A DNA stretch of 64,000 nt from a virus. The notes beneath the pieces are model-generated. The model was not told where the DNA came from. It did no database searches and saw only the letters and a program-made list of their open reading frames with translations. The DNA lies in the IMG/VR virus record IMGVR_UViG_3300013233_000436, positions 1-64,000 of that record; one strand, given 5' to 3'. A program made the translations under genes and the position numbers. Position 1 is the stretch's first letter, and each line of letters begins with the position of its first letter. Below, piece after piece: positions 1-64,000 of this stretch.

Positions 1-57
1 GTTTTAGCATTTTATGGTCGATTGAAGGCGAGTCAGCCTATTGCTATGGCTGGTTAG
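1..57 (+). CDS. C-terminal end of an unidentified protein (partial)
   Basis: Frame 1 is open from the first base of the window to a TAG at 55-57 and would encode the last 18 residues of an upstream gene (VLAFYGRLKASQPIAMAG). Nothing can be said about function. The only support is the open frame and the plus orientation of the following genes, so this is a weak call. Confidence 0.3.
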   Translation, partial: VLAFYGRLKASQPIAMAG

Positions 58-69
58 GATTGCTTTATG

Positions 70-86
70 GGCAAGGATGCCTTTTT
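70..86 (+). terminator. weak Rho-independent terminator candidate
   Basis: GGCA (70-73), loop AGGA, TGCC (78-81), then five T (82-86). The stem has only four or five pairs, so strength is doubtful. It lies just after the stop of the partial upstream gene and before the ribosome binding site of the next gene. Confidence 0.35.
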
Positions 87-135
87 CCATTAAGAAATTA
101 TCTATTTAAATTTATTATTTTTGGAAGGAGTTATT

Positions 136-714
136 TTGGCGCTAGATAATCAGTTTGATGGCGATTGCGTCAAAATACTATTGGGAGCGAAGGTTTCCGA
201 CATATCAAAATATACAGATGATGATTACCACACAGTTCGGGCAAGGGTGATAAGGTTTTGCACCCACCGAAATGAGATAATGTTTGAGGAGGCTTGTGGT
301 GAGAGGGAGGCCATAAGCAAGCTGGCAAACAAGGGTGATCGAAAAATCGGTGAGGTCAAGGTTAAAATAGGCGACCTTAGAAAGCGCAGAGCCTCGTTTT
401 TATCTATGGAAGAGTTGTTTTCGGTCGCTGATTGCCAAAATGCTCTTGAGTTAATGATGGAGGCCGAAAAAGCGCTCTCTTTCCATGTTGCTAATTTAGC
501 GGCTGCTAAAGGCTCTCTTGGTCGCATATTGTCGCTTAGAGATTCAATTGATTCTGTTGTCGAGTCTGGTCTTGGCGCGGCAGACGATGCGGACAGGCGC
601 TACAATGTTGCAAAAAAAGCAATGGCTGAATTAAGTATTCTTGGTGCCGGTCGCCAAAAATCCATCGAAGTGGAAAACTCTTGTGGCGCTGATCAGCAGC
701 TAATCCTTATATAA
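136..714 (+). CDS. hypothetical protein, helical
   Basis: A 192-residue protein of no family I recognise. The chosen start is TTG at 136 because a strong Shine-Dalgarno (GGAAGGAG, 123-130) sits five bases before it; an earlier in-frame TTG at 121 would overlap that site. The sequence is mostly charged helix (for example KIGEVKVKIGDLRKRR and the Ala/Glu-rich second half), which suggests a helical bundle or coiled coil. It has no signal peptide or membrane segment. It is the first full gene of the window, and a promoter-like element follows it. Confidence 0.7.
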   Translation: MALDNQFDGDCVKILLGAKVSDISKYTDDDYHTVRARVIRFCTHRNEIMFEEACGEREAISKLANKGDRKIGEVKVKIGDLRKRRASFLSMEELFSVADCQNALELMMEAEKALSFHVANLAAAKGSLGRILSLRDSIDSVVESGLGAADDADRRYNVAKKAMAELSILGAGRQKSIEVENSCGADQQLILI

Positions 715-716
715 TC

Positions 717-732
717 ACAAATAAAAATTTAA
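717..732 (+). promoter_or_regulatory. late-promoter-like element (divergent copy)
   Basis: ACAAATAAAAATTTAA differs at two positions from the 16-base element TCAAATAAAAATGTAA found before other plus-strand blocks (19957, 41099, 58686). It lies 61 bases before the chosen start of the first small membrane protein, in the gap after the preceding gene. It has one substitution in the TGTAA part, so it is less certain than the others. Confidence 0.4.
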
Positions 733-793
733 GTTAACCAGCTTGCTGCTTGCGGTAATATCTCTCCATGTTAATTATCCAAGAGATAGAGTT

Positions 794-1132
794 GTGAGTG
801 ATCCGGTGTCGGGGGTTATGGGCATCAAATACTCCCATGTTATAGCGTCATTTTTTGGGGCGATGGTGTCCCTCAATTTTACACGGCGCGTTGGCGCATT
901 TGCAGCCGTTATTTCCGTGTTTGGAGGTTTGGCGTGTGCTGTTTACACAGCCCCGCTTGTTGTTCATTACTTTTCTATCGAAAAAGACTCTGCCATTATC
1001 GGTATTAACTTCCTTGTAGGCGTGTTCGGGCTAAATATTCTATCAGGGTTCTCTTTGTTAGCCAAAAACTTCTCGCTTAATCCTCTTGGAGCTATCGCAA
1101 AGATTCGATCATCAATCGGTGGTGGCGGCTAA
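794..1132 (+). CDS. small membrane protein, possible holin
   Basis: A 112-residue protein starting at GTG 794 (VSDPVSGVMGIKYSHV). An in-frame TTG at 743 would add 17 residues but has no ribosome binding site. Three hydrophobic stretches (about residues 9-27, 33-57 and 67-90) suggest three membrane passes. The short N-terminus (SDPVSG..) followed by three passes resembles small holin-like proteins of tailed phages. It overlaps the next gene as TAATG. With the two following membrane genes it forms a cassette just upstream of the packaging genes. The holin role is inference; the membrane topology is visible. Confidence 0.6.
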   Translation: MSDPVSGVMGIKYSHVIASFFGAMVSLNFTRRVGAFAAVISVFGGLACAVYTAPLVVHYFSIEKDSAIIGINFLVGVFGLNILSGFSLLAKNFSLNPLGAIAKIRSSIGGGG

Positions 1133-1434
1133 TGACCCTTACACTTGTTAGTGCCGGTTTTTTGGTGTCGTTAATGTCTCTCGTTGGTGGTATTTTGGTT
1201 ATGCAGGTTTGGATGCCACGGGATTCAATTTTTCATAGATTTGTTTTTTGCCTGATCCCGATGGGTCAGGGGGTTTCTGTCATATCTCTGGTGTTTGGGG
1301 ATGATCCATCCCTTGGCTCTGTGATTACAGGGCTTGGGCTGGCCTGTGTCTCTGTGATTATGGTGGCTCGCAGAACATCAAAGTTGAAACGAAAAACAGA
1401 CTTTATTGATGGGGGGGTGACTGGCAATGGTTGA
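1132..1434 (+). CDS. small membrane protein, PMGQG family copy 1
   Basis: A 100-residue protein with three hydrophobic segments and a basic cytoplasm-like stretch near the end (ARRTSKLKRK). The start ATG overlaps the upstream stop (TAATG). It is paralogous to the next gene: both have an aromatic segment followed by PMGQG, about ten hydrophobic residues and a Gly, then a third hydrophobic segment. No named family is recognised. Its place among holin-like genes makes a lysis or membrane role plausible but unproven. Confidence 0.65.
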   Translation: MTLTLVSAGFLVSLMSLVGGILVMQVWMPRDSIFHRFVFCLIPMGQGVSVISLVFGDDPSLGSVITGLGLACVSVIMVARRTSKLKRKTDFIDGGVTGNG

Positions 1435-1729
1435 CATGGAATATCTCAGGATAGCCGCCCTATGCGCTAATATTGCGGCCTTTTCAGCGTCAATATGGGT
1501 TCTTCAGTCATTGCTACAATATGCTCATGGAGTGCTTAGGTTTGCGTTTTTGTTCGTGCCGATGGGTCAGGGTCTTAATATTTTCGCTGTCCTCTTGGGC
1601 TGGAATGCCGTGTACCACACCCTTGGAGAAATAAGTGTTGGTGTTGGTATTGTTTTAACCACGATTTGGATGGGGAGTACGCTGTGCCGCACCGCTTGGC
1701 AACGGCTTGTTATTCATGGTCAAAAGTAG
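1427..1729 (+). CDS. small membrane protein, PMGQG family copy 2
   Basis: A 100-residue protein that overlaps the previous gene by eight bases. It has three hydrophobic segments; the second ends in FVPMGQG, aligning with FCLIPMGQG of the upstream gene, and both continue with a hydrophobic run and Gly. The pair looks like an old tandem duplication. It immediately precedes the putative small terminase gene. Function is unknown; a holin/antiholin-like pair is one possibility. Confidence 0.65.
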   Translation: MVDMEYLRIAALCANIAAFSASIWVLQSLLQYAHGVLRFAFLFVPMGQGLNIFAVLLGWNAVYHTLGEISVGVGIVLTTIWMGSTLCRTAWQRLVIHGQK

Positions 1730-1735
1730 ATCAAT

Positions 1736-2626
1736 ATGAGCGATAGATCGAAAAGGCGTGATCGTGAACACTGGGAGTGCAGGCTTTCCGAGTTTGCTAT
1801 TGCCCATGCAAGGAGTGGTATATCCCCTCCGAAATGGCTTTTGTCGATTGGCGAAAACGTCGATACCGGCAGGCGGTATATCACGATTAAAAAAGCACTC
1901 GACCTCATAGATAATACCGATCTTCTTGATAGGGTGGGAATGGACAACCTAACTGCGAATTTTAGGCGAGAAAAAATACTTTCGTCCGCGCAGTTTATGG
2001 ATGAAAAGTACGTCAATGCGGCAATCAGTAGGGGGTCTCCGGCGGATGACTTTTTAGAAGTTGAGGCTTTGATGTTGGTAGCCGATATAAACAGACTTCA
2101 CGACCTTTTAACGAAACAAGACGGCATTTTTAACGAAGATGATGTGGATTCAAAGGCCAAAAGCTTGCCGCTGATGTCCGTTACTGAGGCTTCATGTGGT
2201 GAGGAAAAGTCAAAAACAACGGTTCGGCAGGCAGAGCCTTACAGCGCGCACTTAGTTCGCACTTATGAGCAGTTAATAAAAGTGGTGGCATTCCAGGTCA
2301 AAGCGCGTAATGGCGGCAGCACAACGGGCAAGGAGGCTGAAGAGATAACCCGCAATGTTATGACTCGACTCGATGATGGCGGGGTTGATGCTCTGGATGC
2401 TGCGCGGATCTTGGGCGGGTTTGGTGTTGAGTTGCCGGTCGCTCTTGCCTTGGAGCTTAAGCAGGGCTTCAATGAGGGCTTGTTTGATGATGATGGCGAT
2501 GGGTTGCAGGAAGGGATCACAGACGAACAAGTGGCACTGAATGCTGCCAAACGCGCTATTAGGATCAATCAAGAGCGCGAAAAAATGGCAACCAGAAAAA
2601 GGCTGCTTGATGGCGATGGTAACTAA
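1736..2626 (+). CDS. putative terminase small subunit
   Basis: A 296-residue soluble protein directly upstream of, and overlapping, the terminase large subunit gene. That position is usual for the small subunit, which recognises phage DNA and hands it to the large subunit. The N-terminal third is basic (MSDRSKRRDREHW), followed by a helical region; an Asp-rich stretch (FDDDGDG) lies near residue 262. I do not recognise a specific family, so the call rests on position. The ATG at 1736 follows the previous stop closely. Confidence 0.5.
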   Translation: MSDRSKRRDREHWECRLSEFAIAHARSGISPPKWLLSIGENVDTGRRYITIKKALDLIDNTDLLDRVGMDNLTANFRREKILSSAQFMDEKYVNAAISRGSPADDFLEVEALMLVADINRLHDLLTKQDGIFNEDDVDSKAKSLPLMSVTEASCGEEKSKTTVRQAEPYSAHLVRTYEQLIKVVAFQVKARNGGSTTGKEAEEITRNVMTRLDDGGVDALDAARILGGFGVELPVALALELKQGFNEGLFDDDGDGLQEGITDEQVALNAAKRAIRINQEREKMATRKRLLDGDGN

Positions 2627-4127
2627 GAAGAAAAAAGGCCAGCGCGTTCCGCCTGTTCTGAAAGATCCGCGATACCTTGAATTTGCCACAAGGTACAGGG
2701 ACGATCTACCCGCTTTTCTTGAAGATGTTTGTGGCCTTGAGTTGACCCACCAGCAGTTTGATATAGCTGATGCTATTCAGGTAGACGGGGCGCGGGTGTC
2801 GGTCTCATCTGGTCATGGTACGGGTAAGAGCCACGAGACCGCCGGTATATCACTGCACTTTGTTATTTGTCATCCAATGTCGCTGGTGATGTTGACGGCA
2901 AACAGCATTGATCAGGTTTTAAATGTTGTATTCAAATACATAAAGGACGTTTGGCGTAGCATCCTAAAAACTACGCCTTGGCTTGCTCAATATTTTATCG
3001 TGATCGGCAAGTCTTTTTACGCTAAAGGCGCTCAGGGTGAGTGGCATATATTTGGTAAGACGGCGGCAAAGGGCAATGAGGAAGCGTTGGCCGGTAATCA
3101 CAATGTCAATTACCTTGTGGTGGTGGATGAAGCGTCCGGTCTGTCCCAAAAGGCAATGGATTTTATCAGCGGCGCTCTCACTCAGAAGAACAACAAAATA
3201 TTGATGATCAGTCAGTTTACCCGCCCATCGGGGCCGTTCGCTGATTCACAGGGTAGGCTGGCAAAAACGCCGGAAAATCCAGACGGTATTTACACTCGAC
3301 TTATCCTAAATAGCGAAGAGTCACCGTTGGTTACAGATCGGTTTATCCGTGAGAAGCGGATTGAGTACGGCGGCGTTGATTCCCCGCAATACCAGATTCG
3401 CGTGTTGGGTGTTTGTCCAGATAATGTAGAAGGCTTCCTCATATCTCGAAAAGTGGCGCTGAAGGGCTGGGAAAACGAGATAGAGCATGATGGTTTTGGC
3501 TTCCTTGGTCTTGTCGATGTTGCGGCAGGGGAGGGGCGTGATAGTTCGATACTGAATATTATGAAAGTGTCGGGGTTTGGCCTCGAGCGTCGAATGACCT
3601 CTGTTGAAATCCATGAGTTTAAAAATACCGGTATAGATCAGTTCATCATGGAGTGCCAGCATATCGGCGCTGAATACCCCAATATCACCTATGCGATTGA
3701 TGCGGACGGCATGGGGTTTGCCGCTGTCCAAAAGGCCGAAGAGATCGGCATGAATCACGTCAGGATCAGGTGGGGATTCCCCAATCACTCAAAGGCCAAG
3801 CAAAAGGATTGCGTCAACCAACGTGCTTATGCCTTGTGTGCGCTGCGTGACGGCCTTGAAAGTGGCCAGGTGGAGCTGTTCGATGGAGGTGTAGAGCATA
3901 ATGCCCGTGTTATCGAGCAGTTGACCCGCATCCCCTACTCATTCGATGAAAAATCACGGTGGAGGATTGCTAAGAAGTCGGACATGGCCGCGAAGGGCAT
4001 TAAGTCGCCTGACATTGTTGATACCTATGCGTTCGCCTTTCTTGTTGATTACATACCGGTTGGGGAGGAAGAGGATGGTGGAGACCTTAATGATTATCTC
4101 TCTGTTGCAGCCGATGCGTTCGATTGA
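2610..4127 (+). CDS. terminase large subunit (packaging ATPase and nuclease)
   Basis: A 505-residue packaging motor that pumps DNA into the prohead and cuts it. Walker A is SGHGTGKS (residues 67-74) and Walker B with catalytic acid is YLVVVDEA (about 168-175). The C-terminal RNase H-like nuclease shows acidic clusters at LGLVDVAAGEGRD (about 300-310), YAIDADG (about 363) and SPDIVDTYAF (about 467). The start chosen is ATG 2610, seven bases after AAGG; an upstream ATG at 2541 lies deep inside the preceding gene. It overlaps that gene by 17 bases. Length and domain order are normal for the family. Confidence 0.93.
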   Translation: MAMVTKKKKGQRVPPVLKDPRYLEFATRYRDDLPAFLEDVCGLELTHQQFDIADAIQVDGARVSVSSGHGTGKSHETAGISLHFVICHPMSLVMLTANSIDQVLNVVFKYIKDVWRSILKTTPWLAQYFIVIGKSFYAKGAQGEWHIFGKTAAKGNEEALAGNHNVNYLVVVDEASGLSQKAMDFISGALTQKNNKILMISQFTRPSGPFADSQGRLAKTPENPDGIYTRLILNSEESPLVTDRFIREKRIEYGGVDSPQYQIRVLGVCPDNVEGFLISRKVALKGWENEIEHDGFGFLGLVDVAAGEGRDSSILNIMKVSGFGLERRMTSVEIHEFKNTGIDQFIMECQHIGAEYPNITYAIDADGMGFAAVQKAEEIGMNHVRIRWGFPNHSKAKQKDCVNQRAYALCALRDGLESGQVELFDGGVEHNARVIEQLTRIPYSFDEKSRWRIAKKSDMAAKGIKSPDIVDTYAFAFLVDYIPVGEEEDGGDLNDYLSVAADAFD

Positions 4128-4212
4128 AAATATTTTCCCGTTTCAACCACAATGCTCCTTTTATATCTGATACTATTAATTCCGTTGATAGTTAATCACT
4201 GGAGTAAGTGTT

Positions 4213-5151
4213 TTGTTTAAGAATGCAGAGTTTTTTAAGATTGACGGGGTGGGTAACGTTGTCGCCCAACTACCTGGGCGGGTTGAGCTTTCTGCCAATA
4301 AATTCACCCCATGCGAGCCACAACAAGAGAGCAGTCATGGTTGGGCTGTTCCATGCGGCGATGATCTGCTGTTTGAAGGGTCTGGTTGTTACGCCATCTC
4401 AATGATGATTGAGGATAAGATCATCCCTGCTGCCACTGTTCGTGATGCGGTTTCGATTAAGCTCGAAGCCCTCGAAGAGAAGTTAGGCCGAAAGCCAAGA
4501 AAGGATGAAAAGTCGGCTGCCAAGGAAGAGGTGTTGTTCGATCTACGCCCTAAAGCCTTTTCACGCCACTCTAAGGTTGACGGATACATTGACTATGGTC
4601 GCTCCCTGTTGATCGTTGATAGCGCCTCTGCTGCCAAGGTTGATATGTTTACCGGCCTGTTGCGTAAGACTGTTGGCGGCTCCTTGCCCATTAAGCGTGT
4701 TGATTCAAGCCTTGCGTCAATCTTAATGACTAATATGGTTGATGGCCGGATAGAAGAAGAGCCACCGTTTGATTTCTCCGATTACGTCAAAACAGCATCC
4801 CCTACCAAAGTTGCTTCTACCGCTGTTTTTCGTGGCGGCTCCCCGATGAATGATGATGTTCAGGCGGCGATTAAGGAGGAAGGGCGCGAGGTTGTAGAGC
4901 TTGGATTTATTTTCGGAGACAAGGTGGAGTTTAAGCTTGATCGTGAGCTGAAACTGAAAGGGATCAAATATCTTGATCTGATTCAGGATCAGGTTGACGC
5001 TCTGGAGCCTGGAACCAAGACCCAAGCTTGGGTTGCTGATTTTGCGATTATGTCGTCTGTGATCGGTGAGATTTATGACGTGATTGATGATGTTTTTACT
5101 GCCAGTAATGGCGACAATGAAAATGAAGAGGAAGATTGTGATGCTGAATAA
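4213..5151 (+). CDS. rdgC: RdgC-like recombination-associated protein
   Basis: A 312-residue protein matching the RdgC family along its length: the N-terminus FKNAEFFKID, then HGWAVPCGD, KLGRKPRKDEK, LRPKAFSRHSKVDGYID, LLIVDSASAAK and LGFIFGDKVEFKL in the family order. Cellular RdgC is a ring-shaped double-strand DNA binding protein that restrains RecA and is linked to replication fork restart. The start is TTG at 4213, eight bases after GGAG. The reading frame overlaps the HTH gene behind it. RdgC in a phage is uncommon; it could limit host RecA action on phage DNA or take part in phage recombination. The acidic tail (NENEEEDCDAE) is extra. Confidence 0.88.
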   Translation: MFKNAEFFKIDGVGNVVAQLPGRVELSANKFTPCEPQQESSHGWAVPCGDDLLFEGSGCYAISMMIEDKIIPAATVRDAVSIKLEALEEKLGRKPRKDEKSAAKEEVLFDLRPKAFSRHSKVDGYIDYGRSLLIVDSASAAKVDMFTGLLRKTVGGSLPIKRVDSSLASILMTNMVDGRIEEEPPFDFSDYVKTASPTKVASTAVFRGGSPMNDDVQAAIKEEGREVVELGFIFGDKVEFKLDRELKLKGIKYLDLIQDQVDALEPGTKTQAWVADFAIMSSVIGEIYDVIDDVFTASNGDNENEEEDCDAE

Positions 5152-5434
5152 TTTAGGCGAGCGTTTGCGAAGATGTCGGACTGACCGCAAAATGACACAA
5201 GAGCAGTTGGCGGAGTGTGCTGGAACAACTCAAGCTGTGATTCAAAAAATCGAAAACGGCAAGAGTGTTCGCCCTCGAAAAATTGAGGGAATTGCAAAGG
5301 CATGTAAGACAACGCCTGAATACCTCATGTATGGCGTTGAGGAAGACGGTTTTAAGGCTGCTGTAGCTGATTTGATTGAAAAGTACGGCGATGACCACGG
5401 TTCCATCGTTGGCGGCGTTAAAGAGCTGCTGTAG
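5141..5434 (+). CDS. Cro/C1-type HTH transcriptional regulator
   Basis: A 97-residue protein with an XRE/Cro helix-turn-helix: LGERLRRCRTDRKMTQEQLAE then TTQAVIQKIENGKS, about residues 5-42. The start is ATG 5141, with GAGGAAG about six bases before it; it overlaps the end of the RdgC gene by 11 bases, so the two are probably translated together. It may regulate phage or host genes. There is no integrase or divergent operator nearby, so it is not evidence of lysogeny. Confidence 0.85.
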   Translation: MLNNLGERLRRCRTDRKMTQEQLAECAGTTQAVIQKIENGKSVRPRKIEGIAKACKTTPEYLMYGVEEDGFKAAVADLIEKYGDDHGSIVGGVKELL

Positions 5435-5466
5435 CGTTTTGAACGGGGCTTAACGGCTCCACTTTT

Positions 5467-5543
5467 GTCCCATTAGCTCATTTGGATAGAGCGACCGCCT
5501 CCTAAGCGGTAGGTAGCAGGTTCGAGTCCTGCATGGGATGCCA
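5467..5543 (+). tRNA. tRNA-Arg, anticodon CCU
   Basis: The cloverleaf is complete in 77 bases including an encoded CCA. The acceptor is GTCCCAT/ATGGGAT with a G-U first pair, the D stem GCTC/GAGC, the anticodon stem ACCGC/GCGGT with loop CTCCTAA (anticodon CCT, reads AGG), and the T arm GCAGG TTCGAGT CCTGC. It sits in the gap after the HTH gene; a small hairpin (GGGGC, six bases, GCTCC) precedes it at about 5445-5460. AGG codons occur in phage genes here, so it probably supports phage translation. Confidence 0.95.
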
Positions 5544-5562
5544 ATTCAAGAGAGAGATTCCT

Positions 5563-5754
5563 GTGACCAAAGATTATTTTATCTGCGTTGATGTGGTCGA
5601 AGGTATGGAGAACAGGTTTGTCTACACGATACTACCTGTTGACATCGATATTGACCGATTACCAAAGGTGGCAGAAAAATTTGTATTGGATTCGCATCCA
5701 GATACAGATCTTTCATCGGCAACACTGAAAGTAATCGCTTTTAATCCTGTTTAG
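5563..5754 (+). CDS. hypothetical protein
   Basis: A 63-residue acidic protein, VTKDYFICVDVVEGMENRF onward. The start is taken as GTG 5563, after the purine stretch AAGAGAGAGA; an ATG at 5533 in the same frame lies inside the tRNA and is rejected. It has an alternating beta-like pattern and no membrane segment or recognised motif. It is the first gene of the accessory run after the tRNA. Confidence 0.6.
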   Translation: MTKDYFICVDVVEGMENRFVYTILPVDIDIDRLPKVAEKFVLDSHPDTDLSSATLKVIAFNPV

Positions 5755-5777
5755 CCAATCAACTTTGAGGAATTTTT

Positions 5778-5990
5778 ATGAGTGCTAAAGACGAATTTCA
5801 ACTGGAAACTGCTTTGACTGAAACACGCGACCTTGCAATTTCTGCTTTGAGTAAAACTTTGCCTGAGTCGTTTGGCATTCAGCTTACCAAAGGTCAGGAT
5901 GACACGCCGGAGATTATGCTGCGTCAGATTTATTTTGCTTTATCTTATTTTGAGGGATTGGAGGATCAAAAGAATGATGGTGGTGCGTGA
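5778..5990 (+). CDS. hypothetical protein
   Basis: A 70-residue acidic, helical protein (MSAKDEFQLETALTETRDL..). A GAGG about eight bases before the ATG supports the start. The end overlaps the start of the next membrane protein by 17 bases. No family is recognised. Confidence 0.65.
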   Translation: MSAKDEFQLETALTETRDLAISALSKTLPESFGIQLTKGQDDTPEIMLRQIYFALSYFEGLEDQKNDGGA

Positions 5991-6318
5991 AAAATTGATA
6001 GCTGTGGTTCTATCTTCCCAGGCATTTATTGTGGTTGGTGTGGCTTTAGATAGGTGGTGGAGTTTCGAGATTTCAAGCTATCTGGCCATGCTTACTTTTG
6101 TTGTTGTATGTGCGGGGTTGATAGTTGTTGTCAGTATGATTTTGATGCTCATAGATAGGGCTAAGAATGGGGTTGAGATACGGCTGCCAGCCATTGTTTA
6201 TCAGGCAAATGTAGTGACGCTGCTTATCTATGGATGGATTGTTGCCAGCGTAGTTTATGGGTTGGCGGTTTTTGTTTTGCGAAACATGAGAGACGAAAAA
6301 GCAAGGGCGGATGGTTGA
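5974..6318 (+). CDS. three-pass membrane protein
   Basis: A 114-residue protein. The start at ATG 5974 follows GGAGGATC. Hydrophobic segments lie at about residues 8-26, 35-60 and 78-102; a basic N-terminus and a charged tail (RNMRDEKARADG) suggest both ends' orientation but not function. It overlaps the next small gene as TGATG. Function is unknown; it could be a holin-like or host-membrane effector. Confidence 0.6.
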   Translation: MMVVREKLIAVVLSSQAFIVVGVALDRWWSFEISSYLAMLTFVVVCAGLIVVVSMILMLIDRAKNGVEIRLPAIVYQANVVTLLIYGWIVASVVYGLAVFVLRNMRDEKARADG

Positions 6319-6476
6319 TGTGCGGCGTGATCGGAGTCATTGAGAAAACCATTAATTTGTCAGCCGTAGTTGCCATATCGTCGATTATGGTGTGGCGGGA
6401 TAGGCGGGGGTTTGTTGGCAGCGTAGAGCGTAGAAACCTCGCAATAACCGCAATAAAGAGCCAAGCGTACTACTGA
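6318..6476 (+). CDS. small hypothetical protein
   Basis: A 52-residue frame beginning MCGVIGVIEKTINLSAV. It is supported by tight overlaps on both sides (TGATG at 6316-6320 with the upstream gene and TGATG at 6474-6478 with the zinc ribbon gene). It has one moderately hydrophobic N-terminal segment and a basic C-terminus. No Shine-Dalgarno of note, so translation would rely on coupling. Confidence 0.45.
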   Translation: MCGVIGVIEKTINLSAVVAISSIMVWRDRRGFVGSVERRNLAITAIKSQAYY

Positions 6477-6652
6477 TGAAAAAAGAGACCACTAAAATAT
6501 GCCGTGATTGCGGCTATGATCGGTTCACATTGCTCAGGAGCATGAACCTTAAAATATGCTGTCGTTGCGGCCTGCATATTGAGTGGGTGCTTGACGATGG
6601 CCAGCTGCCTGTTGGCTATGAATTACCAAAAACCGGAGAAGAGAATGATTGA
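6476..6652 (+). CDS. small zinc ribbon protein
   Basis: A 58-residue protein, MKKETTKICRDCGYDRF.., with two Cys pairs: CRDCG (residues 9-13) and CCRCG (28-32), the spacing of a zinc ribbon. The start overlaps the upstream stop and the stop overlaps the dUTPase start. Such ribbons bind DNA, RNA or proteins; the target here is unknown. Confidence 0.65.
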   Translation: MKKETTKICRDCGYDRFTLLRSMNLKICCRCGLHIEWVLDDGQLPVGYELPKTGEEND

Positions 6653-7370
6653 AAAGATCAATGAAATGTTGGCGCTGCAAGATGCGACCAACATCCAAAC
6701 AATCGGCAAGGATTGGAAAACCCGCTCCAATGAAGAGATCAATTGGGGTCGGGCAATCTACATGGAGTGCGCGGAACTTATTGACCATTTAGGTTGGAAA
6801 TGGTGGAAGAAGCAAGAGCTTGTTGATCTGGATCAGGCACGGCTAGAAGTGGTTGATATTGCCCACTTTGTTTTTTCGTTTGCGTTGCGTGATGATGTCG
6901 CAGCCTTGGACGGCGGTGTTCCAGCTTATGTTCAGCGCATGTTTGTTCATATCGAGAGCTTACACAAGGATCTTGCTTGGGGTGCGATTGCTTGTGCAGA
7001 ATCCCTCATGAATCTCACAACTCGTGCAGGCTTACCTTGCAAGCGGTTTGCTCTACCCGACTTGCTCATGACCTTTGTTCAGCTCTGCCACTCAATGGGC
7101 ATGACCCTAGATGATCTATACCGCCTTTACATTGCCAAAAACGTGCTCAACAAGTTCCGTCAAGACCACGGGTACAAAGAGGGAACGTACCGCAAAACGT
7201 GGCTTATTCCAGATGCCGATGCAACGGATGTTCACAACATGCGACCAATTGAAAAAGAGGATAACGAGGTGTTGATGATGATTGTTAATGAGTTTGATTC
7301 TGATTCTCCAGCCTTCACTAAAGATCTATATCTTGAGCTGTCATCTACTTACTTGGCAGCGCATGTCTAG
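6645..7370 (+). CDS. dimeric (all-alpha) dUTPase
   Basis: A 241-residue member of the dimeric dUTPase branch of the all-alpha NTP pyrophosphatases. These hydrolyse dUTP to dUMP and pyrophosphate, keeping uracil out of phage DNA and feeding dTMP synthesis. The metal site ECAE (residues 41-44) and EVVD (68-71) give the ExxE and ExxD pair, and GWKWWKK (50-56) is the substrate-side signature. The start at ATG 6645 follows GGAGAAGAGA. It overlaps both neighbours, within an operon of small genes. Confidence 0.88.
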   Translation: MIEKINEMLALQDATNIQTIGKDWKTRSNEEINWGRAIYMECAELIDHLGWKWWKKQELVDLDQARLEVVDIAHFVFSFALRDDVAALDGGVPAYVQRMFVHIESLHKDLAWGAIACAESLMNLTTRAGLPCKRFALPDLLMTFVQLCHSMGMTLDDLYRLYIAKNVLNKFRQDHGYKEGTYRKTWLIPDADATDVHNMRPIEKEDNEVLMMIVNEFDSDSPAFTKDLYLELSSTYLAAHV

Positions 7371-7509
7371 TATGCCGTCGGGGGTTGAGATGGTCGATCA
7401 GAGTGGTTTCGGGTTAGCTGAAACCACTCTCTTACTTACTCTGTGGTTTATTTTTTCATCTATGGTCGGCCTTTCTATGGCGGTTGTTTATATTTTGGTG
7501 TGGTGGTGA
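7363..7509 (+). CDS. small single-pass membrane protein
   Basis: A 48-residue protein with one hydrophobic segment (about residues 22-47, LLLTLWFIFSSMVGLSMAVV) running almost to the C-terminus. The start ATG at 7363 overlaps the dUTPase end; a second ATG at 7372 is also possible. No family is known. Confidence 0.5.
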   Translation: MSSMPSGVEMVDQSGFGLAETTLLLTLWFIFSSMVGLSMAVVYILVWW

Positions 7510-7511
7510 TC

Positions 7512-7724
7512 ATGCGAAAAAGAAAGTGGCGTGGCGGGTTTAAGGTTGATTTGATCCTTGTGGTGCCGGGGTTTTTATTCCTGGACTTGTTTGTGTTTTA
7601 TGTTTTGGGTGTTCATGGCGAGTCTATTTTGCTTCGGCATGCTCCATTGTTTATTTCTTTTTGGTTGGCCGCGCTTATTCTCCCAAGTATGCGTGCTTAC
7701 TCAGGTGATACCGATGATGGATAA
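7512..7724 (+). CDS. small two-pass membrane protein
   Basis: A 70-residue protein, MRKRKWRGGFKVDL.., with a strongly basic N-terminus and two hydrophobic segments (about 12-32 and 43-60), then an acidic tail. It follows the previous stop by two bases and overlaps the next gene by 11 bases. Function unknown. Confidence 0.55.
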   Translation: MRKRKWRGGFKVDLILVVPGFLFLDLFVFYVLGVHGESILLRHAPLFISFWLAALILPSMRAYSGDTDDG

Positions 7725-8262
7725 AGTTGATAGGAGTTGGATCAAAGGTTCTCTGGAACGATGCCGTGTCGGGTTTCTGTTTGATCTTTGCGTTGACAAG
7801 TCGTATGACGTTGTGATCCTTTGTGGGTTGGGGCTTGACTACAGGGATGCAACAGAAATATGGGTGCGCTTGGATGAGCTTATGGGTGGCAGTGTTCGCC
7901 CAATAATCGAGACTGAGAGAAATATTCATCATTACCTTCAAGATGGAGTGATAAAACCCAAAAGCAAAATTCTGTTTGTGACAGAGAATCCAGCAAATCA
8001 GACTATTCAAGGCATGGTTGATGACCTATCGCCTGCCAGCGTTGATTGGGAGGCTGTTGGTGTGGATGTGGAGCCAAAGGTTGTTCGGAGTGTTAAGGCC
8101 AATTTGTCACTGAGAGCAAAAGAGGTGGTTGAAAACAGCAATGGTCGCCGGTACGGAGGCAAAGGGCTTGATCTTGACCGACTGCAAGATACTTTGTTTG
8201 ATTTGATAGGGTTCGTAGAGGCTGAGAGAATCAAAACCAGACTAAAGGAAGATGGCGAATGA
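7714..8262 (+). CDS. hypothetical protein, tandem paralog 1
   Basis: A 182-residue protein starting at ATG 7714 (or 7717). The first 115 residues align with the next gene: FLFDLC, DVVI.CG, E.E..IHHY.QDG.IKP, SKILFV.EN, TIQGM, LSP, VDW..VG. The extra C-terminal 65 residues are charged and helical (RLKEDGE end). No family is recognised. Overlap with the next gene by four bases indicates one operon. Confidence 0.7.
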   Translation: MMDKVDRSWIKGSLERCRVGFLFDLCVDKSYDVVILCGLGLDYRDATEIWVRLDELMGGSVRPIIETERNIHHYLQDGVIKPKSKILFVTENPANQTIQGMVDDLSPASVDWEAVGVDVEPKVVRSVKANLSLRAKEVVENSNGRRYGGKGLDLDRLQDTLFDLIGFVEAERIKTRLKEDGE

Positions 8263-8648
8263 GTAATAACGAACTGGATTGGCTTAGGGTCTCCCTTGCA
8301 TCCCGTGGCGCTGAATTCCTCTTTGATTTGTGTGAGGGGATGGCGCATGACGTTGTTATCATCTGTGGTAATGGGAATACATACGACAAGATAACGATCT
8401 GTGGACGGGATATTATGCGAAAGGAGTTTTATGGGCTGCTTTACGATATTTCACACCTAATAAAAGGTGTTCTCCTTATTATGGAGTGCGAGAGAAAGAT
8501 TCACCACTATATCCAGGATGGGACGATAAAGCCGAGCAGTAAAATTCTGTTTGTGTCTGAAAATGAGGCAAGTGAAACCATTCAAGGAATGATTGAAGAA
8601 TTGTCCCCCAGCCATGTTGATTGGGCAACTGTTGGGGGTGTCGAATGA
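8259..8648 (+). CDS. hypothetical protein, tandem paralog 2
   Basis: A 129-residue protein overlapping its paralog as ATGA. It keeps the shared core (FLFDLC through VDWATVG) but lacks the C-terminal extension of copy 1. This pair is a tandem duplication followed by divergence. Function unknown; the strong conservation of IHHY.QDG.IKP.SKILFV marks the part under selection. Confidence 0.7.
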   Translation: MSNNELDWLRVSLASRGAEFLFDLCEGMAHDVVIICGNGNTYDKITICGRDIMRKEFYGLLYDISHLIKGVLLIMECERKIHHYIQDGTIKPSSKILFVSENEASETIQGMIEELSPSHVDWATVGGVE

Positions 8649-8974
8649 GAAAAGATAAATGCCCAATAGCAGAAAGGGTTTCAAAGCGCGTTATAGATCG
8701 GTCTGTTGTTGGCCTTGAAAAGTACGGTGTTACCGCTGATCGTGATGATTTGTCGATTCCGCAATGGCTGCGACACTTGCAGGAAGAATTGCTTGATGGC
8801 GCTGTTTATGCCGAAAAAGCAATCAAAGAACACCAGAGCCTGATTTATTCCATTTCGGTTGTGGTGGGAATGCTTGAAGAGGCTGTAGAAGTCGATGATA
8901 TGGTTCACGTCACTATGGCCAAAGACCGCCTGGAGTGGCTTATTGGCGGCGCTGATAAGGAGTTTGATGTATGA
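8645..8974 (+). CDS. MazG-like NTP pyrophosphatase-related protein
   Basis: A 109-residue protein with KYGVTADRDDLSIPQWLRHL followed by QEELLDGAVYAEKAI (about residues 25-62). This resembles short phage proteins related to the MazG/all-alpha NTP pyrophosphatase fold (helix with EE..D). Only one clear acidic helix pair is visible, so catalytic activity is uncertain. It overlaps both neighbours by four bases. Confidence 0.5.
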   Translation: MRKDKCPIAERVSKRVIDRSVVGLEKYGVTADRDDLSIPQWLRHLQEELLDGAVYAEKAIKEHQSLIYSISVVVGMLEEAVEVDDMVHVTMAKDRLEWLIGGADKEFDV

Positions 8975-9216
8975 GAAGTCAAAAAGAGATTCACGATAAT
9001 GTTGATAGCGGCTACCACGCCCTTGATCGCGTTATTTCTGCCCTGCATAGAGCGGGGGTTGATTCAACAAAGATGGGCGACAATAAGGAGTTTGCGTTGT
9101 TGATTGATCGGCTTGTTGATGGTCGGTTAACTGAGTCAGCGGTCGTTGCCAAAGCAATTAGAATCAACAATATTAGTGGCGGAAGGTATGTTGTTGACGG
9201 CGCTATGCTCGCATAA
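8971..9216 (+). CDS. hypothetical protein
   Basis: An 81-residue protein, last in the run of overlapping accessory genes that starts at 5.8 kb. The start overlaps the upstream stop as ATGA. It is mixed in charge and helical, with no recognised motif. Confidence 0.6.
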   Translation: MRSQKEIHDNVDSGYHALDRVISALHRAGVDSTKMGDNKEFALLIDRLVDGRLTESAVVAKAIRINNISGGRYVVDGAMLA

Positions 9217-9223
9217 AGCTACA

Positions 9224-9412
9224 TTATGGTTGGCGGCAACTATCAACTATCGCCTGTGATGGCATTGTTCCAGCTATCACGGCGAATGCTGCTACCTCAC
9301 CCTTGCTTGTGGCGGTATCCTTGCTCGCCCCATCGGCTAGGTGAAATTCTATCACCGCTTTTCTGGTCGCCTTGACCCTCTCCACTTTTCGCATAAATTC
9401 ACTGTTCGTCAT
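9224..9412 (-). CDS. small hypothetical protein on the minus strand
   Basis: A 62-residue frame, MTNSEFMRKVERVKATRKAV.., the only candidate gene in the otherwise empty 9217-9496 gap. It has a basic N-terminal helix and a small-residue C-terminus. The ribosome binding site is poor. Support comes from a TGGGGTAAAAT element about 35 bases upstream that also stands before another minus-strand gene (28261). Confidence 0.45.
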   Translation of the reverse strand: MTNSEFMRKVERVKATRKAVIEFHLADGASKDTATSKGEVAAFAVIAGTMPSQAIVDSCRQP

Positions 9413-9442
9413 TGCTTGTTCTGCGCTGGTTTAATTGGGATA

Positions 9443-9465
9443 ATTTTACCCCATCCTCCAACCTT
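9443..9465 (-). promoter_or_regulatory. shared minus-strand promoter-like element
   Basis: Read on the minus strand: AAGGTTG, six bases, TGGGGTAAAAT. The same arrangement (AAGGTTG, five bases, TGGGGTAAAAT) occurs at 28292-28313, also just upstream of an isolated minus-strand gene. TAAAAT could be a -10 hexamer; no good -35 is seen at 17 bases. Confidence 0.4.
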
Positions 9466-9496
9466 ATTGCGCCCTACGCTGTGATATAATGACCGA

Positions 9497-9679
9497 ATGA
9501 AAAACATAATTATGATCACCTTATTGTCGCTTTATGCGATTGTCTCTTATCAAACCCTGTTAAGCGTTTCCAGCTTTGATCGGTTTTACCCTGTATTCTT
9601 TGTCGGCCTTGCTTTTGCCTATGGCATTATCAGGCTGGTTTTTATTGGCTGGGAGCCGGAGCAAGAAAAATGCCCTTAA
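9497..9679 (+). CDS. small two-pass membrane protein
   Basis: A 60-residue protein, MKNIIMITLLSLYAIVSYQT.., with hydrophobic segments at about 3-22 and 31-51. TATAAT at 9485-9490 lies six bases before the ATG and no Shine-Dalgarno is seen, so a leaderless start is possible. It overlaps the next gene by ten bases. Function unknown. Confidence 0.5.
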   Translation: MKNIIMITLLSLYAIVSYQTLLSVSSFDRFYPVFFVGLAFAYGIIRLVFIGWEPEQEKCP

Positions 9680-9954
9680 CGGATAAGGTTGTTGGCGACA
9701 TTGTTGGCTATCCGGTAATGCGTAAAGTGTTGCTTGTTGAGTGTTTCGACGGTGTATTTGTCAGGCTGTCCGCTGTGATTGATTTTGTTGGCAGTGAGGT
9801 CTATTACCGGATAACGCAAGATGGTGGCGGCAAGCCTTCACGGTCGATGGCGGTTAATACGGTTGATAACGCCATTGAGCGATTCAATGAGGTTTGTCGA
9901 GAGGCCGCCCCGTTGAATGGGTTTCTGAATGATGAAAAGGATCTGTTTCGGTGA
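9670..9954 (+). CDS. hypothetical protein
   Basis: A 94-residue soluble protein with a beta-like N-terminal half (GDIVGYPVMRKVLLVECFDG) and a charged helix at the end. It overlaps both neighbours, the methyltransferase start by four bases. No family is recognised. Confidence 0.6.
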   Translation: MPLTDKVVGDIVGYPVMRKVLLVECFDGVFVRLSAVIDFVGSEVYYRITQDGGGKPSRSMAVNTVDNAIERFNEVCREAAPLNGFLNDEKDLFR

Positions 9955-10562
9955 TTCGTGTTCTAAACCTTTACGCTGGTTTGGGTGGCAATCGCAAGCA
10001 CTGGCAGAGCGTCGAGGTGACGGCGATTGAATGGGATGAAAAGATAGCGGCTGTTTACGCCGCCAACAACCCAAAGGATATGGTTGTTGTAGGTGATGCC
10101 CACGCATACCTTTTGGCGCACCACTCCGAGTTTGATTTTATTTGGAGTAGTCCGCCCTGCCAGAGCCATTCCCGTATGATCCGATCTGGGAAAAATAGAA
10201 AACCCCGATACCCCGACTTAAGACTTTACGAAGAGATCCTTTTTCTAAAGCATAATTTTAAGGGCGATTGGGTTGTTGAGAACGTGAAGCCATATTACAC
10301 GCCGCTGATTGAGGCGCAGGCCGTTGGCAGGCACTTGTTTTGGTCAAATAAGCCAATTGCCGCCACCGAGGTTAAACAGCCCAAGGGGTTTATCGGTAAA
10401 ACCACTGTTGCAGGGAGCAGGGAGCTTAAAGATTGGCTTGGGATTCACTATGAAGGCAATCTTTATTACGATAGCAATCATTGTCCAGCCCAAGTTTTGA
10501 GAAATTGCGTCCACCCCGATTTGGGGCGACAGGTGTTTGATAGTGTTTTGCAGGAAAAATAG
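9951..10562 (+). CDS. DNA cytosine-5 methyltransferase, short form
   Basis: A 203-residue enzyme transferring a methyl group from S-adenosylmethionine to cytosine C5 in DNA. Motif I is NLYAGLGGN (6-14), motif IV SSPPCQSHS with the catalytic Cys70, motif VI VVENV (about 108), and the C-terminal motif HPDLGRQVFD. It is shorter than most full C5 enzymes, leaving little room for a target recognition domain. The GTG start overlaps the upstream stop. It probably protects phage DNA from restriction, or modifies it; there is no paired endonuclease. Confidence 0.85.
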   Translation: MIRVLNLYAGLGGNRKHWQSVEVTAIEWDEKIAAVYAANNPKDMVVVGDAHAYLLAHHSEFDFIWSSPPCQSHSRMIRSGKNRKPRYPDLRLYEEILFLKHNFKGDWVVENVKPYYTPLIEAQAVGRHLFWSNKPIAATEVKQPKGFIGKTTVAGSRELKDWLGIHYEGNLYYDSNHCPAQVLRNCVHPDLGRQVFDSVLQEK

Positions 10563-10571
10563 GGGGATTGA

Positions 10572-10970
10572 GTGAAAGATGAAGACATGGCGGCTTTGAT
10601 AGCCGATGGATTTCAGCGTATCGAGAGAGCTGTCAAGGAAAGTGGCCACGATATTTGCCTCCAATTAGACCGCATTGGCGATAAGGTGGGGCAATCCGAT
10701 TCCTTGGTGGCAATGCTTCTAAATGAAATTCTTGATGAGAAAAAATCAAGAGAGCTTAAGGCAAAGGTTGCTGCTGATATTGAGCCTGAATCGGAGCTGG
10801 TTCGGGTTCGTGATTCAGGCTTGACTTGTGGAGCTTGCCAGTTCGGGAGAAAGATTTTTGGCCAATTTGTTCCAGTTATTGAGTGCGGCAATGAGGATGG
10901 CTTGAGCTATGGTAAAAATATTAGTGAATATGCGGATGGCTGCAAACACTGGTTGCCCGTAGATGATTAA
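10572..10970 (+). CDS. protein with Cys-rich C-terminal domain, copy 1
   Basis: A 132-residue protein with a GTG start preceded by a G-rich site (AGGGGGA). The N-terminal 80 residues are a charged helix. The C-terminus holds LTCGACQF, IECGNEDG and DGCKHW, a four-Cys pattern that probably binds metal. The downstream gene has the same pattern (STCGTCQF.. CDAGDG.. CAYW). Function unknown. Confidence 0.65.
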   Translation: MKDEDMAALIADGFQRIERAVKESGHDICLQLDRIGDKVGQSDSLVAMLLNEILDEKKSRELKAKVAADIEPESELVRVRDSGLTCGACQFGRKIFGQFVPVIECGNEDGLSYGKNISEYADGCKHWLPVDD

Positions 10971-11009
10971 TTGGTAAAATAACAACCGGATAATGAGAGG
11001 CAATGAATA

Positions 11010-11525
11010 ATGAGCGATAAAACACTGAGTAACGAAAACGTAAGTCAGGCGAAAGCGGCCACAAGTGATCTAAAACTGTACGGCGATGGCGACTTATTCG
11101 TTTTGCTGTCTAAAGCTTCCTCTGAATCCGAGGGCTGGATGAAAATCACCAAAGCCATGCAAACACCAACAGGTGTGGTTATTCAGGTAACTACTCAGCA
11201 AAAGAACCCTGATGGCTCTTATTCGCTTGCCGAAGCTCTGACTACTGTTGAGGGCGTGAAACTGTGCTTGGACGGTGACGTGCCTGCGCTTGTGCCAATT
11301 GGGTATATAACAGGCATACAGAAAATTTGGAGGGATAAACACTATCCAGAAGCTTTTCCCCCAGATAACAATGATGTAATGCCATCTACTTGTGGAACTT
11401 GCCAGTTTATGTCTAAGCGATCTAAATCTGTTTATGTATGTGATGCAGGAGATGGACTGCTCAACGAGCGTAGAGTATGTAGAACAACCGTTTCTTGCGC
11501 TTACTGGTCTAAGAGAGAATCCTAG
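11010..11525 (+). CDS. protein with Cys-rich C-terminal domain, copy 2
   Basis: A 171-residue protein. The N-terminal 120 residues are a beta-rich domain of unknown type; the last 50 carry TCGTCQF, VCDAGDG and CAYW, matching the Cys domain of the preceding gene. GAGAGG upstream supports the ATG. The two genes appear to share a C-terminal zinc-binding module fused to different N-termini. Confidence 0.65.
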   Translation: MSDKTLSNENVSQAKAATSDLKLYGDGDLFVLLSKASSESEGWMKITKAMQTPTGVVIQVTTQQKNPDGSYSLAEALTTVEGVKLCLDGDVPALVPIGYITGIQKIWRDKHYPEAFPPDNNDVMPSTCGTCQFMSKRSKSVYVCDAGDGLLNERRVCRTTVSCAYWSKRES

Positions 11526-11713
11526 TGAATAAAGATATTTCAGCTCTGATGACCATATCCTCTGCATTAGGCAACATGCAGGGACTACCTGCTCCACGAC
11601 CAACAACCAAGTCTTTACGGTCGCCAGAGTGTGTGGCTGAACTCAAATCTAAGGCCGAGGCTAAGAGGGTTAGAAAGGCTGCTGCTCGTGTGAGAAACTT
11701 GCCCGATGCTTAA
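11525..11713 (+). CDS. small basic protein
   Basis: A 62-residue protein with a GTG start overlapping the previous stop (TAGTGA). The C-terminal half is very basic and helical (KSKAEAKRVRKAAARVR), so nucleic acid binding is possible. No family is known. Confidence 0.5.
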   Translation: MNKDISALMTISSALGNMQGLPAPRPTTKSLRSPECVAELKSKAEAKRVRKAAARVRNLPDA

Positions 11714-11738
11714 TATGAAACACACCGGAGAGTAAAAA

Positions 11739-12173
11739 ATGCACGTTGACGATTACATAGACCAATGCCTTAGTTCAGGTGATGAAGCAACCGTAAACAT
11801 AGGCAAGGCGCTAGACTTCTTTAGGCGGAAAGCCTCATACATAAGCTATAATATGGATGAAGTTCCAGTCTTATATGTAGAGCATGAGGGGTGTACATAC
11901 CGTGTTGTTCACGCCAGCCATAACGGGTGCATTGGCCTTAGTTTAGATCTCGCAGCTTTACCTCTAACGAGGATAGATAGTCAGGTCATGGCTGATGATC
12001 ATGATGTGACTTGCTGGGAATTGGTTGGCTGCCTGGGATCTATCGAAGTCAACACAATCGTCAATAATAGGGTTGACCCACTTGAAATGATGAAAGATAT
12101 TGTAGAACCCCCTGCTTACTACTTGAAATTCAATAAACAAAACCGAGGGATGGCAAGAACTAATGGTTGCTGA
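11739..12173 (+). CDS. hypothetical protein
   Basis: A 144-residue acidic protein with GGAGAG before the ATG. It has an N-terminal helix and a beta-rich centre (VPVLYVEHEGCTYRVVHAS). It overlaps the following membrane gene by 11 bases. No family is recognised; it sits next to the lysis genes. Confidence 0.65.
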   Translation: MHVDDYIDQCLSSGDEATVNIGKALDFFRRKASYISYNMDEVPVLYVEHEGCTYRVVHASHNGCIGLSLDLAALPLTRIDSQVMADDHDVTCWELVGCLGSIEVNTIVNNRVDPLEMMKDIVEPPAYYLKFNKQNRGMARTNGC

Positions 12174-12489
12174 AACCGTAAGTACCAGTGAAATTATATC
12201 AAGCTTTCTTGTTATGCCTGCAATCCTTTTGGGGGCTTTTGGTGTTCAATGGCTGTTCCTGTCAATCTTCCCGCCTAAATCTGGCGAGCAGTGGTTCAAC
12301 GACATTCAAACCACGCTGAGGGGTTTTATGACTGACGCACAACGGGAAGAGGAGCGCGTAGAGCTTGCTAAGGAGAAAGCTGATCGAGAAGAGGCGCTTG
12401 CTAAAATTAGGGCTACCTGTGCTGAGTTGGAAGAAGCGTTAAACACTTGCCCTTGCCCATCTAACGATGACACCGAGGAACACTACTAA
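12163..12489 (+). CDS. possible Rz-like inner-membrane spanin
   Basis: A 108-residue protein with one N-terminal membrane segment (about residues 14-34), then a long charged helix (DAQREEERVELAKEKADREE) and a C-terminal Cys pair (NTCPCPS). One membrane anchor followed by a coiled coil, close to the endolysin gene, is how inner-membrane spanins look. No partner lipoprotein was recognised. The spanin role is inference from topology and location. Confidence 0.45.
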   Translation: MVAETVSTSEIISSFLVMPAILLGAFGVQWLFLSIFPPKSGEQWFNDIQTTLRGFMTDAQREEERVELAKEKADREEALAKIRATCAELEEALNTCPCPSNDDTEEHY

Positions 12490-12918
12490 ATGAACGAATT
12501 TAAACTACCAAAACACCAGAGCAAGATCATACTCTTTGCTTATGCAGTCTTTGGCTGATTTTTGATGTTTTCCACTTTTGGCTTGGCTTATTTCTTCGCG
12601 TTTGATCGGTTCTTTTTCAGTCATGATTTTAGGTCGAGAAGGGCGCTTTTGCGATGGCTTGAGGGTGCGGAACTGTCAAATTATTTATACGCAAGCTGTG
12701 ACGATTACACTTTTTGGCAGATAGCCGACAATGTGATGCTCGATCATCGTGGCGATGGTGAGCCAACCTATTTTATGATATATAGCACCCCATCTTATAC
12801 GGGGGGTGCTGACTGCATTGCGTTCGATTGGTTTAGCCGCCGATGCCGAAAACGCATTTTGGCAAAGATTGAAGAGCAACTAAACCACCGCGAAACAAGG
12901 GTTCAACATGAAAAGTAA
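12490..12918 (+). pseudogene. membrane protein gene interrupted by an in-frame TGA
   Basis: ATG at 12490 directly follows the previous stop (TAAATG), with GAGGA 11 bases before it. The frame reads 22 codons, hits TGA at 12556-12558, and continues open in the same frame to TAA at 12916-12918, overlapping the endolysin start. The TGA falls inside a membrane segment (AYAVFG, stop, FLMFSTFGLAYFF). The downstream part alone could start at TTG 12562 or ATG 12565 but would lose the N-terminus. It may be a nonsense mutation (TGG to TGA), a sequencing error or readthrough. Function unknown. Confidence 0.6.
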
Positions 12919-13627
12919 TTTTAAATCATCCTTAAGTCACGTTCTGGTTCACGAGGGTGGATGGGCAAATCACCCTAAAGATCCAGGCGGGGCAACCATG
13001 AAGGGGGTGACATTAATCACCTTTCGGCGGCACTTTGGCAAAGACAAAACCAAGAGTGATCTACGCAATATCACTGACGAGCAATTAGAGAAGATTTACC
13101 GTAAGGGTTACTGGGACAAGTGTCACTGTGATGATTTGCCATCTGGACTTGATTACGCCGTCTTTGATGCCGCTGTTAACTCAGGGTCACGCCGTAGCGC
13201 CAAATGGCTACAGTGGTCTATTGGGGCTGTTGCTGATGGCCATATCGGAGACAAGACGATTGCAACTCTAAGAGGCTGTGATGCTGTTGGTCTGTGTCGT
13301 TCGGTAACGGGTGCGCGTCTTGCATTCCTTCAAAAGCTCAGAACGTGGGCTACTTTTGGTGGCGGGTGGGGTAAGCGGGTTGCGATGGTCGAGATTATCT
13401 CTACTCGAATGGCGGACACCAGCAACCGATCATTGCCTCCAACGATAAAAAAAGGCTCAAAAGGTGGGTGGGTACTGAAAGTTCAGTCATTCTTTGGAGT
13501 CAAAGAGAGTGGTAAGTTTGATTCTGTCACCGAGGATGCGCTCAAACTGTGGCAAGAGGCCAATGGATTGACGGTTGACGGCATAGCTGGCAAAGAATCA
13601 TATCGTGCAATGGGCTTGATTGAGTAA
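12908..13627 (+). CDS. endolysin: GH108 muramidase with peptidoglycan-binding domain
   Basis: A 239-residue lysozyme-type endolysin. The GH108 signature HEGGWANHPKDPGGATMKGV lies at residues 15-34, with catalytic Glu16. A C-terminal peptidoglycan-binding domain (about 178-239: KGSKGGWVLKVQSFFGV.. GLTVDGIAGKESYRAMG) follows. It cleaves the MurNAc-GlcNAc bonds of the cell wall. There is no signal peptide, so release depends on a holin. The start overlaps the disrupted membrane gene. Confidence 0.92.
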   Translation: MKSNFKSSLSHVLVHEGGWANHPKDPGGATMKGVTLITFRRHFGKDKTKSDLRNITDEQLEKIYRKGYWDKCHCDDLPSGLDYAVFDAAVNSGSRRSAKWLQWSIGAVADGHIGDKTIATLRGCDAVGLCRSVTGARLAFLQKLRTWATFGGGWGKRVAMVEIISTRMADTSNRSLPPTIKKGSKGGWVLKVQSFFGVKESGKFDSVTEDALKLWQEANGLTVDGIAGKESYRAMGLIE

Positions 13628-13691
13628 TCGCTTGCGTTAATTGTTTTTTTCCTGCAATATCGGCCTCTCAAATACACAAGAGGTGGTTATT

Positions 13692-13979
13692 GTGAGCGGA
13701 TCAAATAGTGAAATAGCGGTGCGTGGCGTTGAGCAGGAAGAGAGCTTTGATGATGAATCGGTATGGTTGTCGGCGTTGATCTCCGATTGTTGTTTGATTG
13801 CCGTAACATCGGGCGATAATGACCGGATCAAGCGATTGATTAAGAAGCGTAAAAAAACAATGTCACGCCGATGGAAGGCGACAAACTCTGTTCTGAAAAA
13901 ATTAATCAAATCCCGTGATGTGTCATCGGTTGTTCGATTGGGGTTTGATGAAATATCACCGCTTGACACGAATCAATAA
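13692..13979 (+). CDS. small basic hypothetical protein
   Basis: A 95-residue protein starting at GTG 13692, with AAGAGGTGG about seven bases upstream; a TTG at 13641 lacks such a site. The centre is acidic (QEESFDDES) and is followed by a basic helix (RIKRLIKKRKKTMSRR). It is the last gene of the left arm before a promoter-terminator pair. No family is recognised. Confidence 0.6.
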   Translation: MSGSNSEIAVRGVEQEESFDDESVWLSALISDCCLIAVTSGDNDRIKRLIKKRKKTMSRRWKATNSVLKKLIKSRDVSSVVRLGFDEISPLDTNQ

Positions 13980-13990
13980 TCTGCTATCCT
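13963..13990 (+). promoter_or_regulatory. sigma70-type promoter
   Basis: TTGACA (13963-13968), a 16-base spacer, TATCCT (13985-13990). The expected start is near G13996. It overlaps the end of the preceding gene, and the only thing downstream before the terminator is about 50 bases, so it would drive a very short RNA. Confidence 0.55.
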
Positions 13991-13995
13991 TCTCT

Positions 13996-14047
13996 GCAAC
14001 ACGTTTTCCTCTCCAGTGTTAGAGCCTCCTTTATGGGGGCTTTTTTT
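13996..14047 (+). ncRNA. candidate small RNA with anti-Shine-Dalgarno loop
   Basis: About 52 bases between a sigma70-like promoter and a strong terminator, with no reading frame. It would fold into AACAC (13998-14002) / GTGTT (14016-14020) with a 13-base loop holding CCTCTCC, then the terminator hairpin. TCTCCAGTGTT (14010-14020) is perfectly complementary to AACACTGGAGA, which contains the ribosome binding sites of two minus-strand phage genes (starts at 58295 and 58584). A regulatory RNA is a hypothesis; only the sequence features are seen. Confidence 0.4.
14023..14047 (+). terminator. Rho-independent terminator
   Basis: AGCCTCC (14023-14029), loop TTTAT, GGGGGCT (14035-14041), continuing into a seven-T tract. 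It ends the left plus-strand arm, facing the minus-strand block. Confidence 0.9.
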
Positions 14048-14088
14048 ATGCCTGCAATAATTGGCCGCGCAAGGCGACCAACATCAAA

Positions 14089-14532
14089 CTACCAGGGGAT
14101 TGTCATAATCACCTTGACCCCAAACATATCGTAAGTGTTCGAATCTTTTCCCACCACGCAACTGTGATGCTGATAAGTGCCTAAAACATCCACGTTTGGA
14201 GCGCCGATTAGGTGTTGGGTAAAGCCAAGATTTGAAGTCAAACTGTCCTCTGCAAACGCGCATTGTGGCGACTGCTTGCCTGCTGCATTGGTCTCGATAC
14301 CTAAAAACACCTGACTGTATTTGAAATACTCAATCTCTGCACTGTTTGCAGGTTTGGAGAAAATGAGAAGCAAACCGCCAATGCCTCCCATTGCCAGCAC
14401 CGCATAGACAACACCCCAAACAGCGCCGTTTTTAACAAACGTCTTGAGGTTGCCGTGTTTCTTGTAGGCAAAAATCAAAACGCCCACTATGAGTATTGAG
14501 ACGAATCCCAAAAAGATAAACAGATTTTCCAT
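14089..14532 (-). CDS. two-pass membrane protein
   Basis: A 147-residue protein with membrane segments at about 5-23 and 34-58 and a soluble C-terminal part of about 85 residues containing Cys. GAAGGG precedes the ATG at 14532. It is the last gene of the minus-strand fibre block, convergent with the left arm. Function unknown; the large C-terminal domain is probably exposed at the membrane. Confidence 0.65.
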   Translation of the reverse strand: MENLFIFLGFVSILIVGVLIFAYKKHGNLKTFVKNGAVWGVVYAVLAMGGIGGLLLIFSKPANSAEIEYFKYSQVFLGIETNAAGKQSPQCAFAEDSLTSNLGFTQHLIGAPNVDVLGTYQHHSCVVGKDSNTYDMFGVKVIMTIPW

Positions 14533-14558
14533 GCTACGCCCTTCTTTGTTGTTATGGC

Positions 14559-17500
14559 TTACGCCGTTATTTTAACTCTCAAAAAATCATATTCTGTTTC
14601 GCCATTGCTGGTAATAATGGTGTTTTTCAGTGTGTACGTTTTGCCCGATGTTCCACCAGCAAGAAAGATACTGGTTGTGTCGCTGCTGAACGACTCCACG
14701 CCCATATCAATGCCGGTTTCAGCCTCCCATGTTGATTGAGATATTGAACTACCGGATACAGCCCGTTTTTTGAGCCAATCCTTCCATTCAATCTTGAAAA
14801 ACTCACCGGAACCTTGGTGTTTTGAGGTGATCATATTTCTTGCCTTTGCCTTGAATTCTCTGCGTGTTGGGGTGATGCCGAAAGATCGAGTTGTTGCCAG
14901 CCTTATGAAGCTTCTTTTTGATGCGCTTCGGATTAGCGCCTTTTTGCCGTCATTCTTGCCGCCCAAGCAGTAAGTTGTGGCCGTTGAGGTAAGCCCCTGT
15001 TGATTGGCGTGAATGCCGCAAACAGTGGAGGTAAAAGCGATAATTGAGGCCGATTCTTCGCCACCACTAATTGATATTGTGGCCTCAACCGGTTTAACCG
15101 GCTCCATTGCTTGGTCTTGGCTTTGCGCTGAAACATCGAGTGATAGCGTAAGAATTGTGCCAATGTTTGCGGTATTGGCCTGACTTGCCAGTATTTCAGT
15201 GATGGCTTTGATGGCGGTTTTCAGTGTTGCTGTGTCGCCGTCTTTGGATGCAACCACGAGAGCCTTGTTCGAGGCGCTAACGGTGGCTGTGGCAAGGTTA
15301 TCGCCTTGTCGGGCTACGATTGACGCAATGGCGGACGAATAACCCTCTAGGTCGCTTAAATCACTTCCTTGGTTGATGGCAATGCCTGCCACCGATGGTG
15401 CTGATAGGGCCGCTATATTGTCGCCGCTTTTGCCTGTCACCGACGAGACCACAATGGATTGCCCTGTAATCCATGCGTTATCCTTTGCCTCTCCTGTTAG
15501 GGTTGCGCCTGACAGCAGGTTTATCGACACTGTAGCGCGGTTGTTTTCGCTTTGTGCTGATCCGGTGATGGTTGCCAGTGGGATTAATTTTGCAGGGGAT
15601 GATTGATCTGCGTTAAATCCTGAAACAGAGGCGATAGAGCCGCTTGCCATGTTTGCGGTGGCCACACCCTTGTCTATTCCATTGAGTGAATACGTTACCG
15701 CTGAAATAGCGGCAACCGATGCGGCTTGATCCTGTTGGCCGCCCACAATGTTGATGTTACCGGCGCTCACCTTGAGGCGTGTTTTATCGCCATTGCCAGA
15801 AATTGAGAACAGGGATATAACGCTTTGAGTGACCGTAAACGCCGTGGTGTTTGGTTGTTCTGTTGGCGCAATGATCGGTCTTGCATATCCGGTAAGTGCG
15901 GCTGACAGGGATTGAGCCTCTTGCTTGCTGATTGCAGTCAGTGCCGCGCTTGGTGTTGCGAGATAAGCCGCGCTTTGCTCTTCCTGCTGCATCGGTATGG
16001 TTGCGCTGTTTGTGGCTGTCAATTGCCCAAATGATGCGTTTGCCTGTGTGCCAGTTATTGGCGTTACCACACTTGAAATGGCGCTAATGGTCGATGATTG
16101 CTCACCCTGCTTACCGGCAAAAATGGCCGTTGTTGCTGATCCACTGGCAATACTTGATCCAAACGCGCCCTGTGTTACCGACAGAATGGCCGCTCCAGAG
16201 GAAAGCAATTTTGACGTTTGGCTTTCTTGCTGAATGGCTAGGCTTGATTGGGTGATCAACGTGTAAGAAAAGCTTACAAGTTCGTCGCCGGTTGCCATGT
16301 TTGCTGCTGCTGTGGTTGCTGAATTTGCGGCAATCTTTGAGGTGTTGCCCTCACTTATTGGCCACAATCCGATGGCGTTTATTGTGTTGGCAGACAGAGA
16401 GCCGATACCACTCTCTTGTGCTGTGTTCAGTTTGACGTTTAGACCACTGGCAATAGTGGAAGCTTGCCCCTCACTGGCAGCCAATAGGGACGTGCCTAAC
16501 GATGGCTTGAGTTGAAGCGCGGCATTGCCTGCTGTTTCGATTTGAACGACAGTGGCCACCACTTTGGGGGTTGCTGTGGCAGAGCTTGATTGATCTTCTT
16601 GGGTTGAATAAATGGCTGCAAGTGTCGCAGCATAGCCGCCAAGATTTGCCGCATCTGACCCCTGAGACACCACCACCCTTGCTGCACCACTTGTCAGAAT
16701 AAGCCCCGCTTGGCTTTCACTTGAAACGCTGAACTGATAACTCACCGATGGGGTGATGGATAGAGTCGCGTTGTCGATGCCGGTTAAAGCCGAATTGGCA
16801 ATAGCGGATGAATGAGAGCTGATTAATGCCCTGTCACCCGACTCAGTAAGAAGTATCGCCCCCGCCGCTGCTGAGTTGCCGCCAATGGTCGCTGTTGCCC
16901 CATCCTGTTTGGCGCTGATAACCGTGCCAGAGAACAGGGATATTTTGCCGCTGTTGTCGCCGCTGGACAGGTTGGCTGATATTGAACTAAAAGGGCTTAG
17001 TAGCGCCGCTACTGAATCGCCGCCGCTTGCACTGGACTGATTGGCCGTGCTTCTTGCTGTGGCAGTCAGTGTGGATAACCCATCTTCCTGCTTGATCCCA
17101 ATAAATGAACCGGCATGAGCTGCACCCGACAGGCTGGACAGTTGGCTTTCCTGCGCGACTCCGATGCTAACGCCGGTATCAATTGACAGTGAGGCTGTGT
17201 TGTTTTCGTTGGCGTTAAAAAACGCTGAAATTGAAACTGGGAGCAGCCACCCGCTCACTGAATCATCGTATTGATACGCCCTCATGCTGGAGCTTACGGA
17301 CGGCGACACTGGTAACGATGCAGAGCCAACAGTGAGGCCGCTAACCGCGCATGATAGAGATTGATCGAGTGACAGATTAGCGGTATCCCCAACCAGTGCA
17401 GTGGACACAATGCCAGCACTCACAACAGCCGCAACAGTTGAGGCTATCCCGCTTTGCTGTATTGCTTTTGTGGATGCAGTGGATTTAGCAGTGGATTTAG

Positions 17501-18620
17501 CGGATACCGTGGTGGATTCACTGGATATTGCGGTGGATGCGGTGGATTTTTGGCCTATCCCGACCATTGCACCCTGATCCTGTGATCTGGATAATACAAC
17601 GGCGTTGGCCGATATGACTGCATCTTGCCACACACCAACAACAGCAAAAGCTTCAGGGCTTGACTGTGCCGCAAAATAAGCCGCCTCACGATCAGGTGAT
17701 ACGGCGTAGTTTGATATTGATATTCCGGCAATATCGCAAGCAGGCCAGTCGGTATCACCAAAACGGAGACCGAAATTAGCAAACCCCGCCACAATGCCCG
17801 GCGGTATATTGGCTCCACTGACCCTCGAAACCTCTGTGCCATTGGCGTAGAGAATTAGGTCTGTGGTCACATCATCGAAACTTACCGTTACCTTGTGTGT
17901 TCCGGCTGTTGTGCCTGGAACACCCGCAATTTTAGCACCCCAATCGTGCTTTACAGACCAATCGGGGAATTTCCACTCAGCCCTAAGACAATCCTCTGTG
18001 TCATCAACACCACCAATATTGGCAAGCGTTGCGCCGCCATCATTACCAGCCGCAAGATCGGAAAACCACAAGGAGACCGTGTATAAATACGGATTAAAGC
18101 GGTTTGCCCCAAACCCGATACCTTGGGAGCCGTCGAGAAAGTAACCCGTACCCATTGGGGTTTGAGTCCTTGCAGGCGCAAGCCCCCCAAGAGTTACAAT
18201 GCCGTCAACCCCTGCTGGACTTGAATCTCTAACGGTGGTGTCGGGATTGCCGGTTATTTGGCTTGGTTCGCAATGTGCAGTGACGGTGTTATCAGCCCAA
18301 ACAGCGCCGGGATTTTGCAGGCTGATTGCTGTTGCATTGCCGATGTAAGCATGGATAAGGGTATCAGTCGATGCGGACAGTAACGGAACGCGAACAAACG
18401 CCAAAAGGTCGCCTGAAACCTCATTGAACCGAACTATTTCAAATGGGAGTAGCGTGTCATCGGGGAGTGTGAAAACAATATCGGCACCACTCGGTTGAGC
18501 GGTTGCCGCCAATATTGAATCAGCATTGATCTTTACAGGTAATTCAAAACCCGTCTGATCTACAGCAATAGAGCCTGCTGGAACGGTGATTACCGCATAT
18601 TTTGAGTATCCAGCAAGCAT
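14559..18620 (-). CDS. giant repetitive tail fibre or appendage protein
   Basis: A 1353-residue protein. Residues 1 to about 95 resemble a DUF2341-type domain (YSKYAVITVPAGSI.. LLAFVRVPLL.. IHAYIGNA). Residues about 130-320 look like a LamG/concanavalin-like carbohydrate-binding domain (GTGYFLDGSQGIGFG.. YTVSLWFSD.. LILYANGTEVS). About 800 residues of degenerate 22-24-residue repeats rich in Ser, Ala, Thr and Gln follow (core like I..QG..A.L...S A..A). The C-terminal 110 residues form a basic, then beta-rich module (STWEAETGIDMG, LAGGTSGKTYTLKN) typical of phage tail proteins. It is probably a receptor-binding or virion-surface fibre. Confidence 0.75.
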   Translation of the reverse strand: MLAGYSKYAVITVPAGSIAVDQTGFELPVKINADSILAATAQPSGADIVFTLPDDTLLPFEIVRFNEVSGDLLAFVRVPLLSASTDTLIHAYIGNATAISLQNPGAVWADNTVTAHCEPSQITGNPDTTVRDSSPAGVDGIVTLGGLAPARTQTPMGTGYFLDGSQGIGFGANRFNPYLYTVSLWFSDLAAGNDGGATLANIGGVDDTEDCLRAEWKFPDWSVKHDWGAKIAGVPGTTAGTHKVTVSFDDVTTDLILYANGTEVSRVSGANIPPGIVAGFANFGLRFGDTDWPACDIAGISISNYAVSPDREAAYFAAQSSPEAFAVVGVWQDAVISANAVVLSRSQDQGAMVGIGQKSTASTAISSESTTVSAKSTAKSTASTKAIQQSGIASTVAAVVSAGIVSTALVGDTANLSLDQSLSCAVSGLTVGSASLPVSPSVSSSMRAYQYDDSVSGWLLPVSISAFFNANENNTASLSIDTGVSIGVAQESQLSSLSGAAHAGSFIGIKQEDGLSTLTATARSTANQSSASGGDSVAALLSPFSSISANLSSGDNSGKISLFSGTVISAKQDGATATIGGNSAAAGAILLTESGDRALISSHSSAIANSALTGIDNATLSITPSVSYQFSVSSESQAGLILTSGAARVVVSQGSDAANLGGYAATLAAIYSTQEDQSSSATATPKVVATVVQIETAGNAALQLKPSLGTSLLAASEGQASTIASGLNVKLNTAQESGIGSLSANTINAIGLWPISEGNTSKIAANSATTAAANMATGDELVSFSYTLITQSSLAIQQESQTSKLLSSGAAILSVTQGAFGSSIASGSATTAIFAGKQGEQSSTISAISSVVTPITGTQANASFGQLTATNSATIPMQQEEQSAAYLATPSAALTAISKQEAQSLSAALTGYARPIIAPTEQPNTTAFTVTQSVISLFSISGNGDKTRLKVSAGNINIVGGQQDQAASVAAISAVTYSLNGIDKGVATANMASGSIASVSGFNADQSSPAKLIPLATITGSAQSENNRATVSINLLSGATLTGEAKDNAWITGQSIVVSSVTGKSGDNIAALSAPSVAGIAINQGSDLSDLEGYSSAIASIVARQGDNLATATVSASNKALVVASKDGDTATLKTAIKAITEILASQANTANIGTILTLSLDVSAQSQDQAMEPVKPVEATISISGGEESASIIAFTSTVCGIHANQQGLTSTATTYCLGGKNDGKKALIRSASKRSFIRLATTRSFGITPTRREFKAKARNMITSKHQGSGEFFKIEWKDWLKKRAVSGSSISQSTWEAETGIDMGVESFSSDTTSIFLAGGTSGKTYTLKNTIITSNGETEYDFLRVKITA
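17470..17549. repeat. imperfect GTGGAT tandem repeat within the fibre gene
   Basis: GTGGAT recurs every 6 to 12 bases (about eight times, some as CTGGAT or GCGGAT). It encodes a Ser-Thr-Ala-Lys run of the fibre (KSTASTAISS.. KSTAKSTASTK). The region looks prone to slippage and copy change. Confidence 0.7.
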
Positions 18621-18632
18621 AAGTTCACCTAA

Positions 18633-19067
18633 TTAAACAAGACCAAGATTGCCAGAGGTGTGTGTGTAGCTGGAAACGCTTACCGTCAGGTTTTCACTGA
18701 TTAATGTGGTGGGCATTTCCATTTCTGCTCCAGACCCAACAAGACCGACCGTGCCATCAAGGATAAACGCGCCGTTGCTGTCAGTAACGCGAAACCATGT
18801 TGCTGTCTGACCCGTGGGGCTTGCGTCCACTGTGCCTAATGTATCGGCAATAGCGCCTGCTGTAATCGCGTCATTTACGGCTGAACCGAAAGACGGGAAG
18901 GCCAGAGAGAACTGGCACAAAACTAGATTTGCGACTGCTGGAGTAGCGCCGTTAAGTGGCTGTGTGCCGCTGTAGACTTCAATAGATCCTGCTGCACCAC
19001 CGCCGTCAACAAGCGGCTGGATTTGATCGAGTTGTGCGTGTCGCAATGTTTGTGAGTAACCAAGCAT
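18633..19067 (-). CDS. structural protein partnering the giant fibre
   Basis: A 144-residue protein, MLGYSQTLRHAQLDQIQPLV.., rich in Gly, Ala and Thr with a beta pattern. Its stop lies 12 bases before the fibre start. It contains Cys only once and has no signal peptide. Small proteins of this type next to fibres often form an adaptor or decorate the virion; that role is inferred. Confidence 0.6.
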   Translation of the reverse strand: MLGYSQTLRHAQLDQIQPLVDGGGAAGSIEVYSGTQPLNGATPAVANLVLCQFSLAFPSFGSAVNDAITAGAIADTLGTVDASPTGQTATWFRVTDSNGAFILDGTVGLVGSGAEMEMPTTLISENLTVSVSSYTHTSGNLGLV

Positions 19068-19081
19068 GATGTAAGCTCCAA

Positions 19082-19894
19082 TTATTTAATATGTGCGTCG
19101 ATGTAGGGATTTGATTTGCCTTGTATTTTGGCAATCTGTGTGTTTCGGTAAAACTCTGCTTTTGTTGGCGGGTCTTTCCTGTCCCATTCCAGCAATGTTA
19201 AGCGGTGCTTTATCTGCTTTCTGTCCGATGTTTTGGGGAAGTAAAACCCAAGAACCGAACCCCATGTATCCATCATGTAAAGCTCTGCTCTTGCAAGTTC
19301 ACCCCTGACTGATTCGCCGGGATCAGCAATTGATCGAGTTGTTTCAAAGTCACAAGAGCCGTAAGCCCCTCTTTTTGAGGTCGTTGCGCTTAATTTGAGT
19401 CCAGCACCAAAACCAGCAACACCAAACGGCTTATTGCTTCTATCGGCGTTTAGCTCACCGATTGCTGGCGCGAGGTTGTAGAGGTCGTTGTGGGCGCGTT
19501 TAAAATAGGGGTCTAATTTGTACCCGCATTTTCTGCCCCTGAATGATCGTCCACTGCGATTTTTGCACAGGAACTTGCTCGACCATTCGCGCTTAATGCC
19601 CATCGAGTGCGCGGTGGTAATGTGTTCAGCCTCAATTCGCCGTGCGCGTTGATTGATTGTGCCGCGCCTTGTGAGATACATTTTTGGCTTGTACCCACAA
19701 CCTTTCTTGCTAATCAGCCTTGAGTTCGCGTTGAAGTCGCAACCACAATAGACAGTGCCTTCGCCGCTGTCCTTCCAGATTTTATAGACAATCTTTTTCG
19801 CATTCCAAAACCCTGTTGGAGTTGTTGGTAGTTGATCCGCCAAAGATGGCAGGGCGATAAGGCATAAAATAAAGGCTGATACGATTTTTTTCAC
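19082..19894 (-). CDS. secreted endonuclease I (EndA family)
   Basis: A 270-residue protein with an N-terminal signal peptide (MKKIVSAFILCLIALPSLA, cleaved after about residue 19). It matches the periplasmic endonuclease I family: TVYCGCDF (48-54), RIEAEHI with the catalytic His91, HNDLYNLAPAIGELNADRSN (135-154, metal-binding Asn) and AKIQGKSNPYI near the end. Known members degrade double-stranded DNA in the periplasm or outside the cell. Several Cys could pair in the periplasm. It begins the minus-strand fibre operon with a GTG start and weak ribosome binding site. It may clear extracellular DNA or exclude other phages' DNA. Confidence 0.88.
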   Translation of the reverse strand: MKKIVSAFILCLIALPSLADQLPTTPTGFWNAKKIVYKIWKDSGEGTVYCGCDFNANSRLISKKGCGYKPKMYLTRRGTINQRARRIEAEHITTAHSMGIKREWSSKFLCKNRSGRSFRGRKCGYKLDPYFKRAHNDLYNLAPAIGELNADRSNKPFGVAGFGAGLKLSATTSKRGAYGSCDFETTRSIADPGESVRGELARAELYMMDTWGSVLGFYFPKTSDRKQIKHRLTLLEWDRKDPPTKAEFYRNTQIAKIQGKSNPYIDAHIK

Positions 19895-19956
19895 TGATTG
19901 TCCAGAGGATTGACTAAATAAGCTGCCAGATTACGGATTGCAAGCATCAAATCCTA

Positions 19957-19972
19957 TCAAATAAAAATGTAA
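19957..19972 (+). promoter_or_regulatory. candidate late promoter element
   Basis: TCAAATAAAAATGTAA, followed by CTGACC. It lies 35 bases before the first gene of the 20-28 kb plus-strand block, in the divergent gap after the minus-strand operon. Identical 16-base copies lie at 41099 and 58686 in the same setting. Confidence 0.65.
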
Positions 19973-20007
19973 CTGACCTTTTCATCCCTTGGTGGCAAAG
20001 TAGCGGC

Positions 20008-20619
20008 ATGAAAAAGATCATGTGTGTATCGCTAATCGGCAAGACAAGATTCAAGTCTTTGGCTGTTTGGGATGGTGATCTGCTTATTTTCCATGAGATA
20101 ACCCCGATTAAGGGGGTGTTTGAGCGGTGGAAGCCGCCATTGATGGAAGAGATGGAAAGCCGATCCAGCAGTGGGGCATCGGTTTACATTGAGGATAGGA
20201 GTGGGTCATTCGGTGATCTTGGGTTTCAGTTCACCCTTGACGCAATTGATTCAGCAACAGGCCGAACGTATCAGTCTATTGCAATGGATGAATACTACGG
20301 ATTAGTGGCAATGAGTGACGCTAGTGGCGCTCGACAGGGAAACATTATCGTCGGCAAAGGATTGGAGCGGGTCTTTTTCAACGAGAATACGGTGAATATC
20401 ACCGCTGACGATAAAGGCCGCAACAAATACGATATTGATCCCGCTGCGTTTACTGGACAGCATAGAGTAATGCTTATGTCGGTATTGGCTGCAAAGGTGT
20501 TTCACACGCCAACGGAGTCAGACTTTGCGCGAATGCTTGGACTGTCAGGCTTTGAAGATGCGCCCATGCACGTTAGATCGTTGCAGGCCATAGCAGGAAG
20601 GGGTAGGAATGCTGTTTAA
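20008..20619 (+). CDS. hypothetical protein heading the tail block
   Basis: A 203-residue protein of unknown family, MKKIMCVSLIGKTRFKSLAV... It has a beta-rich N-terminal half (WDGDLLIFHEI) and no signal peptide. It is the first gene after a late-promoter-like element and overlaps the next gene by 11 bases. It is probably a virion or assembly protein by location. Confidence 0.6.
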   Translation: MKKIMCVSLIGKTRFKSLAVWDGDLLIFHEITPIKGVFERWKPPLMEEMESRSSSGASVYIEDRSGSFGDLGFQFTLDAIDSATGRTYQSIAMDEYYGLVAMSDASGARQGNIIVGKGLERVFFNENTVNITADDKGRNKYDIDPAAFTGQHRVMLMSVLAAKVFHTPTESDFARMLGLSGFEDAPMHVRSLQAIAGRGRNAV

Positions 20620-21037
20620 CCGACTGTCACCGCAAAATATCACCAATGATTTTGTGAGGGCGCGGTTTTACCGTGAAGTACAAAATGGAAGCCCTGATTG
20701 GGATAGCTGGGAGGTTTCAATAGGCGAGGAATTGAGTCCTGAATTGGTCTCATTGAGGTATTACGGTACTCCAGCTCTCAAAATGATTGTGGTGATTGCC
20801 TCTGGTGTATTTGATATGCGAGGTTCGCTAAAGGTTGGCAGGCCAATATCGCTACCTCCTACAAGGTGGGTGAGGGATCGAATTAAGCATTATGTGGCAC
20901 TTGAGCGCAGCATAGACTTCGATGAAAAGGTGGTTCTGGCAACGGAGGCCGTAAGCGCACCGGCAAGCGTGACGCAAGATGAGGCGGCTACCGGTAGTGA
21001 TTTACTGCCATCTGAATACGAGGTTCTCGTTCTGTGA
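20609..21037 (+). CDS. putative baseplate protein (gp53/LysM-like)
   Basis: A 142-residue protein. VSIGEELSPELVSLRYYGTPALKMIVVIASGVFD followed by KVGRPISLPP (about residues 35-90) has the form of LysM-like phage baseplate proteins of the T4 gp53 or P2 gpX type, which start from a residence phrase like L..+YYG.P.....I and end in G..I.+P. Function assignment is moderate. It overlaps both neighbours. Confidence 0.5.
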   Translation: MLFNRLSPQNITNDFVRARFYREVQNGSPDWDSWEVSIGEELSPELVSLRYYGTPALKMIVVIASGVFDMRGSLKVGRPISLPPTRWVRDRIKHYVALERSIDFDEKVVLATEAVSAPASVTQDEAATGSDLLPSEYEVLVL

Positions 21038-21615
21038 GTTCGAGTGAGGACAAGGATAAGGATGATGTTTATGAGCTGCTTGATGACATTGATCATGATG
21101 GCGGCAAAATATCCCTCTCTTTTGGGGATAACCTTATTTACATTGATGAGCCGGAGGGCGGCTTAGATGAAGATATTATTAGCGAAATTGCGAAATACGA
21201 GGACGTTATTCTTGAATATTTTGGTGTAGAAGGTGGGCAAATTGTTACCAGTATCAGTGGCGCGGTTAATCCTGTTGTACTTGCCCCTGTTTCTGTATCA
21301 ATCCGCTGTAGTGGCTCTGACCAAGGGTGTGCTGTTTCTGCTTCGGCGGTGAGTCCGGACGTTGTAGTTGTCACAACGACAGATACGGTAACAGTAAGCG
21401 AGAGCCTTGATTTTGTTAATCAGGAAAACCTCATTAACGATGATGGTCAGGTTTGGGAGTTTGAAAGCGGTGGATTCAATCCATTGATGGTGATTCACGG
21501 CAAAACGGTAATACCGCCGGATCAATACATTGTGAGCGACGATAGCAAAACGATTACTTTGCCCGACTACATTGTGCCAGACGACAAGGTTTACGCGATG
21601 GGTTTGGCCGTATAG
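21034..21615 (+). CDS. short fibre with shared C-terminal tip module
   Basis: A 193-residue protein with a GTG start overlapping the upstream stop. The N-terminus is acidic; the middle is Val/Thr/Ser rich and beta-like. The last 55 residues (VIHGKTVIPPDQYIVSDDSK.. VYAMGLAV) match the end of the fibre at 21953 (FIHGQVVLPPHLYGLSDDGT.. VYVSGYKA). The shared tip suggests a receptor-binding or trimerising module used by two fibres. Confidence 0.6.
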   Translation: MSSSEDKDKDDVYELLDDIDHDGGKISLSFGDNLIYIDEPEGGLDEDIISEIAKYEDVILEYFGVEGGQIVTSISGAVNPVVLAPVSVSIRCSGSDQGCAVSASAVSPDVVVVTTTDTVTVSESLDFVNQENLINDDGQVWEFESGGFNPLMVIHGKTVIPPDQYIVSDDSKTITLPDYIVPDDKVYAMGLAV

Positions 21616-21648
21616 ATTTTTGAATTAAAACAAATTAAAAGGGTTGCA

Positions 21649-21861
21649 ATGAAGATTAAAAAGGCCGATTTTGCGGCTTACGTTCAGATGATCTCTGGCC
21701 AAGAGCCTGATGTTAATGCGGTGACAGGCGAGTTTTCTTTTCCCGATACACTGGGAAAAAGCACCTCCGAATGGCGCAGTGAATACGCCAAAAGTGGATC
21801 AAGAATTCACAATGCTTTAACACTGCAACTGCTTGAAAAGAAAAAGTTAATTATGTCTTAG
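21649..21861 (+). CDS. small hypothetical protein
   Basis: A 70-residue protein between two fibre genes, with AAAAGGG before the ATG. It is charged and helical, ending in a basic stretch (LLEKKKLIMS). It could be a fibre adaptor or chaperone, but no family is recognised. The following 91 bases hold no gene. Confidence 0.6.
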   Translation: MKIKKADFAAYVQMISGQEPDVNAVTGEFSFPDTLGKSTSEWRSEYAKSGSRIHNALTLQLLEKKKLIMS

Positions 21862-21952
21862 TGTCTTTGGATGCTTGACAGGTCTGTTTGTTTGTTCGTG
21901 CGAGTTCTCGCAAAAGAAACTTTCTTTTAATGATTTATAGGAAAATTAAATC

Positions 21953-22984
21953 ATGGCGAACTCTTTAGATTTCAATGACTACTTAAACCGTGCGGTTGAC
22001 GTTCTGCGTCCAGAATCCGTAACCAATGAACTGCTTGATCCTACCATTCAGGCTTTGCTTGTTCGCGTTGGTGAATTTGACGCTCTGTTGAGTGGTGCGA
22101 ACGGCATTGCTACTGATGCTGAATTGCTGGCAACATCCAACAACCTGCTGTCTTTGCTTGAAGTGAATGGCGACGCTCTGTTGGCTTTGACTGCTGACGC
22201 AAAAGCGTACACCGACCAACTCCGCACGGATTTGATGGTTTACATCAATGACCTGCAATCTGAAATTGATGCTCTGAAATTGCGCGTAACCGCAAATGAA
22301 GGAAACATCATTTCTATTGCGTCTACCGCTGCTGATGCTGTTGATACTGCTGGCTCTGCTTCTACTGCCGCTGATGCTGCTGGCGTTGTTGCTGCTGCCG
22401 CTACCGATGAAGCTGCTGCTGCAAAAACCGCATCTGATGCTGCTAGCGTCAAAGCTGACACTGCATCTGCCGCATCTGTTGCTGCTGGCGAAGCTGCTGC
22501 TACTGCAAACACCAAGTCAGACAGTGCTGTAACTGCTGCTACCGCTGCTTCAAGTGTTGCCACCTCTGCTGCAAATGAAGCCTCTGATGCGACCTCTGCT
22601 GCTTCTGCTGCTGGTGTTGCTGCTGCTGGTGCAACAAACTTGGCAACCACCGCTCAAGAGGGCGTTGATGCTGCAAACTCTGAAATCAACACTTTAAAAA
22701 GCACCATTAGTGCATTGAATGTTGAAGTTGTTCGCATCGACGATGAATCAGCAAAAATTGCTGATTTTGAAGTTCAGGTCGGCATGACGGTTGTTGATGG
22801 CACAGATAATGTCGAGTGGTTGCTTGATAAGCCTCTGTCTCGCATTCATAGCTTCATTCACGGACAAGTGGTTTTACCTCCGCACCTGTACGGCTTGAGC
22901 GATGATGGCACAAAAGTCATCTTTGGCACCAACTGGAAACCAATGGGTATTTCAGAGGTGTATGTTTCAGGCTACAAAGCCTAA
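21953..22984 (+). CDS. tail fibre with Ala-rich coiled coil
   Basis: A 343-residue fibre. The N-terminal 125 residues are a helical attachment part (SLDFNDYLNRAVDVLRPESV..). Residues about 125-235 are almost pure Ala with Ser, Thr, Asp in an alanine coiled-coil pattern (GCTGCT-rich DNA). A C-terminal tip of about 90 residues (LDKPLSRIHSFIHGQVVLPP.. SEVYVSGYKA) is shared with the gene at 21034. AGGAAA precedes the ATG. It is followed directly by a strong terminator. Confidence 0.75.
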   Translation: MANSLDFNDYLNRAVDVLRPESVTNELLDPTIQALLVRVGEFDALLSGANGIATDAELLATSNNLLSLLEVNGDALLALTADAKAYTDQLRTDLMVYINDLQSEIDALKLRVTANEGNIISIASTAADAVDTAGSASTAADAAGVVAAAATDEAAAAKTASDAASVKADTASAASVAAGEAAATANTKSDSAVTAATAASSVATSAANEASDATSAASAAGVAAAGATNLATTAQEGVDAANSEINTLKSTISALNVEVVRIDDESAKIADFEVQVGMTVVDGTDNVEWLLDKPLSRIHSFIHGQVVLPPHLYGLSDDGTKVIFGTNWKPMGISEVYVSGYKA

Positions 22985-22991
22985 AGCTGAT

Positions 22992-23018
22992 GGGAGGGGT
23001 TCGCCTCTCCCGTTTTTT
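22992..23018 (+). terminator. Rho-independent terminator
   Basis: GGGAGGGG (22992-22999), TTCG tetraloop, CCTCTCCC (23004-23011), then G and six T. It lies eight bases after the fibre stop. TATAAT at 23018-23023 overlaps its end and lies eight bases before the next start. Confidence 0.93.
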
Positions 23019-23031
23019 ATAATCAAAAAAT

Positions 23032-24147
23032 ATGAACAGCAGACAACTTAATAAATTATTCAATCAAGCGCGCAAAGATGCCAATCGTGAGCGTAAAAAT
23101 GCTGTAAACACGCTAAGTCCGCAACAAATCGAGCGCGGGATCAAGGCTGGAAAATTACCGCCTGGCAATCAGGTTTTAGCGGGCGCAAACTCAGACGGCC
23201 TGCCATTCTCAATTGAAGACCTAAAGGCATTTAAAGCCGCAAACAAAAGAGCGTCTAAAAAGTTTGGTGATAAATCGGGAGCGCCAATATCCCAACTTGT
23301 GGCCGCATCACGTCCTATTGATATTCAAAGATCAAACCGAGATATTAGGCTTGCCACGCTGTATGGCATAACAAAAACGGGTGAGTGTTCTTTTAAAGTC
23401 ACCGCAAGCCCTCAGAGTGATAAGTCGCATCATCAAGTAAAGATTAGGTTGGAAGGGTGGCAGACAGCTATCAGCGCCCCGTCTAATGCCGTTTTGACCA
23501 CAAGAAACCTGATTAATGGCAATGTTTCATTCGATTGTGGTTGTGGCCGCCATCAATTCTGGTATCGGTACATTGCAACGGTTGGCAATTTTGCAATAAG
23601 GCCGCTTGAGAAAGATTTTCCAAAGATCCGCAACCCAAATCTTACCGGCTGCTGCTGCAAACACACTCTAAAAGCAATGGCGACAATCAAATCACCAACA
23701 GTCCAGAGAAGGATTGCCAGTGAGTTAGAGCGCCAGCGTAAAAAGGATGGATTTGCAGAGGGTAAATTGTTCAGTAAAAAAGAGCTGGCAGAAATGGAGA
23801 GGGCAAGGCCGCGAAAAATCGACCAAGCCAAGTTTTCCAAGGAAGCACAAAAGCTTGAGCGCATTCAAAAAGGGATGCGTAAAATAATGAAAGATCCCCG
23901 TGTGATCGAAAAATCAGAGCGGTTAAAGCGTGAAGCAAGAGCTAAGAATGCCCAAATTAAGCGCCAAGAGGCGAAGATCAACAAACTTGAAGGCGCATTG
24001 AAGAGTAGGGCGAAAACGGCTGTTAAGTACGCAATGATGGCCGTCAATGCGGGTGCTGTGAAACGCGCCGATGTTGTCGGTGGGATAGCCAAAGAGTATG
24101 GGTTAACCAAATCTCAAATTGAAAGCTTGATTAAGGAAAATGGGTAA
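23032..24147 (+). CDS. SWIM-type zinc protein in the virion block
   Basis: A 371-residue basic protein. FDCGCGRH (about 167-174) and GCCCKH (about 204-209) give the CxC...CxH pattern of a SWIM zinc domain. The C-terminal 120 residues are a charged helix (SERLKREARAKNAQIKRQEA). No Shine-Dalgarno is evident. SWIM domains bind DNA or proteins. The place among structural genes suggests a virion or head-tail role, but this is inferred. Confidence 0.65.
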   Translation: MNSRQLNKLFNQARKDANRERKNAVNTLSPQQIERGIKAGKLPPGNQVLAGANSDGLPFSIEDLKAFKAANKRASKKFGDKSGAPISQLVAASRPIDIQRSNRDIRLATLYGITKTGECSFKVTASPQSDKSHHQVKIRLEGWQTAISAPSNAVLTTRNLINGNVSFDCGCGRHQFWYRYIATVGNFAIRPLEKDFPKIRNPNLTGCCCKHTLKAMATIKSPTVQRRIASELERQRKKDGFAEGKLFSKKELAEMERARPRKIDQAKFSKEAQKLERIQKGMRKIMKDPRVIEKSERLKREARAKNAQIKRQEAKINKLEGALKSRAKTAVKYAMMAVNAGAVKRADVVGGIAKEYGLTKSQIESLIKENG

Positions 24148-24713
24148 TGTTCGCCCCAATCAACAACACAAAATTGACCGATGCGGTCTATGCCGATATG
24201 CAGAAAACCATTGAGTTTTCACCGGCTGCATTCGACATTATCATTTTTAAAGCGGATCCAGAGGCCGCGACCACGGCGAACAACACGGAAATGATCGACG
24301 TTGTGGGAAGCCTTGAAGCAAGAGAAAACGAGGTCTCTTTCTCACACCCCATATCATCTATGGCCTTGGAGATACCAAGTGAAGGCTACCAAACGGAGCT
24401 GATGGTAGCTATGGGCGGCATGTCAGACGGATTCCAAGATGATCCTATCGCCATGCTGATTTTGGAGCCGAATGTTCCAGAGCAGAGCGTTATCTACATC
24501 AAAGAGGTTATAGGCGACACGGAAAAGATCAAAACTTACTTTATTGATCGAGTCCAGCCGATTGCAAAAGAGGGGCTTGCGGGTGCTAAATACTACCTGC
24601 TGCCATTCAGTATGGATCACTCAGTTTTGCAAGATGCGGTAGACGATGTTACCACGCCAATTATTGACCAAGACGCAGAAAATGAAGCATCCAGCTTTCT
24701 AAGCAACCTATAA
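24147..24713 (+). CDS. putative virion structural protein
   Basis: A 188-residue acidic protein whose ATG overlaps the upstream stop (TAATG). It is beta-rich with many Ala, Met and Ile residues. No family is recognised. It sits in the hub/spike operon. Confidence 0.6.
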   Translation: MFAPINNTKLTDAVYADMQKTIEFSPAAFDIIIFKADPEAATTANNTEMIDVVGSLEARENEVSFSHPISSMALEIPSEGYQTELMVAMGGMSDGFQDDPIAMLILEPNVPEQSVIYIKEVIGDTEKIKTYFIDRVQPIAKEGLAGAKYYLLPFSMDHSVLQDAVDDVTTPIIDQDAENEASSFLSNL

Positions 24714-24725
24714 AGGTGAATCACA

Positions 24726-25223
24726 ATGAAATTTGAGCAGGCTAAAAACGAGATTGAAACAGGTGATCTATTGGCGTGGAGTTCAAGCACGTTCGTTGGG
24801 ATGATTGTTCGAGGGTGGACTAAATCCATCTACAGCCACATCGGAGTGGCATGGGTGGCAAATGGCCGATTATTTGTCCTTGAGGCCATCAACGGTGATG
24901 GTGTCAGGCTGCGACCAATTCAGCCAACAGAGTCATTTTATTTCGTCAAATCAGGCGTTAAATGGAGCCAAGAGGCCGAAGATTTTGCAATGGATGCGGT
25001 GGGAATGGATGTTGATTACAGTTACCTTGACGCAATTCTCGCAGGCATCAATCTAAAGCTCAAAGGGAGAGGCTTTCAGTGTGCTGAATTTGTCGCCAAG
25101 ATATACCGCCGCTGTGGGCTTGATTTGCAGGAAGAGAACAGAACACCTGTGGAGGTGCTTAATGAGGTGTCAGACAGAGGTGATTGCTTATCTGTTTTTG
25201 TTGATGCCGATCTAGTACCATAA
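24726..25223 (+). CDS. permuted NlpC/P60-like cysteine peptidase
   Basis: A 165-residue protein with the layout of permuted papain-like (YiiX/LRAT-type) enzymes: ETGDLLAWSSSTF (about 12-24), IYSHIGVAWV with the candidate His (about 38), and GFQCAEFVAKIYRRCG with the candidate Cys (about 119). These cleave amide or acyl bonds, including peptidoglycan peptides. AAAGGTG precedes the ATG. Next to hub and spike genes it is probably tail-associated and acts on the cell wall at entry. Confidence 0.7.
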   Translation: MKFEQAKNEIETGDLLAWSSSTFVGMIVRGWTKSIYSHIGVAWVANGRLFVLEAINGDGVRLRPIQPTESFYFVKSGVKWSQEAEDFAMDAVGMDVDYSYLDAILAGINLKLKGRGFQCAEFVAKIYRRCGLDLQEENRTPVEVLNEVSDRGDCLSVFVDADLVP

Positions 25224-25227
25224 CCCC

Positions 25228-25935
25228 ATGTTTGACTTATCCGTATTACACGCCGTTGATATTGCCTTTGGTGGCCACCTAGCCAAATGCTACGCTGCCA
25301 TTGATCCCGATGGTCAGACCGGCATTATCTCAAAATACTTGCAGCGCCCCTCTGAACAACAGATATATCGAGGCGAAAAAGACACGCCACGGGATCTAAT
25401 CAGAGCGGTGGTAAACCTGAGAAAAGAGATGGTTAAGGCTCCTAACGGGGTTGATGCCTTCAATCAGGCCAAGCTCCCTTTAACGTCATACTTTCGTGTG
25501 CCAGGGTTTAACAGTGCTGATCCATCCCACATAACGCCGGTTTTAAACGATATTGCATGGTCGCAAGATCAATTGCAGGCTTATCAAATATCAGTGGGCA
25601 AGATGATGTTGGAGTATCAGGTGATGCTTGTTGCCAGCGACAAAAGAACGCTTGACGCAATGGCAATGGCAATCTATTTCTACACGGCAAACAAGAAAGA
25701 AGGTCAACACCGATTTGGTGTCACCTACAACATCCAAGGTGAAGAGGTGGATGTTAAGTGCATTGTTGATGATCCAACGGTGTTTTCATCTACGCCAATG
25801 TCGAGCATGGAGGATGGCGGTAGAATATTCGCGCTATCCATCAACTACAGCGTCCTAACGCCGGTTCTGTACGGAAAACAAGTGTCGGTAAGTGAGTCAA
25901 TCGGGTTTCAGCTTGGCACGGATTACCGCATATAA
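25228..25935 (+). CDS. putative baseplate/tail protein
   Basis: A 235-residue protein with no clear Shine-Dalgarno; the start follows the previous stop by four bases and the end overlaps the hub gene. It is a mixed alpha-beta protein (LQAYQISVGKMMLEYQVMLVAS). No named family is recognised, but its place just before the hub protein makes a tail role likely. Confidence 0.55.
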   Translation: MFDLSVLHAVDIAFGGHLAKCYAAIDPDGQTGIISKYLQRPSEQQIYRGEKDTPRDLIRAVVNLRKEMVKAPNGVDAFNQAKLPLTSYFRVPGFNSADPSHITPVLNDIAWSQDQLQAYQISVGKMMLEYQVMLVASDKRTLDAMAMAIYFYTANKKEGQHRFGVTYNIQGEEVDVKCIVDDPTVFSSTPMSSMEDGGRIFALSINYSVLTPVLYGKQVSVSESIGFQLGTDYRI

Positions 25936-26921
25936 TGCAAGAAAATCTCCTTGTTCAAAAAATCGAACACGACAATGGCGTGTTTGACTTGTCCTTCATC
26001 ATCGACTTCACCTACACGGAAAAAACAGACCTTTCGGGGCCGATCATTATCATGCAGTTTAATGATCGGTTCAGCTACCTACGGGACATTGTGGGCGTGA
26101 GGGAGAAAGATGAGATAACGGTTACGATTCACGATGTTTTTCACAGCGACACGCTGCACATTGTTGAGAAATTCACGATTGAATCAATGCCGATGGACAA
26201 CAACGAAAACATAGAGTTTACCTGTACTTCATCCGTGGTTAATGCGCTAAAAATCCATGCAACACAGGCGGAGTTGTTCGTTCAGAAACCCGTATCGGCC
26301 ATTATTCGCCGGTTGGTTGATGCTGATAACTTTGACATAGGGCGTTTCCCAGTGGTTAATGATTATCATCTGCTGCCAGGCATGAGGCCGTCTAAGCTGA
26401 TTCGGCAAATGGCAAAAGAATGTGGGGCGTTGGCGTTTTATCGTCGCGGCACGTTTGTTTTCAAGTCGATTGATGAAATGGTCTCTTCAAAACCAACACT
26501 CACCCAGTTTTTCCTCAATGACTCGCGGGAAGAGAATCAGGTTTTATCCTATAAGGTTGACCGCAACCGTGAAGCATTTAAAGAGGCTGCTGAACGGCAT
26601 TACACGGGGTTTGATATGGAGAAGGGCGTGGTAAGCAGTCGGTTTCACAAAGCGTCACCTATTGCATTGTCCGGCCTACCGTCGAAGGTCTCTCTGGATA
26701 ATCTGGCAAAGCTTATTGCTCCAACCCTGACCTTTAACGCCACGGGAAACGGCGGGATGCAGGCCGGTGATACGCTCGATTTTGTTTGGGGGAAAGTTGA
26801 CATTGAATCGCCAACAGATGAAAGCCTGCCAGAGAAGGGTTTTATATCGTCATGCGCCCATCATTACTCCCCTCATAAGTATTTGTGCCAAGCGGTAATA
26901 TCGGAGGTGATCAGTGATTGA
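25935..26921 (+). CDS. baseplate hub protein (gp27/gpD-like)
   Basis: A 328-residue protein. Paired beta domains near the start (FIIDFTYTEKTDLSGPIIIM.. ITVTIHDV) and the centre (VSAIIRRLVDADNFDIG.. LIRQMAKECGALAFYRRGTF) match late-control gpD/T4 gp27 hub proteins. It overlaps the spike gene by eight bases, the normal partner. It would form the trimeric ring linking tube and spike. Confidence 0.7.
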   Translation: MQENLLVQKIEHDNGVFDLSFIIDFTYTEKTDLSGPIIIMQFNDRFSYLRDIVGVREKDEITVTIHDVFHSDTLHIVEKFTIESMPMDNNENIEFTCTSSVVNALKIHATQAELFVQKPVSAIIRRLVDADNFDIGRFPVVNDYHLLPGMRPSKLIRQMAKECGALAFYRRGTFVFKSIDEMVSSKPTLTQFFLNDSREENQVLSYKVDRNREAFKEAAERHYTGFDMEKGVVSSRFHKASPIALSGLPSKVSLDNLAKLIAPTLTFNATGNGGMQAGDTLDFVWGKVDIESPTDESLPEKGFISSCAHHYSPHKYLCQAVISEVISD

Positions 26922-27792
26922 TGCCCAATCCCAGCTATTGACTCGCTCGCGGTATGAGGCCGAAGTGATCAGCCTTTCAGACCCTAAAAACTGGATGCGC
27001 GTTCAGGTTAAAATTCTTGGCTTGTTCGATGGTGTGGCAGACAAAGATTGTCCTTGGGCTACCTATCACCTACCTGTTGGCTTTCGCGCCAACGATGGGG
27101 ATTTTACCCCGTGTGATGCTGGGGATATGGTGTGGGTGGAGTTTCCATATTCAACGCATGGCAGGCCCGACACGCGCAGGCCAATGATTACAGGGAGTGT
27201 TCACTTTTGTCCGGACGGTACGCCAAATTTTCCCCATGAGTCGTTTGGTGGTGTGGATAAACTAACCCACACTAGGCCGCCCGAGTTGCCAGCAGCGGTG
27301 ACGGTTGGAGTGCATGAGGGTAAGGTTTACACGCAGCATGGGACAACGATAGAAAGCCTTGAGGGTGGTACTTGGCGTGTCGTGAATAGAGCAACAGGCG
27401 CGTTTATTGAGATTCGTCCTGATGGGTCTATGGCGGCTCACACAGTCGCAAACGACGATAAAGTGGTGGGCGGCAACGATACAAAAACGATCAAAGGAAA
27501 CAGAGGGTTGAAAGTGGCCGGTGATCAAGCCGAAAACGTCACCGGCAACGATGCAAAAACGGTGGGCGGCAATCTATCCGAAACGGTAAGCGGCAACTCA
27601 ACCGAAACTGTGACGGGATCAAAAAATGTAACGGCGGCAAGCGTCACGATGACAGCAAGCGGCGTGGTTACGTTTAATGGCAGTCAGATTAAGCTCAACA
27701 ATGGAACAGGGGTGGTGACAGGTGAGTGCATATGCGCTTTAACCGGCCTACCCCACAGCGACATATCAACAACAGTTATCGCGGGGAAATAA
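26914..27792 (+). CDS. central spike / baseplate assembly protein V
   Basis: A 292-residue spike with a GTG start. Residues 10-95 form the OB-fold (VQVKILGLFDGV.. PCDAGDMVWVEFPY). A repetitive beta-helix follows (about 190-250, units such as GGNLSETVSGNSTETVTGSK). The tip is CICALTGLPHSDISTTVIAG, which looks like the Cys/His metal-binding, PAAR-like apex seen in some spikes. The protein punctures the outer membrane during contraction. Confidence 0.83.
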   Translation: MIDAQSQLLTRSRYEAEVISLSDPKNWMRVQVKILGLFDGVADKDCPWATYHLPVGFRANDGDFTPCDAGDMVWVEFPYSTHGRPDTRRPMITGSVHFCPDGTPNFPHESFGGVDKLTHTRPPELPAAVTVGVHEGKVYTQHGTTIESLEGGTWRVVNRATGAFIEIRPDGSMAAHTVANDDKVVGGNDTKTIKGNRGLKVAGDQAENVTGNDAKTVGGNLSETVSGNSTETVTGSKNVTAASVTMTASGVVTFNGSQIKLNNGTGVVTGECICALTGLPHSDISTTVIAGK

Positions 27793-27793
27793 A

Positions 27794-27970
27794 ATGGCCA
27801 TGAGTTCAATATCGATGGAGGCAAAAATAGTTGCCGCCTTGCAGGCCGCTGGATACAACACGACAAATACGCACAGTCAGGTTGTTAAGCTTGCCGCCGC
27901 CATTGCTGCTGGTGTCGTCGCTGAAATTCAGGCCAATGCAATCACGTCTCAGGGCGACTCTGTTTCATAG
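27794..27970 (+). CDS. small Ala-rich protein after the spike
   Basis: A 58-residue helical protein, MAMSSISMEAKIVAALQAAG.., starting one base after the spike stop and ending within the convergent gene. Small proteins in this place are common after spike genes. Function unknown. Confidence 0.6.
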   Translation: MAMSSISMEAKIVAALQAAGYNTTNTHSQVVKLAAAIAAGVVAEIQANAITSQGDSVS

Positions 27971-28261
27971 ATTGGTGGGTGTTGGCCGAACGTACACGGT
28001 TTCGCCTTTTTTTAGCAGGCTCCATGCTCCTTCTATAATTGACTTAAGCTGAATCATGGATAGGCTGTATCTTTTGTCGAACACACCTTCGTGGAGCCAC
28101 AAGCAGTATCCGTCAATGCTGCGCTCCGCCAACCATACCTCGCTAATTTTTTTCATCCAAAGCCAAGATGCCACATAAACCTCTACCTCCACCTCAAACA
28201 GCCCTGGGCTTGAATGCTTGCTGTCCCCTATCGGGGTCACACTCAATATCTTGATTCTCAT
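27965..28261 (-). CDS. hypothetical protein on the minus strand
   Basis: A 98-residue protein with two Trp-rich stretches (VASWLWMKKISEVWLAE). GGAG lies seven bases before the ATG. It overlaps the convergent plus-strand gene by six bases and stands alone between two plus-strand blocks. A shared promoter-like element lies upstream (28292-28313). Function unknown. Confidence 0.65.
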   Translation of the reverse strand: MRIKILSVTPIGDSKHSSPGLFEVEVEVYVASWLWMKKISEVWLAERSIDGYCLWLHEGVFDKRYSLSMIQLKSIIEGAWSLLKKGETVYVRPTPTNL

Positions 28262-28291
28262 GCTTCCACTCCATTAATTTGCTGGACTTCT

Positions 28292-28313
28292 ATTTTACCC
28301 CAACATCAACCTT
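28292..28313 (-). promoter_or_regulatory. shared minus-strand promoter-like element
   Basis: Minus-strand reading: AAGGTTG, five bases, TGGGGTAAAAT. It matches the element at 9443-9465 and lies about 30 bases before its gene. TAAAAT may serve as the -10 hexamer. Confidence 0.4.
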
Positions 28314-28322
28314 TAAGGCTGT

Positions 28323-28338
28323 TCAAATTTTAATGTAA
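28323..28338 (+). promoter_or_regulatory. candidate late promoter element before the capsid gene
   Basis: TCAAATTTTAATGTAA, three differences from TCAAATAAAAATGTAA, all within the central A-tract. It lies 77 bases before the capsid start and opens the 28-40 kb block. The 5' TCAAAT and 3' AATGTAA are fully kept. Confidence 0.55.
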
Positions 28339-28415
28339 TAGGAAAAGTTACTTGTGGACGGCATTCTTGCGGCACACAACGAATTTTTTCAAAAAAAACA
28401 TGAAAGGTGGGACTG

Positions 28416-30035
28416 ATGGCCGAAGGCACGCAGAAAGTTAACGCACAACTGAGTCTTATCCACTCAAAAGCGGCGGAGTTTGAGGCGGCAATTGCACCCG
28501 CCTTTAATGATGATGGAAGTTTGGCGAAAGATTTTCAGGCAAAACTGAAATCAAACGTGGGTAATACCGTGTTTGATGCTGCTGGATCTGATGGCAGCGG
28601 CAACCCGCTTGGCACAAGCATTCTCGCAACCCAAGCGCGGTTTATGTCGGGTTATAAAGAGATTTACGGCTACAACCCTCCCGCCGAAGTCCTTGCAGGA
28701 ATGCAGCAATCCATTGAAAACATCTATGGAATGCGAAAAGATGTTTCTACCGGCCATCAAATCCTTGATGCCGCCGTAGGTGAGCTATCCAACAGTGACG
28801 GCATTATCAAGCGCAATCACCTGGTGACTCTGGTAACTCCCATTGCATTGACCACAATTACTGGTCAATTTGCAACTCACGTCCCTCCCGCATTCGATCA
28901 AACAGAGATTAGCTGGATTGAGCGCAAAGCAGGCACAACCTTTGGCGATATGATCAAGGGTGATGTGATTGATGTTGACATGAGCGGCCAATACTCATCT
29001 ATGACTCAGATGAAAATCATGGCAGCAACCGCTACAGCAAACCAATACTCATACGATACCGCTGCTGATTTTGGCGGCGCTTGCCCAATTCGCAAAAAAC
29101 GCGCATCAATTTACATTGATCGCGGCAAAGTTGCGGAAGACAACGGCAAAGGCGCTATCAGCGGTCAGTTCACCAATTCAACCGGCACAACCACGCTTGT
29201 AACCGGAACCGTTGATTACGCTACCGGTGTTATTGTCATCACAACTGCTGCTGCATTGCTTGCTGGCATTGTTCCTTATGTTGAATTTGACGTAAACATC
29301 GAAGCCGATCCCACCAAAATCCCTTTCATTGACCACCAGATGGACAGCGCGGTTCTTTACCCGCATGAAAGCGCATTGGTTAGCAGCTCCACCATTCAGG
29401 CCGCAATGTCCCTGAGTCGTGAATACAATCGTGGCTTGGTTGGAATGCAGCAAAGCGCAGCGCGTAACGTGATGGCAGGTGAGAAAGATCGTAATCGCCT
29501 GAACAAAATGTACTGGTCGGTATCCAAAACCTATGCCTTGGCCTACGACAGCAGCGCCCCACAGATGAACGAAGCGGTGCGCCAAATCCAAGAAACATTA
29601 AACATTGTTTCAATGGAAATGATGCTGAACACCAAAACAAGTGGATTAACTCACTTGGTCGGCGGCTCAAGCATTGTCGCGTTTATGAAAACTTTGCCGG
29701 GCTTTGTTATGGCTCCAGGTTATCGCCATAAACCACAGCCACACTATGTTGGCAAATTGTGGGGCATGTACGAGGTGTTTGAAGATGCGCGGACTATTCG
29801 CAGCTACGATGGCACAACCGACGACCGCTCTTGGAAGCTTTTGGGTATTGGCAAAGGCGCTAACTACGGTGACTCCGGTTTCTTGGTTGGTGATGCCGTG
29901 CCTGTTATTGAGTACAAGCACCAAATTGGTCTAACATTGACCGAACAATCAACCTTCTACGAGCTGGCATTCCGCGATATTCATCCTCGCAATGGTCGCG
30001 CCTATTTCGTTGAAATCGTTGTAACCAAACAGTAA
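28416..30035 (+). CDS. putative major capsid protein
   Basis: A 539-residue protein starting at ATG 28416 after AAAGGTGG (a GTG at 28407 is less likely). It is the large, abundant-type structural gene directly before the tail sheath. The pattern fits a head protein with N-terminal processing: a helical first part, then LVTPIALTTITGQF, an insertion of Thr-rich beta strands (about 250-300), and an aromatic C-terminus (RNGRAYFVEIVV). Two candidate protease motifs lie at TVFDAAGSD (about 51) and QILDAAVGE (about 117). No family motif is decisive, so the call also rests on size and position. Confidence 0.7.
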   Translation: MAEGTQKVNAQLSLIHSKAAEFEAAIAPAFNDDGSLAKDFQAKLKSNVGNTVFDAAGSDGSGNPLGTSILATQARFMSGYKEIYGYNPPAEVLAGMQQSIENIYGMRKDVSTGHQILDAAVGELSNSDGIIKRNHLVTLVTPIALTTITGQFATHVPPAFDQTEISWIERKAGTTFGDMIKGDVIDVDMSGQYSSMTQMKIMAATATANQYSYDTAADFGGACPIRKKRASIYIDRGKVAEDNGKGAISGQFTNSTGTTTLVTGTVDYATGVIVITTAAALLAGIVPYVEFDVNIEADPTKIPFIDHQMDSAVLYPHESALVSSSTIQAAMSLSREYNRGLVGMQQSAARNVMAGEKDRNRLNKMYWSVSKTYALAYDSSAPQMNEAVRQIQETLNIVSMEMMLNTKTSGLTHLVGGSSIVAFMKTLPGFVMAPGYRHKPQPHYVGKLWGMYEVFEDARTIRSYDGTTDDRSWKLLGIGKGANYGDSGFLVGDAVPVIEYKHQIGLTLTEQSTFYELAFRDIHPRNGRAYFVEIVVTKQ

Positions 30036-30046
30036 GGGGCTGAAAA

Positions 30047-30316
30047 ATGGCTAAGAAGCAAAATCCAAACAAAACCCAACCTGTTGAGGCTCCAAAAATG
30101 GAACAAGTGGTTATTTTTAATGGCAGCTCTATCGGTCGCGGCATTCACGTTGATGGCGGTGTAATTGATCTGGTTGGCGGCAAGCATTCAGCGCCTTTCG
30201 GAGTTGATGCCGACTCTCTGAAAGACTTCAAAGAGTCTATCGAGGGGATGTACCCCGGCTTGGTTGTTAAAACCGTTGCTGAGTTCGAGAAAGAACAGCA
30301 GAAGAAAGAGGGTTAA
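30047..30316 (+). CDS. small protein between capsid and sheath
   Basis: An 89-residue protein with AAGGGG before the ATG. It has basic and acidic ends (MAKKQNPNKTQ.. EFEKEQQKKEG) and a small beta-rich middle. Function unknown; a capsid decoration or neck component is possible. Confidence 0.6.
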   Translation: MAKKQNPNKTQPVEAPKMEQVVIFNGSSIGRGIHVDGGVIDLVGGKHSAPFGVDADSLKDFKESIEGMYPGLVVKTVAEFEKEQQKKEG

Positions 30317-30319
30317 TCA

Positions 30320-31867
30320 ATGGTCGCTGACGTTATTACGAGCGCACCAGGTATTATTGTTCGTCCGCCCTTGGCGGATGCAACCCTAACCGTTGATGGT
30401 GGCACTGCTGCCATCTCTGCAACGGTTGTTGTTGCCAATAAAGGCTGGCCGTTTAAGATCCACACTGTAAATAAGCAGCGTATCGAGCCTGTTTTCGGTA
30501 AGCCATTGCATAGCAGCAAATCAGACTCCGAAGGCTTGCGTCACATGCACGATGCAGCTAAAGAATGCCTCTATATTCGAGGTGTTCGTGTTACTGCTGC
30601 TGATGCCGCTTATCCTGTTGTCCAGTTGGACAAAACCCCTGCAAACCCCGCTGTAACCTCTGCATTAACTTTTGATACCGAGGTTGTTTTGGGTGCTGCA
30701 AACTGGATTGCATTTTATCCAATTGATGGCGAAACGAGCGCAAATCGCCGCGTTTCTATTAGCAATGTTGATCTGACTGCAAATCGGTTTGATCTTGAGT
30801 TTCAAGAAGAGGTCGCTGTCGGTGTTTGGCAAGCAATCCCCAATGAATCCTATACCGTGGGTCTTGGGTTTGATGATGTTGACGATATGGGCGCTCCTGC
30901 ATATGTCGAATCTGTCTTAAAAGACGGCTCTGCACGGTTCAATTGTGTGGTTGCTCCAGATGCCACTATGAGCATGGTTTCTACCGCCCAAGTAGCTTTT
31001 GTTGGCGGAACCAATGGCGGCGTTCCAACTACCGCTGATTGGATCAAAGCATGGGATATGTTCCGCAACGAAGATGTGGAGTTTGATAACGCATTTATGG
31101 CGGGAAATTACGGCACTACTGTAATTGCCAATGCTGAAAACGCGTGCAAAACCCGTTTAGGTCAATTCTTCTACGACATTCCGCCCTACCTGAACGAAAC
31201 AAGCGCGATTACTTGGATTCAATCTCTGAATCTGGATAGTTATTTCTCCATTGGTAGTCACTACCCCTATCTTGCCAATGATGGTTTTTTTGGTGGAAAA
31301 TCGCTGTGGGGTACATCCGGTTCAATGGCAGCAGGTAAAGCGTTTTGCTACAAGCAGCCAACCGGTCACGGCGCTGTTCGTGGGGCGCATATTTCGCCAG
31401 CAGGTCAAAAATATGGCCGCATTGATCGACGTGGTATCGAGCCTAAGTTTAACTCTGGTTTTGCCACAAAAATTGATCTGGTTGCAAACCGCATTGTTTG
31501 GGCTGAAAAAGGCCAGTATTTTGGCGATTGTCTGACAAGCTGGAAGCGTAATAATGATTTGCGTTTTGAACACGTCACGTCAACGCTTCTCGATATTCAA
31601 AAAGAGTTTGTTGTCGCTGCAAAGATTGCACAGTTTGAGCCTGGCAAGGCTGCCACGGACATTATGGAGCGTCTTGGCAAGCAGATTTGTGATCGACGGG
31701 TGACTGCTGGTGCTTTGGTTGAGCCAAGAGATCCAAACTGGAACGGTGAAGCGCCTTACAAAATCGTTGTAACAGAGCTTTCAATGGATCTGTACGAGGC
31801 CAAAGTGGTTTACGCGAACGGTGGTATTGCGCGAAGAATCTCAATCCAAGTGGAGTTTACTAGATAA
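30320..31867 (+). CDS. contractile tail sheath protein
   Basis: A 515-residue sheath subunit. The N-terminal handshake region (SAPGIIVRPP), the conserved central aromatic/GHG part (KQPTGHGAVRGAHISPAG), and a C-terminal domain (LSMDLYEAKVVYANGGIARR) fit the contractile sheath family. It polymerises around the tube and contracts at infection. The gene order capsid, small protein, sheath, tube agrees. Confidence 0.85.
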   Translation: MVADVITSAPGIIVRPPLADATLTVDGGTAAISATVVVANKGWPFKIHTVNKQRIEPVFGKPLHSSKSDSEGLRHMHDAAKECLYIRGVRVTAADAAYPVVQLDKTPANPAVTSALTFDTEVVLGAANWIAFYPIDGETSANRRVSISNVDLTANRFDLEFQEEVAVGVWQAIPNESYTVGLGFDDVDDMGAPAYVESVLKDGSARFNCVVAPDATMSMVSTAQVAFVGGTNGGVPTTADWIKAWDMFRNEDVEFDNAFMAGNYGTTVIANAENACKTRLGQFFYDIPPYLNETSAITWIQSLNLDSYFSIGSHYPYLANDGFFGGKSLWGTSGSMAAGKAFCYKQPTGHGAVRGAHISPAGQKYGRIDRRGIEPKFNSGFATKIDLVANRIVWAEKGQYFGDCLTSWKRNNDLRFEHVTSTLLDIQKEFVVAAKIAQFEPGKAATDIMERLGKQICDRRVTAGALVEPRDPNWNGEAPYKIVVTELSMDLYEAKVVYANGGIARRISIQVEFTR

Positions 31868-32520
31868 TGAGCTTATACGGTGACAACCTGTTTGACAGTG
31901 CGGATTTTTCCGCACCTGTTGAAGATGAAAAAGAAATGAGTGTCGATGAGCAGGTTCTTGATTCTGCCAGCGATGACTTTGGTGAAAAACAAGAACGTGC
32001 CGCTGGCATGGCTACCGCATTAACTTGGGTTGAAGATGAGGATTATTCTTTTGATGCCCTATCTGCCATTGTTGCCGGAATTGTCAATGACGATGATGAC
32101 GATGACGGCGAGACAACCGACGACGAAGAGGCTGAATACAACGGATTGATGGCTGCTACAGCCGAAGCCTTGGTGTCTCTTGGTGGCAAGCCTGCAAACG
32201 TGTCTGAATTCATCGACGATGAAAACGATGAGGCCGGTGAAAAGCTTGGTGAATACATCCAAGACAAAATCGACGGTGTGCCAAGCGACGATGCGACATT
32301 GGTCAGTCACTTTGCAGTTAAAAAAGACATTGTTTTTGATGCGGCTATCAAAACCATTCGTGATGGCAAGGTTGTTCTGAAAAAGAAGCGCCTCAAAAAG
32401 AAGCGAATGAGTCCAAAGCAGCGAATGGCTTTGAAAAAGGCGCAAAAAAAGGCAAATTCTTCTGCTGCCAAGCGCAAACGCGCCAAGTCAATGAAAATTC
32501 GCAAGAGTCGGGGAATGTAG
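31867..32520 (+). CDS. acidic-basic bipartite protein, probable head/DNA-associated
   Basis: A 217-residue protein of two opposite halves: residues 1-140 are very acidic (a six-Asp run, NDDDDDDGETTDDEEAE) and 165-217 extremely basic (KKKRLKKKRMSPKQRM.. AKRKRAKSMKIRKSRGM). It has LFDSA (8-12) and VLDSA (30-34), matching the motif repeated in other possible protease substrates. The basic tail probably binds DNA. The ATG overlaps the sheath stop. Confidence 0.6.
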   Translation: MSLYGDNLFDSADFSAPVEDEKEMSVDEQVLDSASDDFGEKQERAAGMATALTWVEDEDYSFDALSAIVAGIVNDDDDDDGETTDDEEAEYNGLMAATAEALVSLGGKPANVSEFIDDENDEAGEKLGEYIQDKIDGVPSDDATLVSHFAVKKDIVFDAAIKTIRDGKVVLKKKRLKKKRMSPKQRMALKKAQKKANSSAAKRKRAKSMKIRKSRGM

Positions 32521-32523
32521 CTT

Positions 32524-33168
32524 GTGGCTGATACCTATCGCTGGAGTCCAGAAAATCCAAAAATAATCGGCAATCTGGACAAAAGCGTTAGCAATCACCT
32601 CAAGTGCTGGATACAGCAAGGCAGCACAACCGTGGTGGGCATTATTGGTGAGGGGGCTTCAAAGAGCCTTCAAGCTAATTGGGATAGCCCGTTTGAAGGG
32701 GATTCTGCTGAATCATCATCTGCATCAAAAATAGTGGGGCTTGGTCAATCTTTAACGATTGATGCCGGTGGCACAATGACAACGATAACCGTTCTAAACT
32801 CAAAACAAGTTTGGAATGGCAATCAACCCACTACGCTTAATGTGCCGATGATGTTCTACGCCCTCCATGATCCATTAAGTGAGGTTGTAGAGCCTATAAA
32901 AGCACTTGAGAGGATGATTTCGCCACAGCTTGAGGCGAGAAATCCAATTGGCGACACCGACAATTTAGTGCCGGGTCGAACCCCTGGAACCGTGGTTGTC
33001 ACGATAGGCCGCCACACCATGTATTCATCCTGCATTATTGAGGGTGTCGATTTTCCTTTAGATATGCCGGTGGACAGTAATGGTCATTGGTTATCTGCAA
33101 ATGTGGATGTGCAAATCCAAACCCACGCAATGATTAACCAAAGTCAGGTTAACGGAATTTATAAATAA
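32524..33168 (+). CDS. putative tail tube-associated protein
   Basis: A 214-residue protein with a GTG start. LTIDAGGTMTTITVLNS and NVPMMFYALHDPLSEVVEPI (about 80-120) form a beta-rich core. It lies between the acidic-basic protein and the tail tube. It may be a tube terminator or initiator; the family is not recognised with certainty. Confidence 0.5.
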   Translation: MADTYRWSPENPKIIGNLDKSVSNHLKCWIQQGSTTVVGIIGEGASKSLQANWDSPFEGDSAESSSASKIVGLGQSLTIDAGGTMTTITVLNSKQVWNGNQPTTLNVPMMFYALHDPLSEVVEPIKALERMISPQLEARNPIGDTDNLVPGRTPGTVVVTIGRHTMYSSCIIEGVDFPLDMPVDSNGHWLSANVDVQIQTHAMINQSQVNGIYK

Positions 33169-33179
33169 GAGGATTGGGT

Positions 33180-33680
33180 ATGAGTAGTTTAGTCCCAGGC
33201 GCAAAAGGAGATATCCCTGTTTTCAAACAGGCAATGACCCAACGCCTTGCTTTAGGTGAATCACTAAAGGGTAGTGATTTTGTTATGACGTTTGAAGGTG
33301 ATGATCAGATTTCGGTCTTGGTTGCAGCAGCTCAAATGCCAAGCGGAAACCGTGAATTGCTTGAAACAACTGGCCCTATGGGCGTGAAGTTGCGAGAGCA
33401 AGGCAATGAAGTGCGTTCCGGTGAAATGCCCGTGCAGTTCAATGAAGTTATCACCGGTCAAGTCAGTGAGTTTTTGAGAACACTGAATGAGGGCAAGAAA
33501 GATATAACCACTATCTTCAAGGCCATATCAGAAAGCAATAATGCGCCACCTACCTCTATTGGTCGTGAGTTTCTTGGTTGCTGGTTTGCTGTTGATCCCA
33601 CCGATTTCTCGAACGATGACAGTGCTTCTCCGATCAAAATAGCGGCTACAATGCACTTTCAGTGGTGGAGCTACATTTGA
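33180..33680 (+). CDS. tail tube protein
   Basis: A 166-residue protein of T4 gp19 size and pattern: an N-terminal helix, VMTFEGDDQISVLVAAAQMP, GEMPVQFNEVITGQVSEFL, and a C-terminal LGCWFAV.. ATMHFQWW. Start ATG 33180 follows AAGAGGATT; a TTG six bases earlier is less likely. It stacks as hexameric rings inside the sheath. Confidence 0.65.
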   Translation: MSSLVPGAKGDIPVFKQAMTQRLALGESLKGSDFVMTFEGDDQISVLVAAAQMPSGNRELLETTGPMGVKLREQGNEVRSGEMPVQFNEVITGQVSEFLRTLNEGKKDITTIFKAISESNNAPPTSIGREFLGCWFAVDPTDFSNDDSASPIKIAATMHFQWWSYI

Positions 33681-34234
33681 CACCTCTTGAGCTTATGGAC
33701 AGCGTTAAAGCACAGTTTCAGGTGCTTTTCGTGGACAGTCCGGCACAGCTTGATGCACTGCTGACACTGACGTTAGCAGAATATCAATCACGCGCCGGTA
33801 TTGTTGAGTCCTTTGAGGTCAGCGAGGATGAAAACGCCGCTGGCGGCGTGACTGTTCCCGCTGATTTCTTGGGTGTTGTTACCGCTACAGATAGCACCTC
33901 AATGTGGCATGAGCATAGGCTGAAAAGCGGTGTTTTGTCGATCATAACTGACAACTACAGCAAAGCGCCGTTTGATGTTTTGTACCACGTTAATTTATCA
34001 AAAGTTGACCAAGAAACTTACGAGCTTCCATCTGGAGGCATTCAGTTATTGCACCGATACCTTAAAACACTGATTGAAATACCGAACAACATTAGAGCCA
34101 AACACGTCAACGATGCTGCTGGACTGCCAAGCGACTACCTTATGGGTGAAGCAGATCTTAGAGAGCAGCTAAAGGCCATTAGTGAGGAAATGAAGACAAA
34201 CAACAGCTTTATGCCCTCAATGATGGTGGTTTAA
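33677..34234 (+). CDS. putative neck or head-completion protein
   Basis: A 185-residue protein. The start is taken as TTG 33677, with GGTGGAG seven bases upstream and overlapping the tube stop; GTG at 33662 is possible. The N-terminal helix (TPLELMDSVKAQFQVLF) and LLTLTLAEYQSRAG resemble small head-tail connector proteins. The specific family is unknown. Confidence 0.5.
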   Translation: MTPLELMDSVKAQFQVLFVDSPAQLDALLTLTLAEYQSRAGIVESFEVSEDENAAGGVTVPADFLGVVTATDSTSMWHEHRLKSGVLSIITDNYSKAPFDVLYHVNLSKVDQETYELPSGGIQLLHRYLKTLIEIPNNIRAKHVNDAAGLPSDYLMGEADLREQLKAISEEMKTNNSFMPSMMVV

Positions 34235-34237
34235 TAA

Positions 34238-34870
34238 GTGGCGGACAATACGGCCTACTTCAAACGCATTGTGCAGCGCATGATGCAGATTCAATACCAA
34301 GAAAATTGGCAATTCCTGATTAAAATTGATGGCTTTGTTGATGATCTTGATATGTTCGTTAAGGATATTTCTTTTGGTGCTGTTGAGATTGAGACAGAGC
34401 AAAAGAAAGTGGGTGGCGGCTACCTTACTTTTCCAACCGCTGCTGCACCTGTTCAGGTCTCAATGACCATGAAAGACGATCAGGATAGGAAGATTTACAA
34501 CGCCTTCTTGGGGTGGTCTGGCAAGATAGTTAACGCCGATGGCACGATAAATCCCCCAATGCACCCGAAAACAGGCTACTTGAAAAAATGGACAAGGGTT
34601 CAGGTTTTACAAGAGCCTAACGGTCAATCTGGCGGGTATCAGCAAAGCGCCCTAAATTACTTTAAAAATCGCGCCTCTGCTGCTGCTGGTGTGAACGTAA
34701 ACGACATTTACCGAGAAACAAAAAACGGTACTTTGCGGTTCAGAGACACAGATTCTTGGTGGATGTATGTAACACAGGTGGGCGACATTACAGAAAGCAG
34801 AGATGAAGCCGGTTTTATTGAATTCCCGATAACCCTCATTCAGTTTAGGAGTCTTGGACAAAGTGCCTAG
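34238..34870 (+). CDS. second tail tube-like / baseplate tube protein
   Basis: A 210-residue protein with a GTG start. ENWQFLIKIDGFVDDLDMFV and PVQVSMTMKDDQDRKIYNAF (about 20-95) have the tube-fold pattern of gp19/gp54-type proteins. An extra domain and WWMY near the end follow. It overlaps the chaperone gene. It may be the tube base or initiator ring. Confidence 0.55.
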   Translation: MADNTAYFKRIVQRMMQIQYQENWQFLIKIDGFVDDLDMFVKDISFGAVEIETEQKKVGGGYLTFPTAAAPVQVSMTMKDDQDRKIYNAFLGWSGKIVNADGTINPPMHPKTGYLKKWTRVQVLQEPNGQSGGYQQSALNYFKNRASAAAGVNVNDIYRETKNGTLRFRDTDSWWMYVTQVGDITESRDEAGFIEFPITLIQFRSLGQSA

Positions 34871-35648
34871 TATTTCACCGTTTGAATTGCCATCGAATAC
34901 CGATATTAAAATCCACTTGCGTGATGCGACCGTCCAAGAGGCGATTGATCTATCTGAAATTTCGCCACTGCACGAAGAAGCGGCAACAACCGAGTTTTTA
35001 AACAAGGTTCAGATTCCAGAACACTATAAAGACAGCTCAAAATGGACGGGGCAAGATCGAAAGTTCGCCCTATTTTGGTATCACCTGCACACCGTTGAAA
35101 AGTCGCGGTACTCAACGAGTTACAGTGATTGTCCAGAGTGTGGTGGCCGTCATTCCGTGTCGTTTGATTTGCGCGAATTGGCGAATGAGTACAAGCAGCT
35201 TGAAGGCAAGCCGTTTAGAGAAATTGATTTTCAAAATGAGCTTGTTTCGGTTGCTCCACCAAACGGCGAAGTGCTTACAAAACTTGAAGAATTGAGGCTT
35301 GATCTTGATGGCGCAAGTGATGGCGAAAAAAGAAAGCTTGAGGCGGAAATTAGGTTTCTGTCTGTTGCGCTCTGCATTGACTTTATTGGCGACGCCGAGG
35401 GCGAGGAAGCCGACAGGGAAAGGCGGAAAATTCAGCGACTTAGGTCTCTTCCTCTCAATACATTCAAGGACTTGTCGCTTAAGGTGGCAATGGCTCAAAT
35501 GAGCATGGATCATGGTCTGAAATCAGAGATTGTGGATGGTGAATTGCAGTTGATTCTACCCATGCAACACTGCCCAACAAACAAAGGGGGAGAGGGTATA
35601 GTCCTTCGTTCGCCCTTTCGGAATCACCACCACATTCCAAGGCTATAA
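34863..35648 (+). CDS. tail assembly chaperone, short (G-like) form
   Basis: A 261-residue helical protein directly before the tape measure gene, the standard place of the tail assembly chaperone. GTG 34863 lies 11 bases after AGGAG; TTG 34854 is only two bases from it. A Cys pair (CPECGGRH) lies near residue 88. The 0-frame ends with LRSPFRNHHHIPRL; a start-less +1 frame overlaps its end (35602-35778). The pair has the shape of a chaperone with programmed frameshift. Confidence 0.7.
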   Translation: MPSISPFELPSNTDIKIHLRDATVQEAIDLSEISPLHEEAATTEFLNKVQIPEHYKDSSKWTGQDRKFALFWYHLHTVEKSRYSTSYSDCPECGGRHSVSFDLRELANEYKQLEGKPFREIDFQNELVSVAPPNGEVLTKLEELRLDLDGASDGEKRKLEAEIRFLSVALCIDFIGDAEGEEADRERRKIQRLRSLPLNTFKDLSLKVAMAQMSMDHGLKSEIVDGELQLILPMQHCPTNKGGEGIVLRSPFRNHHHIPRL

Positions 35649-35778
35649 AAAGAAGGATTGGCGGATAATCATCAAATATCTTGCTGTTCGCGCCAATCAA
35701 TCTATTGATGGAATACTGCGATCCCCTGAAAAAATGGTGATCGACCTCTACCATGACGCGGTGAAAAATGACAATTGA
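35602..35778 (+). CDS. tail chaperone T-like extension reached by +1 frameshift
   Basis: The +1 frame is open from after TAG (35599-35601) to TGA at 35776-35778, with no ATG/GTG/TTG before the last quarter. It reads well as protein (GITTTFQGYKKKDWRIIIKY..). The proposed slip site is CCC TTT CGG at 35613-35621: tRNA-Phe moves from TTT to TTC before the Arg codon. The product would be about 252 shared residues plus 52. The stop overlaps the tape measure start (ATG 35768). In other phages the longer form links the chaperone to the tape measure during tube assembly. Confidence 0.6.
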   Translation, partial: SFVRPFGITTTFQGYKKKDWRIIIKYLAVRANQSIDGILRSPEKMVIDLYHDAVKNDN

Positions 35779-38497
35779 ATCTAGGGGTGTTGATGGTGTT
35801 CGGCCTGACCGAGTGAGAGAGGTCTTGCCCGATAATTCATCGGAAAGCAGCCTTCTCGAAACAATCGCAGACAACACATCCGTTTTGCCTGAATTGGTCG
35901 CCATTCTTTCACATCAAATGAGTGATATTCCTCGCAGCTCTGGACGGTCAAGATCGAGAGAAGTAACTCCGGCTGCACCTGAACAGCCAACGCCAAACAG
36001 GGAGACATTGAGGGGCGGTAGGCGCGGCCAAAATAGACAGGCTGATGATTCTACGTCTCCAAGCCCAAACGCCCCACCTGCGCCTGATTTAAGCCCAAGC
36101 AGTCCCGCACGGGTCGAGGGTCAAGGTGAGTCACCACAACCACAACCACAACCACGGAATGATGCGGACACCCAAGGCAATGTGCCACGTCGAGTTGGTC
36201 GGCCACGGAATAGTGACGGCAACAACGAAAGAGGCGGTGAAAGTCGAAGTGAACGCGCTCAACGTGAAGGCAGGGAAAATGCCAGAGAAGGCCGACTGCT
36301 TGGTGGGATAGCTTCACTTGCAACAGACCTTGCCCCAAGTGGCAGCGATGGCAACGTAAAAGACGCTGCTGGATCAGCTCTTCTAGGCCCCGTTTATTCT
36401 GCTGCCAAAGAAGCGATTGATGGCGCAAAAGAGTTAAGCGAAGGAGCCAAGAAGCTAAAGAGCAAGTTTTCGAGAAGTCGAACCGTTGAGGACGAAGCCC
36501 CAGAAAGCGGAAGGCGGAGGGTGGGGCGACCCCGAAACAGTGACAGGCCGACAAACGAGGATTCGCCATCGAGCGAGCCAACAGACGCGCAGCCTGAAAG
36601 CGTGGAGTCGATTGAGGATGAAGGTCGAACTGGAAGCCCTGAAATAGAGAATCATCCAGCCCCAGCCCCAGCCCCAGCCCCGGCTCCGGCTCCGGCTCCA
36701 GATGTTGACTCCGGATCAAACTCAAACAACAACGAAAGCAGCGGTGAAAGCCAAAGCGAACGCGCAAGACAAGCCCAGCCTGCCACTCCAAGCGAGGGAT
36801 CAGCCACAAGTCCAGTGGAAGACGCAGGTGGACAAAACAGCTCTGATAGAGGCGCACAGGAAGGCGAGCAAGCCCAAGGAAGGCCGCGCCGTGGTAGAGC
36901 GCGAAAAGCAGGCGGCAAAATCAGCGTCCGTTCGCGGCTTTGGGAGCGAACCAAGATCGCCCTACTGCAATCAATCTCAAAGAAAAGTGTTGAGATTGAA
37001 AAAATCCAGACCGATGGAGTAAAGGACGGCGACAAAAAGCACAGGGAGATCATCGACGAGCTAAAGGGAATATCAAAATCAATAAGCAATTCCAAGCCCG
37101 GCATGATGGACAGGCTAAGGGATATGTTTGGCCGTAGGCGGCGCGGTGGTCGTGGTCGCGGTGGAGCAAGGGGCGGCTTTGATTCTGGTGGCCGTGATCG
37201 GGATCGGCGTGGGGATAGAAGGCCTAGCGGGTCTCCAGATATTCAAGGCGGCGGTGATCGTGATGCCAATCGTCGTGGCCCACCAAGACCGAACGGATCT
37301 CCTTCACCAAGGGGCGGAAGATTCTCCGCTGGCAAGCTGTTGGCAAAAGCGGCAATCCCCGTTGCTCTTGCGGTAGCGGCGTACTCAAAATACCAAGAAG
37401 TTAAAAATGATGACTCTCTAAACGACTCTCAAAAAGCCGTTAAGATTGGCTCCAACGTAGCGGGTACTGGCGCTGGGATGCTTGCTGGTGCGGCTACCGG
37501 TGCAGCTATTGGCAGCATTGTTCCCGTTGTTGGCACTGTCATCGGCGGGATCATCGGCGGCGCTATTGGCGGTTTCTTTGGTGGGAACATTGGCGATTGG
37601 TTTGGCGACAAGCTATCCATCTTGTTTGGTGATGAAGCTGGTGGTGCTGCTGCTGTTTGGCAGTCAATGAAAGACGGCGTTACCGGTATTTTTGGCAACA
37701 GCGAAGAGAAGAAAAAGGCGATAGCGGAGCGTGAAGAGCGTGAAAAACTAAAACGGGAAAAGAAAAAAGAGAAGGCGGCTAAGGCCAAGGAAGAGGCTGA
37801 AAAACAAGCAAAAATAGCTGATAAGGCAAAAAAGACACGCGAAGATTTTAACGAAAAGCACAAAAAACAGAGTGTCGATTACTACAAATCAGACATTGAA
37901 AAAGCCGCCAAAGAGGCCGGTGTAGACCCTCAAGACCTTGAGTATTTGATGCAGCAAGGGAGTGGTGGTGATGGCATGAAATACAACACTGACACGGGGG
38001 CAATGGGCTTAATGCAGGTTCCAGGATTGGAGTTTGCAAAATACGGAATAACCGACGCAACAAACAACCAGCAAAACATAGCTGCTGGTGCGAAGCGGTA
38101 CAAAGCCATGCTCGAAAAGAACGGCGGGGATGCAAGTTTGGCAAAAGCCGCCTATTTGCGCGGCGACTCTTCTCTTGAGGCTCCGATTGCGCCATCATCA
38201 AAGCCGGTCAAGATTGATGTTTCTGATACGGCAAAATCTTTGCCCAAAGCCACTACGCAGGCCAGCGCCATGCACCCAAATTTAAGCAATACGTCAATCA
38301 AAGAGCCAAAGGCAAGAGTCAAGGCTGGTGGAGAATTGACCGCCGATGGTGTGAAAAAAGCAATAATTGACGGCATGACCGCTGCTGAAAAAATGAAGCC
38401 CAAGCCGAAAAAAGAGAAGGCCATAACCCCCGCGCCTGAGATTAAGACCGAGCCGCGCGATAAATTAACCCAACTAAAGCTCAATGATCTGGTATGA
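35768..38497 (+). CDS. tape measure protein with lytic transglycosylase-like segment
   Basis: A 909-residue protein in the tape measure place. Residues 1-520 are disordered and rich in Pro, Arg, Gly, Ser, with two copies of RVGRPRNSD (142-150, 251-259), GRPRRGRAR (371-379), a (PA)7 run and an RG-rich patch (456-470). A glycine-zipper region (about 560-610, GAGMLAGAATGAAIG.. GGIIGGAIGGFFGG) can insert into membranes. A Lys/Glu coiled coil precedes an SLT-like segment (about 740-790, TGAMGLMQVPG.. NIAAGAKRYKAML), which could cut peptidoglycan. The tail end is Lys/Pro rich. It sets tail length and helps penetration. Confidence 0.75.
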   Translation: MTIESRGVDGVRPDRVREVLPDNSSESSLLETIADNTSVLPELVAILSHQMSDIPRSSGRSRSREVTPAAPEQPTPNRETLRGGRRGQNRQADDSTSPSPNAPPAPDLSPSSPARVEGQGESPQPQPQPRNDADTQGNVPRRVGRPRNSDGNNERGGESRSERAQREGRENAREGRLLGGIASLATDLAPSGSDGNVKDAAGSALLGPVYSAAKEAIDGAKELSEGAKKLKSKFSRSRTVEDEAPESGRRRVGRPRNSDRPTNEDSPSSEPTDAQPESVESIEDEGRTGSPEIENHPAPAPAPAPAPAPAPDVDSGSNSNNNESSGESQSERARQAQPATPSEGSATSPVEDAGGQNSSDRGAQEGEQAQGRPRRGRARKAGGKISVRSRLWERTKIALLQSISKKSVEIEKIQTDGVKDGDKKHREIIDELKGISKSISNSKPGMMDRLRDMFGRRRRGGRGRGGARGGFDSGGRDRDRRGDRRPSGSPDIQGGGDRDANRRGPPRPNGSPSPRGGRFSAGKLLAKAAIPVALAVAAYSKYQEVKNDDSLNDSQKAVKIGSNVAGTGAGMLAGAATGAAIGSIVPVVGTVIGGIIGGAIGGFFGGNIGDWFGDKLSILFGDEAGGAAAVWQSMKDGVTGIFGNSEEKKKAIAEREEREKLKREKKKEKAAKAKEEAEKQAKIADKAKKTREDFNEKHKKQSVDYYKSDIEKAAKEAGVDPQDLEYLMQQGSGGDGMKYNTDTGAMGLMQVPGLEFAKYGITDATNNQQNIAAGAKRYKAMLEKNGGDASLAKAAYLRGDSSLEAPIAPSSKPVKIDVSDTAKSLPKATTQASAMHPNLSNTSIKEPKARVKAGGELTADGVKKAIIDGMTAAEKMKPKPKKEKAITPAPEIKTEPRDKLTQLKLNDLV
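36656..36701. repeat. Pro-Ala hexanucleotide repeat in tape measure gene
   Basis: About seven CCAGCC/CCGGCT units encoding Pro-Ala pairs (about residues 297-311). It is a low-complexity linker and likely to vary in length among relatives. Confidence 0.8.
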
Positions 38498-38838
38498 AAG
38501 AATTAGACTATTTGCTCACCTCTGGCAACACGGGAATCATTGAGCTTGAAGGTGTTGATGCCGTCACAAACAACATACGGGAATGGCTGAACACCCCGAT
38601 GGGAACCGTTGCGGACAGACCGGCATGGGGAAACAACCTTAAGCAATTCCAGTTTATCCCTCATTCCAGTGATTTAGAGGTCGCCATTGCCATGCACCTC
38701 TCTGTAAAATTACCCTCCGATGTTGTCGGTGCTGTAATATCCGCCGTTGATATTAAGTTTGACTCGATGGATCTCATGATGGTTACGGTCGTGGCCAATG
38801 GCGTACTAATTAAGGAGGCGATCAATGCAAAAGGCTGA
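38494..38838 (+). CDS. baseplate wedge protein (GPW/gp25 family)
   Basis: A 114-residue member of the lysozyme-like GPW/gp25 wedge family: VTNNIREWLNTPMGTVADRP then WGNNLKQFQFIPHS. It nucleates wedge and sheath assembly. The start overlaps the tape measure stop as ATGA, and the end overlaps the next wedge gene. Confidence 0.85.
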   Translation: MKELDYLLTSGNTGIIELEGVDAVTNNIREWLNTPMGTVADRPAWGNNLKQFQFIPHSSDLEVAIAMHLSVKLPSDVVGAVISAVDIKFDSMDLMMVTVVANGVLIKEAINAKG

Positions 38839-40210
38839 GTTTACAAAGGCGTTTAAGGATATTGTGTCCAGATACCCCGCACTGCAAGCGTTAAGCAATC
38901 AGCAGATCATTGAGGCCATAGCCTCGCATCATGGGTGGGCAATGGAGGCAATGGCACACAAGCAAGAGAGGGCGAAGCAGGATATGCTGCTGTCCACAGC
39001 CGTCAATCGTTCCAGTGTGTTGGCTCACGCCTCTGACCGACAATACATCCCCCGTAGGCCGATTTCTTCAACCGGCATCATTCGGATTGACAACAAATCA
39101 GCCGTTCAAATCGGCCTGCCAATAAGAAGCGTCTTTGTCAGTGATGATCAGGTTTATTATGCTCTGGACAACGCCGTTACAGTCGATGCAAACAGCTCAA
39201 CCTTGACCCCTGTCTCACAACTGCAAAGAGAGATTATTCGATTCACTGTTTCAGCCGAAGACCCCTATCTTGAATTTGAATTGAGCGCAGATCAAAGCAA
39301 GAGGCTGGCAAAATACAGTGTTTATGTCGATGAAGGTCAAGGCGCTATTGCATGGAAATTATCACACCGCTTTAGAAATTCCAGTGCAGGTGATCGGGTT
39401 TATGATGAATTTTACAGCAACATTGACCAGTTCGGCATTCGATTCGGTAATGGCAGTTTTGGCAAAATACCCACCATTGGATCAACCGTTTCAATCGAGG
39501 CGTTCTTTACTGACGGCGACACTTATCTAGCCCCAAGCAGTCAACTTTACCCTGTTTCTGACATTGAGCTTGCCGATGTTGAATTCTTCTCAGGCTCCGC
39601 CATATCCGGTGGGTCTGACCGCGAAGGCACAGAGGAAACACGCCGAAACGCGCTCTATTACTACCTTTTTGACGATCAAATCGCATGGAAAGAGGATTAT
39701 GAGTTTGCCTTAAAGCAGGCATTCCCATCTATCACTTGGATCAAGACTTGGGGGGAGCAAGAGCAAGAGGTGCGAACCGGCGCAAGGACAGTGGATCAGA
39801 TCAATAAGATCTATTTTTCGGCCTATGATCCGTCTGGAACCGCAACCGATGCCGCCATACTATCAACGCTTCAAGGCTTAAAGATGGTTAACCGGCGCTT
39901 TGAGATTGTCCCGCGCGTCGATGCGGCGTTTATTATCAACATCACCGGAAAACTAAAGGTGGATGTTGCAACATACAAGGCCACAGCAGCCATCCAAGAC
40001 AAGCTAACCTATTACTATGGTAAGGATTCGGTGAGTAGGCGCGATAAGTGCCTGCTGCAAGATGTTTATTCAATTCTGAATGGATTGGGTGTTTTCGCCC
40101 CCGCCACGTTATCAGTGACGATTGAGGGGAAAACAGAGGCAACAGACTTGCCGGAAATGGTGTTTTTGGATTTGACAACAACCATTAATAGGTTGGCATT
40201 GTCTTACTGA
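38825..40210 (+). CDS. baseplate wedge protein (gp6 / gpJ-like)
   Basis: A 461-residue baseplate protein with a strong Shine-Dalgarno (TTAAGGAGG). GIRFGNGSFGKIPTIGSTVSI (about 200) and EETRRNALYYYLFDDQIAWK (about 275) match gp6/J wedge proteins. C-terminal part VDVATYKATAAIQDKL. It builds the baseplate ring with gp25. It is the last gene of the 28-40 kb block. Confidence 0.83.
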   Translation: MQKAEFTKAFKDIVSRYPALQALSNQQIIEAIASHHGWAMEAMAHKQERAKQDMLLSTAVNRSSVLAHASDRQYIPRRPISSTGIIRIDNKSAVQIGLPIRSVFVSDDQVYYALDNAVTVDANSSTLTPVSQLQREIIRFTVSAEDPYLEFELSADQSKRLAKYSVYVDEGQGAIAWKLSHRFRNSSAGDRVYDEFYSNIDQFGIRFGNGSFGKIPTIGSTVSIEAFFTDGDTYLAPSSQLYPVSDIELADVEFFSGSAISGGSDREGTEETRRNALYYYLFDDQIAWKEDYEFALKQAFPSITWIKTWGEQEQEVRTGARTVDQINKIYFSAYDPSGTATDAAILSTLQGLKMVNRRFEIVPRVDAAFIINITGKLKVDVATYKATAAIQDKLTYYYGKDSVSRRDKCLLQDVYSILNGLGVFAPATLSVTIEGKTEATDLPEMVFLDLTTTINRLALSY

Positions 40211-40221
40211 TTTTAGGATAG

Positions 40222-40251
40222 AGCCTTATTTAATAACCTCACAAGGCTTTT
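40222..40251 (+). terminator. weak terminator candidate after the wedge gene
   Basis: AGCCTT (40222-40227), 15-base loop, AAGGCT (40243-40248), four T. The stem is short and the loop long, so efficiency is uncertain. It overlaps the end of the convergent gene. Confidence 0.35.
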
Positions 40252-40532
40252 ACGCATGATGATCTACGCACTCCTTTTTGCTACCAAAAACAAGATCACG
40301 GCCTTTTAGGTTGAGGTCGATATTAAGCCCCCCTTGTTTATTTTGCTCTAATACTTGCCGATTCAATGGGCCAGCATGTGGCAGACCCATTTTTCTTATG
40401 GCATGAAAATGACTTTGCCTCATATATTTCCCGCACTAAAACCTCGCCAAGAGCCTCTATCACAACACCCATCCTGAACGGACAATCTTTGCACGGCTTT
40501 TTTACATGTGGCAAGCTCTGCTTATTTCGCAT
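40250..40532 (-). pseudogene. CxxC zinc-type protein gene (DUF6283-like), frameshifted
   Basis: The first frame starts at ATG 40532 and encodes KKPCKDCPF, then SFSCHKKNGSATC, then an unlikely tail and stop at 40338. From about position 40375 the +1 frame continues with good protein sequence (GPLNRQVLEQNKQGGLNIDL, ending DLVFGSKKECVDHHA) to a stop at 40250-40252. Relatives, as I recall them, join both parts in one frame (C..CPF.., F.CHK.., CAG.., VF.S...C..HH). A one-base change near codon TGC would restore a protein of about 93 residues. The second part could also start at ATG 40390 (46 residues). Confidence 0.55.
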
Positions 40533-40535
40533 GAT

Positions 40536-40748
40536 TCACCTTTCCCAGATCATTGTTTTGCACTCTGGACAGGCGAGAATATCAACGCTTCCCAGTGAGC
40601 TGTGATCGTCTTTGGCAGGATCGTATTCCATGCACACCAAAGCCGTCATGCCATCTGTGGCGCTTACCTCAAGAAATGACCACTTTTCCTTATCAGCCCA
40701 ATAATTACATGATGGGCATCTTCGGTGATTTTCGTATAACTTAGTCAT
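40536..40748 (-). CDS. small zinc-binding protein
   Basis: A 70-residue protein with CPSC (11-14) and CPEC (about 60-63), a four-Cys zinc ribbon with a 45-residue insert. It overlaps the upstream gene by eight bases and is part of the three-gene minus-strand Cys-rich cluster. Function unknown. Confidence 0.65.
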   Translation of the reverse strand: MTKLYENHRRCPSCNYWADKEKWSFLEVSATDGMTALVCMEYDPAKDDHSSLGSVDILACPECKTMIWER

Positions 40749-41022
40749 TTATCTCTCCAATCTTAGGTGAAAAACAACGATATAACTCCAGCTCACGAAC
40801 ATTGAAGGTGGTTTTGCAATAAGTGCAAGTTACATCGGCGCACTCAAAGTCCGAGCCTGAATTTTTCAGCACTTGAGTTGATAGCTGCCGCTCATCGTCG
40901 TGATTGCATCCGTCTGTATCACATTCCTGCAACAGATTTAATTGAATGCCGCAATCTGGATTAGGGCATTCAACAAGAATCTCAATATCTAGCACAGCCT
41001 TTACCGTATCAACTTTACTCAT
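40741..41022 (-). CDS. Cys-rich zinc-binding protein
   Basis: A 93-residue protein with CPNPDC (19-24), CDTDGC (34-39), CADVTC and CTYC (about 61-69). The first gene of the minus-strand cluster; GGAGAGAG lies before the ATG. The number and spacing of Cys suggest two metal sites. Function unknown. Confidence 0.65.
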   Translation of the reverse strand: MSKVDTVKAVLDIEILVECPNPDCGIQLNLLQECDTDGCNHDDERQLSTQVLKNSGSDFECADVTCTYCKTTFNVRELELYRCFSPKIGEIND

Positions 41023-41098
41023 ATCACTCTCTCCAATATTAATAACAAATCAATCATACCAGACTTAAATGATTTTGTGGGCTTCACCCTGATCATTT

Positions 41099-41114
41099 TC
41101 AAATAAAAATGTAA
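41099..41114 (+). promoter_or_regulatory. candidate late promoter element
   Basis: TCAAATAAAAATGTAA, identical to the copies at 19957 and 58686. It lies 36 bases before the gpI-like gene. Downstream TAGCCATCCATTGCCCTC resembles the sequence after the 58686 copy (CTGCTATTCCGTTGCACTC). Confidence 0.65.
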
Positions 41115-41150
41115 TAGCCATCCATTGCCCTCACCTCCACCATTCGCCCC

Positions 41151-41906
41151 ATGAGTTGGCTATCCAAGCGTCTGACCCCTGCAAAGCAAAATTCCCCTGT
41201 TTGGGTTGAGTTATCCGATGCGGTGGCGACCTTTTGGGATGAACAGCTCTTGCCAGATATTGAGCGAATGGAAAACGCTAAGACCATTTTTCATGCTCAC
41301 CCTGATGATCTTGATCGGGTTCTGGAAGAGCTGGGAGACCTGTTTGATGTTGATAACGGTCTCTCCGATACAGATAAGCCAATTGCCATAAGTTGGCGCA
41401 GAAACGAGGTGCATCTGAAAAGCACCACAGACCCGATTCAGTCGATAATTGCCAGAAACTTCAAAGGCATGAGGGCTAAGTGGGAGCCTCTTTACTGCAA
41501 TGTAAATGATGATTACGCCACCGCCACACTTATGACGGAGGCGCAGATTACAGCCGATGGAAGTTCTTTAGACCAGTGGTTTATGACTTCGCGCGGCTCC
41601 ATTGTTTTAGATTCCGCTGATATATTGCGGCTTGGCCTGACGCTGAATGAGGCGATAATCAAGGCCAAGAGAGAGGTTGAGAAGGTTCGCGCCGCCCACA
41701 CTGTAATGGACGGCTTTATGACCTCTGCACGGGTGAGCAACGGCATGGCGATAGGCAACGCCATAAAACGCTCCCTTGGCACTGCCAAAATTGACAGCAA
41801 ACCGGACAACATGAATATTGAGGTGCAGGCAACAATGGAAACAATCTTTGGTTGTGTCGGATTCAGGCCAACAGGTGTGGCCACATTTAGCGGCACACTT
41901 AACTAG
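41151..41906 (+). CDS. tail protein I-like baseplate protein
   Basis: A 251-residue protein, MSWLSKRLTPAKQNSPVWVE.., in the place usual for P2 gpI after gp25 and J. DQWFMTSRGSIVLDSADILR and the Met-rich C-terminus (MDGFMTSARVSNGMAIGNAI) show no catalytic motif. It links wedges to tail fibres. There is no visible Shine-Dalgarno. Confidence 0.55.
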   Translation: MSWLSKRLTPAKQNSPVWVELSDAVATFWDEQLLPDIERMENAKTIFHAHPDDLDRVLEELGDLFDVDNGLSDTDKPIAISWRRNEVHLKSTTDPIQSIIARNFKGMRAKWEPLYCNVNDDYATATLMTEAQITADGSSLDQWFMTSRGSIVLDSADILRLGLTLNEAIIKAKREVEKVRAAHTVMDGFMTSARVSNGMAIGNAIKRSLGTAKIDSKPDNMNIEVQATMETIFGCVGFRPTGVATFSGTLN

Positions 41907-42452
41907 ATGGCTATCCCAGTAATAAACGCCGTCACAACGCTGGTGGGTGCTACCAAGGCGCTTAATCCGGCTCCTAATACCGTGGGCATAACCATTACCC
42001 ATATCGGCATTGGTGATGCTGGTGGTGCAGGCTACACAATCCCACCACGGACAACACAAGCCTCACTTGTTAACGAGATTGTCCGCAAGCCAATAAGTCA
42101 GAGCCAAATCTTGCCGGACAGCTTCCAGCTTGACATGGCGGCCTTGTTTGACGGCACGGAACAGCTCGACGTTTGGGAGATTGGGTTTTACGACGATGTT
42201 GGAGACTTGGTTATGGTCTGGTCAAGCACAACAGCCCCGCTTGTCCATAAAGCCGCATCCTTGAAGCTGATCCTTGGGGTGAGCTTGGTTGTCGTTGATC
42301 TGAACATCGGCAATATAACCATACAAGATACCGGCGTTAACCTTGGCTTGTTTTTGGCAGGCGATTACGCCGTATTCCTGAAAGCGATAGCCGATAACGC
42401 AACCGCACAAATTGAAATGAAATTTGCACTAATTGACGCAGGAATAATTTAA
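41907..42452 (+). CDS. tail fibre protein, gpH N-terminal-like (DUF3751 type)
   Basis: A 181-residue protein. ITHIGIGDAGGAGYTIPPRT and LVNEIVRKPIS (about 32-65) match the N-terminal attachment domain of phage tail-collar fibres. ATG follows the gpI stop directly. It carries only the baseplate-binding part plus a short C-terminus, so another gene (42452) probably gives the distal part. Confidence 0.72.
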   Translation: MAIPVINAVTTLVGATKALNPAPNTVGITITHIGIGDAGGAGYTIPPRTTQASLVNEIVRKPISQSQILPDSFQLDMAALFDGTEQLDVWEIGFYDDVGDLVMVWSSTTAPLVHKAASLKLILGVSLVVVDLNIGNITIQDTGVNLGLFLAGDYAVFLKAIADNATAQIEMKFALIDAGII

Positions 42453-43405
42453 TGGCCACAACAGCAGAGCAAGCAATACTTGATGCAACAGCAGCGGTAA
42501 CCAATCTCGCCAATGTGGTAAATACAAAGCAGGCGGCGATTCAAGCGGATATGGATACAGCCTTGGCCACTATTGATGCGAGCATGGATGCAAAGATTGA
42601 GGGAATAACCATTGTTTATGTTGATAAAGTCAACGGATTAGATACCAATTTTGGAACAGAGGCTTCTCCCGTAAAAACCATCGTTTACGCCATCAAGCAA
42701 TTCTCAAAATACAGCAGAAAAGTGAGAGTATACCTGCAATCGGGGCAAGACCATGTTTTTGATGATGTTGTTTATAGTTACGCTGATGAAGTTCGGTTTT
42801 TATCATGGAATGGTGGCGCAGTCGCACCACGCAACATGCACCTTGATGGCTCAACGCTAGCGGAAATCAAGGCCGCATGGCCATCCATTGTTTCTGTGTC
42901 GCCCGCTGGCGCGAATCAAAACGGCGGCATACTCACGGACACGGCAATGAGGACGGCATTTCATTTTAGCTATATCGTGATTGAAACAGCGCCGATCCCA
43001 GTTGGCCTAGAGGCCAGCTTAACAAATGGATTGTTTTTTCGGCGCGGGGCCTTTGATAGCGACAAGACAATCTCAACTGTGGGGTGTTATTTCGCCCTAA
43101 AATCTCCGTTTATACACCTAACGATTGGCTCAGGGCTATTAAACATTTCGTCGTATTACGATTTATTTGATTTTTCTGGATTGACATCAGGCGACCCCGT
43201 ATCCGACAGATTTGTTGTTAACGAGGGCGGGAAGCCGGTGTGTATTTATATTGCTGGGGTGGTTCTGTCAGGGGTTCCAGCCGGAGAGGTCTACGAGTCT
43301 CGGCTGCTGTCTCACCGAAGCTATGCGTCTGCTACTACGGAAGAAAGCCCTTTCAATATTACAAGCAATTTAAACCTAAGCCGCGCCGTTGCGCCACTAA
43401 TCTAA
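42452..43405 (+). CDS. tail fibre / tailspike-like distal protein
   Basis: A 317-residue protein. A helical N-terminus of about 50 residues (coiled coil, ATDMDTALATIDA-like) precedes a beta-rich body with VDKVNGLDTNFGTEASPVKT, a pattern of right-handed beta-helix spikes. The ATG overlaps the upstream stop. Probably receptor binding. Confidence 0.6.
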   Translation: MATTAEQAILDATAAVTNLANVVNTKQAAIQADMDTALATIDASMDAKIEGITIVYVDKVNGLDTNFGTEASPVKTIVYAIKQFSKYSRKVRVYLQSGQDHVFDDVVYSYADEVRFLSWNGGAVAPRNMHLDGSTLAEIKAAWPSIVSVSPAGANQNGGILTDTAMRTAFHFSYIVIETAPIPVGLEASLTNGLFFRRGAFDSDKTISTVGCYFALKSPFIHLTIGSGLLNISSYYDLFDFSGLTSGDPVSDRFVVNEGGKPVCIYIAGVVLSGVPAGEVYESRLLSHRSYASATTEESPFNITSNLNLSRAVAPLI

Positions 43406-43420
43406 TAAAAGGTATTCCCA

Positions 43421-43708
43421 ATGTCTGAAAAAGATGATAATTTTGAACCGGCTGATCTTCCAGAAGATGAAGATGAAAAACAAGAGCAGGCGAAAAAAGG
43501 AAGGGCGGCAAAAGCCTTTACAGATATTGCCTCTGCCAACAACTTAAAAATGGACAGTACGCAATACATTGGCTACTCACTCGCAAAAGTGGTATCCATT
43601 GCATCTACTGCAACGGATTTTGCCGACTTTCAGGCAAAGCTTGCTCCATACACGACAATGGCGGATGATTTTATCGCAGCAGTAGAAGCGGTTGAGGCTC
43701 CAGTTTAA
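43421..43708 (+). CDS. small acidic protein after the fibre
   Basis: A 95-residue protein, acidic in the first 20 residues (EKDDNFEPADLPEDEDEK), then helical. AAAAGG precedes the ATG. The place after the fibre suggests a fibre assembly helper; no family is recognised. Its stop lies within the next promoter-like element. Confidence 0.55.
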   Translation: MSEKDDNFEPADLPEDEDEKQEQAKKGRAAKAFTDIASANNLKMDSTQYIGYSLAKVVSIASTATDFADFQAKLAPYTTMADDFIAAVEAVEAPV

Positions 43709-43720
43709 AGAAAAATGTAA
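43705..43720 (+). promoter_or_regulatory. candidate late promoter element before the polyvalent block
   Basis: TTAAAGAAAAATGTAA, two differences from TCAAATAAAAATGTAA. It lies 69 bases before the first DarA-like gene and starts a 14 kb operon. Confidence 0.5.
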
Positions 43721-43789
43721 GTTCATTCCTCCATATTTCACGGCAAACTCCTGTAGAATCATATCAAATTTCTATTGGAGGCTATGGCC

Positions 43790-44395
43790 GTGAGTCGTTC
43801 TACCTATCTGTCATTCGACTACGAAAAATTCAACGAATCAGGCTTAAAAAAAGTCATAGCTGAGTTTAAAAAACACGATGTTTACGTTACCGGCGTGGTT
43901 GCAACCAACAAGCCCAAGCGAAAGCAGGGTGTTCAGACCAAAAAGGCCGAATTGTTCTTTAAGGACGGTCAAAAACTAACGCTCCAAGTGACCGCTCAAG
44001 GCGCTATCTTTCAGGTCGCGGTTAACGGTCGAGTTATCCCCATTCGATCCATCAACAACCTCAAGAAAGCCGTCAAAGAGGTGTCAGAGAAGATCCTCAA
44101 AAACAGCCCCGCATTCCAGAAAGCCCAAGCGCGAAAAATGGCCAAAGCCATCACCGAGCCGGTAGTGGAAAAAAAGAAGGTGGTCAACCTTGCGAGTAAA
44201 ATCAAAGCCCTTGAATCTGAAATCACATCATTTGAAGAGACGGCCTCTGACTTGCAGCAGCAGCGCGACAAACTGACCGAAGAATCGCAAACGGTCGAAG
44301 CGTCGAGAGACGACATTGAAAGCAAGCTGCTGATTGAAGAAGATCGAAACAATCAGCTCAAAGCCGAACTGAAACAGCTCAAGGAAAACGCATAA
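43790..44395 (+). CDS. DarA-like N-terminal protein with coiled coil
   Basis: A 201-residue protein starting at GTG 43790 (GGAGG eight bases upstream; ATG 43784 is too close to it). Residues about 45-110 (KKAELFFKDGQKLTLQVTAQ.. FQVAVNGRVIPIRSINNLKK) resemble the DarA N-terminal domain of phage defence-against-restriction proteins. The last 65 residues are a coiled coil. It probably enters the head with the following proteins. Assignment is by pattern and context. Confidence 0.55.
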   Translation: MSRSTYLSFDYEKFNESGLKKVIAEFKKHDVYVTGVVATNKPKRKQGVQTKKAELFFKDGQKLTLQVTAQGAIFQVAVNGRVIPIRSINNLKKAVKEVSEKILKNSPAFQKAQARKMAKAITEPVVEKKKVVNLASKIKALESEITSFEETASDLQQQRDKLTEESQTVEASRDDIESKLLIEEDRNNQLKAELKQLKENA

Positions 44396-47190
44396 TGAAT
44401 AAAACCATAATCTCCCTCAATCTTGACCTGTTGCCCAAGGGCTTCACAGATTCCGAGTTGAACAGCATTTACTATGATCTGTCCGCTACATCATCTGACC
44501 AAGACGATCTATTAGAGGCTCCCAGTTTTGCGGTTCTTGATGCTGCCATTAACACCGGCACAGAGATGATTCTTGACAGTGTTGAGGCTAAATACAGGAC
44601 ACTCCCAAGGGTTCTAAGGTTTTTTAATCACAAGCTTTCTAAGCAATTGGTCACTCAAAGCAAAGGCCCACTTAATTCCAATGGCCCTGTTGAGATCGGA
44701 GACCCAAAGAAAAGCGCAGGCACAGCCATCGTTACGGCGCGATTCCCTGTCAGTGATGGCCAATACATTACCGCAATGTTTCATGCCCCTGATATGGACC
44801 CCCAAAAGATCAATCCAGACGATACCCTGATTGCCTTTCGTTGGCTTCTGAATGGGCGTGACATTACCCATGTTGTCACCCCTGCATCTAAGGGCGGTAC
44901 AATTCAGGATATAAGCCTTGATACTGTCACAAAGCGACTCGCTCAATTGGCTGAAAAAAATACAATAAAATTCACTGCAAACAGAAAACGTGCAGAGGAG
45001 CAAAAGGCCAAACTCGAAGAACTTGCCGCAAAATCAGAGCAGAATGCCGGTATCGTTTCAGACTTGAACGAGGAAGTTATCTCACTTAATGAGACAATCG
45101 ACTCAACAAACAGAAAGGTGACGAAAAAGAGCAAGGCTCTGGAAGATTTGACCTCTGAAAATGACGCTTTGCAGTCTGAAATTGATAACTGGAAAGAGAA
45201 GGTTGCGGCTAAAGCAAAAGCGGCCACATCAAATAGGCCGCCAATGCCATCATCAAGTAATGGTGCAATCAGCTCTGACGATGCCAATGCCGCCGATCTT
45301 GTTAGGGTGAAGCTGGAAGAGCGCATTGAGCGACAAAAGAACATGAAGGCTGCAAACAAGATCATAAAATCCAAAAAAGACGTGAACAGTCGCCTCGCCT
45401 CCGAACTTGGTCTTTCTGGATCTGAAATTGAAGATCTGGTTAATCCCAGGCACACCGCAACCCCTGGATACCAATCATTTACGCTATCCAACAACAATGC
45501 AGAGATCAGGCGGCTTAGAAAGCGCATGGAGGCGCTGGAAAAATTAAGCGCAGAAGAGGATCGTGAGTTTGATTTTGATGGAGGCACAGTTGAGGTTGAT
45601 ACCGGAGACAATCGGATCAAGATTTATTACACAGTCAAGCCTGATGCAGATGCAAGGAAAGAGCTTAAGCGCAATGGCTTTAAATGGAGTCCAACGAACG
45701 GCGCATGGCAGAGGCAAATAACCCCAGCAGCAAAATATTCAACAAACCTAATCACTGGTGTTGATGTTGACGATGAAAGCCAAGGTGCTGGCGCTGGCCC
45801 CGGTGTTGACGTTGATTCTGCTGCTGATGCTGAAAGCCAAAACACCAACCAAGTAGACCCAATTGCCGCCGTTGATGAAAAGCATAAGTTCAATGGCGCA
45901 ACCGATGATTTCAAATCATGGGTTTTTGAGTCAATTGATAAGCCTGACTACAGCCCATTTTTATCAGCAGTGACGCTCGATGAAGCCGCCAAGAAAAACG
46001 GCCTTGAAATTTCAGGCTGGGATTATCCTGGAGTTACTGATGGGAATATCGCCACGATAAAAAACAATGGCTCAAGTGTTGGCTACATTGATATTGGCGA
46101 CGATGGAAAGTCGATGGTGTTTAATACCGATGGCAGCAGAGCGATGAGTGACATCTATTACACAGAGGATCTTGGTGATCTTGCTGTTTTTGTTGAGGCT
46201 TTGGCGAAAACAGCCAACCAACCAGCCGTTGACCCGACTCAAGGCGTTGAGCAGCCACCGCTTATTGGATCAGAAAAACAAATTGCGTGGGCTGAAAAAA
46301 TCAGAGCGAAAATAACCCCCATACTGAGACAGGCCGCATTGGTGAAATTGGAGCCACCAAAACAAAAAGAAGCCCCTACTGGCAGGCGGCGAAGGGTGAG
46401 AGGCGCTCAAGCAGCATGGGATGATAAATCAATCGTCGAAGCCTTGGAAGCCATAAAAATGGCAATCAATGCGGATCAGGCAGGATTCTGGATTGACAGC
46501 CGCGACGCACACAAGAAAATAGCCGACCTCGATTACAAAGGCGTGACTAAAGAAATCGGTCTTGCTCTCGAAGGGTATTACGAAAATGATGCTCTGAGCT
46601 GGAACAAGAAAGCACGAAGGGCTGGAGCAGAGATGCTAAAACAAGGTGAAGCCTTGTCAGACCAAAGCGAATATGCCGATGATCTGCCTCCCAGCAAAAG
46701 AAAGCAAATTGTGTTAGAGCATCTGAAAAAGCTTTCGGAGATAACAAATAAAACCGAGCCGATGGATGCTTTGAGTAAAATCAACAACCTCTTGGGTTCT
46801 TTTGGCAATGATGACAACCTTTCTGGTCGAGAGGTGGTTGGACTACTGTCCAGCAATTACAAAAGCAAAGAGCCGTCAACCCAACACCCTAAAAAAATGG
46901 TTCAGTTGGCGCTCATTGACATCAAAGACCAGATGGAAAAAGCCCTCGATAAAATGGATGGTGGGTCGCCCGACAATCAGGCGGAAAAAAGTGGTGATAG
47001 CGACATCCAACAAAAAATAGCAGCCCTAAAGGATATGCCAGCAGAACAGTATGAGCAGGAAATGACCGCGCTTATTTCAGAGCTTGAGGCAAATGGTCGG
47101 CTTGCTGAATTTGAGGGTGAGTTGGTAAAAATCGACAAGTCGCGTGATGCAGACTTGATTGCCTTGGCCAACAAAACATTGGAGGGCTAA
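44395..47190 (+). CDS. large polyvalent-type protein with coiled coil
   Basis: A 931-residue protein whose start overlaps the previous stop (TAATG). Residues 1-190 resemble the beginning of DarA-type proteins (RFPVSDGQYITAMFHAPDMD.. FRWLLNGRDITHVV). A long coiled coil (about 190-270) follows. GDNRIKIYYTVKPDADARKE and NGFKWSPTNGAWQR (about 400-440) are a domain often seen beside DarB-like proteins. The C-terminal half is helical. No catalytic site is seen. Motifs VLDAA and ILDSV occur near the start. Confidence 0.6.
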   Translation: MNKTIISLNLDLLPKGFTDSELNSIYYDLSATSSDQDDLLEAPSFAVLDAAINTGTEMILDSVEAKYRTLPRVLRFFNHKLSKQLVTQSKGPLNSNGPVEIGDPKKSAGTAIVTARFPVSDGQYITAMFHAPDMDPQKINPDDTLIAFRWLLNGRDITHVVTPASKGGTIQDISLDTVTKRLAQLAEKNTIKFTANRKRAEEQKAKLEELAAKSEQNAGIVSDLNEEVISLNETIDSTNRKVTKKSKALEDLTSENDALQSEIDNWKEKVAAKAKAATSNRPPMPSSSNGAISSDDANAADLVRVKLEERIERQKNMKAANKIIKSKKDVNSRLASELGLSGSEIEDLVNPRHTATPGYQSFTLSNNNAEIRRLRKRMEALEKLSAEEDREFDFDGGTVEVDTGDNRIKIYYTVKPDADARKELKRNGFKWSPTNGAWQRQITPAAKYSTNLITGVDVDDESQGAGAGPGVDVDSAADAESQNTNQVDPIAAVDEKHKFNGATDDFKSWVFESIDKPDYSPFLSAVTLDEAAKKNGLEISGWDYPGVTDGNIATIKNNGSSVGYIDIGDDGKSMVFNTDGSRAMSDIYYTEDLGDLAVFVEALAKTANQPAVDPTQGVEQPPLIGSEKQIAWAEKIRAKITPILRQAALVKLEPPKQKEAPTGRRRRVRGAQAAWDDKSIVEALEAIKMAINADQAGFWIDSRDAHKKIADLDYKGVTKEIGLALEGYYENDALSWNKKARRAGAEMLKQGEALSDQSEYADDLPPSKRKQIVLEHLKKLSEITNKTEPMDALSKINNLLGSFGNDDNLSGREVVGLLSSNYKSKEPSTQHPKKMVQLALIDIKDQMEKALDKMDGGSPDNQAEKSGDSDIQQKIAALKDMPAEQYEQEMTALISELEANGRLAEFEGELVKIDKSRDADLIALANKTLEG

Positions 47191-47192
47191 AC

Positions 47193-50100
47193 GTGAAAGC
47201 AATCCTTGACGGCATGATGTTGACTGAAAGACGCGCCATAAAAGAGGTGATTCGCTCAAATATTGCAAAGCTTATGGGTGATTCAGATCAGGGTGAGGTG
47301 TCCGCCCTACTTTCTGGCAGCAAGGGCGGCAATGGGCTGGATGCCAAAGCCCTGCAAAACAGGGATAGATCAAGGGCAAGCTACCTCTCCCAGATGAAAA
47401 AGATTGCTGATAACCCCGACTATGACCGAGTGAGTACCAGCAAAACACCTGACACAGGTGCGCCGATGGTTTTTGTTCGCGGAGTTGTCATACCAAAAAC
47501 GCAAACGGGAAAAAAAGAAACCATAACGATGGCGGACGGCAAGGGCGGAACTGTAAAGATTCCAGCCATTTACGCCGTCATTGAAGCCAAAAAGATCATT
47601 GCAAGCCACACCTCAAGCGGCGACACAGTGAAGGAGTATGGCGGGAAAACCGGCATTATGGCGCTTAACAATGGCCGAAGTGCTGCACTAAAAAAAGCCT
47701 ACTCACAAGGCACTGCAAGCGGCTACAGGGACGCTTTGCTTGAAAACACCCAAGAGCATGGGGTTAGCCTAAAAGCCATTGAGGGGCTAAAAGAGCCTGT
47801 TTTGGTGCGCGTGTTTTCAGAGAGTTCCCTCGATGGCGTAAAAGATGCCGGTGCAGCGTCGAATGTTTCGGCGGGCGCGTCACTGTCATCTACAGAGCAA
47901 GCAGAATCGGATTCAAAGAAAATCAACAATGAAACGCTCTCAAAATACGCAGGCGGTGACATTAACGCAGCCCAAAACAGAGAGTTTGTTTCATCGTTCA
48001 TCGACTCTTTGGGCGGGATTGATGCAAACGGCGATATGTTAACAGCCGAAGGGTTTGTTTCTGCCAGTGGCATCAACCGGATTGAGGCCGCAATGGTATC
48101 AAAAGCGTTTGGTGACAGTGCAACATTGGCTGATCTATCAGAAAGCCCCGACAGTGATCTAAAAAGCCTTGGCAATGCCCTAAAGGATATTTCTGGACGT
48201 TGGGCTGTTATGGTCGATATGGCCAAAAGTGGCGCTATATCACGCTCAATGGATGTGACAAAGCAGCTAAACGAAGCGGTGGCGATTGTCCGAAAATCAA
48301 GACAGACAAACACCAAGGTTTCAGACCTTGTAGCCCAAGATGATATTTTTTCTGGATCAACAGATCCGGTTGCAAAATCGCTAATCAACCTAATGTACCG
48401 CGACGGTGGATCAGGCCGAATTCGAAGTGCCGCCAACATTCAAAAGGCACTACACGCCTTCATAGATCAGGCTATGGCCACAACAGATGGCGCTGATATG
48501 TTTGGCTATGAGGCCGACCCCAAGGAGTTGATGGAGCAACAAAAAGCCGCTCTCGAAGCCGAAGAAGTCACACCGCAAACATCCCTATTTGATTCCATTG
48601 CTGGACTGTTTAACTCATGGTCAGAGGCACTAAACAAGGCTGAATTTATCAATATGATTTTTGACTCCACGATCAACAAGGCCGCAAAACAAGTGAACAC
48701 CAACCCGACAGAGGGGCAAATTGAGGCTGGAAACTACGCCAAAGGCAAGGTTTCTATTCAAGGTTTGCGTGTGGTGATCGAGAATCCAAAAGGCTCCACT
48801 CGATCAGGCGTGAACAAAGACGGGAAACGCTGGGAGTCGAAAATGAAGGCTCATTACGGCTACTTTTCCAGCACCGAGGGCAACGATGGCGACGAAGTGG
48901 ACGTGTTCCTTGGTGATCTTGCCGAATCAGCAAGCCCTAAAATATTTGTGGTTAATCAGGTTGATGAAAAAGGCAAGTTTGACGAACACAAGGTGATGTT
49001 CGGATACAAAGACCTTGCAGCGGCAAAAGCCGGATACCTAGAAAATTATGAGGCCGGATGGCGTGGCCTTGGCTCAATCAAGGAGATTGCTTTGGATAAA
49101 TTCAAAGAGTGGGTTCACTCAACCGGAACAAAACAAATTCTTGACTCTGCCAGTGGCGAAATGGGTATTGTTGAGCGCATGAGAATCAAGGGTTTGATCC
49201 GTTCGGGAATAGCTGCATTGTCGGACGACAGTATCGGCATTGCTGAACGCCTGAAAGTCAAAGCAAGCCTAAGAGCGAATATTGCCCTACTTGGTGGCAG
49301 ACCAATAAGCGCCGACCCTTACGAGGCGTACAAGGCCAATATTTCAGCAGCAGAAATGAGGCTGAAAGCTGCATCGAGCGCAATGCACAAATTCCCAAAA
49401 CTTGCGAACGGCCTAACTCCAGACGACATAAAGCGCACAACGGAGTTTAGGGAGAAAAAATTAGAAAAGGATCTTGCGTTTGAAGCTGTAAGGAAGATAA
49501 ATATCGCCACCCCCAATGAACTCAAGAAAAGGGCGACAGAGGAGCGGAGAGAGGCGAAAATTGCCAAGCTAAACAGCGAAAAGCCGCTAATCAACATGGA
49601 AAACCTGCCAAACATAGGTGACGACTACAACAAGCCCGAAAACAAAAAACTCGACGCGAAAGAGATTGCCAAAAAGCTACGGAAGCGTTTTAGGGATGCC
49701 ATCAAAAGCGGCGACCTCCCTAAGGGTGTGAATTTCAGCATCAAAATAAGTCGGTATTCAGGTGGTCAGAGCATTAACCTGAGAATCAAGAAAATACCCA
49801 ATTCAATGAAGCTCCTTAATGATGAATACGTTCTCTGGCAAGATACCAAGGTCGATCAACCCCCCATCGTTCCAGAGCGATTCACCAAAGAAACCGAAAA
49901 CCTTATTGAGTTTTTCAAGAGTCACATTCAGTCGTTTAATTTCGATAAAAGCGGCCCAATGACCGACTACTACAATGTTAATTTCTACTCTGATGTTAGC
50001 GTTGAATATGGCCTTGTGCGGGAAAAAACGGCTGAACAGTTGGCGGCGCTTAAGGGTGAGGGCAGCGTACCAATAAGCGAACCCCTGTACGGAAAAGGCG

Positions 50101-50762
50101 TTGACAGCAGTCAAGCCGCAAGTCTGGCACTGAAAACCCTCGACGACCTGAGCGGGTTCATGCCAAAGCATCAAATGCAGATCGTTCGAGAGTCGTTGCA
50201 AGGAGGCGGGCTAGATTTTGTTGAAGTCGTTAACCGGCTGAAAAAAATAATCTCTACGATGCCAAAACTTAATGAGAACGGTGATATGGGGGATGATGCA
50301 GTAGCGCACCTGCATTACTTCTACTCAAGTGGCGATTGGTGGATAACGGAAAGGGAGGATGGCAAGGATCAAAACACCGCCTTTGGCATAGCCTCAATGA
50401 ATGGAATGCCTTTAGAGCTTGGTTATATCGACATTGTAAATAAGCTGGATGATCCAAGAATTGAACTCGATTTTCATTTTAAGCCACAAAGAATCGGAGA
50501 CATAAAAGACCCTATTGCGAGAGAGGCGGCCACATCGCCAGACCCACAAGACCAGCCCAAAACGGAAGAGGAAGAGGCTGTTGCCACCCTTGAATCCATC
50601 GTAAACGGTGATTGGGATGAAAGGGATATGGAGGACATAGAAACAGCACTGTTTGGGGCTGCTGAAAAACTCGAATCCCTTGGGCTTGAAGAGGCGCACA
50701 GCGATCTGCTTGGAAACGCCGCCGTTAAATATGAATCAATCGACCGCGCAAGAAACGGGTAA
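47193..50762 (+). CDS. polyvalent protein: ParB/DdrB-like and pyrophosphatase-like domains
   Basis: An 1189-residue multidomain protein; GTG start, GGAGGG upstream. Residues about 50-215 (LQNRDRSRASYLSQMKKIAD, MALNNGRSAALKKAYSQG, RVFSES) form a ParB/DdrB-like nuclease-type domain. Residues about 505-640 (LRVVIENPKGSTRSG, MKAHYGYFSSTEGNDGDEVD, FLGD, KVMFGY) form the inorganic pyrophosphatase-like domain of polyvalent proteins. A helical repeat (ER..IK..IR..IA.L) occurs at the N-terminus and twice near 655-710. ILDSA lies at about 648-652. The protein is probably injected with the DNA to counter host defences; the individual activities are inferred from family knowledge. Confidence 0.72.
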   Translation: MKAILDGMMLTERRAIKEVIRSNIAKLMGDSDQGEVSALLSGSKGGNGLDAKALQNRDRSRASYLSQMKKIADNPDYDRVSTSKTPDTGAPMVFVRGVVIPKTQTGKKETITMADGKGGTVKIPAIYAVIEAKKIIASHTSSGDTVKEYGGKTGIMALNNGRSAALKKAYSQGTASGYRDALLENTQEHGVSLKAIEGLKEPVLVRVFSESSLDGVKDAGAASNVSAGASLSSTEQAESDSKKINNETLSKYAGGDINAAQNREFVSSFIDSLGGIDANGDMLTAEGFVSASGINRIEAAMVSKAFGDSATLADLSESPDSDLKSLGNALKDISGRWAVMVDMAKSGAISRSMDVTKQLNEAVAIVRKSRQTNTKVSDLVAQDDIFSGSTDPVAKSLINLMYRDGGSGRIRSAANIQKALHAFIDQAMATTDGADMFGYEADPKELMEQQKAALEAEEVTPQTSLFDSIAGLFNSWSEALNKAEFINMIFDSTINKAAKQVNTNPTEGQIEAGNYAKGKVSIQGLRVVIENPKGSTRSGVNKDGKRWESKMKAHYGYFSSTEGNDGDEVDVFLGDLAESASPKIFVVNQVDEKGKFDEHKVMFGYKDLAAAKAGYLENYEAGWRGLGSIKEIALDKFKEWVHSTGTKQILDSASGEMGIVERMRIKGLIRSGIAALSDDSIGIAERLKVKASLRANIALLGGRPISADPYEAYKANISAAEMRLKAASSAMHKFPKLANGLTPDDIKRTTEFREKKLEKDLAFEAVRKINIATPNELKKRATEERREAKIAKLNSEKPLINMENLPNIGDDYNKPENKKLDAKEIAKKLRKRFRDAIKSGDLPKGVNFSIKISRYSGGQSINLRIKKIPNSMKLLNDEYVLWQDTKVDQPPIVPERFTKETENLIEFFKSHIQSFNFDKSGPMTDYYNVNFYSDVSVEYGLVREKTAEQLAALKGEGSVPISEPLYGKGVDSSQAASLALKTLDDLSGFMPKHQMQIVRESLQGGGLDFVEVVNRLKKIISTMPKLNENGDMGDDAVAHLHYFYSSGDWWITEREDGKDQNTAFGIASMNGMPLELGYIDIVNKLDDPRIELDFHFKPQRIGDIKDPIAREAATSPDPQDQPKTEEEEAVATLESIVNGDWDERDMEDIETALFGAAEKLESLGLEEAHSDLLGNAAVKYESIDRARNG

Positions 50763-50771
50763 GGAATTAAT

Positions 50772-53700
50772 ATGGCAAACAGTATATTTGACTCTGCTTT
50801 GAGCGGTATTGAAAAAATCAAGCTTGTGCGGGAACTTTCAGCAATAAGAAAAAATCTGCACGGCGACTTGTCCGGCATGGCAAAGATAAAGCTGGCAAAG
50901 AGGATAAAATCCATTCGTCTTGAAATAGGCGTGAAGCCTGCCAGTGTTGTGCAGAAAACCAATGAACCAGCCGCCGATGCGTTCGATTTTGACCCAAACA
51001 TAAAGGTCTCAAAGCGCAAAAAGAACAACAAAGCAGCCTTTGATCTGCTGCAAAAAATCGTATCAGGTGAGATTGAAAAATCAACATTAACAATGGATCA
51101 GAAAAAGATCCTTGCCGGATACTCTGGCACAGGTGGCGGTTTAACCGGTGAAGACGGAAAAAGTGGCAGCCCTTACGAGTATTACACGCCCAAACCTCTT
51201 GCAGATGGCGTTTGGGGTCTGCTTGGTGATATGGGGTTCTCAGGCGGAAAGGTCTTAGACCCGTCTGCTGGCACTGGCATATTTGGCGCTACAGCTCCAC
51301 CTAATGCGGTGGTTGATGCCGTTGAATTGGATGAAACCTCTGGCAAAATTAACGACATTCTAAACGGTGATCGTGGAAAAGTGACTGTTTCAGCGTTTGA
51401 AGAGGTGGCTGCAAGCACTCCAGATGGGATCTACGACTCAATCGTTACCAATGTGCCGTTTGGCGACAATTCAGTGCGCGGCACACACGCAAAGAAAGAC
51501 CCAAAGTATCAGAAAGAGTCCTTGGATGGGTACTTTATCTTGCGGTCTCTTGAAAAACTGAAAGCCGGTGGCCTTGCCGCATTCATATCCTCAACTGGCT
51601 TTGTGTCCGGCAAGAAATATGAAAAACTGCGCGTAAAATCCTCACTTATTGCTGAATTTATGGGGGCTTACAGGCTGCCAAACAGTGTGTTTCTCAATAC
51701 CGGAGCCGATGTTACCACCGACATTATCATCTTCAAAAAGCACTCCAAGGAAGCCCAAGAAGAGATTGAGGGGCGGCAACAGAACGCCGTTGATTCACTC
51801 ATTCAGGCCAATGTGTTGTGGCAACCCTTTGTTTCGGGGAAATACTTCAAGGAAGATGGGAAAAAATACCTGATTGGCGAAACAAAGCAAAAACAAAACC
51901 GCTTTGGTGGTATGTCTGACTTTGTTGATTCCGAGAAAAGCGTCTCTGACATTGCCAAGATTTTGAAAAAGTTCCCAGGGAGCCGAATTGATTGGGCTTC
52001 TCTGAACGCCGAAGAGGCCGAAGTCATTCAATACCATGAGGGTGACACCCTGTTTGTTCGTGGCGAACAGATGGTTATGAAGGATGGCAAGTTCAAGAAA
52101 GCCGATGTTGGCGAATCTGACAAGATGATGGACAAGATCCATGCCTCAATCAAAGACCCATGCGAGAGCTTGCGGTACAGCTACGAAGAGCTTTCAAGCT
52201 TCCATAGCCATTACCAGAGCCGTGGGCTTTATCAGGAAATCCCTCAATGGCTGAATAACGCCATCGAAGAGGTCGAGGCCGGTAACGTAAGCGCCGTTAA
52301 CTTTGACGACATGATGACCGTTATTGCGGTTAACCATATTTTTAACCAGCACTCAGCATCATTGCCGTTTGATTTTCTTGGCAGTTACCCTGACCTGTCA
52401 AAACGCATCCCTAAAGCGATTTTCTCAGGCAACCGCTACAAAAACCCAAAAATCAGCGCATCCTACAAAGTCACCTCTGCTTTTTATGATCGAAAAAGCA
52501 AAGTGTACTCAGGATTGTGGCGCGGGGAACCAGAGGCGGAGGTAAAGAACGATTTAAGCAGCCTACAAAAATACGAGCGCCTACGCTACTCAATGGCAGA
52601 CAGTGATGGCTTTGTCCCAATAGAGTCATTCCAGCATCTTGTGGGCGAAGATCCAATGGAAAAAGACCGTTGGTGCATATCGAGCGACGGCAAAGGTGTG
52701 ATGCACAAAGATGATTACTATTTTGGCAGTTACGCTGAATTTTTGGCAAAGCATGGCGGTGTGCCGCAAAAAAACCTATCCGAAGATCAGCGAAGAAAGA
52801 TCATGGCTCAAGTGGACGCAGCCAATGAAAAGCTGATCAGGGTTAACCACAAAGAAATTTCGTTCAACATGAAATCCCCTTACGTTGATGTTGGCCGCAA
52901 AGCGGAGTTTTTGAAGAAATACGTTGACGATGGTTTTTTTGTTGAGCGTGACGATTCAGGTAAAGAGGTTATCGCCTACAAAGAATCTAAGGCCAAAAAA
53001 GGAAAATACGAGTCATTGAGTGATGAAGAGTTTGCGGAACAAAAGCGCAACATTAAGCGGCTGCATCAATACCTGACAAAAGGCACTATCACCACTCAAA
53101 CATCACTCAAAGATAAAAAAGCCAACCCAAAACAGGAAAAAGCGCGTGTCGAGCGCCTTAAACGCAGCATAAACGCTGCAAACCAACAATTTGATAGTTG
53201 GGTTAGGGCAAACAGCGCCATTCAAGGAGAGATAGAGAAGAGGTTTAACAACCCCGACAAACTGTTCTTCCCAGAGGTTGATGATTCTGCACCGCTCAAT
53301 ATCGGCGGCATTAATCCAAAATTCAACCCAAGAGGCCATCAAAATTCAGCAATCCGCCGGTACACACGGAGAATGACCGGCATTCTTGGATACGATGTTG
53401 GCCTTGGCAAAACAGCGTCCGCCTTGCTTACGATCAAGCACATTCACAACATCGGAATAAAAAAGAAAACCATTTTCGTTGTCCCAAACGCCACTATGTC
53501 CAACTGGAGAAAAGAGGTTAAAGGGATTTTCCTTGAAGACTCAGATTGCCTGTTTGTTGGACTGAATGTAAAAACAAACGAAGAGGGGGAAGAGATTGGG
53601 TCAAGCATCAAATCAAGCGATTACCAACGAGATTTAATGAAGGTTTTGGAAGGCAAGCACTCAAAAATCTTTATGACTCTCACTGCTTTTGAGGGAATAC

Positions 53701-56700
53701 CCCTGAAAGACGCGACAAAAGAGGCTTACATATCTCATGTGACCCAAAACGATGAAGCCTTTGATTCATCCAAAGAGAAGAACAAAACAAAGGCAATCAA
53801 GAAACAGGGCAAGTCTGCCAGCCTTGTGAATGAATCCAAATCAAACGGGTTCCCTTATCTTGAGGATATGAAGGTTGACTCCATCGTAATTGATGAAGCC
53901 CATGTGTTCAAAAACTCGAAACAAATTATCTCATTCAAGGGTGGCGCTGGATTGTCTATCGCCGCCCCATCCGGTCGCGGTAAAGACGCTCAAGTTAAGT
54001 GCTGGCACATTCGCAGCAAAAACAAGCTGGGAGACGGTGTGCTGCCATTGACGGCCACACCGATCACCAACAGCCCACTAGAAATGTACTCCATGCTTTC
54101 TCTTGCGGTTGGCGAAGAAGAGCTGAATGCGCGTCTTGGCGGCATTCGTGGAGCCGATGATTTTATGGAAGCCTTCACCGATGTTTCAGAGCGTGAGCGA
54201 ACCAATATAATCGGAGAAACAACGCTGTCCCGCGTTTTTGAGGGACTGAAAAACACCGATATGCTGCAAAAAGTGCTGCACGGAACGGCCAACATTAAAG
54301 GTCGTGAGCAGGCTGATATTGAGATGCCAGACCAAGAAAACGTAACCGTCGAGATTGCCCTTGATAAGGGTCAGAAAGACGGCCTCATGGGGCTGAAGCA
54401 GATATATGGGATAGCAAAACGTGTGGAGTCAAAAGGAAGCTACACGGAAGAAGAATACCGCATCGTAAACGATTATTCAGACAAAACCGGCGAAGACTTT
54501 AAGCTTTTATCTCACCCATTCAATCTAATTGAAAAGATGAATAATCTGATTTTGGATGAAGATTTGGCGCATAAAAGCACGGTTTATCGGTTTGATGATC
54601 GGGCTGTTGCGGAGTCAGTTGTGGCCGCATTTAACAAGATCGGGATTAAAGAGCTAAGGGAGCGACCAACTCCAGCACAAAGAAGCGATGCCGCAATAGA
54701 GTCGGTTTTAAAAAGCACTGGCGGCGAAGAGAAGGCGTATATTAAAACTTACATCCAAGCCTACATTGAGGGCGACAGAATCATCCTTGATAGCACGGAC
54801 TTTCAGATCCAGAATCGCTTCCTAAAGATTGCCGAAAAGAAAAAACTGGATATGGATGTTTCCGTCTCACCAAAAATAGCCGCTATGCTGGAAAACTTCT
54901 CCAAGGAGTTGGCTGCACCAAAAGCAGAGGGAGGAAAGTGCAAGCAGATCATATTCTGCGACTCTCTCGGAATGCACAACAAAATAAAGATGATTTTGCA
55001 GAAAAAGGCGGGGATACCGTCAAGCAAAATAATCATAGTCAATGGCGCATCTGTCACCGATCCATCCGACATGCAGGACATTCAGGATGGGTTTAACTCA
55101 GAGGGTGAGGACAATAAATACAGTGTGGTGATTGCCAATGAAAAGGCCGAAGTCGGGATCAATCTTCAAGTGGGCTGCCAAGCAATCCACCACTTAACGA
55201 TAAAATGGACTCCAGATTCCTTGCAGCAACGAAACGGACGCGCCGTTAGACAGCTCAACTACGTTAAAAACGTCCGTGTGTACAGCTACGATGCAGAAGG
55301 GACATTCGACGAATACAAGCGTGAAATGGTCGATAAAAAAGCCGATTGGATCGGTGAGTTAATGAGCGGCAAAAGCGGCGGCAAGGTGGCCGTATCCGGC
55401 TCTATGTCCAAGGAGGATGGCGACATACTGATAAGCTCAATGGGCAGCAAGGAGGCCGTCAGAAAGGCGCGTGAGGCTATGGCAGCAAAAGAGGTTGAAG
55501 AGAAGAAAGAGGCCAAACGCGCCTTGGTCGCTTCAAACTTGGATGATATTTTGGTGCAGCAAGAGACGGTTAAAAAGTACCCCGAAGCGGAGGATTACAT
55601 TAAAGAGCAGATTGGCCTTGCTGTTGACGTTGCAAATCAGTTGACGCGAACAAAAAATAGAGCTGAAAAAATCAGCAAATCAAAAACCATTGACAGAAAA
55701 AAGCTCAATGCCGCACGAAAAAATTCCAGCGCCTTTCAGTCTCAATACGACAAACTGGAAGAGCTGATTGACTCCTCATGCAATATTTACAGCCAAAGCA
55801 AGACAAAAAAGACCCTTGCCGATATTTTGAATTATGCGCTGTATGCAAACACATCGGGAGTCCTGAACAAAGAGAAGGTTTTGGAGTCGCTTGCTTACTC
55901 CAAGTTTTATGTAAACGAAGACTCCACACTCGCAATTGATTGGGATATTGAGTTATCGACCGCCAAGGGCGTGATAAAAGAGGCGACCGAAAAGGCAATC
56001 TCAACCGCCACTGAATCGGGTATTGATGCGGATCGAGTGGAGGCTGTTATCTCTGGAAAGGCGATAACCCACGGCGGGAAAATCGTTTCTGTTGGCGATT
56101 TTGTGGAAGAGGACGGCGTTGTGTTCGTGGCGCAAGATCCAAATAAAAACAGCTTTTTCTCTGTTTCAATGGATGGGGAAACCTCATACGCACCCGAATC
56201 AATCCTATTGACCGGCGAAATAATCAACAAAGAAAGCCCCAAGTATGCCGAAACAGTTAAGCGGGTAGCTGCAATAGACAAGGCTGTAATGGACAAAATT
56301 GGCGGAATTAAAGCCGAGGTATATCGCGGCGATATTCACCAAGAAAGCATGTACCACCAAGAAAACACCGACGTTCTTGCCTTTTTCCCAGAGGAAGAGG
56401 TTCTTTTGGTTGTAGAAGAAGATGATTTGGATGGCCGCATAAGTCTCGCGTCTGGTAAACCTCTCATAAGAGATAAGCCGGTAGGCGGGATTATGTTGGC
56501 GCTGTACGAGAAACAGAATGGCGCTGTAACTCGACTAAAGAGCGGAGATTATGCCATCAAGTCTTCTCAAATAACTCCAGCCAGACCAAAAGAGGATATT
56601 TTACAATACGTTATTGAAGAGGCCATAATTGCGAACCACAAAATAGAGCAAGCCGATATTGATGCTCTTCGTGAGTCTGGCGTTGGGTACAGTGGGTCTG

Positions 56701-57290
56701 GCGGGGTTTATGTTCACAAGATTTTTGAGAAAGTGATCCGAGAAATAACATCCAAAGCCGGTAAAACCGATTCAGACGACTTAAGAGACCTCTATTCTGA
56801 CGATGAAGGTCTGGACGCATTCAGGGAAAAATCCCACAATTTCATCCAAGGGATTTACGGCGATTACCTCGACTTTTCAATCATCGAGGACAAGTACGCA
56901 GAGGTCGCGTATAACGCTTTTTTCAGTGGGTACGGTAGCGACCACATAGATTCAGCATTCTATTCAGCAGAGGAAGATTTCAAGGATAAGTCAAACCCTG
57001 AACCAGAAGAGCCTGAAACAGAGACCGGTGAGGTGGTTGCAGCCAAGCCTAAAGATTGGGTTGCCCTTACTGGCGACTTGAAGCCGATAAGGGCGCATAT
57101 AAAATCATCCGCAAAATCAATGGATTCAAAGGCGTGGTGGTGCGGACAAAAACAGGCTGCATCAAAATACCCTAACTCACCTGAAAACTCATGGATAGTT
57201 CAGTATGATGTTTACCAGTATTTTTTGGAGCGATACCCAAGTCAGGCCGAAAAGAGAAATATAACAATCCATTACCAAGATGAGGGCTAA
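50772..57290 (+). CDS. DarB-like adenine methyltransferase/helicase fusion
   Basis: A 2172-residue protein, DarB type. After N-terminal helical repeats, the methyltransferase has YSGTGGG, EYYTPKPLADGVW, motif I VLDPSAGTG (161-169) and motif IV NVPF (227-230, for NPPF). The SNF2-like helicase has YDVGLGKTASALL (about 875), VIDEAHVF (about 1040), LTATPITNSPLEMY (about 1093) and QQRNGRAVRQ (about 1485). A 650-residue C-terminal part has no known domain. Relatives are packaged in the head and protect incoming phage DNA from restriction. AAGGA precedes the ATG. IFDSA lies at residues 5-9. Confidence 0.85.
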   Translation: MANSIFDSALSGIEKIKLVRELSAIRKNLHGDLSGMAKIKLAKRIKSIRLEIGVKPASVVQKTNEPAADAFDFDPNIKVSKRKKNNKAAFDLLQKIVSGEIEKSTLTMDQKKILAGYSGTGGGLTGEDGKSGSPYEYYTPKPLADGVWGLLGDMGFSGGKVLDPSAGTGIFGATAPPNAVVDAVELDETSGKINDILNGDRGKVTVSAFEEVAASTPDGIYDSIVTNVPFGDNSVRGTHAKKDPKYQKESLDGYFILRSLEKLKAGGLAAFISSTGFVSGKKYEKLRVKSSLIAEFMGAYRLPNSVFLNTGADVTTDIIIFKKHSKEAQEEIEGRQQNAVDSLIQANVLWQPFVSGKYFKEDGKKYLIGETKQKQNRFGGMSDFVDSEKSVSDIAKILKKFPGSRIDWASLNAEEAEVIQYHEGDTLFVRGEQMVMKDGKFKKADVGESDKMMDKIHASIKDPCESLRYSYEELSSFHSHYQSRGLYQEIPQWLNNAIEEVEAGNVSAVNFDDMMTVIAVNHIFNQHSASLPFDFLGSYPDLSKRIPKAIFSGNRYKNPKISASYKVTSAFYDRKSKVYSGLWRGEPEAEVKNDLSSLQKYERLRYSMADSDGFVPIESFQHLVGEDPMEKDRWCISSDGKGVMHKDDYYFGSYAEFLAKHGGVPQKNLSEDQRRKIMAQVDAANEKLIRVNHKEISFNMKSPYVDVGRKAEFLKKYVDDGFFVERDDSGKEVIAYKESKAKKGKYESLSDEEFAEQKRNIKRLHQYLTKGTITTQTSLKDKKANPKQEKARVERLKRSINAANQQFDSWVRANSAIQGEIEKRFNNPDKLFFPEVDDSAPLNIGGINPKFNPRGHQNSAIRRYTRRMTGILGYDVGLGKTASALLTIKHIHNIGIKKKTIFVVPNATMSNWRKEVKGIFLEDSDCLFVGLNVKTNEEGEEIGSSIKSSDYQRDLMKVLEGKHSKIFMTLTAFEGIPLKDATKEAYISHVTQNDEAFDSSKEKNKTKAIKKQGKSASLVNESKSNGFPYLEDMKVDSIVIDEAHVFKNSKQIISFKGGAGLSIAAPSGRGKDAQVKCWHIRSKNKLGDGVLPLTATPITNSPLEMYSMLSLAVGEEELNARLGGIRGADDFMEAFTDVSERERTNIIGETTLSRVFEGLKNTDMLQKVLHGTANIKGREQADIEMPDQENVTVEIALDKGQKDGLMGLKQIYGIAKRVESKGSYTEEEYRIVNDYSDKTGEDFKLLSHPFNLIEKMNNLILDEDLAHKSTVYRFDDRAVAESVVAAFNKIGIKELRERPTPAQRSDAAIESVLKSTGGEEKAYIKTYIQAYIEGDRIILDSTDFQIQNRFLKIAEKKKLDMDVSVSPKIAAMLENFSKELAAPKAEGGKCKQIIFCDSLGMHNKIKMILQKKAGIPSSKIIIVNGASVTDPSDMQDIQDGFNSEGEDNKYSVVIANEKAEVGINLQVGCQAIHHLTIKWTPDSLQQRNGRAVRQLNYVKNVRVYSYDAEGTFDEYKREMVDKKADWIGELMSGKSGGKVAVSGSMSKEDGDILISSMGSKEAVRKAREAMAAKEVEEKKEAKRALVASNLDDILVQQETVKKYPEAEDYIKEQIGLAVDVANQLTRTKNRAEKISKSKTIDRKKLNAARKNSSAFQSQYDKLEELIDSSCNIYSQSKTKKTLADILNYALYANTSGVLNKEKVLESLAYSKFYVNEDSTLAIDWDIELSTAKGVIKEATEKAISTATESGIDADRVEAVISGKAITHGGKIVSVGDFVEEDGVVFVAQDPNKNSFFSVSMDGETSYAPESILLTGEIINKESPKYAETVKRVAAIDKAVMDKIGGIKAEVYRGDIHQESMYHQENTDVLAFFPEEEVLLVVEEDDLDGRISLASGKPLIRDKPVGGIMLALYEKQNGAVTRLKSGDYAIKSSQITPARPKEDILQYVIEEAIIANHKIEQADIDALRESGVGYSGSGGVYVHKIFEKVIREITSKAGKTDSDDLRDLYSDDEGLDAFREKSHNFIQGIYGDYLDFSIIEDKYAEVAYNAFFSGYGSDHIDSAFYSAEEDFKDKSNPEPEEPETETGEVVAAKPKDWVALTGDLKPIRAHIKSSAKSMDSKAWWCGQKQAASKYPNSPENSWIVQYDVYQYFLERYPSQAEKRNITIHYQDEG

Positions 57291-57292
57291 CC

Positions 57293-57700
57293 ATGCAATA
57301 CGATCTACACCTTCCAGAGAGCTATGATTTATCACAATCCGATGCTATCGCGCAGCATTGGCGGGACTCTGGGAAAGATCCCGTGATTGAGATTGCAAAA
57401 ATACTGCTTGGGGAGGTAAAAAAACAGCAGCTTGGATACCTGAGATTTGGCGCTTACTGGTGGGCGCTAAAGTCGATTTTCATCAAGCTGGACTTGGTTG
57501 GCGATATTGGGGATTCAGACTTTCTAATTGAGGGGATTTACAAGGGGAGGCTTGATCTTGAAACGCTGATTATGGCCGACCAATTCAGCACTTGGTACGA
57601 CCAAAACCAGTTTCAAGGCGCAAGAGAGACAGAGGTCAATCTTGGCGGGGATTCGTATCAGCTTTATGACTCTGGGTTTGATCCTTTTTTTCAGGGATGA
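57293..57700 (+). CDS. hypothetical protein at the end of the polyvalent operon
   Basis: A 135-residue protein starting two bases after the DarB-like stop with GAGGG upstream. It is aromatic-rich (YLRFGAYWWALKS) and acidic. No family is recognised. Being the last gene of the operon, it may assist or be packaged with the large proteins. Confidence 0.6.
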   Translation: MQYDLHLPESYDLSQSDAIAQHWRDSGKDPVIEIAKILLGEVKKQQLGYLRFGAYWWALKSIFIKLDLVGDIGDSDFLIEGIYKGRLDLETLIMADQFSTWYDQNQFQGARETEVNLGGDSYQLYDSGFDPFFQG

Positions 57701-57722
57701 AATCAGGTAAAAACGCCTGATT
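57701..57722. repeat. hairpin after the polyvalent operon
   Basis: AATCAGG (57701-57707), eight-base loop, CCTGATT (57716-57722). There is no T tract, so it is not a classical terminator. It begins right after the stop codon. Confidence 0.5.
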
Positions 57723-57741
57723 GCTCACTGCTACAATGTTT

Positions 57742-57768
57742 CGAGGATAGTTGTCAAAACTATCCTCG
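57742..57768. repeat. perfect 11-bp hairpin between convergent genes
   Basis: CGAGGATAGTT (57742-57752), GTCAA, AACTATCCTCG (57758-57768). It lies in the gap between convergent operons with no T tract on either side. It could block or protect the ends of either transcript. Confidence 0.6.
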
Positions 57769-57783
57769 ATCCACTTTTCCAGT

Positions 57784-57957
57784 TCAGAATTTGTCATAAA
57801 GAGCCTGCACTACAATTTGCTCAATCAGCCTGCTTGTGCTGATCCGCTGTTTTTTTGCTTCAAGCTCCGCAACTGCGCGAACTTTTGGCAAAACTCGAAT
57901 GGTCAAAGATCCTCGAACCTGATCTTTGGGTTTTGGTTTTCTTCCTAATGTTGCCAT
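57784..57957 (-). CDS. ribbon-helix-helix-like small protein
   Basis: A 57-residue protein, MATLGRKPKPKDQVRGSLTI.., with a basic N-terminus, a beta strand (GSLTIRVLPKV) and two helices, the ribbon-helix-helix pattern of small DNA-binding regulators. The start is taken as ATG 57957, which overlaps the upstream stop (TAATG). It may regulate its own operon. Confidence 0.6.
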   Translation of the reverse strand: MATLGRKPKPKDQVRGSLTIRVLPKVRAVAELEAKKQRISTSRLIEQIVVQALYDKF

Positions 57958-58295
57958 TACGCTCTTTTCCCCGTTGATTTGTTGGCCCATGCCCCGCGAT
58001 CAACATCAAGACCTACCGGATTTGAGTATCGGTAGGCCATCGCCAGGCTGCGCTTGCAGAGGTGCGATAAAACATCATCGTCAACATCTTGAGAAACCGC
58101 ATCCTCAACAACGTCAAAATAATCATCCTCGCCATCAGATTGTTCTGGGACATTAATGTCAAACCCAACCATAGAAAGATATTTATCCAAATCCAAAACA
58201 AACTCTTTTTTTATCGCTTCGGATGGCATTCCGTAGGCCATAAGGCCGGTAACAGGCTCATTTTTAACGAATTCGATTAATTTTGAAAGTCTCAC
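57957..58295 (-). CDS. acidic hypothetical protein
   Basis: A 112-residue protein with a GTG start at 58295 and GGAGA upstream. The middle is very acidic (SDGEDDYFDVVEDAVSQDVD). Its leader AACACTGGAGA is repeated before the next upstream gene and is complementary to the candidate small RNA at 14010-14020. No family is recognised. Confidence 0.6.
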   Translation of the reverse strand: MRLSKLIEFVKNEPVTGLMAYGMPSEAIKKEFVLDLDKYLSMVGFDINVPEQSDGEDDYFDVVEDAVSQDVDDDVLSHLCKRSLAMAYRYSNPVGLDVDRGAWANKSTGKRA

Positions 58296-58323
58296 CTTGA
58301 ATCTCCAGTGTTTTTAATGTGGC

Positions 58324-58584
58324 TTACTTGTCTTGTGAATAAATAAAAGAAAAGAAGTCGTTTCTCAGATTTGGGGCGTGTTCGCGCTGAAAATCGACAT
58401 CTTGTGATAAAAAATGACCCTTAAAGGCTTTGGCTGCATCATCAAAAGTTTCAAAGCACTTGCTCCGAATGTCGCCATGCACCGTGCCGAAGAAAGAAAA
58501 AGTGCCAGCGGGGTTCTTATCAAGGTGAGTCCCAAACGTGCCAACTGATAAAATTGGGCTTTTGCTGCTTTGTAAAATACCCAT
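58324..58584 (-). CDS. hypothetical protein
   Basis: An 86-residue protein, MGILQSSKSPILSVGTFGTH... ATG 58584 follows AACACTGGAGA; an earlier start at 58653 would lie within the promoter. It has Gly- and aromatic-rich beta stretches, then a charged helix. First gene of a small minus-strand operon. Function unknown. Confidence 0.6.
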   Translation of the reverse strand: MGILQSSKSPILSVGTFGTHLDKNPAGTFSFFGTVHGDIRSKCFETFDDAAKAFKGHFLSQDVDFQREHAPNLRNDFFSFIYSQDK

Positions 58585-58637
58585 TTTGGGTCTCCAGTGT
58601 TTTTTTAATTCCAGCTCACCGTTGAGCCGATGAGTGA

Positions 58638-58666
58638 ATATTAGACCCCTCAAATATAAAACGCAA
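58638..58666 (-). promoter_or_regulatory. sigma70-type promoter of the minus-strand operon
   Basis: On the minus strand TTGCGT (58666-58661), a 17-base spacer containing GAGGGGTC, TAATAT (58643-58638). It gives a leader of about 45-50 bases before ATG 58584. Consistent with early transcription by host RNA polymerase. Confidence 0.65.
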
Positions 58667-58685
58667 GCGGTTTTTTAGAATAGTT

Positions 58686-58701
58686 TCAAATAAAAATGTA
58701 A
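58686..58701 (+). promoter_or_regulatory. candidate late promoter element
   Basis: TCAAATAAAAATGTAA, identical to 19957 and 41099, 57 bases before the chosen portal start (27 before an alternative ATG at 58729). Confidence 0.65.
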
Positions 58702-58758
58702 CTGCTATTCCGTTGCACTCATTTGATAATGAAAATCAAACTAATTGTGCGGGTGATC

Positions 58759-60396
58759 ATGGCAGCTAAAAAACAGAAAACGGGAGCCTTGCAACGGCTT
58801 TTCGGTTGGATCTCCAGCGAATCACCGCAAGAAGTCATCGACGATGGCGGTGGTGGGTACAGTAATCTATACGATGCCCTAACAAACAGCGGTAGCGATG
58901 ATCCAGAGGACGATGCTGATGCGCTCATAAAAGAGCTGCCAAGGAGTCGTTATGACCGCTATACGATCTACGATGAAATGGTCAAAGATCCGTCCGTAAA
59001 AACAGCCCTCTCTCTGCACGTTGCTCACGCATTGGCTCCAAGCCTTAAATCTGGTGAGGTTGTGTTTATTGAGTCACCAAACGACGAAGACAATGAGATT
59101 GTCACTGATCTACGCAACACATTTAAAGCATTGTTCAACGAGGAAGCATCGACTTGGGCGCGGTTTGCCGGTCGATACGGCTGCTACTACCTGCGACCTT
59201 ACATAAAGGCCGGTGAAGGTATTGTTCGCGTCCGCTGCGACCACTACACGCATCCCGCGCATATCAGGGAATACGAGCAAGCGGGGCGGATTATCGGCTA
59301 TGCAAGCACGAAGTATTTGCCAGCAGACAAAGGTGGCGGCCTCCCTCTGCTTGAGCCGTGGAAGATTGTCCCCGTAAAAATGCCGGGCTGGTCTCCAGAC
59401 TCAACAAAGGAACCATCACGCCAAAAAGCGGAACAGTTCTCTCTTGCCGATGAAGATTTTGAAAACGAGGAACCGGTAGAAACTCAGAACTACGGCGAAT
59501 CGCTGCTAGAAACAGCCTACACGCCGTGGACAGACCTCAATGAAGCAATCCTTGCCCTGAATGCAGCGCGTAGAGCGTCCGCCAAAAAAGACCGGTTTGT
59601 GGGATATTCAGCCAATGGCAAAAACATGGATGTTGCAGCAAAAGAGATGGGCCTGCTTGCTAAGCTGTTTAAACGTAAAAAAATAGAATCGGCACGAAGG
59701 TCTCTTAAAAAAGGGTATGTTGGCACGGTTGATACCACCATTTACCCCATGTTCGCCTCTGGTGCTGGTGGCGTGACAATCCAAACCGAAGATTCAAGTG
59801 CGGACATTAACGCCATTGAGGATGTTAATTTTCACGTTGCACGTCTTGCATCTGCTCTGGCAACCGACAAATCCATGATCGGCTTTACGGATGAACTATC
59901 CGGGGGTTTAGGTGATGGAGGCTTCTTTCGTGTGTCCGTCAATGCCGCTCGATACTCTGCCAACCTGCGAGATGCCGTGGCAACCGCAATGGAACGGCTG
60001 TGTGAAATCCACGTTGCAGCGAAGTTTCAAAAAGTGTTTCCAGAGGGTGAAAAGCCTTGGCGGATCAGATTTAACTCTCTAAGCAGTGCTTTGGAGCAGG
60101 AAGCCACCAATGCGCTGGAAACAAGCTCTAATGTTGCCTTATCGGTTCTCACCCTGCTGCAAACAGCAGACCCCGAAGGCACTGTTTTTGATGCCAAGAA
60201 AACAGCATCGTATCTAATGACCGATATGCTGGGAATGGAGGGCGACAAATTCGCGGAACTGATAAAAGACAGTCCACCTGTTGACGTGGAAGGATCAGGC
60301 GAACCCCCGATTGAAGACGATCCTGTTATGGATTCCGCCACCGAAAAACTAATGAAACAAATATTTTTAGAGGCCAGTAAAAATGAGCAAACTTAA
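58759..60396 (+). CDS. portal protein
   Basis: A 545-residue portal. LSLHVAHALAPSLKSGEVVF, FAGRYGCYYLRPYIKAGEGI and DFENEEPVETQNYGESLL lead to the long helices of a dodecameric portal ring through which DNA enters. The start is taken at ATG 58759 (MAAKKQKTG); in-frame TTG 58723 or ATG 58729 would add 10-12 residues and no start has a good ribosome binding site. The C-terminus has VMDSATEKL. It overlaps the prohead gene by 14 bases. Confidence 0.8.
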   Translation: MAAKKQKTGALQRLFGWISSESPQEVIDDGGGGYSNLYDALTNSGSDDPEDDADALIKELPRSRYDRYTIYDEMVKDPSVKTALSLHVAHALAPSLKSGEVVFIESPNDEDNEIVTDLRNTFKALFNEEASTWARFAGRYGCYYLRPYIKAGEGIVRVRCDHYTHPAHIREYEQAGRIIGYASTKYLPADKGGGLPLLEPWKIVPVKMPGWSPDSTKEPSRQKAEQFSLADEDFENEEPVETQNYGESLLETAYTPWTDLNEAILALNAARRASAKKDRFVGYSANGKNMDVAAKEMGLLAKLFKRKKIESARRSLKKGYVGTVDTTIYPMFASGAGGVTIQTEDSSADINAIEDVNFHVARLASALATDKSMIGFTDELSGGLGDGGFFRVSVNAARYSANLRDAVATAMERLCEIHVAAKFQKVFPEGEKPWRIRFNSLSSALEQEATNALETSSNVALSVLTLLQTADPEGTVFDAKKTASYLMTDMLGMEGDKFAELIKDSPPVDVEGSGEPPIEDDPVMDSATEKLMKQIFLEASKNEQT

Positions 60397-61492
60397 CCGC
60401 ATTACCGCAAAATTCAACATCTTTGACAACGGTCGAAAATACACCGGCCAAAAACGCGGCTATGTTTTAGACAATTGGAAAGCTGCAATCAACAACAAAG
60501 TTGTGCAGGAACGCATTGCTCTTGGTGAGATGGTTGGCTACGTTGGCCACGGCTACCGAAAACTAACCGGCAAGCTGATGCCCGAAGAGATGGAGGTGGC
60601 CAATATGCCCAATGGCAGCCAAATCGTGCTTGATGCCGATCCATCACACCGCTGTGTTGAGCTATCAATTGATGATGCTGGCAACGTGACGCACACCGAA
60701 GAGGTTTTTGACAACGACCAAGGCAAGCGGGTTATGGGGTTTCATAACTCAAAGTTTGGTGGATTTTCCGTTGCCGCCGCCCCTGCATCTGGAAGCAGTA
60801 GCAGCAGAACACTAATCGACATGGTTTATGGATTTGATTACGTCAATAACCCAAACTTTGCCGAAAATCGCGGCTATATTTTAGATGATGCCAGTGACGC
60901 TCCAAGCCGTGACAACGCCATTAAAGCCTTATCTGATGCCGGTATTGACAGTGCGGAGGCTGTGTTTGATGGCTGGGTTGAATCGGACGGTGCTTATTAC
61001 AAAGATGCCATCTTTGATGCCGAAGACAAATTGATTGACTCGCAAATCACCGTTGGCGAACAAGAAAAAGACATTCAGTTATTAAGCGATAAGATCGAAG
61101 AACTTGAAAAGCGGATTGAAGATCAAGCGATCTCACACGACAACGCTATTCTTGATAGTGCTTCACACTACCAGCAAGCCACCACGTCACTTGAGTCTCA
61201 ATTGAAAGCCGATCACAGTGCAGAAATTGAGAAAATGGCCGTGACTCGATCAAAGGTAATGCAGAGAATGGCGGCACAATCACCTGTCGCCATACCTGAT
61301 GCCGTCCTTGATTCACTTTCTAGTGCAGGGGATGTTGCTGGGATGAAGCCATTTCTCGATTTTCTTTCTAAAGCCGCAAAAATCGACGCATCGGATTTAC
61401 CCATTGGCAATCACACACCGCACTTTGTGGCCATTATTGCCGATGACGCTGGAGAAGATATTCAGTCCCCAGAGTTTGGTATTTTTGATTAA
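60383..61492 (+). CDS. prohead protease fused to scaffold
   Basis: A 369-residue protein. Residues 1-150 form a herpesvirus/phage prohead protease domain: GYVGHGYRKLTG (candidate His, about 54), then FGGFSVAAAPASG (candidate Ser, about 129). Residues about 200-290 are a coiled coil with EQEKDIQLLSDKIEELEKRI, as in scaffold or core proteins. The sequence has several [VI][LF]D-type motifs (AIFDAED, AILDSAS, AVLDSL) that may be self-cleavage sites. It directs head assembly and is then degraded. Convergent with the next gene by three bases. Confidence 0.75.
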   Translation: MSKLNRITAKFNIFDNGRKYTGQKRGYVLDNWKAAINNKVVQERIALGEMVGYVGHGYRKLTGKLMPEEMEVANMPNGSQIVLDADPSHRCVELSIDDAGNVTHTEEVFDNDQGKRVMGFHNSKFGGFSVAAAPASGSSSSRTLIDMVYGFDYVNNPNFAENRGYILDDASDAPSRDNAIKALSDAGIDSAEAVFDGWVESDGAYYKDAIFDAEDKLIDSQITVGEQEKDIQLLSDKIEELEKRIEDQAISHDNAILDSASHYQQATTSLESQLKADHSAEIEKMAVTRSKVMQRMAAQSPVAIPDAVLDSLSSAGDVAGMKPFLDFLSKAAKIDASDLPIGNHTPHFVAIIADDAGEDIQSPEFGIFD

Positions 61493-61495
61493 ACC

Positions 61496-62590
61496 TCAAT
61501 TGTTGACCTTTGCCAGCCATTCGCTTGCTGGCAATTCAACAACATTCGACCGCAAGGAGTAAATCTTATTCTTGCCTTTCATTTTAAGGTCAAGATAGCC
61601 CTCTTCTTTCATTCGCCCAAGAATGGCCGTGGCCGGTTCGTACTGGATTCCCAGCAACTTCCTAACCTTTGATACTGCTGGCGTTATTTCGCCGGTAAGA
61701 ATCGCTCTCTTGGCTTTGTCAAAGTCGCTAATGTCTTCCTTTAGCTCCATAGCGGCTTTTTCGATCAAACCCTCTGTTTCTGTATCCTCAATCTCAACTT
61801 CTTTGCAGGAATCTAACTGGATTCCACTAGATTGATCTTGCTGTCTTGATCTTATAGTCGCATCCACTGGCAGTGTCTCCAGTGCCTTAGTGGATTCTTC
61901 CACTGTATAACCTGAATCCACTAAGATTCTGTTTAAATTCAACACCTTATCTTTCTTTCCAAACACATATAATCCAAAGATAGACAGTGAATCCATCAAT
62001 AATCCTATGAGGCTGAATACAATCCACTGCATAGTGGATGCGGATATTCCAAGAATATTGGCCGCTGATTGCCAAGAATTACCGGCCTCTGGCTGAGAGG
62101 TGCCAAGCGTTTTTAGCGCCTCTAGTTTCGCCTCTTTTTTGCTTTGAAGCGCCTCGATTCTGTCCTGTTTTGGTTTGATGCACTTTGTCTCCCATGCAAC
62201 ATTGCAGCCCTTAACCTGAACCCTAATATCCTCTATTTGCCTCTCAATGGATTGTATATCGGACAGTGCGAACCGGTAATTCGTGCTGTTCTTTGCCTCA
62301 AAAACCATACTGGTATCAAGGCGACTCTTGAAAAAAAACACCTCTGAGAACACGCTTAACAGCATTATTGGGATCAGCAGCATGGCAGCAACAACCCGCT
62401 TTAGATTGCTTGCGCTTGAGAGTGTGGAGCCTATAACGATCTTGGATAGGATTATGCCCAAAACCACAAGGCCGCCAATGGCCGCTGATAATGCGCCAGG
62501 CTGAATGGAGTAGTAGAGATGCCATTGTGATATGGCGGCAACAGCAGACAACAGCAGGGCGGCTATGAGAGCCGTGTATTTTGTGGTCAT
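61496..62590 (-). CDS. membrane protein with FtsK-gamma-like C-terminus
   Basis: A 364-residue protein starting at ATG 62590 (AGGTG upstream); GTG 62602 is an alternative. Three N-terminal membrane segments (about 5-24, 33-53, 66-86), a coiled coil (about 110-160), a fourth segment (about 185-205) and a C-terminal winged helix: FDKAKRAILTGEITPAVSKV, then LLGIQYEPATAILGRMKEEG. The last part resembles the gamma domain of FtsK. There is no ATPase. It could tether phage DNA or a partner to the membrane. Function unknown. Confidence 0.6.
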   Translation of the reverse strand: MTTKYTALIAALLLSAVAAISQWHLYYSIQPGALSAAIGGLVVLGIILSKIVIGSTLSSASNLKRVVAAMLLIPIMLLSVFSEVFFFKSRLDTSMVFEAKNSTNYRFALSDIQSIERQIEDIRVQVKGCNVAWETKCIKPKQDRIEALQSKKEAKLEALKTLGTSQPEAGNSWQSAANILGISASTMQWIVFSLIGLLMDSLSIFGLYVFGKKDKVLNLNRILVDSGYTVEESTKALETLPVDATIRSRQQDQSSGIQLDSCKEVEIEDTETEGLIEKAAMELKEDISDFDKAKRAILTGEITPAVSKVRKLLGIQYEPATAILGRMKEEGYLDLKMKGKNKIYSLRSNVVELPASEWLAKVNN

Positions 62591-62612
62591 AATTGTTTTC
62601 ACCTATTGGGAA

Positions 62613-62633
62613 GTCTGGGAAGGACTCCCAGAC
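62613..62633. repeat. perfect 8-bp hairpin upstream of the membrane gene
   Basis: GTCTGGGA (62613-62620), AGGAC, TCCCAGAC (62626-62633). It lies 23 bases upstream of the ATG 62590 in the minus-strand leader. No T tract; it may act in mRNA processing or translation control. Confidence 0.5.
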
Positions 62634-62639
62634 CGTGGT

Positions 62640-62729
62640 TTAACTTGAAATAGAGATAAAGAACAGCAGTATAACGAAAAAGCAGGCTATACCGGAAAAG
62701 TACAAAGTTAACGCCTTAACCTGATTCAT
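62640..62729 (-). CDS. very small single-pass membrane protein
   Basis: A 29-residue frame, MNQVKALTLYFSGIACFFVI.., ending in a hydrophobic run (LLFFISISS). Its ATG overlaps the end of the upstream zinc ribbon gene by 14 bases. No ribosome binding site of note; it is called for its hydrophobic pattern and its place in the operon. Confidence 0.4.
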   Translation of the reverse strand: MNQVKALTLYFSGIACFFVILLFFISISS

Positions 62730-62925
62730 TCACAAGATCCAAGTATCGAATCTTTGGGTATGCGTCCATTAGCGTGATACTGAACCCGCAAGATTCGCAA
62801 GAGTGGCCGTATTGCGGTGGGCATGTTGGGAAATATTGGCCGTTGGGTGTACAAACACCCTCCCCGCATTCGTCGCAAAGGTATTCGATTTTTTCAACCG
62901 AAACCGGTTTTGACATTTCTGGCAT
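62716..62925 (-). CDS. zinc ribbon protein
   Basis: A 69-residue protein with CDECGEGVC (17-25), then CPPQYGHSCESCG (about 35-47), a double-CxxC ribbon. GGAG before the ATG. It lies between the SbcC-like gene and the membrane protein. Function unknown. Confidence 0.65.
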   Translation of the reverse strand: MPEMSKPVSVEKIEYLCDECGEGVCTPNGQYFPTCPPQYGHSCESCGFSITLMDAYPKIRYLDLVNESG

Positions 62926-62967
62926 TTTGTTTCTCCAATTTCCGGCCGTCTTTGGCCGTATTTATCA

Positions 62968-64000
62968 TTATACGATTGAGCCATCCTCAATATAAAAACC
63001 CTGCTCACCGTCTTTTTTGCTGCTCACCAACTCAAGAAAGACTTGAAATCCAGCATCTTCGGCATCACGAATAACTTCGGCCTGAGCATCTTCGTCAAGC
63101 AAGCTGAAATTCTCAAATATTGCCACTCCAAGGTCGCCCTTGAGTTTTCGAGCAATCTGAAACGCAATTTTTCTATGCTGTCCATCTGAGATCAGCCGGT
63201 GGCCATTATACGTCAACGCCTCGCCATCGTATGACAAGCCATCAATGGGGAATTCAGCGCCACTTATTAGGCTGGAGCGATCTTCATCACAATTGCTGAC
63301 TTCATCCGTCAGATGATCGTACTCTGATTTTTTGGCCTTAAATGACTTGCTGCCGACAGCCCACTGTTCGTAGATAGCCGCTTTTCTGTTGGTGTCCTCA
63401 GCAGATCGTAGCGACTCGGAAATAGCCGATGTATCAATCACTTTCATTGACTCCAAGCTGGCCTCTCGTGATTTGGCTTCACTCTCAATCCACTGCTTTT
63501 TGATTTTCAGCTCGACAATCTTGGCCTCAAGACCTGAAATAGAAGCGATTGTTGCCGAAAGCTCACTACCAAGTCCGTCAATAGATGTTTTAATGTTTGC
63601 GATTTTGCGATTATTTTCATCCGCAGCCTGAATCTCAGAAACCAATTCAGCGGCATTAACTCGCTCGACCTTTTCAGGCTCTACGCCAGGATCGAGAGCT
63701 TTAACCTCGCGGCCAACACCCTGGCGTTCCAAGTAAAATTCTTTACGCTTGGACTCAATATCACGCAACGGCTCGGACAAACCAACCATTTCCAGCACAG
63801 CCTTATCGCGCTTCTCGTTCGAGAGATTGAGGAATTTCTGTAGATCAACAAAATTGTGACCGATTAGTGCATCTAGTGTGGCCTGATTGCCTCGCATACC
63901 ATCGGATTTAACAAGCAATGTTGTTTTTCCGTTCTTGAATTTTCGACACACAGTGATTGGCTCACTGCCCCCTCTTATTTCAAGATCAATCTCACCATCA
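62968..64000 (-). CDS. SbcC/SMC-like ATPase, C-terminal part
   Basis: The reading frame runs off the right end of the window, so the N-terminus (Walker A) is missing; at least 343 residues are present. A central coiled coil (ESKRKEFYLERQ.. LEAKIVELKIKKQWIESEAK) leads to the ABC signature SDGQHRKIAFQIAR and LLDEDAQAEVI (D-loop), as in SbcC/Rad50 or RecN. With an SbcD-like nuclease partner it would process DNA ends during phage replication. The partner may lie outside the window. Confidence 0.8.
   Translation of the reverse strand, partial: DGEIDLEIRGGSEPITVCRKFKNGKTTLLVKSDGMRGNQATLDALIGHNFVDLQKFLNLSNEKRDKAVLEMVGLSEPLRDIESKRKEFYLERQGVGREVKALDPGVEPEKVERVNAAELVSEIQAADENNRKIANIKTSIDGLGSELSATIASISGLEAKIVELKIKKQWIESEAKSREASLESMKVIDTSAISESLRSAEDTNRKAAIYEQWAVGSKSFKAKKSEYDHLTDEVSNCDEDRSSLISGAEFPIDGLSYDGEALTYNGHRLISDGQHRKIAFQIARKLKGDLGVAIFENFSLLDEDAQAEVIRDAEDAGFQVFLELVSSKKDGEQGFYIEDGSIV

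Follow-up and report, generated by a model that had tools for sequence, protein, structure and literature searches.

The window, a stretch of 64,000 nucleotides (positions 1 to 64,000 of the IMG/VR virus record IMGVR_UViG_3300013233_000436), comes from a P1-like myovirus and carries five adjacent genes which, judged by sequence, are all orthologous to Dar genes of phage P1: hdf, darA, ddrB with a pyrophosphatase (InPase) domain, darB and ulx. They very probably constitute a complete P1-type Dar cassette whose products are packaged in the head. Two features look new: a probable cleavage-site code for the prohead protease (Pro) and a DdrA helix pair fused behind a short leader on DarB. Orthology, gene order, a shared promoter-like element, motif statistics and covariation are read directly from the sequences.

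The Dar operon and its neighbourhood

Five plus-strand ORFs (43775-57700), joined by a 1-nt overlap or by gaps of 2-9 nt, form a tight operon occupying 21.7% of the window (Table 1). The original prediction of a single operon of five adjacent genes holding more than a fifth of the window is borne out, as is its domain content: DarA_N, ddrB-ParB, InPase, DarB-type MTase/SNF2 and a small Ulx-like partner were all recovered by profile matches. The portal gene and then pro lie downstream. DarB and Hdf relatives were retrieved with an alignment query; used as single queries against viral_contigs, the two proteins found no close relatives. A DarA_N protein lies near DarB in 77 of 111 loci, and a Ulx homologue within 500 bp of DarB in 89 of 119.

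Table 1. Features of the Dar operon and related loci in the window (↓, predicted cut)
Feature	Position	Strand	Remark
late-promoter-like element, TCAAATAAAAATGTAA type	717	+	before pac
late-promoter-like element, TCAAATAAAAATGTAA type	19957	+	before gp26
late-promoter-like element, TCAAATAAAAATGTAA type	28323	+	before MCP
major capsid protein, MCP (P1 gp23 orthologue)	28407..30035	+	predicted site ILD121↓A122
late-promoter-like element, TCAAATAAAAATGTAA type	41099	+	before gp16
late-promoter-like element TTAAAGAAAAATGTAA	43705..43720	+	before hdf operon; 2 mismatches to TCAAATAAAAATGTAA
hdf, P1 Hdf orthologue, 206 aa	43775..44395	+	phrog_1620 4.8e-47; P1 Hdf 3.7e-21
darA, P1 DarA orthologue, 931 aa	44395..47190	+	DarA_N 58-190; long helix about 175-279
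predicted Pro site ILD61↓S62 in DarA	44569..44580	+	aligned with the point of the roughly 69-residue loss in P1 DarA
ddrB-like polyvalent protein, 1189 aa	47193..50762	+	ParB-like 52-207; InPase 508-641; DarA-type C-terminal helical segment 1112-1185
predicted Pro site IFD491↓S492 in DdrB	48657..48668	+	before InPase
InPase domain, DdrB 508-641	48714..49115	+	PF18823 4.8e-53
predicted Pro site ILD651↓S652 in DdrB	49137..49148	+	after InPase
diverged tandem helix pair, DdrB 653-703	49149..49301	+	18/1000 shuffles score as high
darB, adenine MTase + SNF2-type ATPase, 2172 aa	50772..57290	+	P1 DarB 2.7e-125; PHROG 11801 E=0
predicted DarB leader MANSIFD	50772..50792	+	predicted cut before S8
DdrA helix-pair module, DarB 9-54	50796..50933	+	held-out HMM E=1.6e-12; 0/1000 shuffles as high
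DarB C-terminal region, 1531-2172	55362..57287	+	unassigned; AF2 pLDDT 78
ulx, Ulx-like partner, 135 aa	57293..57700	+	phrog_1629 2.4e-12
late-promoter-like element	58686..58701	+	before portal-Pro
portal protein (P1 prt orthologue)	58723..60396	+	orthology to P1
prohead protease Pro (P1 pro orthologue)	60383..61492	+	Asp-type; predicted sites in own C-terminal half

A Vibrio P1-like plasmid has the order hdf-darA-ddrA-ddrB-darB-ulx-portal-pro, interrupted by two reverse genes ahead of darB. Vibrio P1-like phage-plasmids (L012, L014) share the gene order of the window, an Asp-type Pro and an Hdf 47% identical, and differ in a separate DdrA, an InPase at the DarB N-terminus and the two reverse genes. 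Xanthomonas phage Rb1 (PQ569993) has a DarB 37% identical, a Ulx-like neighbour and an "internal head protein" with InPase and DarA_N; there the InPase is fused to DarA_N and the capsid protein is far more distant (23% identity).

Individual proteins of the cassette

The first gene had been named DarA-like. Its product does carry a DarA_N domain (3.8e-9), but its identity is that of Hdf (phrog_1620); the Hdf family alignment profile, with P1 Hdf itself among the aligned sequences, matches the P1 Hdf PDB chain. An alternative ATG start is possible at 43784, three codons in. DarA_N is stronger in the second ORF (5.3e-27), whose 931-residue product, earlier labelled a coiled-coil protein, is instead the true DarA: residues 6-266 match the P1 DarA PDB chain (E=2e-26), and Foldseek pairs it with 9ukm_I (1.1e-9). 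The view that most of this protein matches nothing is therefore wrong for its first third, and it also fails for residues 278-453, which match known phage families. The window shares a DarA/Hdf pair with the DarA_N fold with the P1 Dar system.

Two further marks of that system, a DdrB with a ParB-like domain (ddrB-ParB, profile match 1.2e-21) and Ulx, are likewise present. Unlike in P1, the InPase lies within DdrB, in which a Pfam scan recognised no metallopeptidase domain. With predicted Pro sites on either side of the InPase, DdrB may be a polyprotein, these being candidates for the sites actually cut; they occur in only 4 and 5 of 61 relatives, and we rejected them as a general feature. The internal helix pair of DdrB is no more than suggestive of kinship to the DdrA module described below. 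A single DdrA-type repeat at the DdrB N-terminus was also considered and is unsupported (598 of 1000 shuffles score as high).

DarB joins an N6-adenine MTase to an SNF2 ATPase, as in the P1 system, and its motifs are intact: SAGTG and NVPF of the MTase, Walker A GLGKT and DEAH are conserved throughout, or almost throughout, the aligned DarBs. Its C-terminal 650 residues had been said to match nothing; this stands among solved structures, since the AF2 model of residues about 1530-2172 finds no PDB fold with E<=0.001 (Foldseek, none below E 0.1), while the region is conserved in relatives.

A late-promoter-like element and probable packaging in the head

A late-promoter-like element had been proposed ahead of the block. 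With up to three mismatches allowed, the window has 6 copies of TCAAATAAAAATGTAA against 1.4 expected, a number reached by none of 100 shuffles; all six are on the plus strand, each shortly ahead of an operon of packaging or virion genes. The Dar operon has its element in common with the capsid, portal and tail operons. The late-promoter box of P1 itself (AAGTGACTT type) was compared and differs.

Mass spectrometry has found Dar proteins, orthologues of all five, in the P1 head (PMC9024508), and cryo-EM places DarA and Hdf of P1 on the inner capsid wall (PMC12810830; PDB 9ukm/9vz0). Because the P1 orthologues of all five are virion head proteins, the proposed packaging is supported, and together with the shared late element this argues strongly that the window proteins enter the head. 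A head-targeting link, the absence of which would have spoken for a plain set of replication enzymes, can be inferred from predicted Pro sites in DarA, DdrB and DarB like those of the window MCP and Pro. That the genes are a replication or DNA-modification set, expressed late and left unpackaged, seems to us very improbable: DarB does have methyltransferase and helicase domains and packaging is carried over from P1, but every P1 orthologue is a virion protein, those of DarA and Hdf belong to the capsid wall, the late element is that of virion operons, and the Dar operon adjoins portal and pro.

A probable site code for the prohead protease

The window Pro probably recognises (I/L/F)-(L/F)-D↓(A/S/D), and that of P1 ...E↓(A/S). 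Its instances are the Edman-mapped MCP site, the point of N-terminal loss in P1 DarA, and stretches within Pro itself, DdrB and the very beginning of DarB. The predicted MCP site of the window aligns with the P1 Edman site E120↓S121, and the motif recurs at the aligned site of other MCPs. I(L/F)D(S/A/G/D) occurs 13 times in the 89 window ORFs (3.4 expected). The strict ILD(A/S) is found 4 times in Dar and Pro proteins and once in the remaining ORFs (Fisher p=0.011), and a looser pattern, widened after the first matches had been seen, 9 and 3 times (p=2e-4). Because of this post hoc widening, only the strict pattern and the covariation come close to unbiased tests.

The P1-type pattern finds the Edman MCP site, matches Pro and predicts a cut in P1 DarA at E68↓A69; the cryo-EM model of P1 DarA begins at residue 70. 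N-terminal sequencing of mature P1 DarA gave no clear signal. Pro site residues are D9/E0 in the window and D0/E5 in P1, and in all 14 unambiguous loci the DarA site has the residue, Asp or Glu, that corresponds to the phage's own Pro type, a count uncorrected for relatedness. The sites predicted in window Pro, MCP and DarA end in Asp and depart from the Glu ending of Glu-specific prohead proteases (T4 gp21, phiKZ, SPN3US, P1 Pro); those of T4 and of phiKZ/SPN3US cut after Glu (PMC5694885). The proteases of the phiKZ/SPN3US giant phages resemble the window Pro, as predicted, in carrying sites within their own C-terminal part.

It is unlikely that these motifs are instead inherited family sequence features, enriched by composition or by the choice of pattern. 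The pattern is short and was partly chosen after the fact, and background ORFs show a mild excess too (1.33x); against this, the cut that Edman sequencing mapped in P1 MCP falls on the motif, which other MCPs also carry at the aligned position, and Asp and Glu switch jointly in Pro, DarA and DarB.

A predicted DarB leader and the DdrA helix-pair module

DarB starts with MANSIFD↓S, a predicted leader of 7 aa. T4 internal proteins have a cleaved capsid-targeting sequence, a propeptide of 10-20 aa at the N-terminus that ends at a prohead-protease site. Within their first 20 aa, 30 of 131 DarBs carry the site motif (2.6 expected); among other ORFs, 29 of 1123 do (18.4 expected). The leader residue follows the Pro type: 24 loci are Asp/Asp, and DarBs of the Glu-type loci L131, L140 and L141 start IFE↓R. 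The leader is absent from enterobacterial Glu-type DarBs.

Directly behind the leader, in the window and many relatives (44 unique DarBs), is fused the N-terminal helix pair of P1 DdrA; the window has no separate ddrA ORF. An HMM of this module built without window or P1 sequences detects both window DarB (Table 1) and P1 DdrA (2e-5), and replaces an earlier one, made from four window repeats, that had not found P1 DdrA. Since relatives show the same DdrA-DarB fusion, we regard the cassette as a variant of the P1 system and not an identical member.

P1 DarB, the only DarB with a mapped targeting sequence, has neither leader site nor module (534 of 1000 shuffles as high), and we rejected the idea that its mapped region is a DdrA repeat copy. 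A 2022 study mapped its capsid-targeting sequence to the first 30 residues (N30), which suffice in P1, and reported that BLAST reveals nothing shared by the Dar N-termini (PMC9024508). To the eye, P1 DarB and P1 DdrB look likely to share an N-terminal motif (ATSIETLI and SSVSEILK), but it is not significant (E=0.3).

We give about even chances to the view that the leader targets DarB to the capsid and is cleaved off, as in T4, with the helix pair as a docking module. A possible, more doubtful reading is that the helix pair acts as an effector or binds DNA or protein for DarB, as DdrA may do in P1, packaging being directed by the short leader alone or by another part. In P1, DdrA is indeed a virion protein of its own, entered as "antagonist of EcoA endonuclease" (PMC9024508 table), and DarB is packaged although it lacks the module; in some relatives the module is internal to the protein. 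Yet the module begins within the first 60 residues of its carrier in 57 of 68 unique occurrences and directly behind a predicted protease site in 27 of 44 DarBs (0.5 expected), and P1 packs DdrA ahead of DdrB and DarB.

Discussion

The window resembles the P1 Dar system (Hdf, DarA, DdrA, DdrB, DarB, Ulx) in orthologues of all members but a separate DdrA and in being late, head-linked and beside portal and Pro. It differs in its single contiguous operon, its DdrA helix pair on DarB, its Asp-type predicted protease sites and its late promoter element. Polyvalent proteins (PMC5512222) are late phage proteins that combine several domains, among them ParB-like, InPase, MTase and SNF2; the window has all of these, and it adds a predicted link to prohead-protease processing.

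We consider it likely that this P1-type cassette is Pro-processed and head-delivered, and perhaps leader-directed. Dar proteins would be made late with virion genes; Hdf and DarA would line the prohead interior, Pro removing the first ~61 residues of DarA. DdrB and DarB would then be brought in, DarB by its leader, cut off by Pro, and by the helix-pair module that is a separate DdrA in P1. Pro may also cut DdrB on either side of the pyrophosphatase, so that the cargo would be delivered in the form of separate enzymes. During infection the proteins would accompany the DNA into the cell, where DarB (adenine MTase and SNF2 translocase) and DarA/Hdf would, by analogy, protect the DNA from type I restriction; head location, ejection and antirestriction are here taken from knowledge of P1.

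More broadly, and somewhat short of an even chance, the P1-like prohead protease may exist in Asp-cutting and Glu-cutting forms with which cargo, scaffold and capsid sites switch, while a leader and a movable DdrA docking module address very large cargo to the head, where the same protease splits the cargo polyprotein and frees the pyrophosphatase. The comparison offers a testable answer to the missing consensus of Dar N-termini, in the form of a shared site code, with its predicted P1 DarA cut, and of the leader and helix pair recurring on DarB. If true, head-loaded and head-processed phage proteins would become predictable from sequence, and new tags would be at hand for loading proteins into P1-like heads.

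Organization and genomic setting of the Dar operon

Profile searches, followed by direct comparison with the P1 proteins, identified the five tightly spaced + strand genes as the P1 Dar set (see table), in agreement with the original prediction of a five-gene operon. Two assignments changed: the gene taken there as DarA-like is hdf, and the "931-residue coiled-coil protein" is DarA itself. The latter matches the P1 DarA chain in sequence (2e-26), and P1 DarA also provides the sole strong PDB hits (9ukm_I, 1.1e-9; 9vz0_I, 2.5e-9) for its AlphaFold model, which is of low overall confidence and poor over residues 280-931. In profile searches, residues 278-453 match phage families of unknown function, one of them labelled primase. 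DarB residues 1530-2172 are kept in relatives, and no fold among solved structures matched them. The operon is thus a variant form of the Dar system known from P1.

Features of the window and of P1 (arrows mark predicted cuts)
Feature	Position	Strand	Description
Dar operon	43775-57700	+	five genes by ORF calling; gaps ≤9 nt or 1-nt overlap
Hdf		+	first gene; phrog_1620 4.8e-47; P1 Hdf 3.7e-21
DarA		+	931 aa; DarA_N 5.3e-27, phrog_1926; P1 DarA 5.2e-29
DdrB-like protein		+	ParB-like and InPase domains; P1 DdrB 9.5e-23
DarB		+	MTase and SNF2 domains; PHROG 11801; P1 DarB 2.7e-125
Ulx-like protein		+	last gene; profile search
TCAAATAAAAATGTAA copies	717, 19957, 28323, 41099, 43705, 58686	+	motif search
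tRNA-Arg (CCT)	5467-5543
203-aa protein	9951-10562		C5-cytosine methylase profile matched in first part only; possibly truncated
1353-aa protein	14559-18620	-	C-terminal Gp77 fiber-tail adaptor domain; probably tail fibre
909-aa tape-measure-like protein	35768-38497		SLT transglycosylase domain; strong local composition bias (GC 54%, AT skew 0.28)
317-aa protein	42452-43405		upstream of operon; starts MATTAEQAILD↓A, fitting the site pattern, perhaps by chance or as a further processed protein
two small ORFs	57957-58653	-	separate ulx from portal; Vibrio instead has a pair of reverse genes ahead of darB; possible insertion hot spot
Pro	60383-61492		predicted self-sites in C-terminal half
P1 portal	L003:17312-19021		predicted Pro site ILE559↓S560 near C-terminus

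In P1, the virion head contains all six Dar proteins (PMC9024508). DarA and Hdf occupy the inner capsid wall as 55 pairs, about 69 N-terminal residues of DarA are lost, and Hdf and DarA are loaded before DdrA, DdrB, DarB and Ulx (PMC12810830). Packaging of the Dar proteins in the head of the window phage, as first proposed, is well supported by homology to these P1 proteins. The proposed late-promoter-like element also finds support: TCAAATAAAAATGTAA occurs six times in the window (≤3 mismatches; 1.4 expected), always on the + strand and just 5′ of packaging, baseplate, capsid, tail, Dar or portal operons. It is unlike the Lpa box of P1.

Judged by its sequence, the window is a P1-like myovirus. 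Direct comparison identified orthologues of P1 PacB, HrdC/RdgC, gp26, 25, 7, 24, 6, 5, major capsid protein (MCP), sheath, gp21, PmgG, BplB, PmgC, Tub, PmgB, PmgA, BplA, gp16, portal and prohead protease (Pro). Whereas the P1 darA operon lies apart from darB-ulx, the window has one operon heading towards portal and Pro; gene order in a Vibrio campbellii P1-like plasmid is nearly the same as in the window. In a set of 133 unique DarB loci drawn from viral and bacterial collections, DarB is accompanied by a DarA_N protein at ≤6.5 kb in 77 of 111 judgeable loci and by a Ulx homologue at ≤500 bp in 89/119, so that the Dar cassette is widespread.

Predicted Pro cleavage sites

Edman sequencing places the cut in P1 MCP at MLE120↓S121. 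The aligned sites are ILD↓A in the window and ILD↓S in Vibrio, with LFD↓S, TFD↓DA, TYD↓DA and RLD↓S elsewhere. Across 89 window ORFs the pattern I(L/F)D(S/A/G/D) has 13 matches (MCP 1, Pro 3, DarA 1, DdrB 3, DarB 2, elsewhere 3), whereas shuffled sequences give 3.4 (at most 9 in any of 200 shuffles). A strict ILD(A/S), derived solely from two MCPs, occurs 4 times in Dar proteins plus Pro and once in all other window ORFs (p=0.011); looser patterns reach p about 2e-4, but were picked post hoc. The P1 equivalent, (I/L/M)(L/F)E(S/A), has 13 matches (6.6 expected). It picks out the known MCP site, four places in Pro, one each at DdrB 441 and at the C-terminus of the portal, and DarA E68↓A69, near residue 70, the first in the cryo-EM model; hits in other P1 proteins are at chance level. 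Window Pro ends in GIFD, the residues of a cut product, and Vibrio Pro in GFYD; these ends may reflect autocleavage or product-like inhibition.

Sites within Pro itself define two classes: Asp-type (D/E counts: window 9/0, Vibrio 8/0, Aeromonas 7/0, Burkholderia 4/0) and Glu-type (P1 0/5, Photobacterium 0/7, most enterobacteria). The DarA-site residue agrees with Pro class in 14/14 loci with unambiguous Pro, ignoring kinship and with several alignments judged by eye. DarB leaders track this pattern: Asp occurs in both DarA site and DarB leader in 24 loci, kinship again ignored, and three Glu-type loci (L131, L140, L141) have the leader IFE↓R. Two apparent mismatches (L036, L142) were, on our reading, wrong pattern picks. 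For the prohead proteases that it describes, PMC5694885 gives cleavage after Glu; a class cutting after Asp would therefore be new.

Window DdrB carries predicted sites (491↓492, 651↓652) on either side of its InPase (508-641), and may therefore be a polyprotein cut inside the head. Moraxellaceae relatives have predicted sites after InPase; flanking sites are absent from most relatives examined.

A DdrA-like module behind a predicted DarB leader

The DarB leader, MANSIFD, ends at a predicted cut before S8. The two-helix segment at the N-terminus of DdrA-like proteins was modelled as an HMM from sequences other than those of the window and P1. This HMM matches window DarB residues 9-54 (1.6e-12) and P1 DdrA residues 1-46 (2e-5), with 0/1000 shuffles as high in either case. 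This helix pair occurs in 68 distinct proteins, 44 of them DarB, starting within the first 60 residues in 57/68; a predicted site directly precedes it in 27/44 DarBs (0.5 expected). The same layout is seen in T4, where the head protease cuts a capsid-targeting propeptide of 10-20 residues off the internal proteins (PMC5694885). Both leader and module are missing from P1 DarB, although its first 30 residues are enough for packaging. This layout and the protease-site code appear undescribed in the literature searched, which excluded most subscription journals. In P1, DdrA is loaded ahead of DdrB and DarB; the fusion of its helix pair to DarB therefore suggests that the pair would serve as the docking piece.
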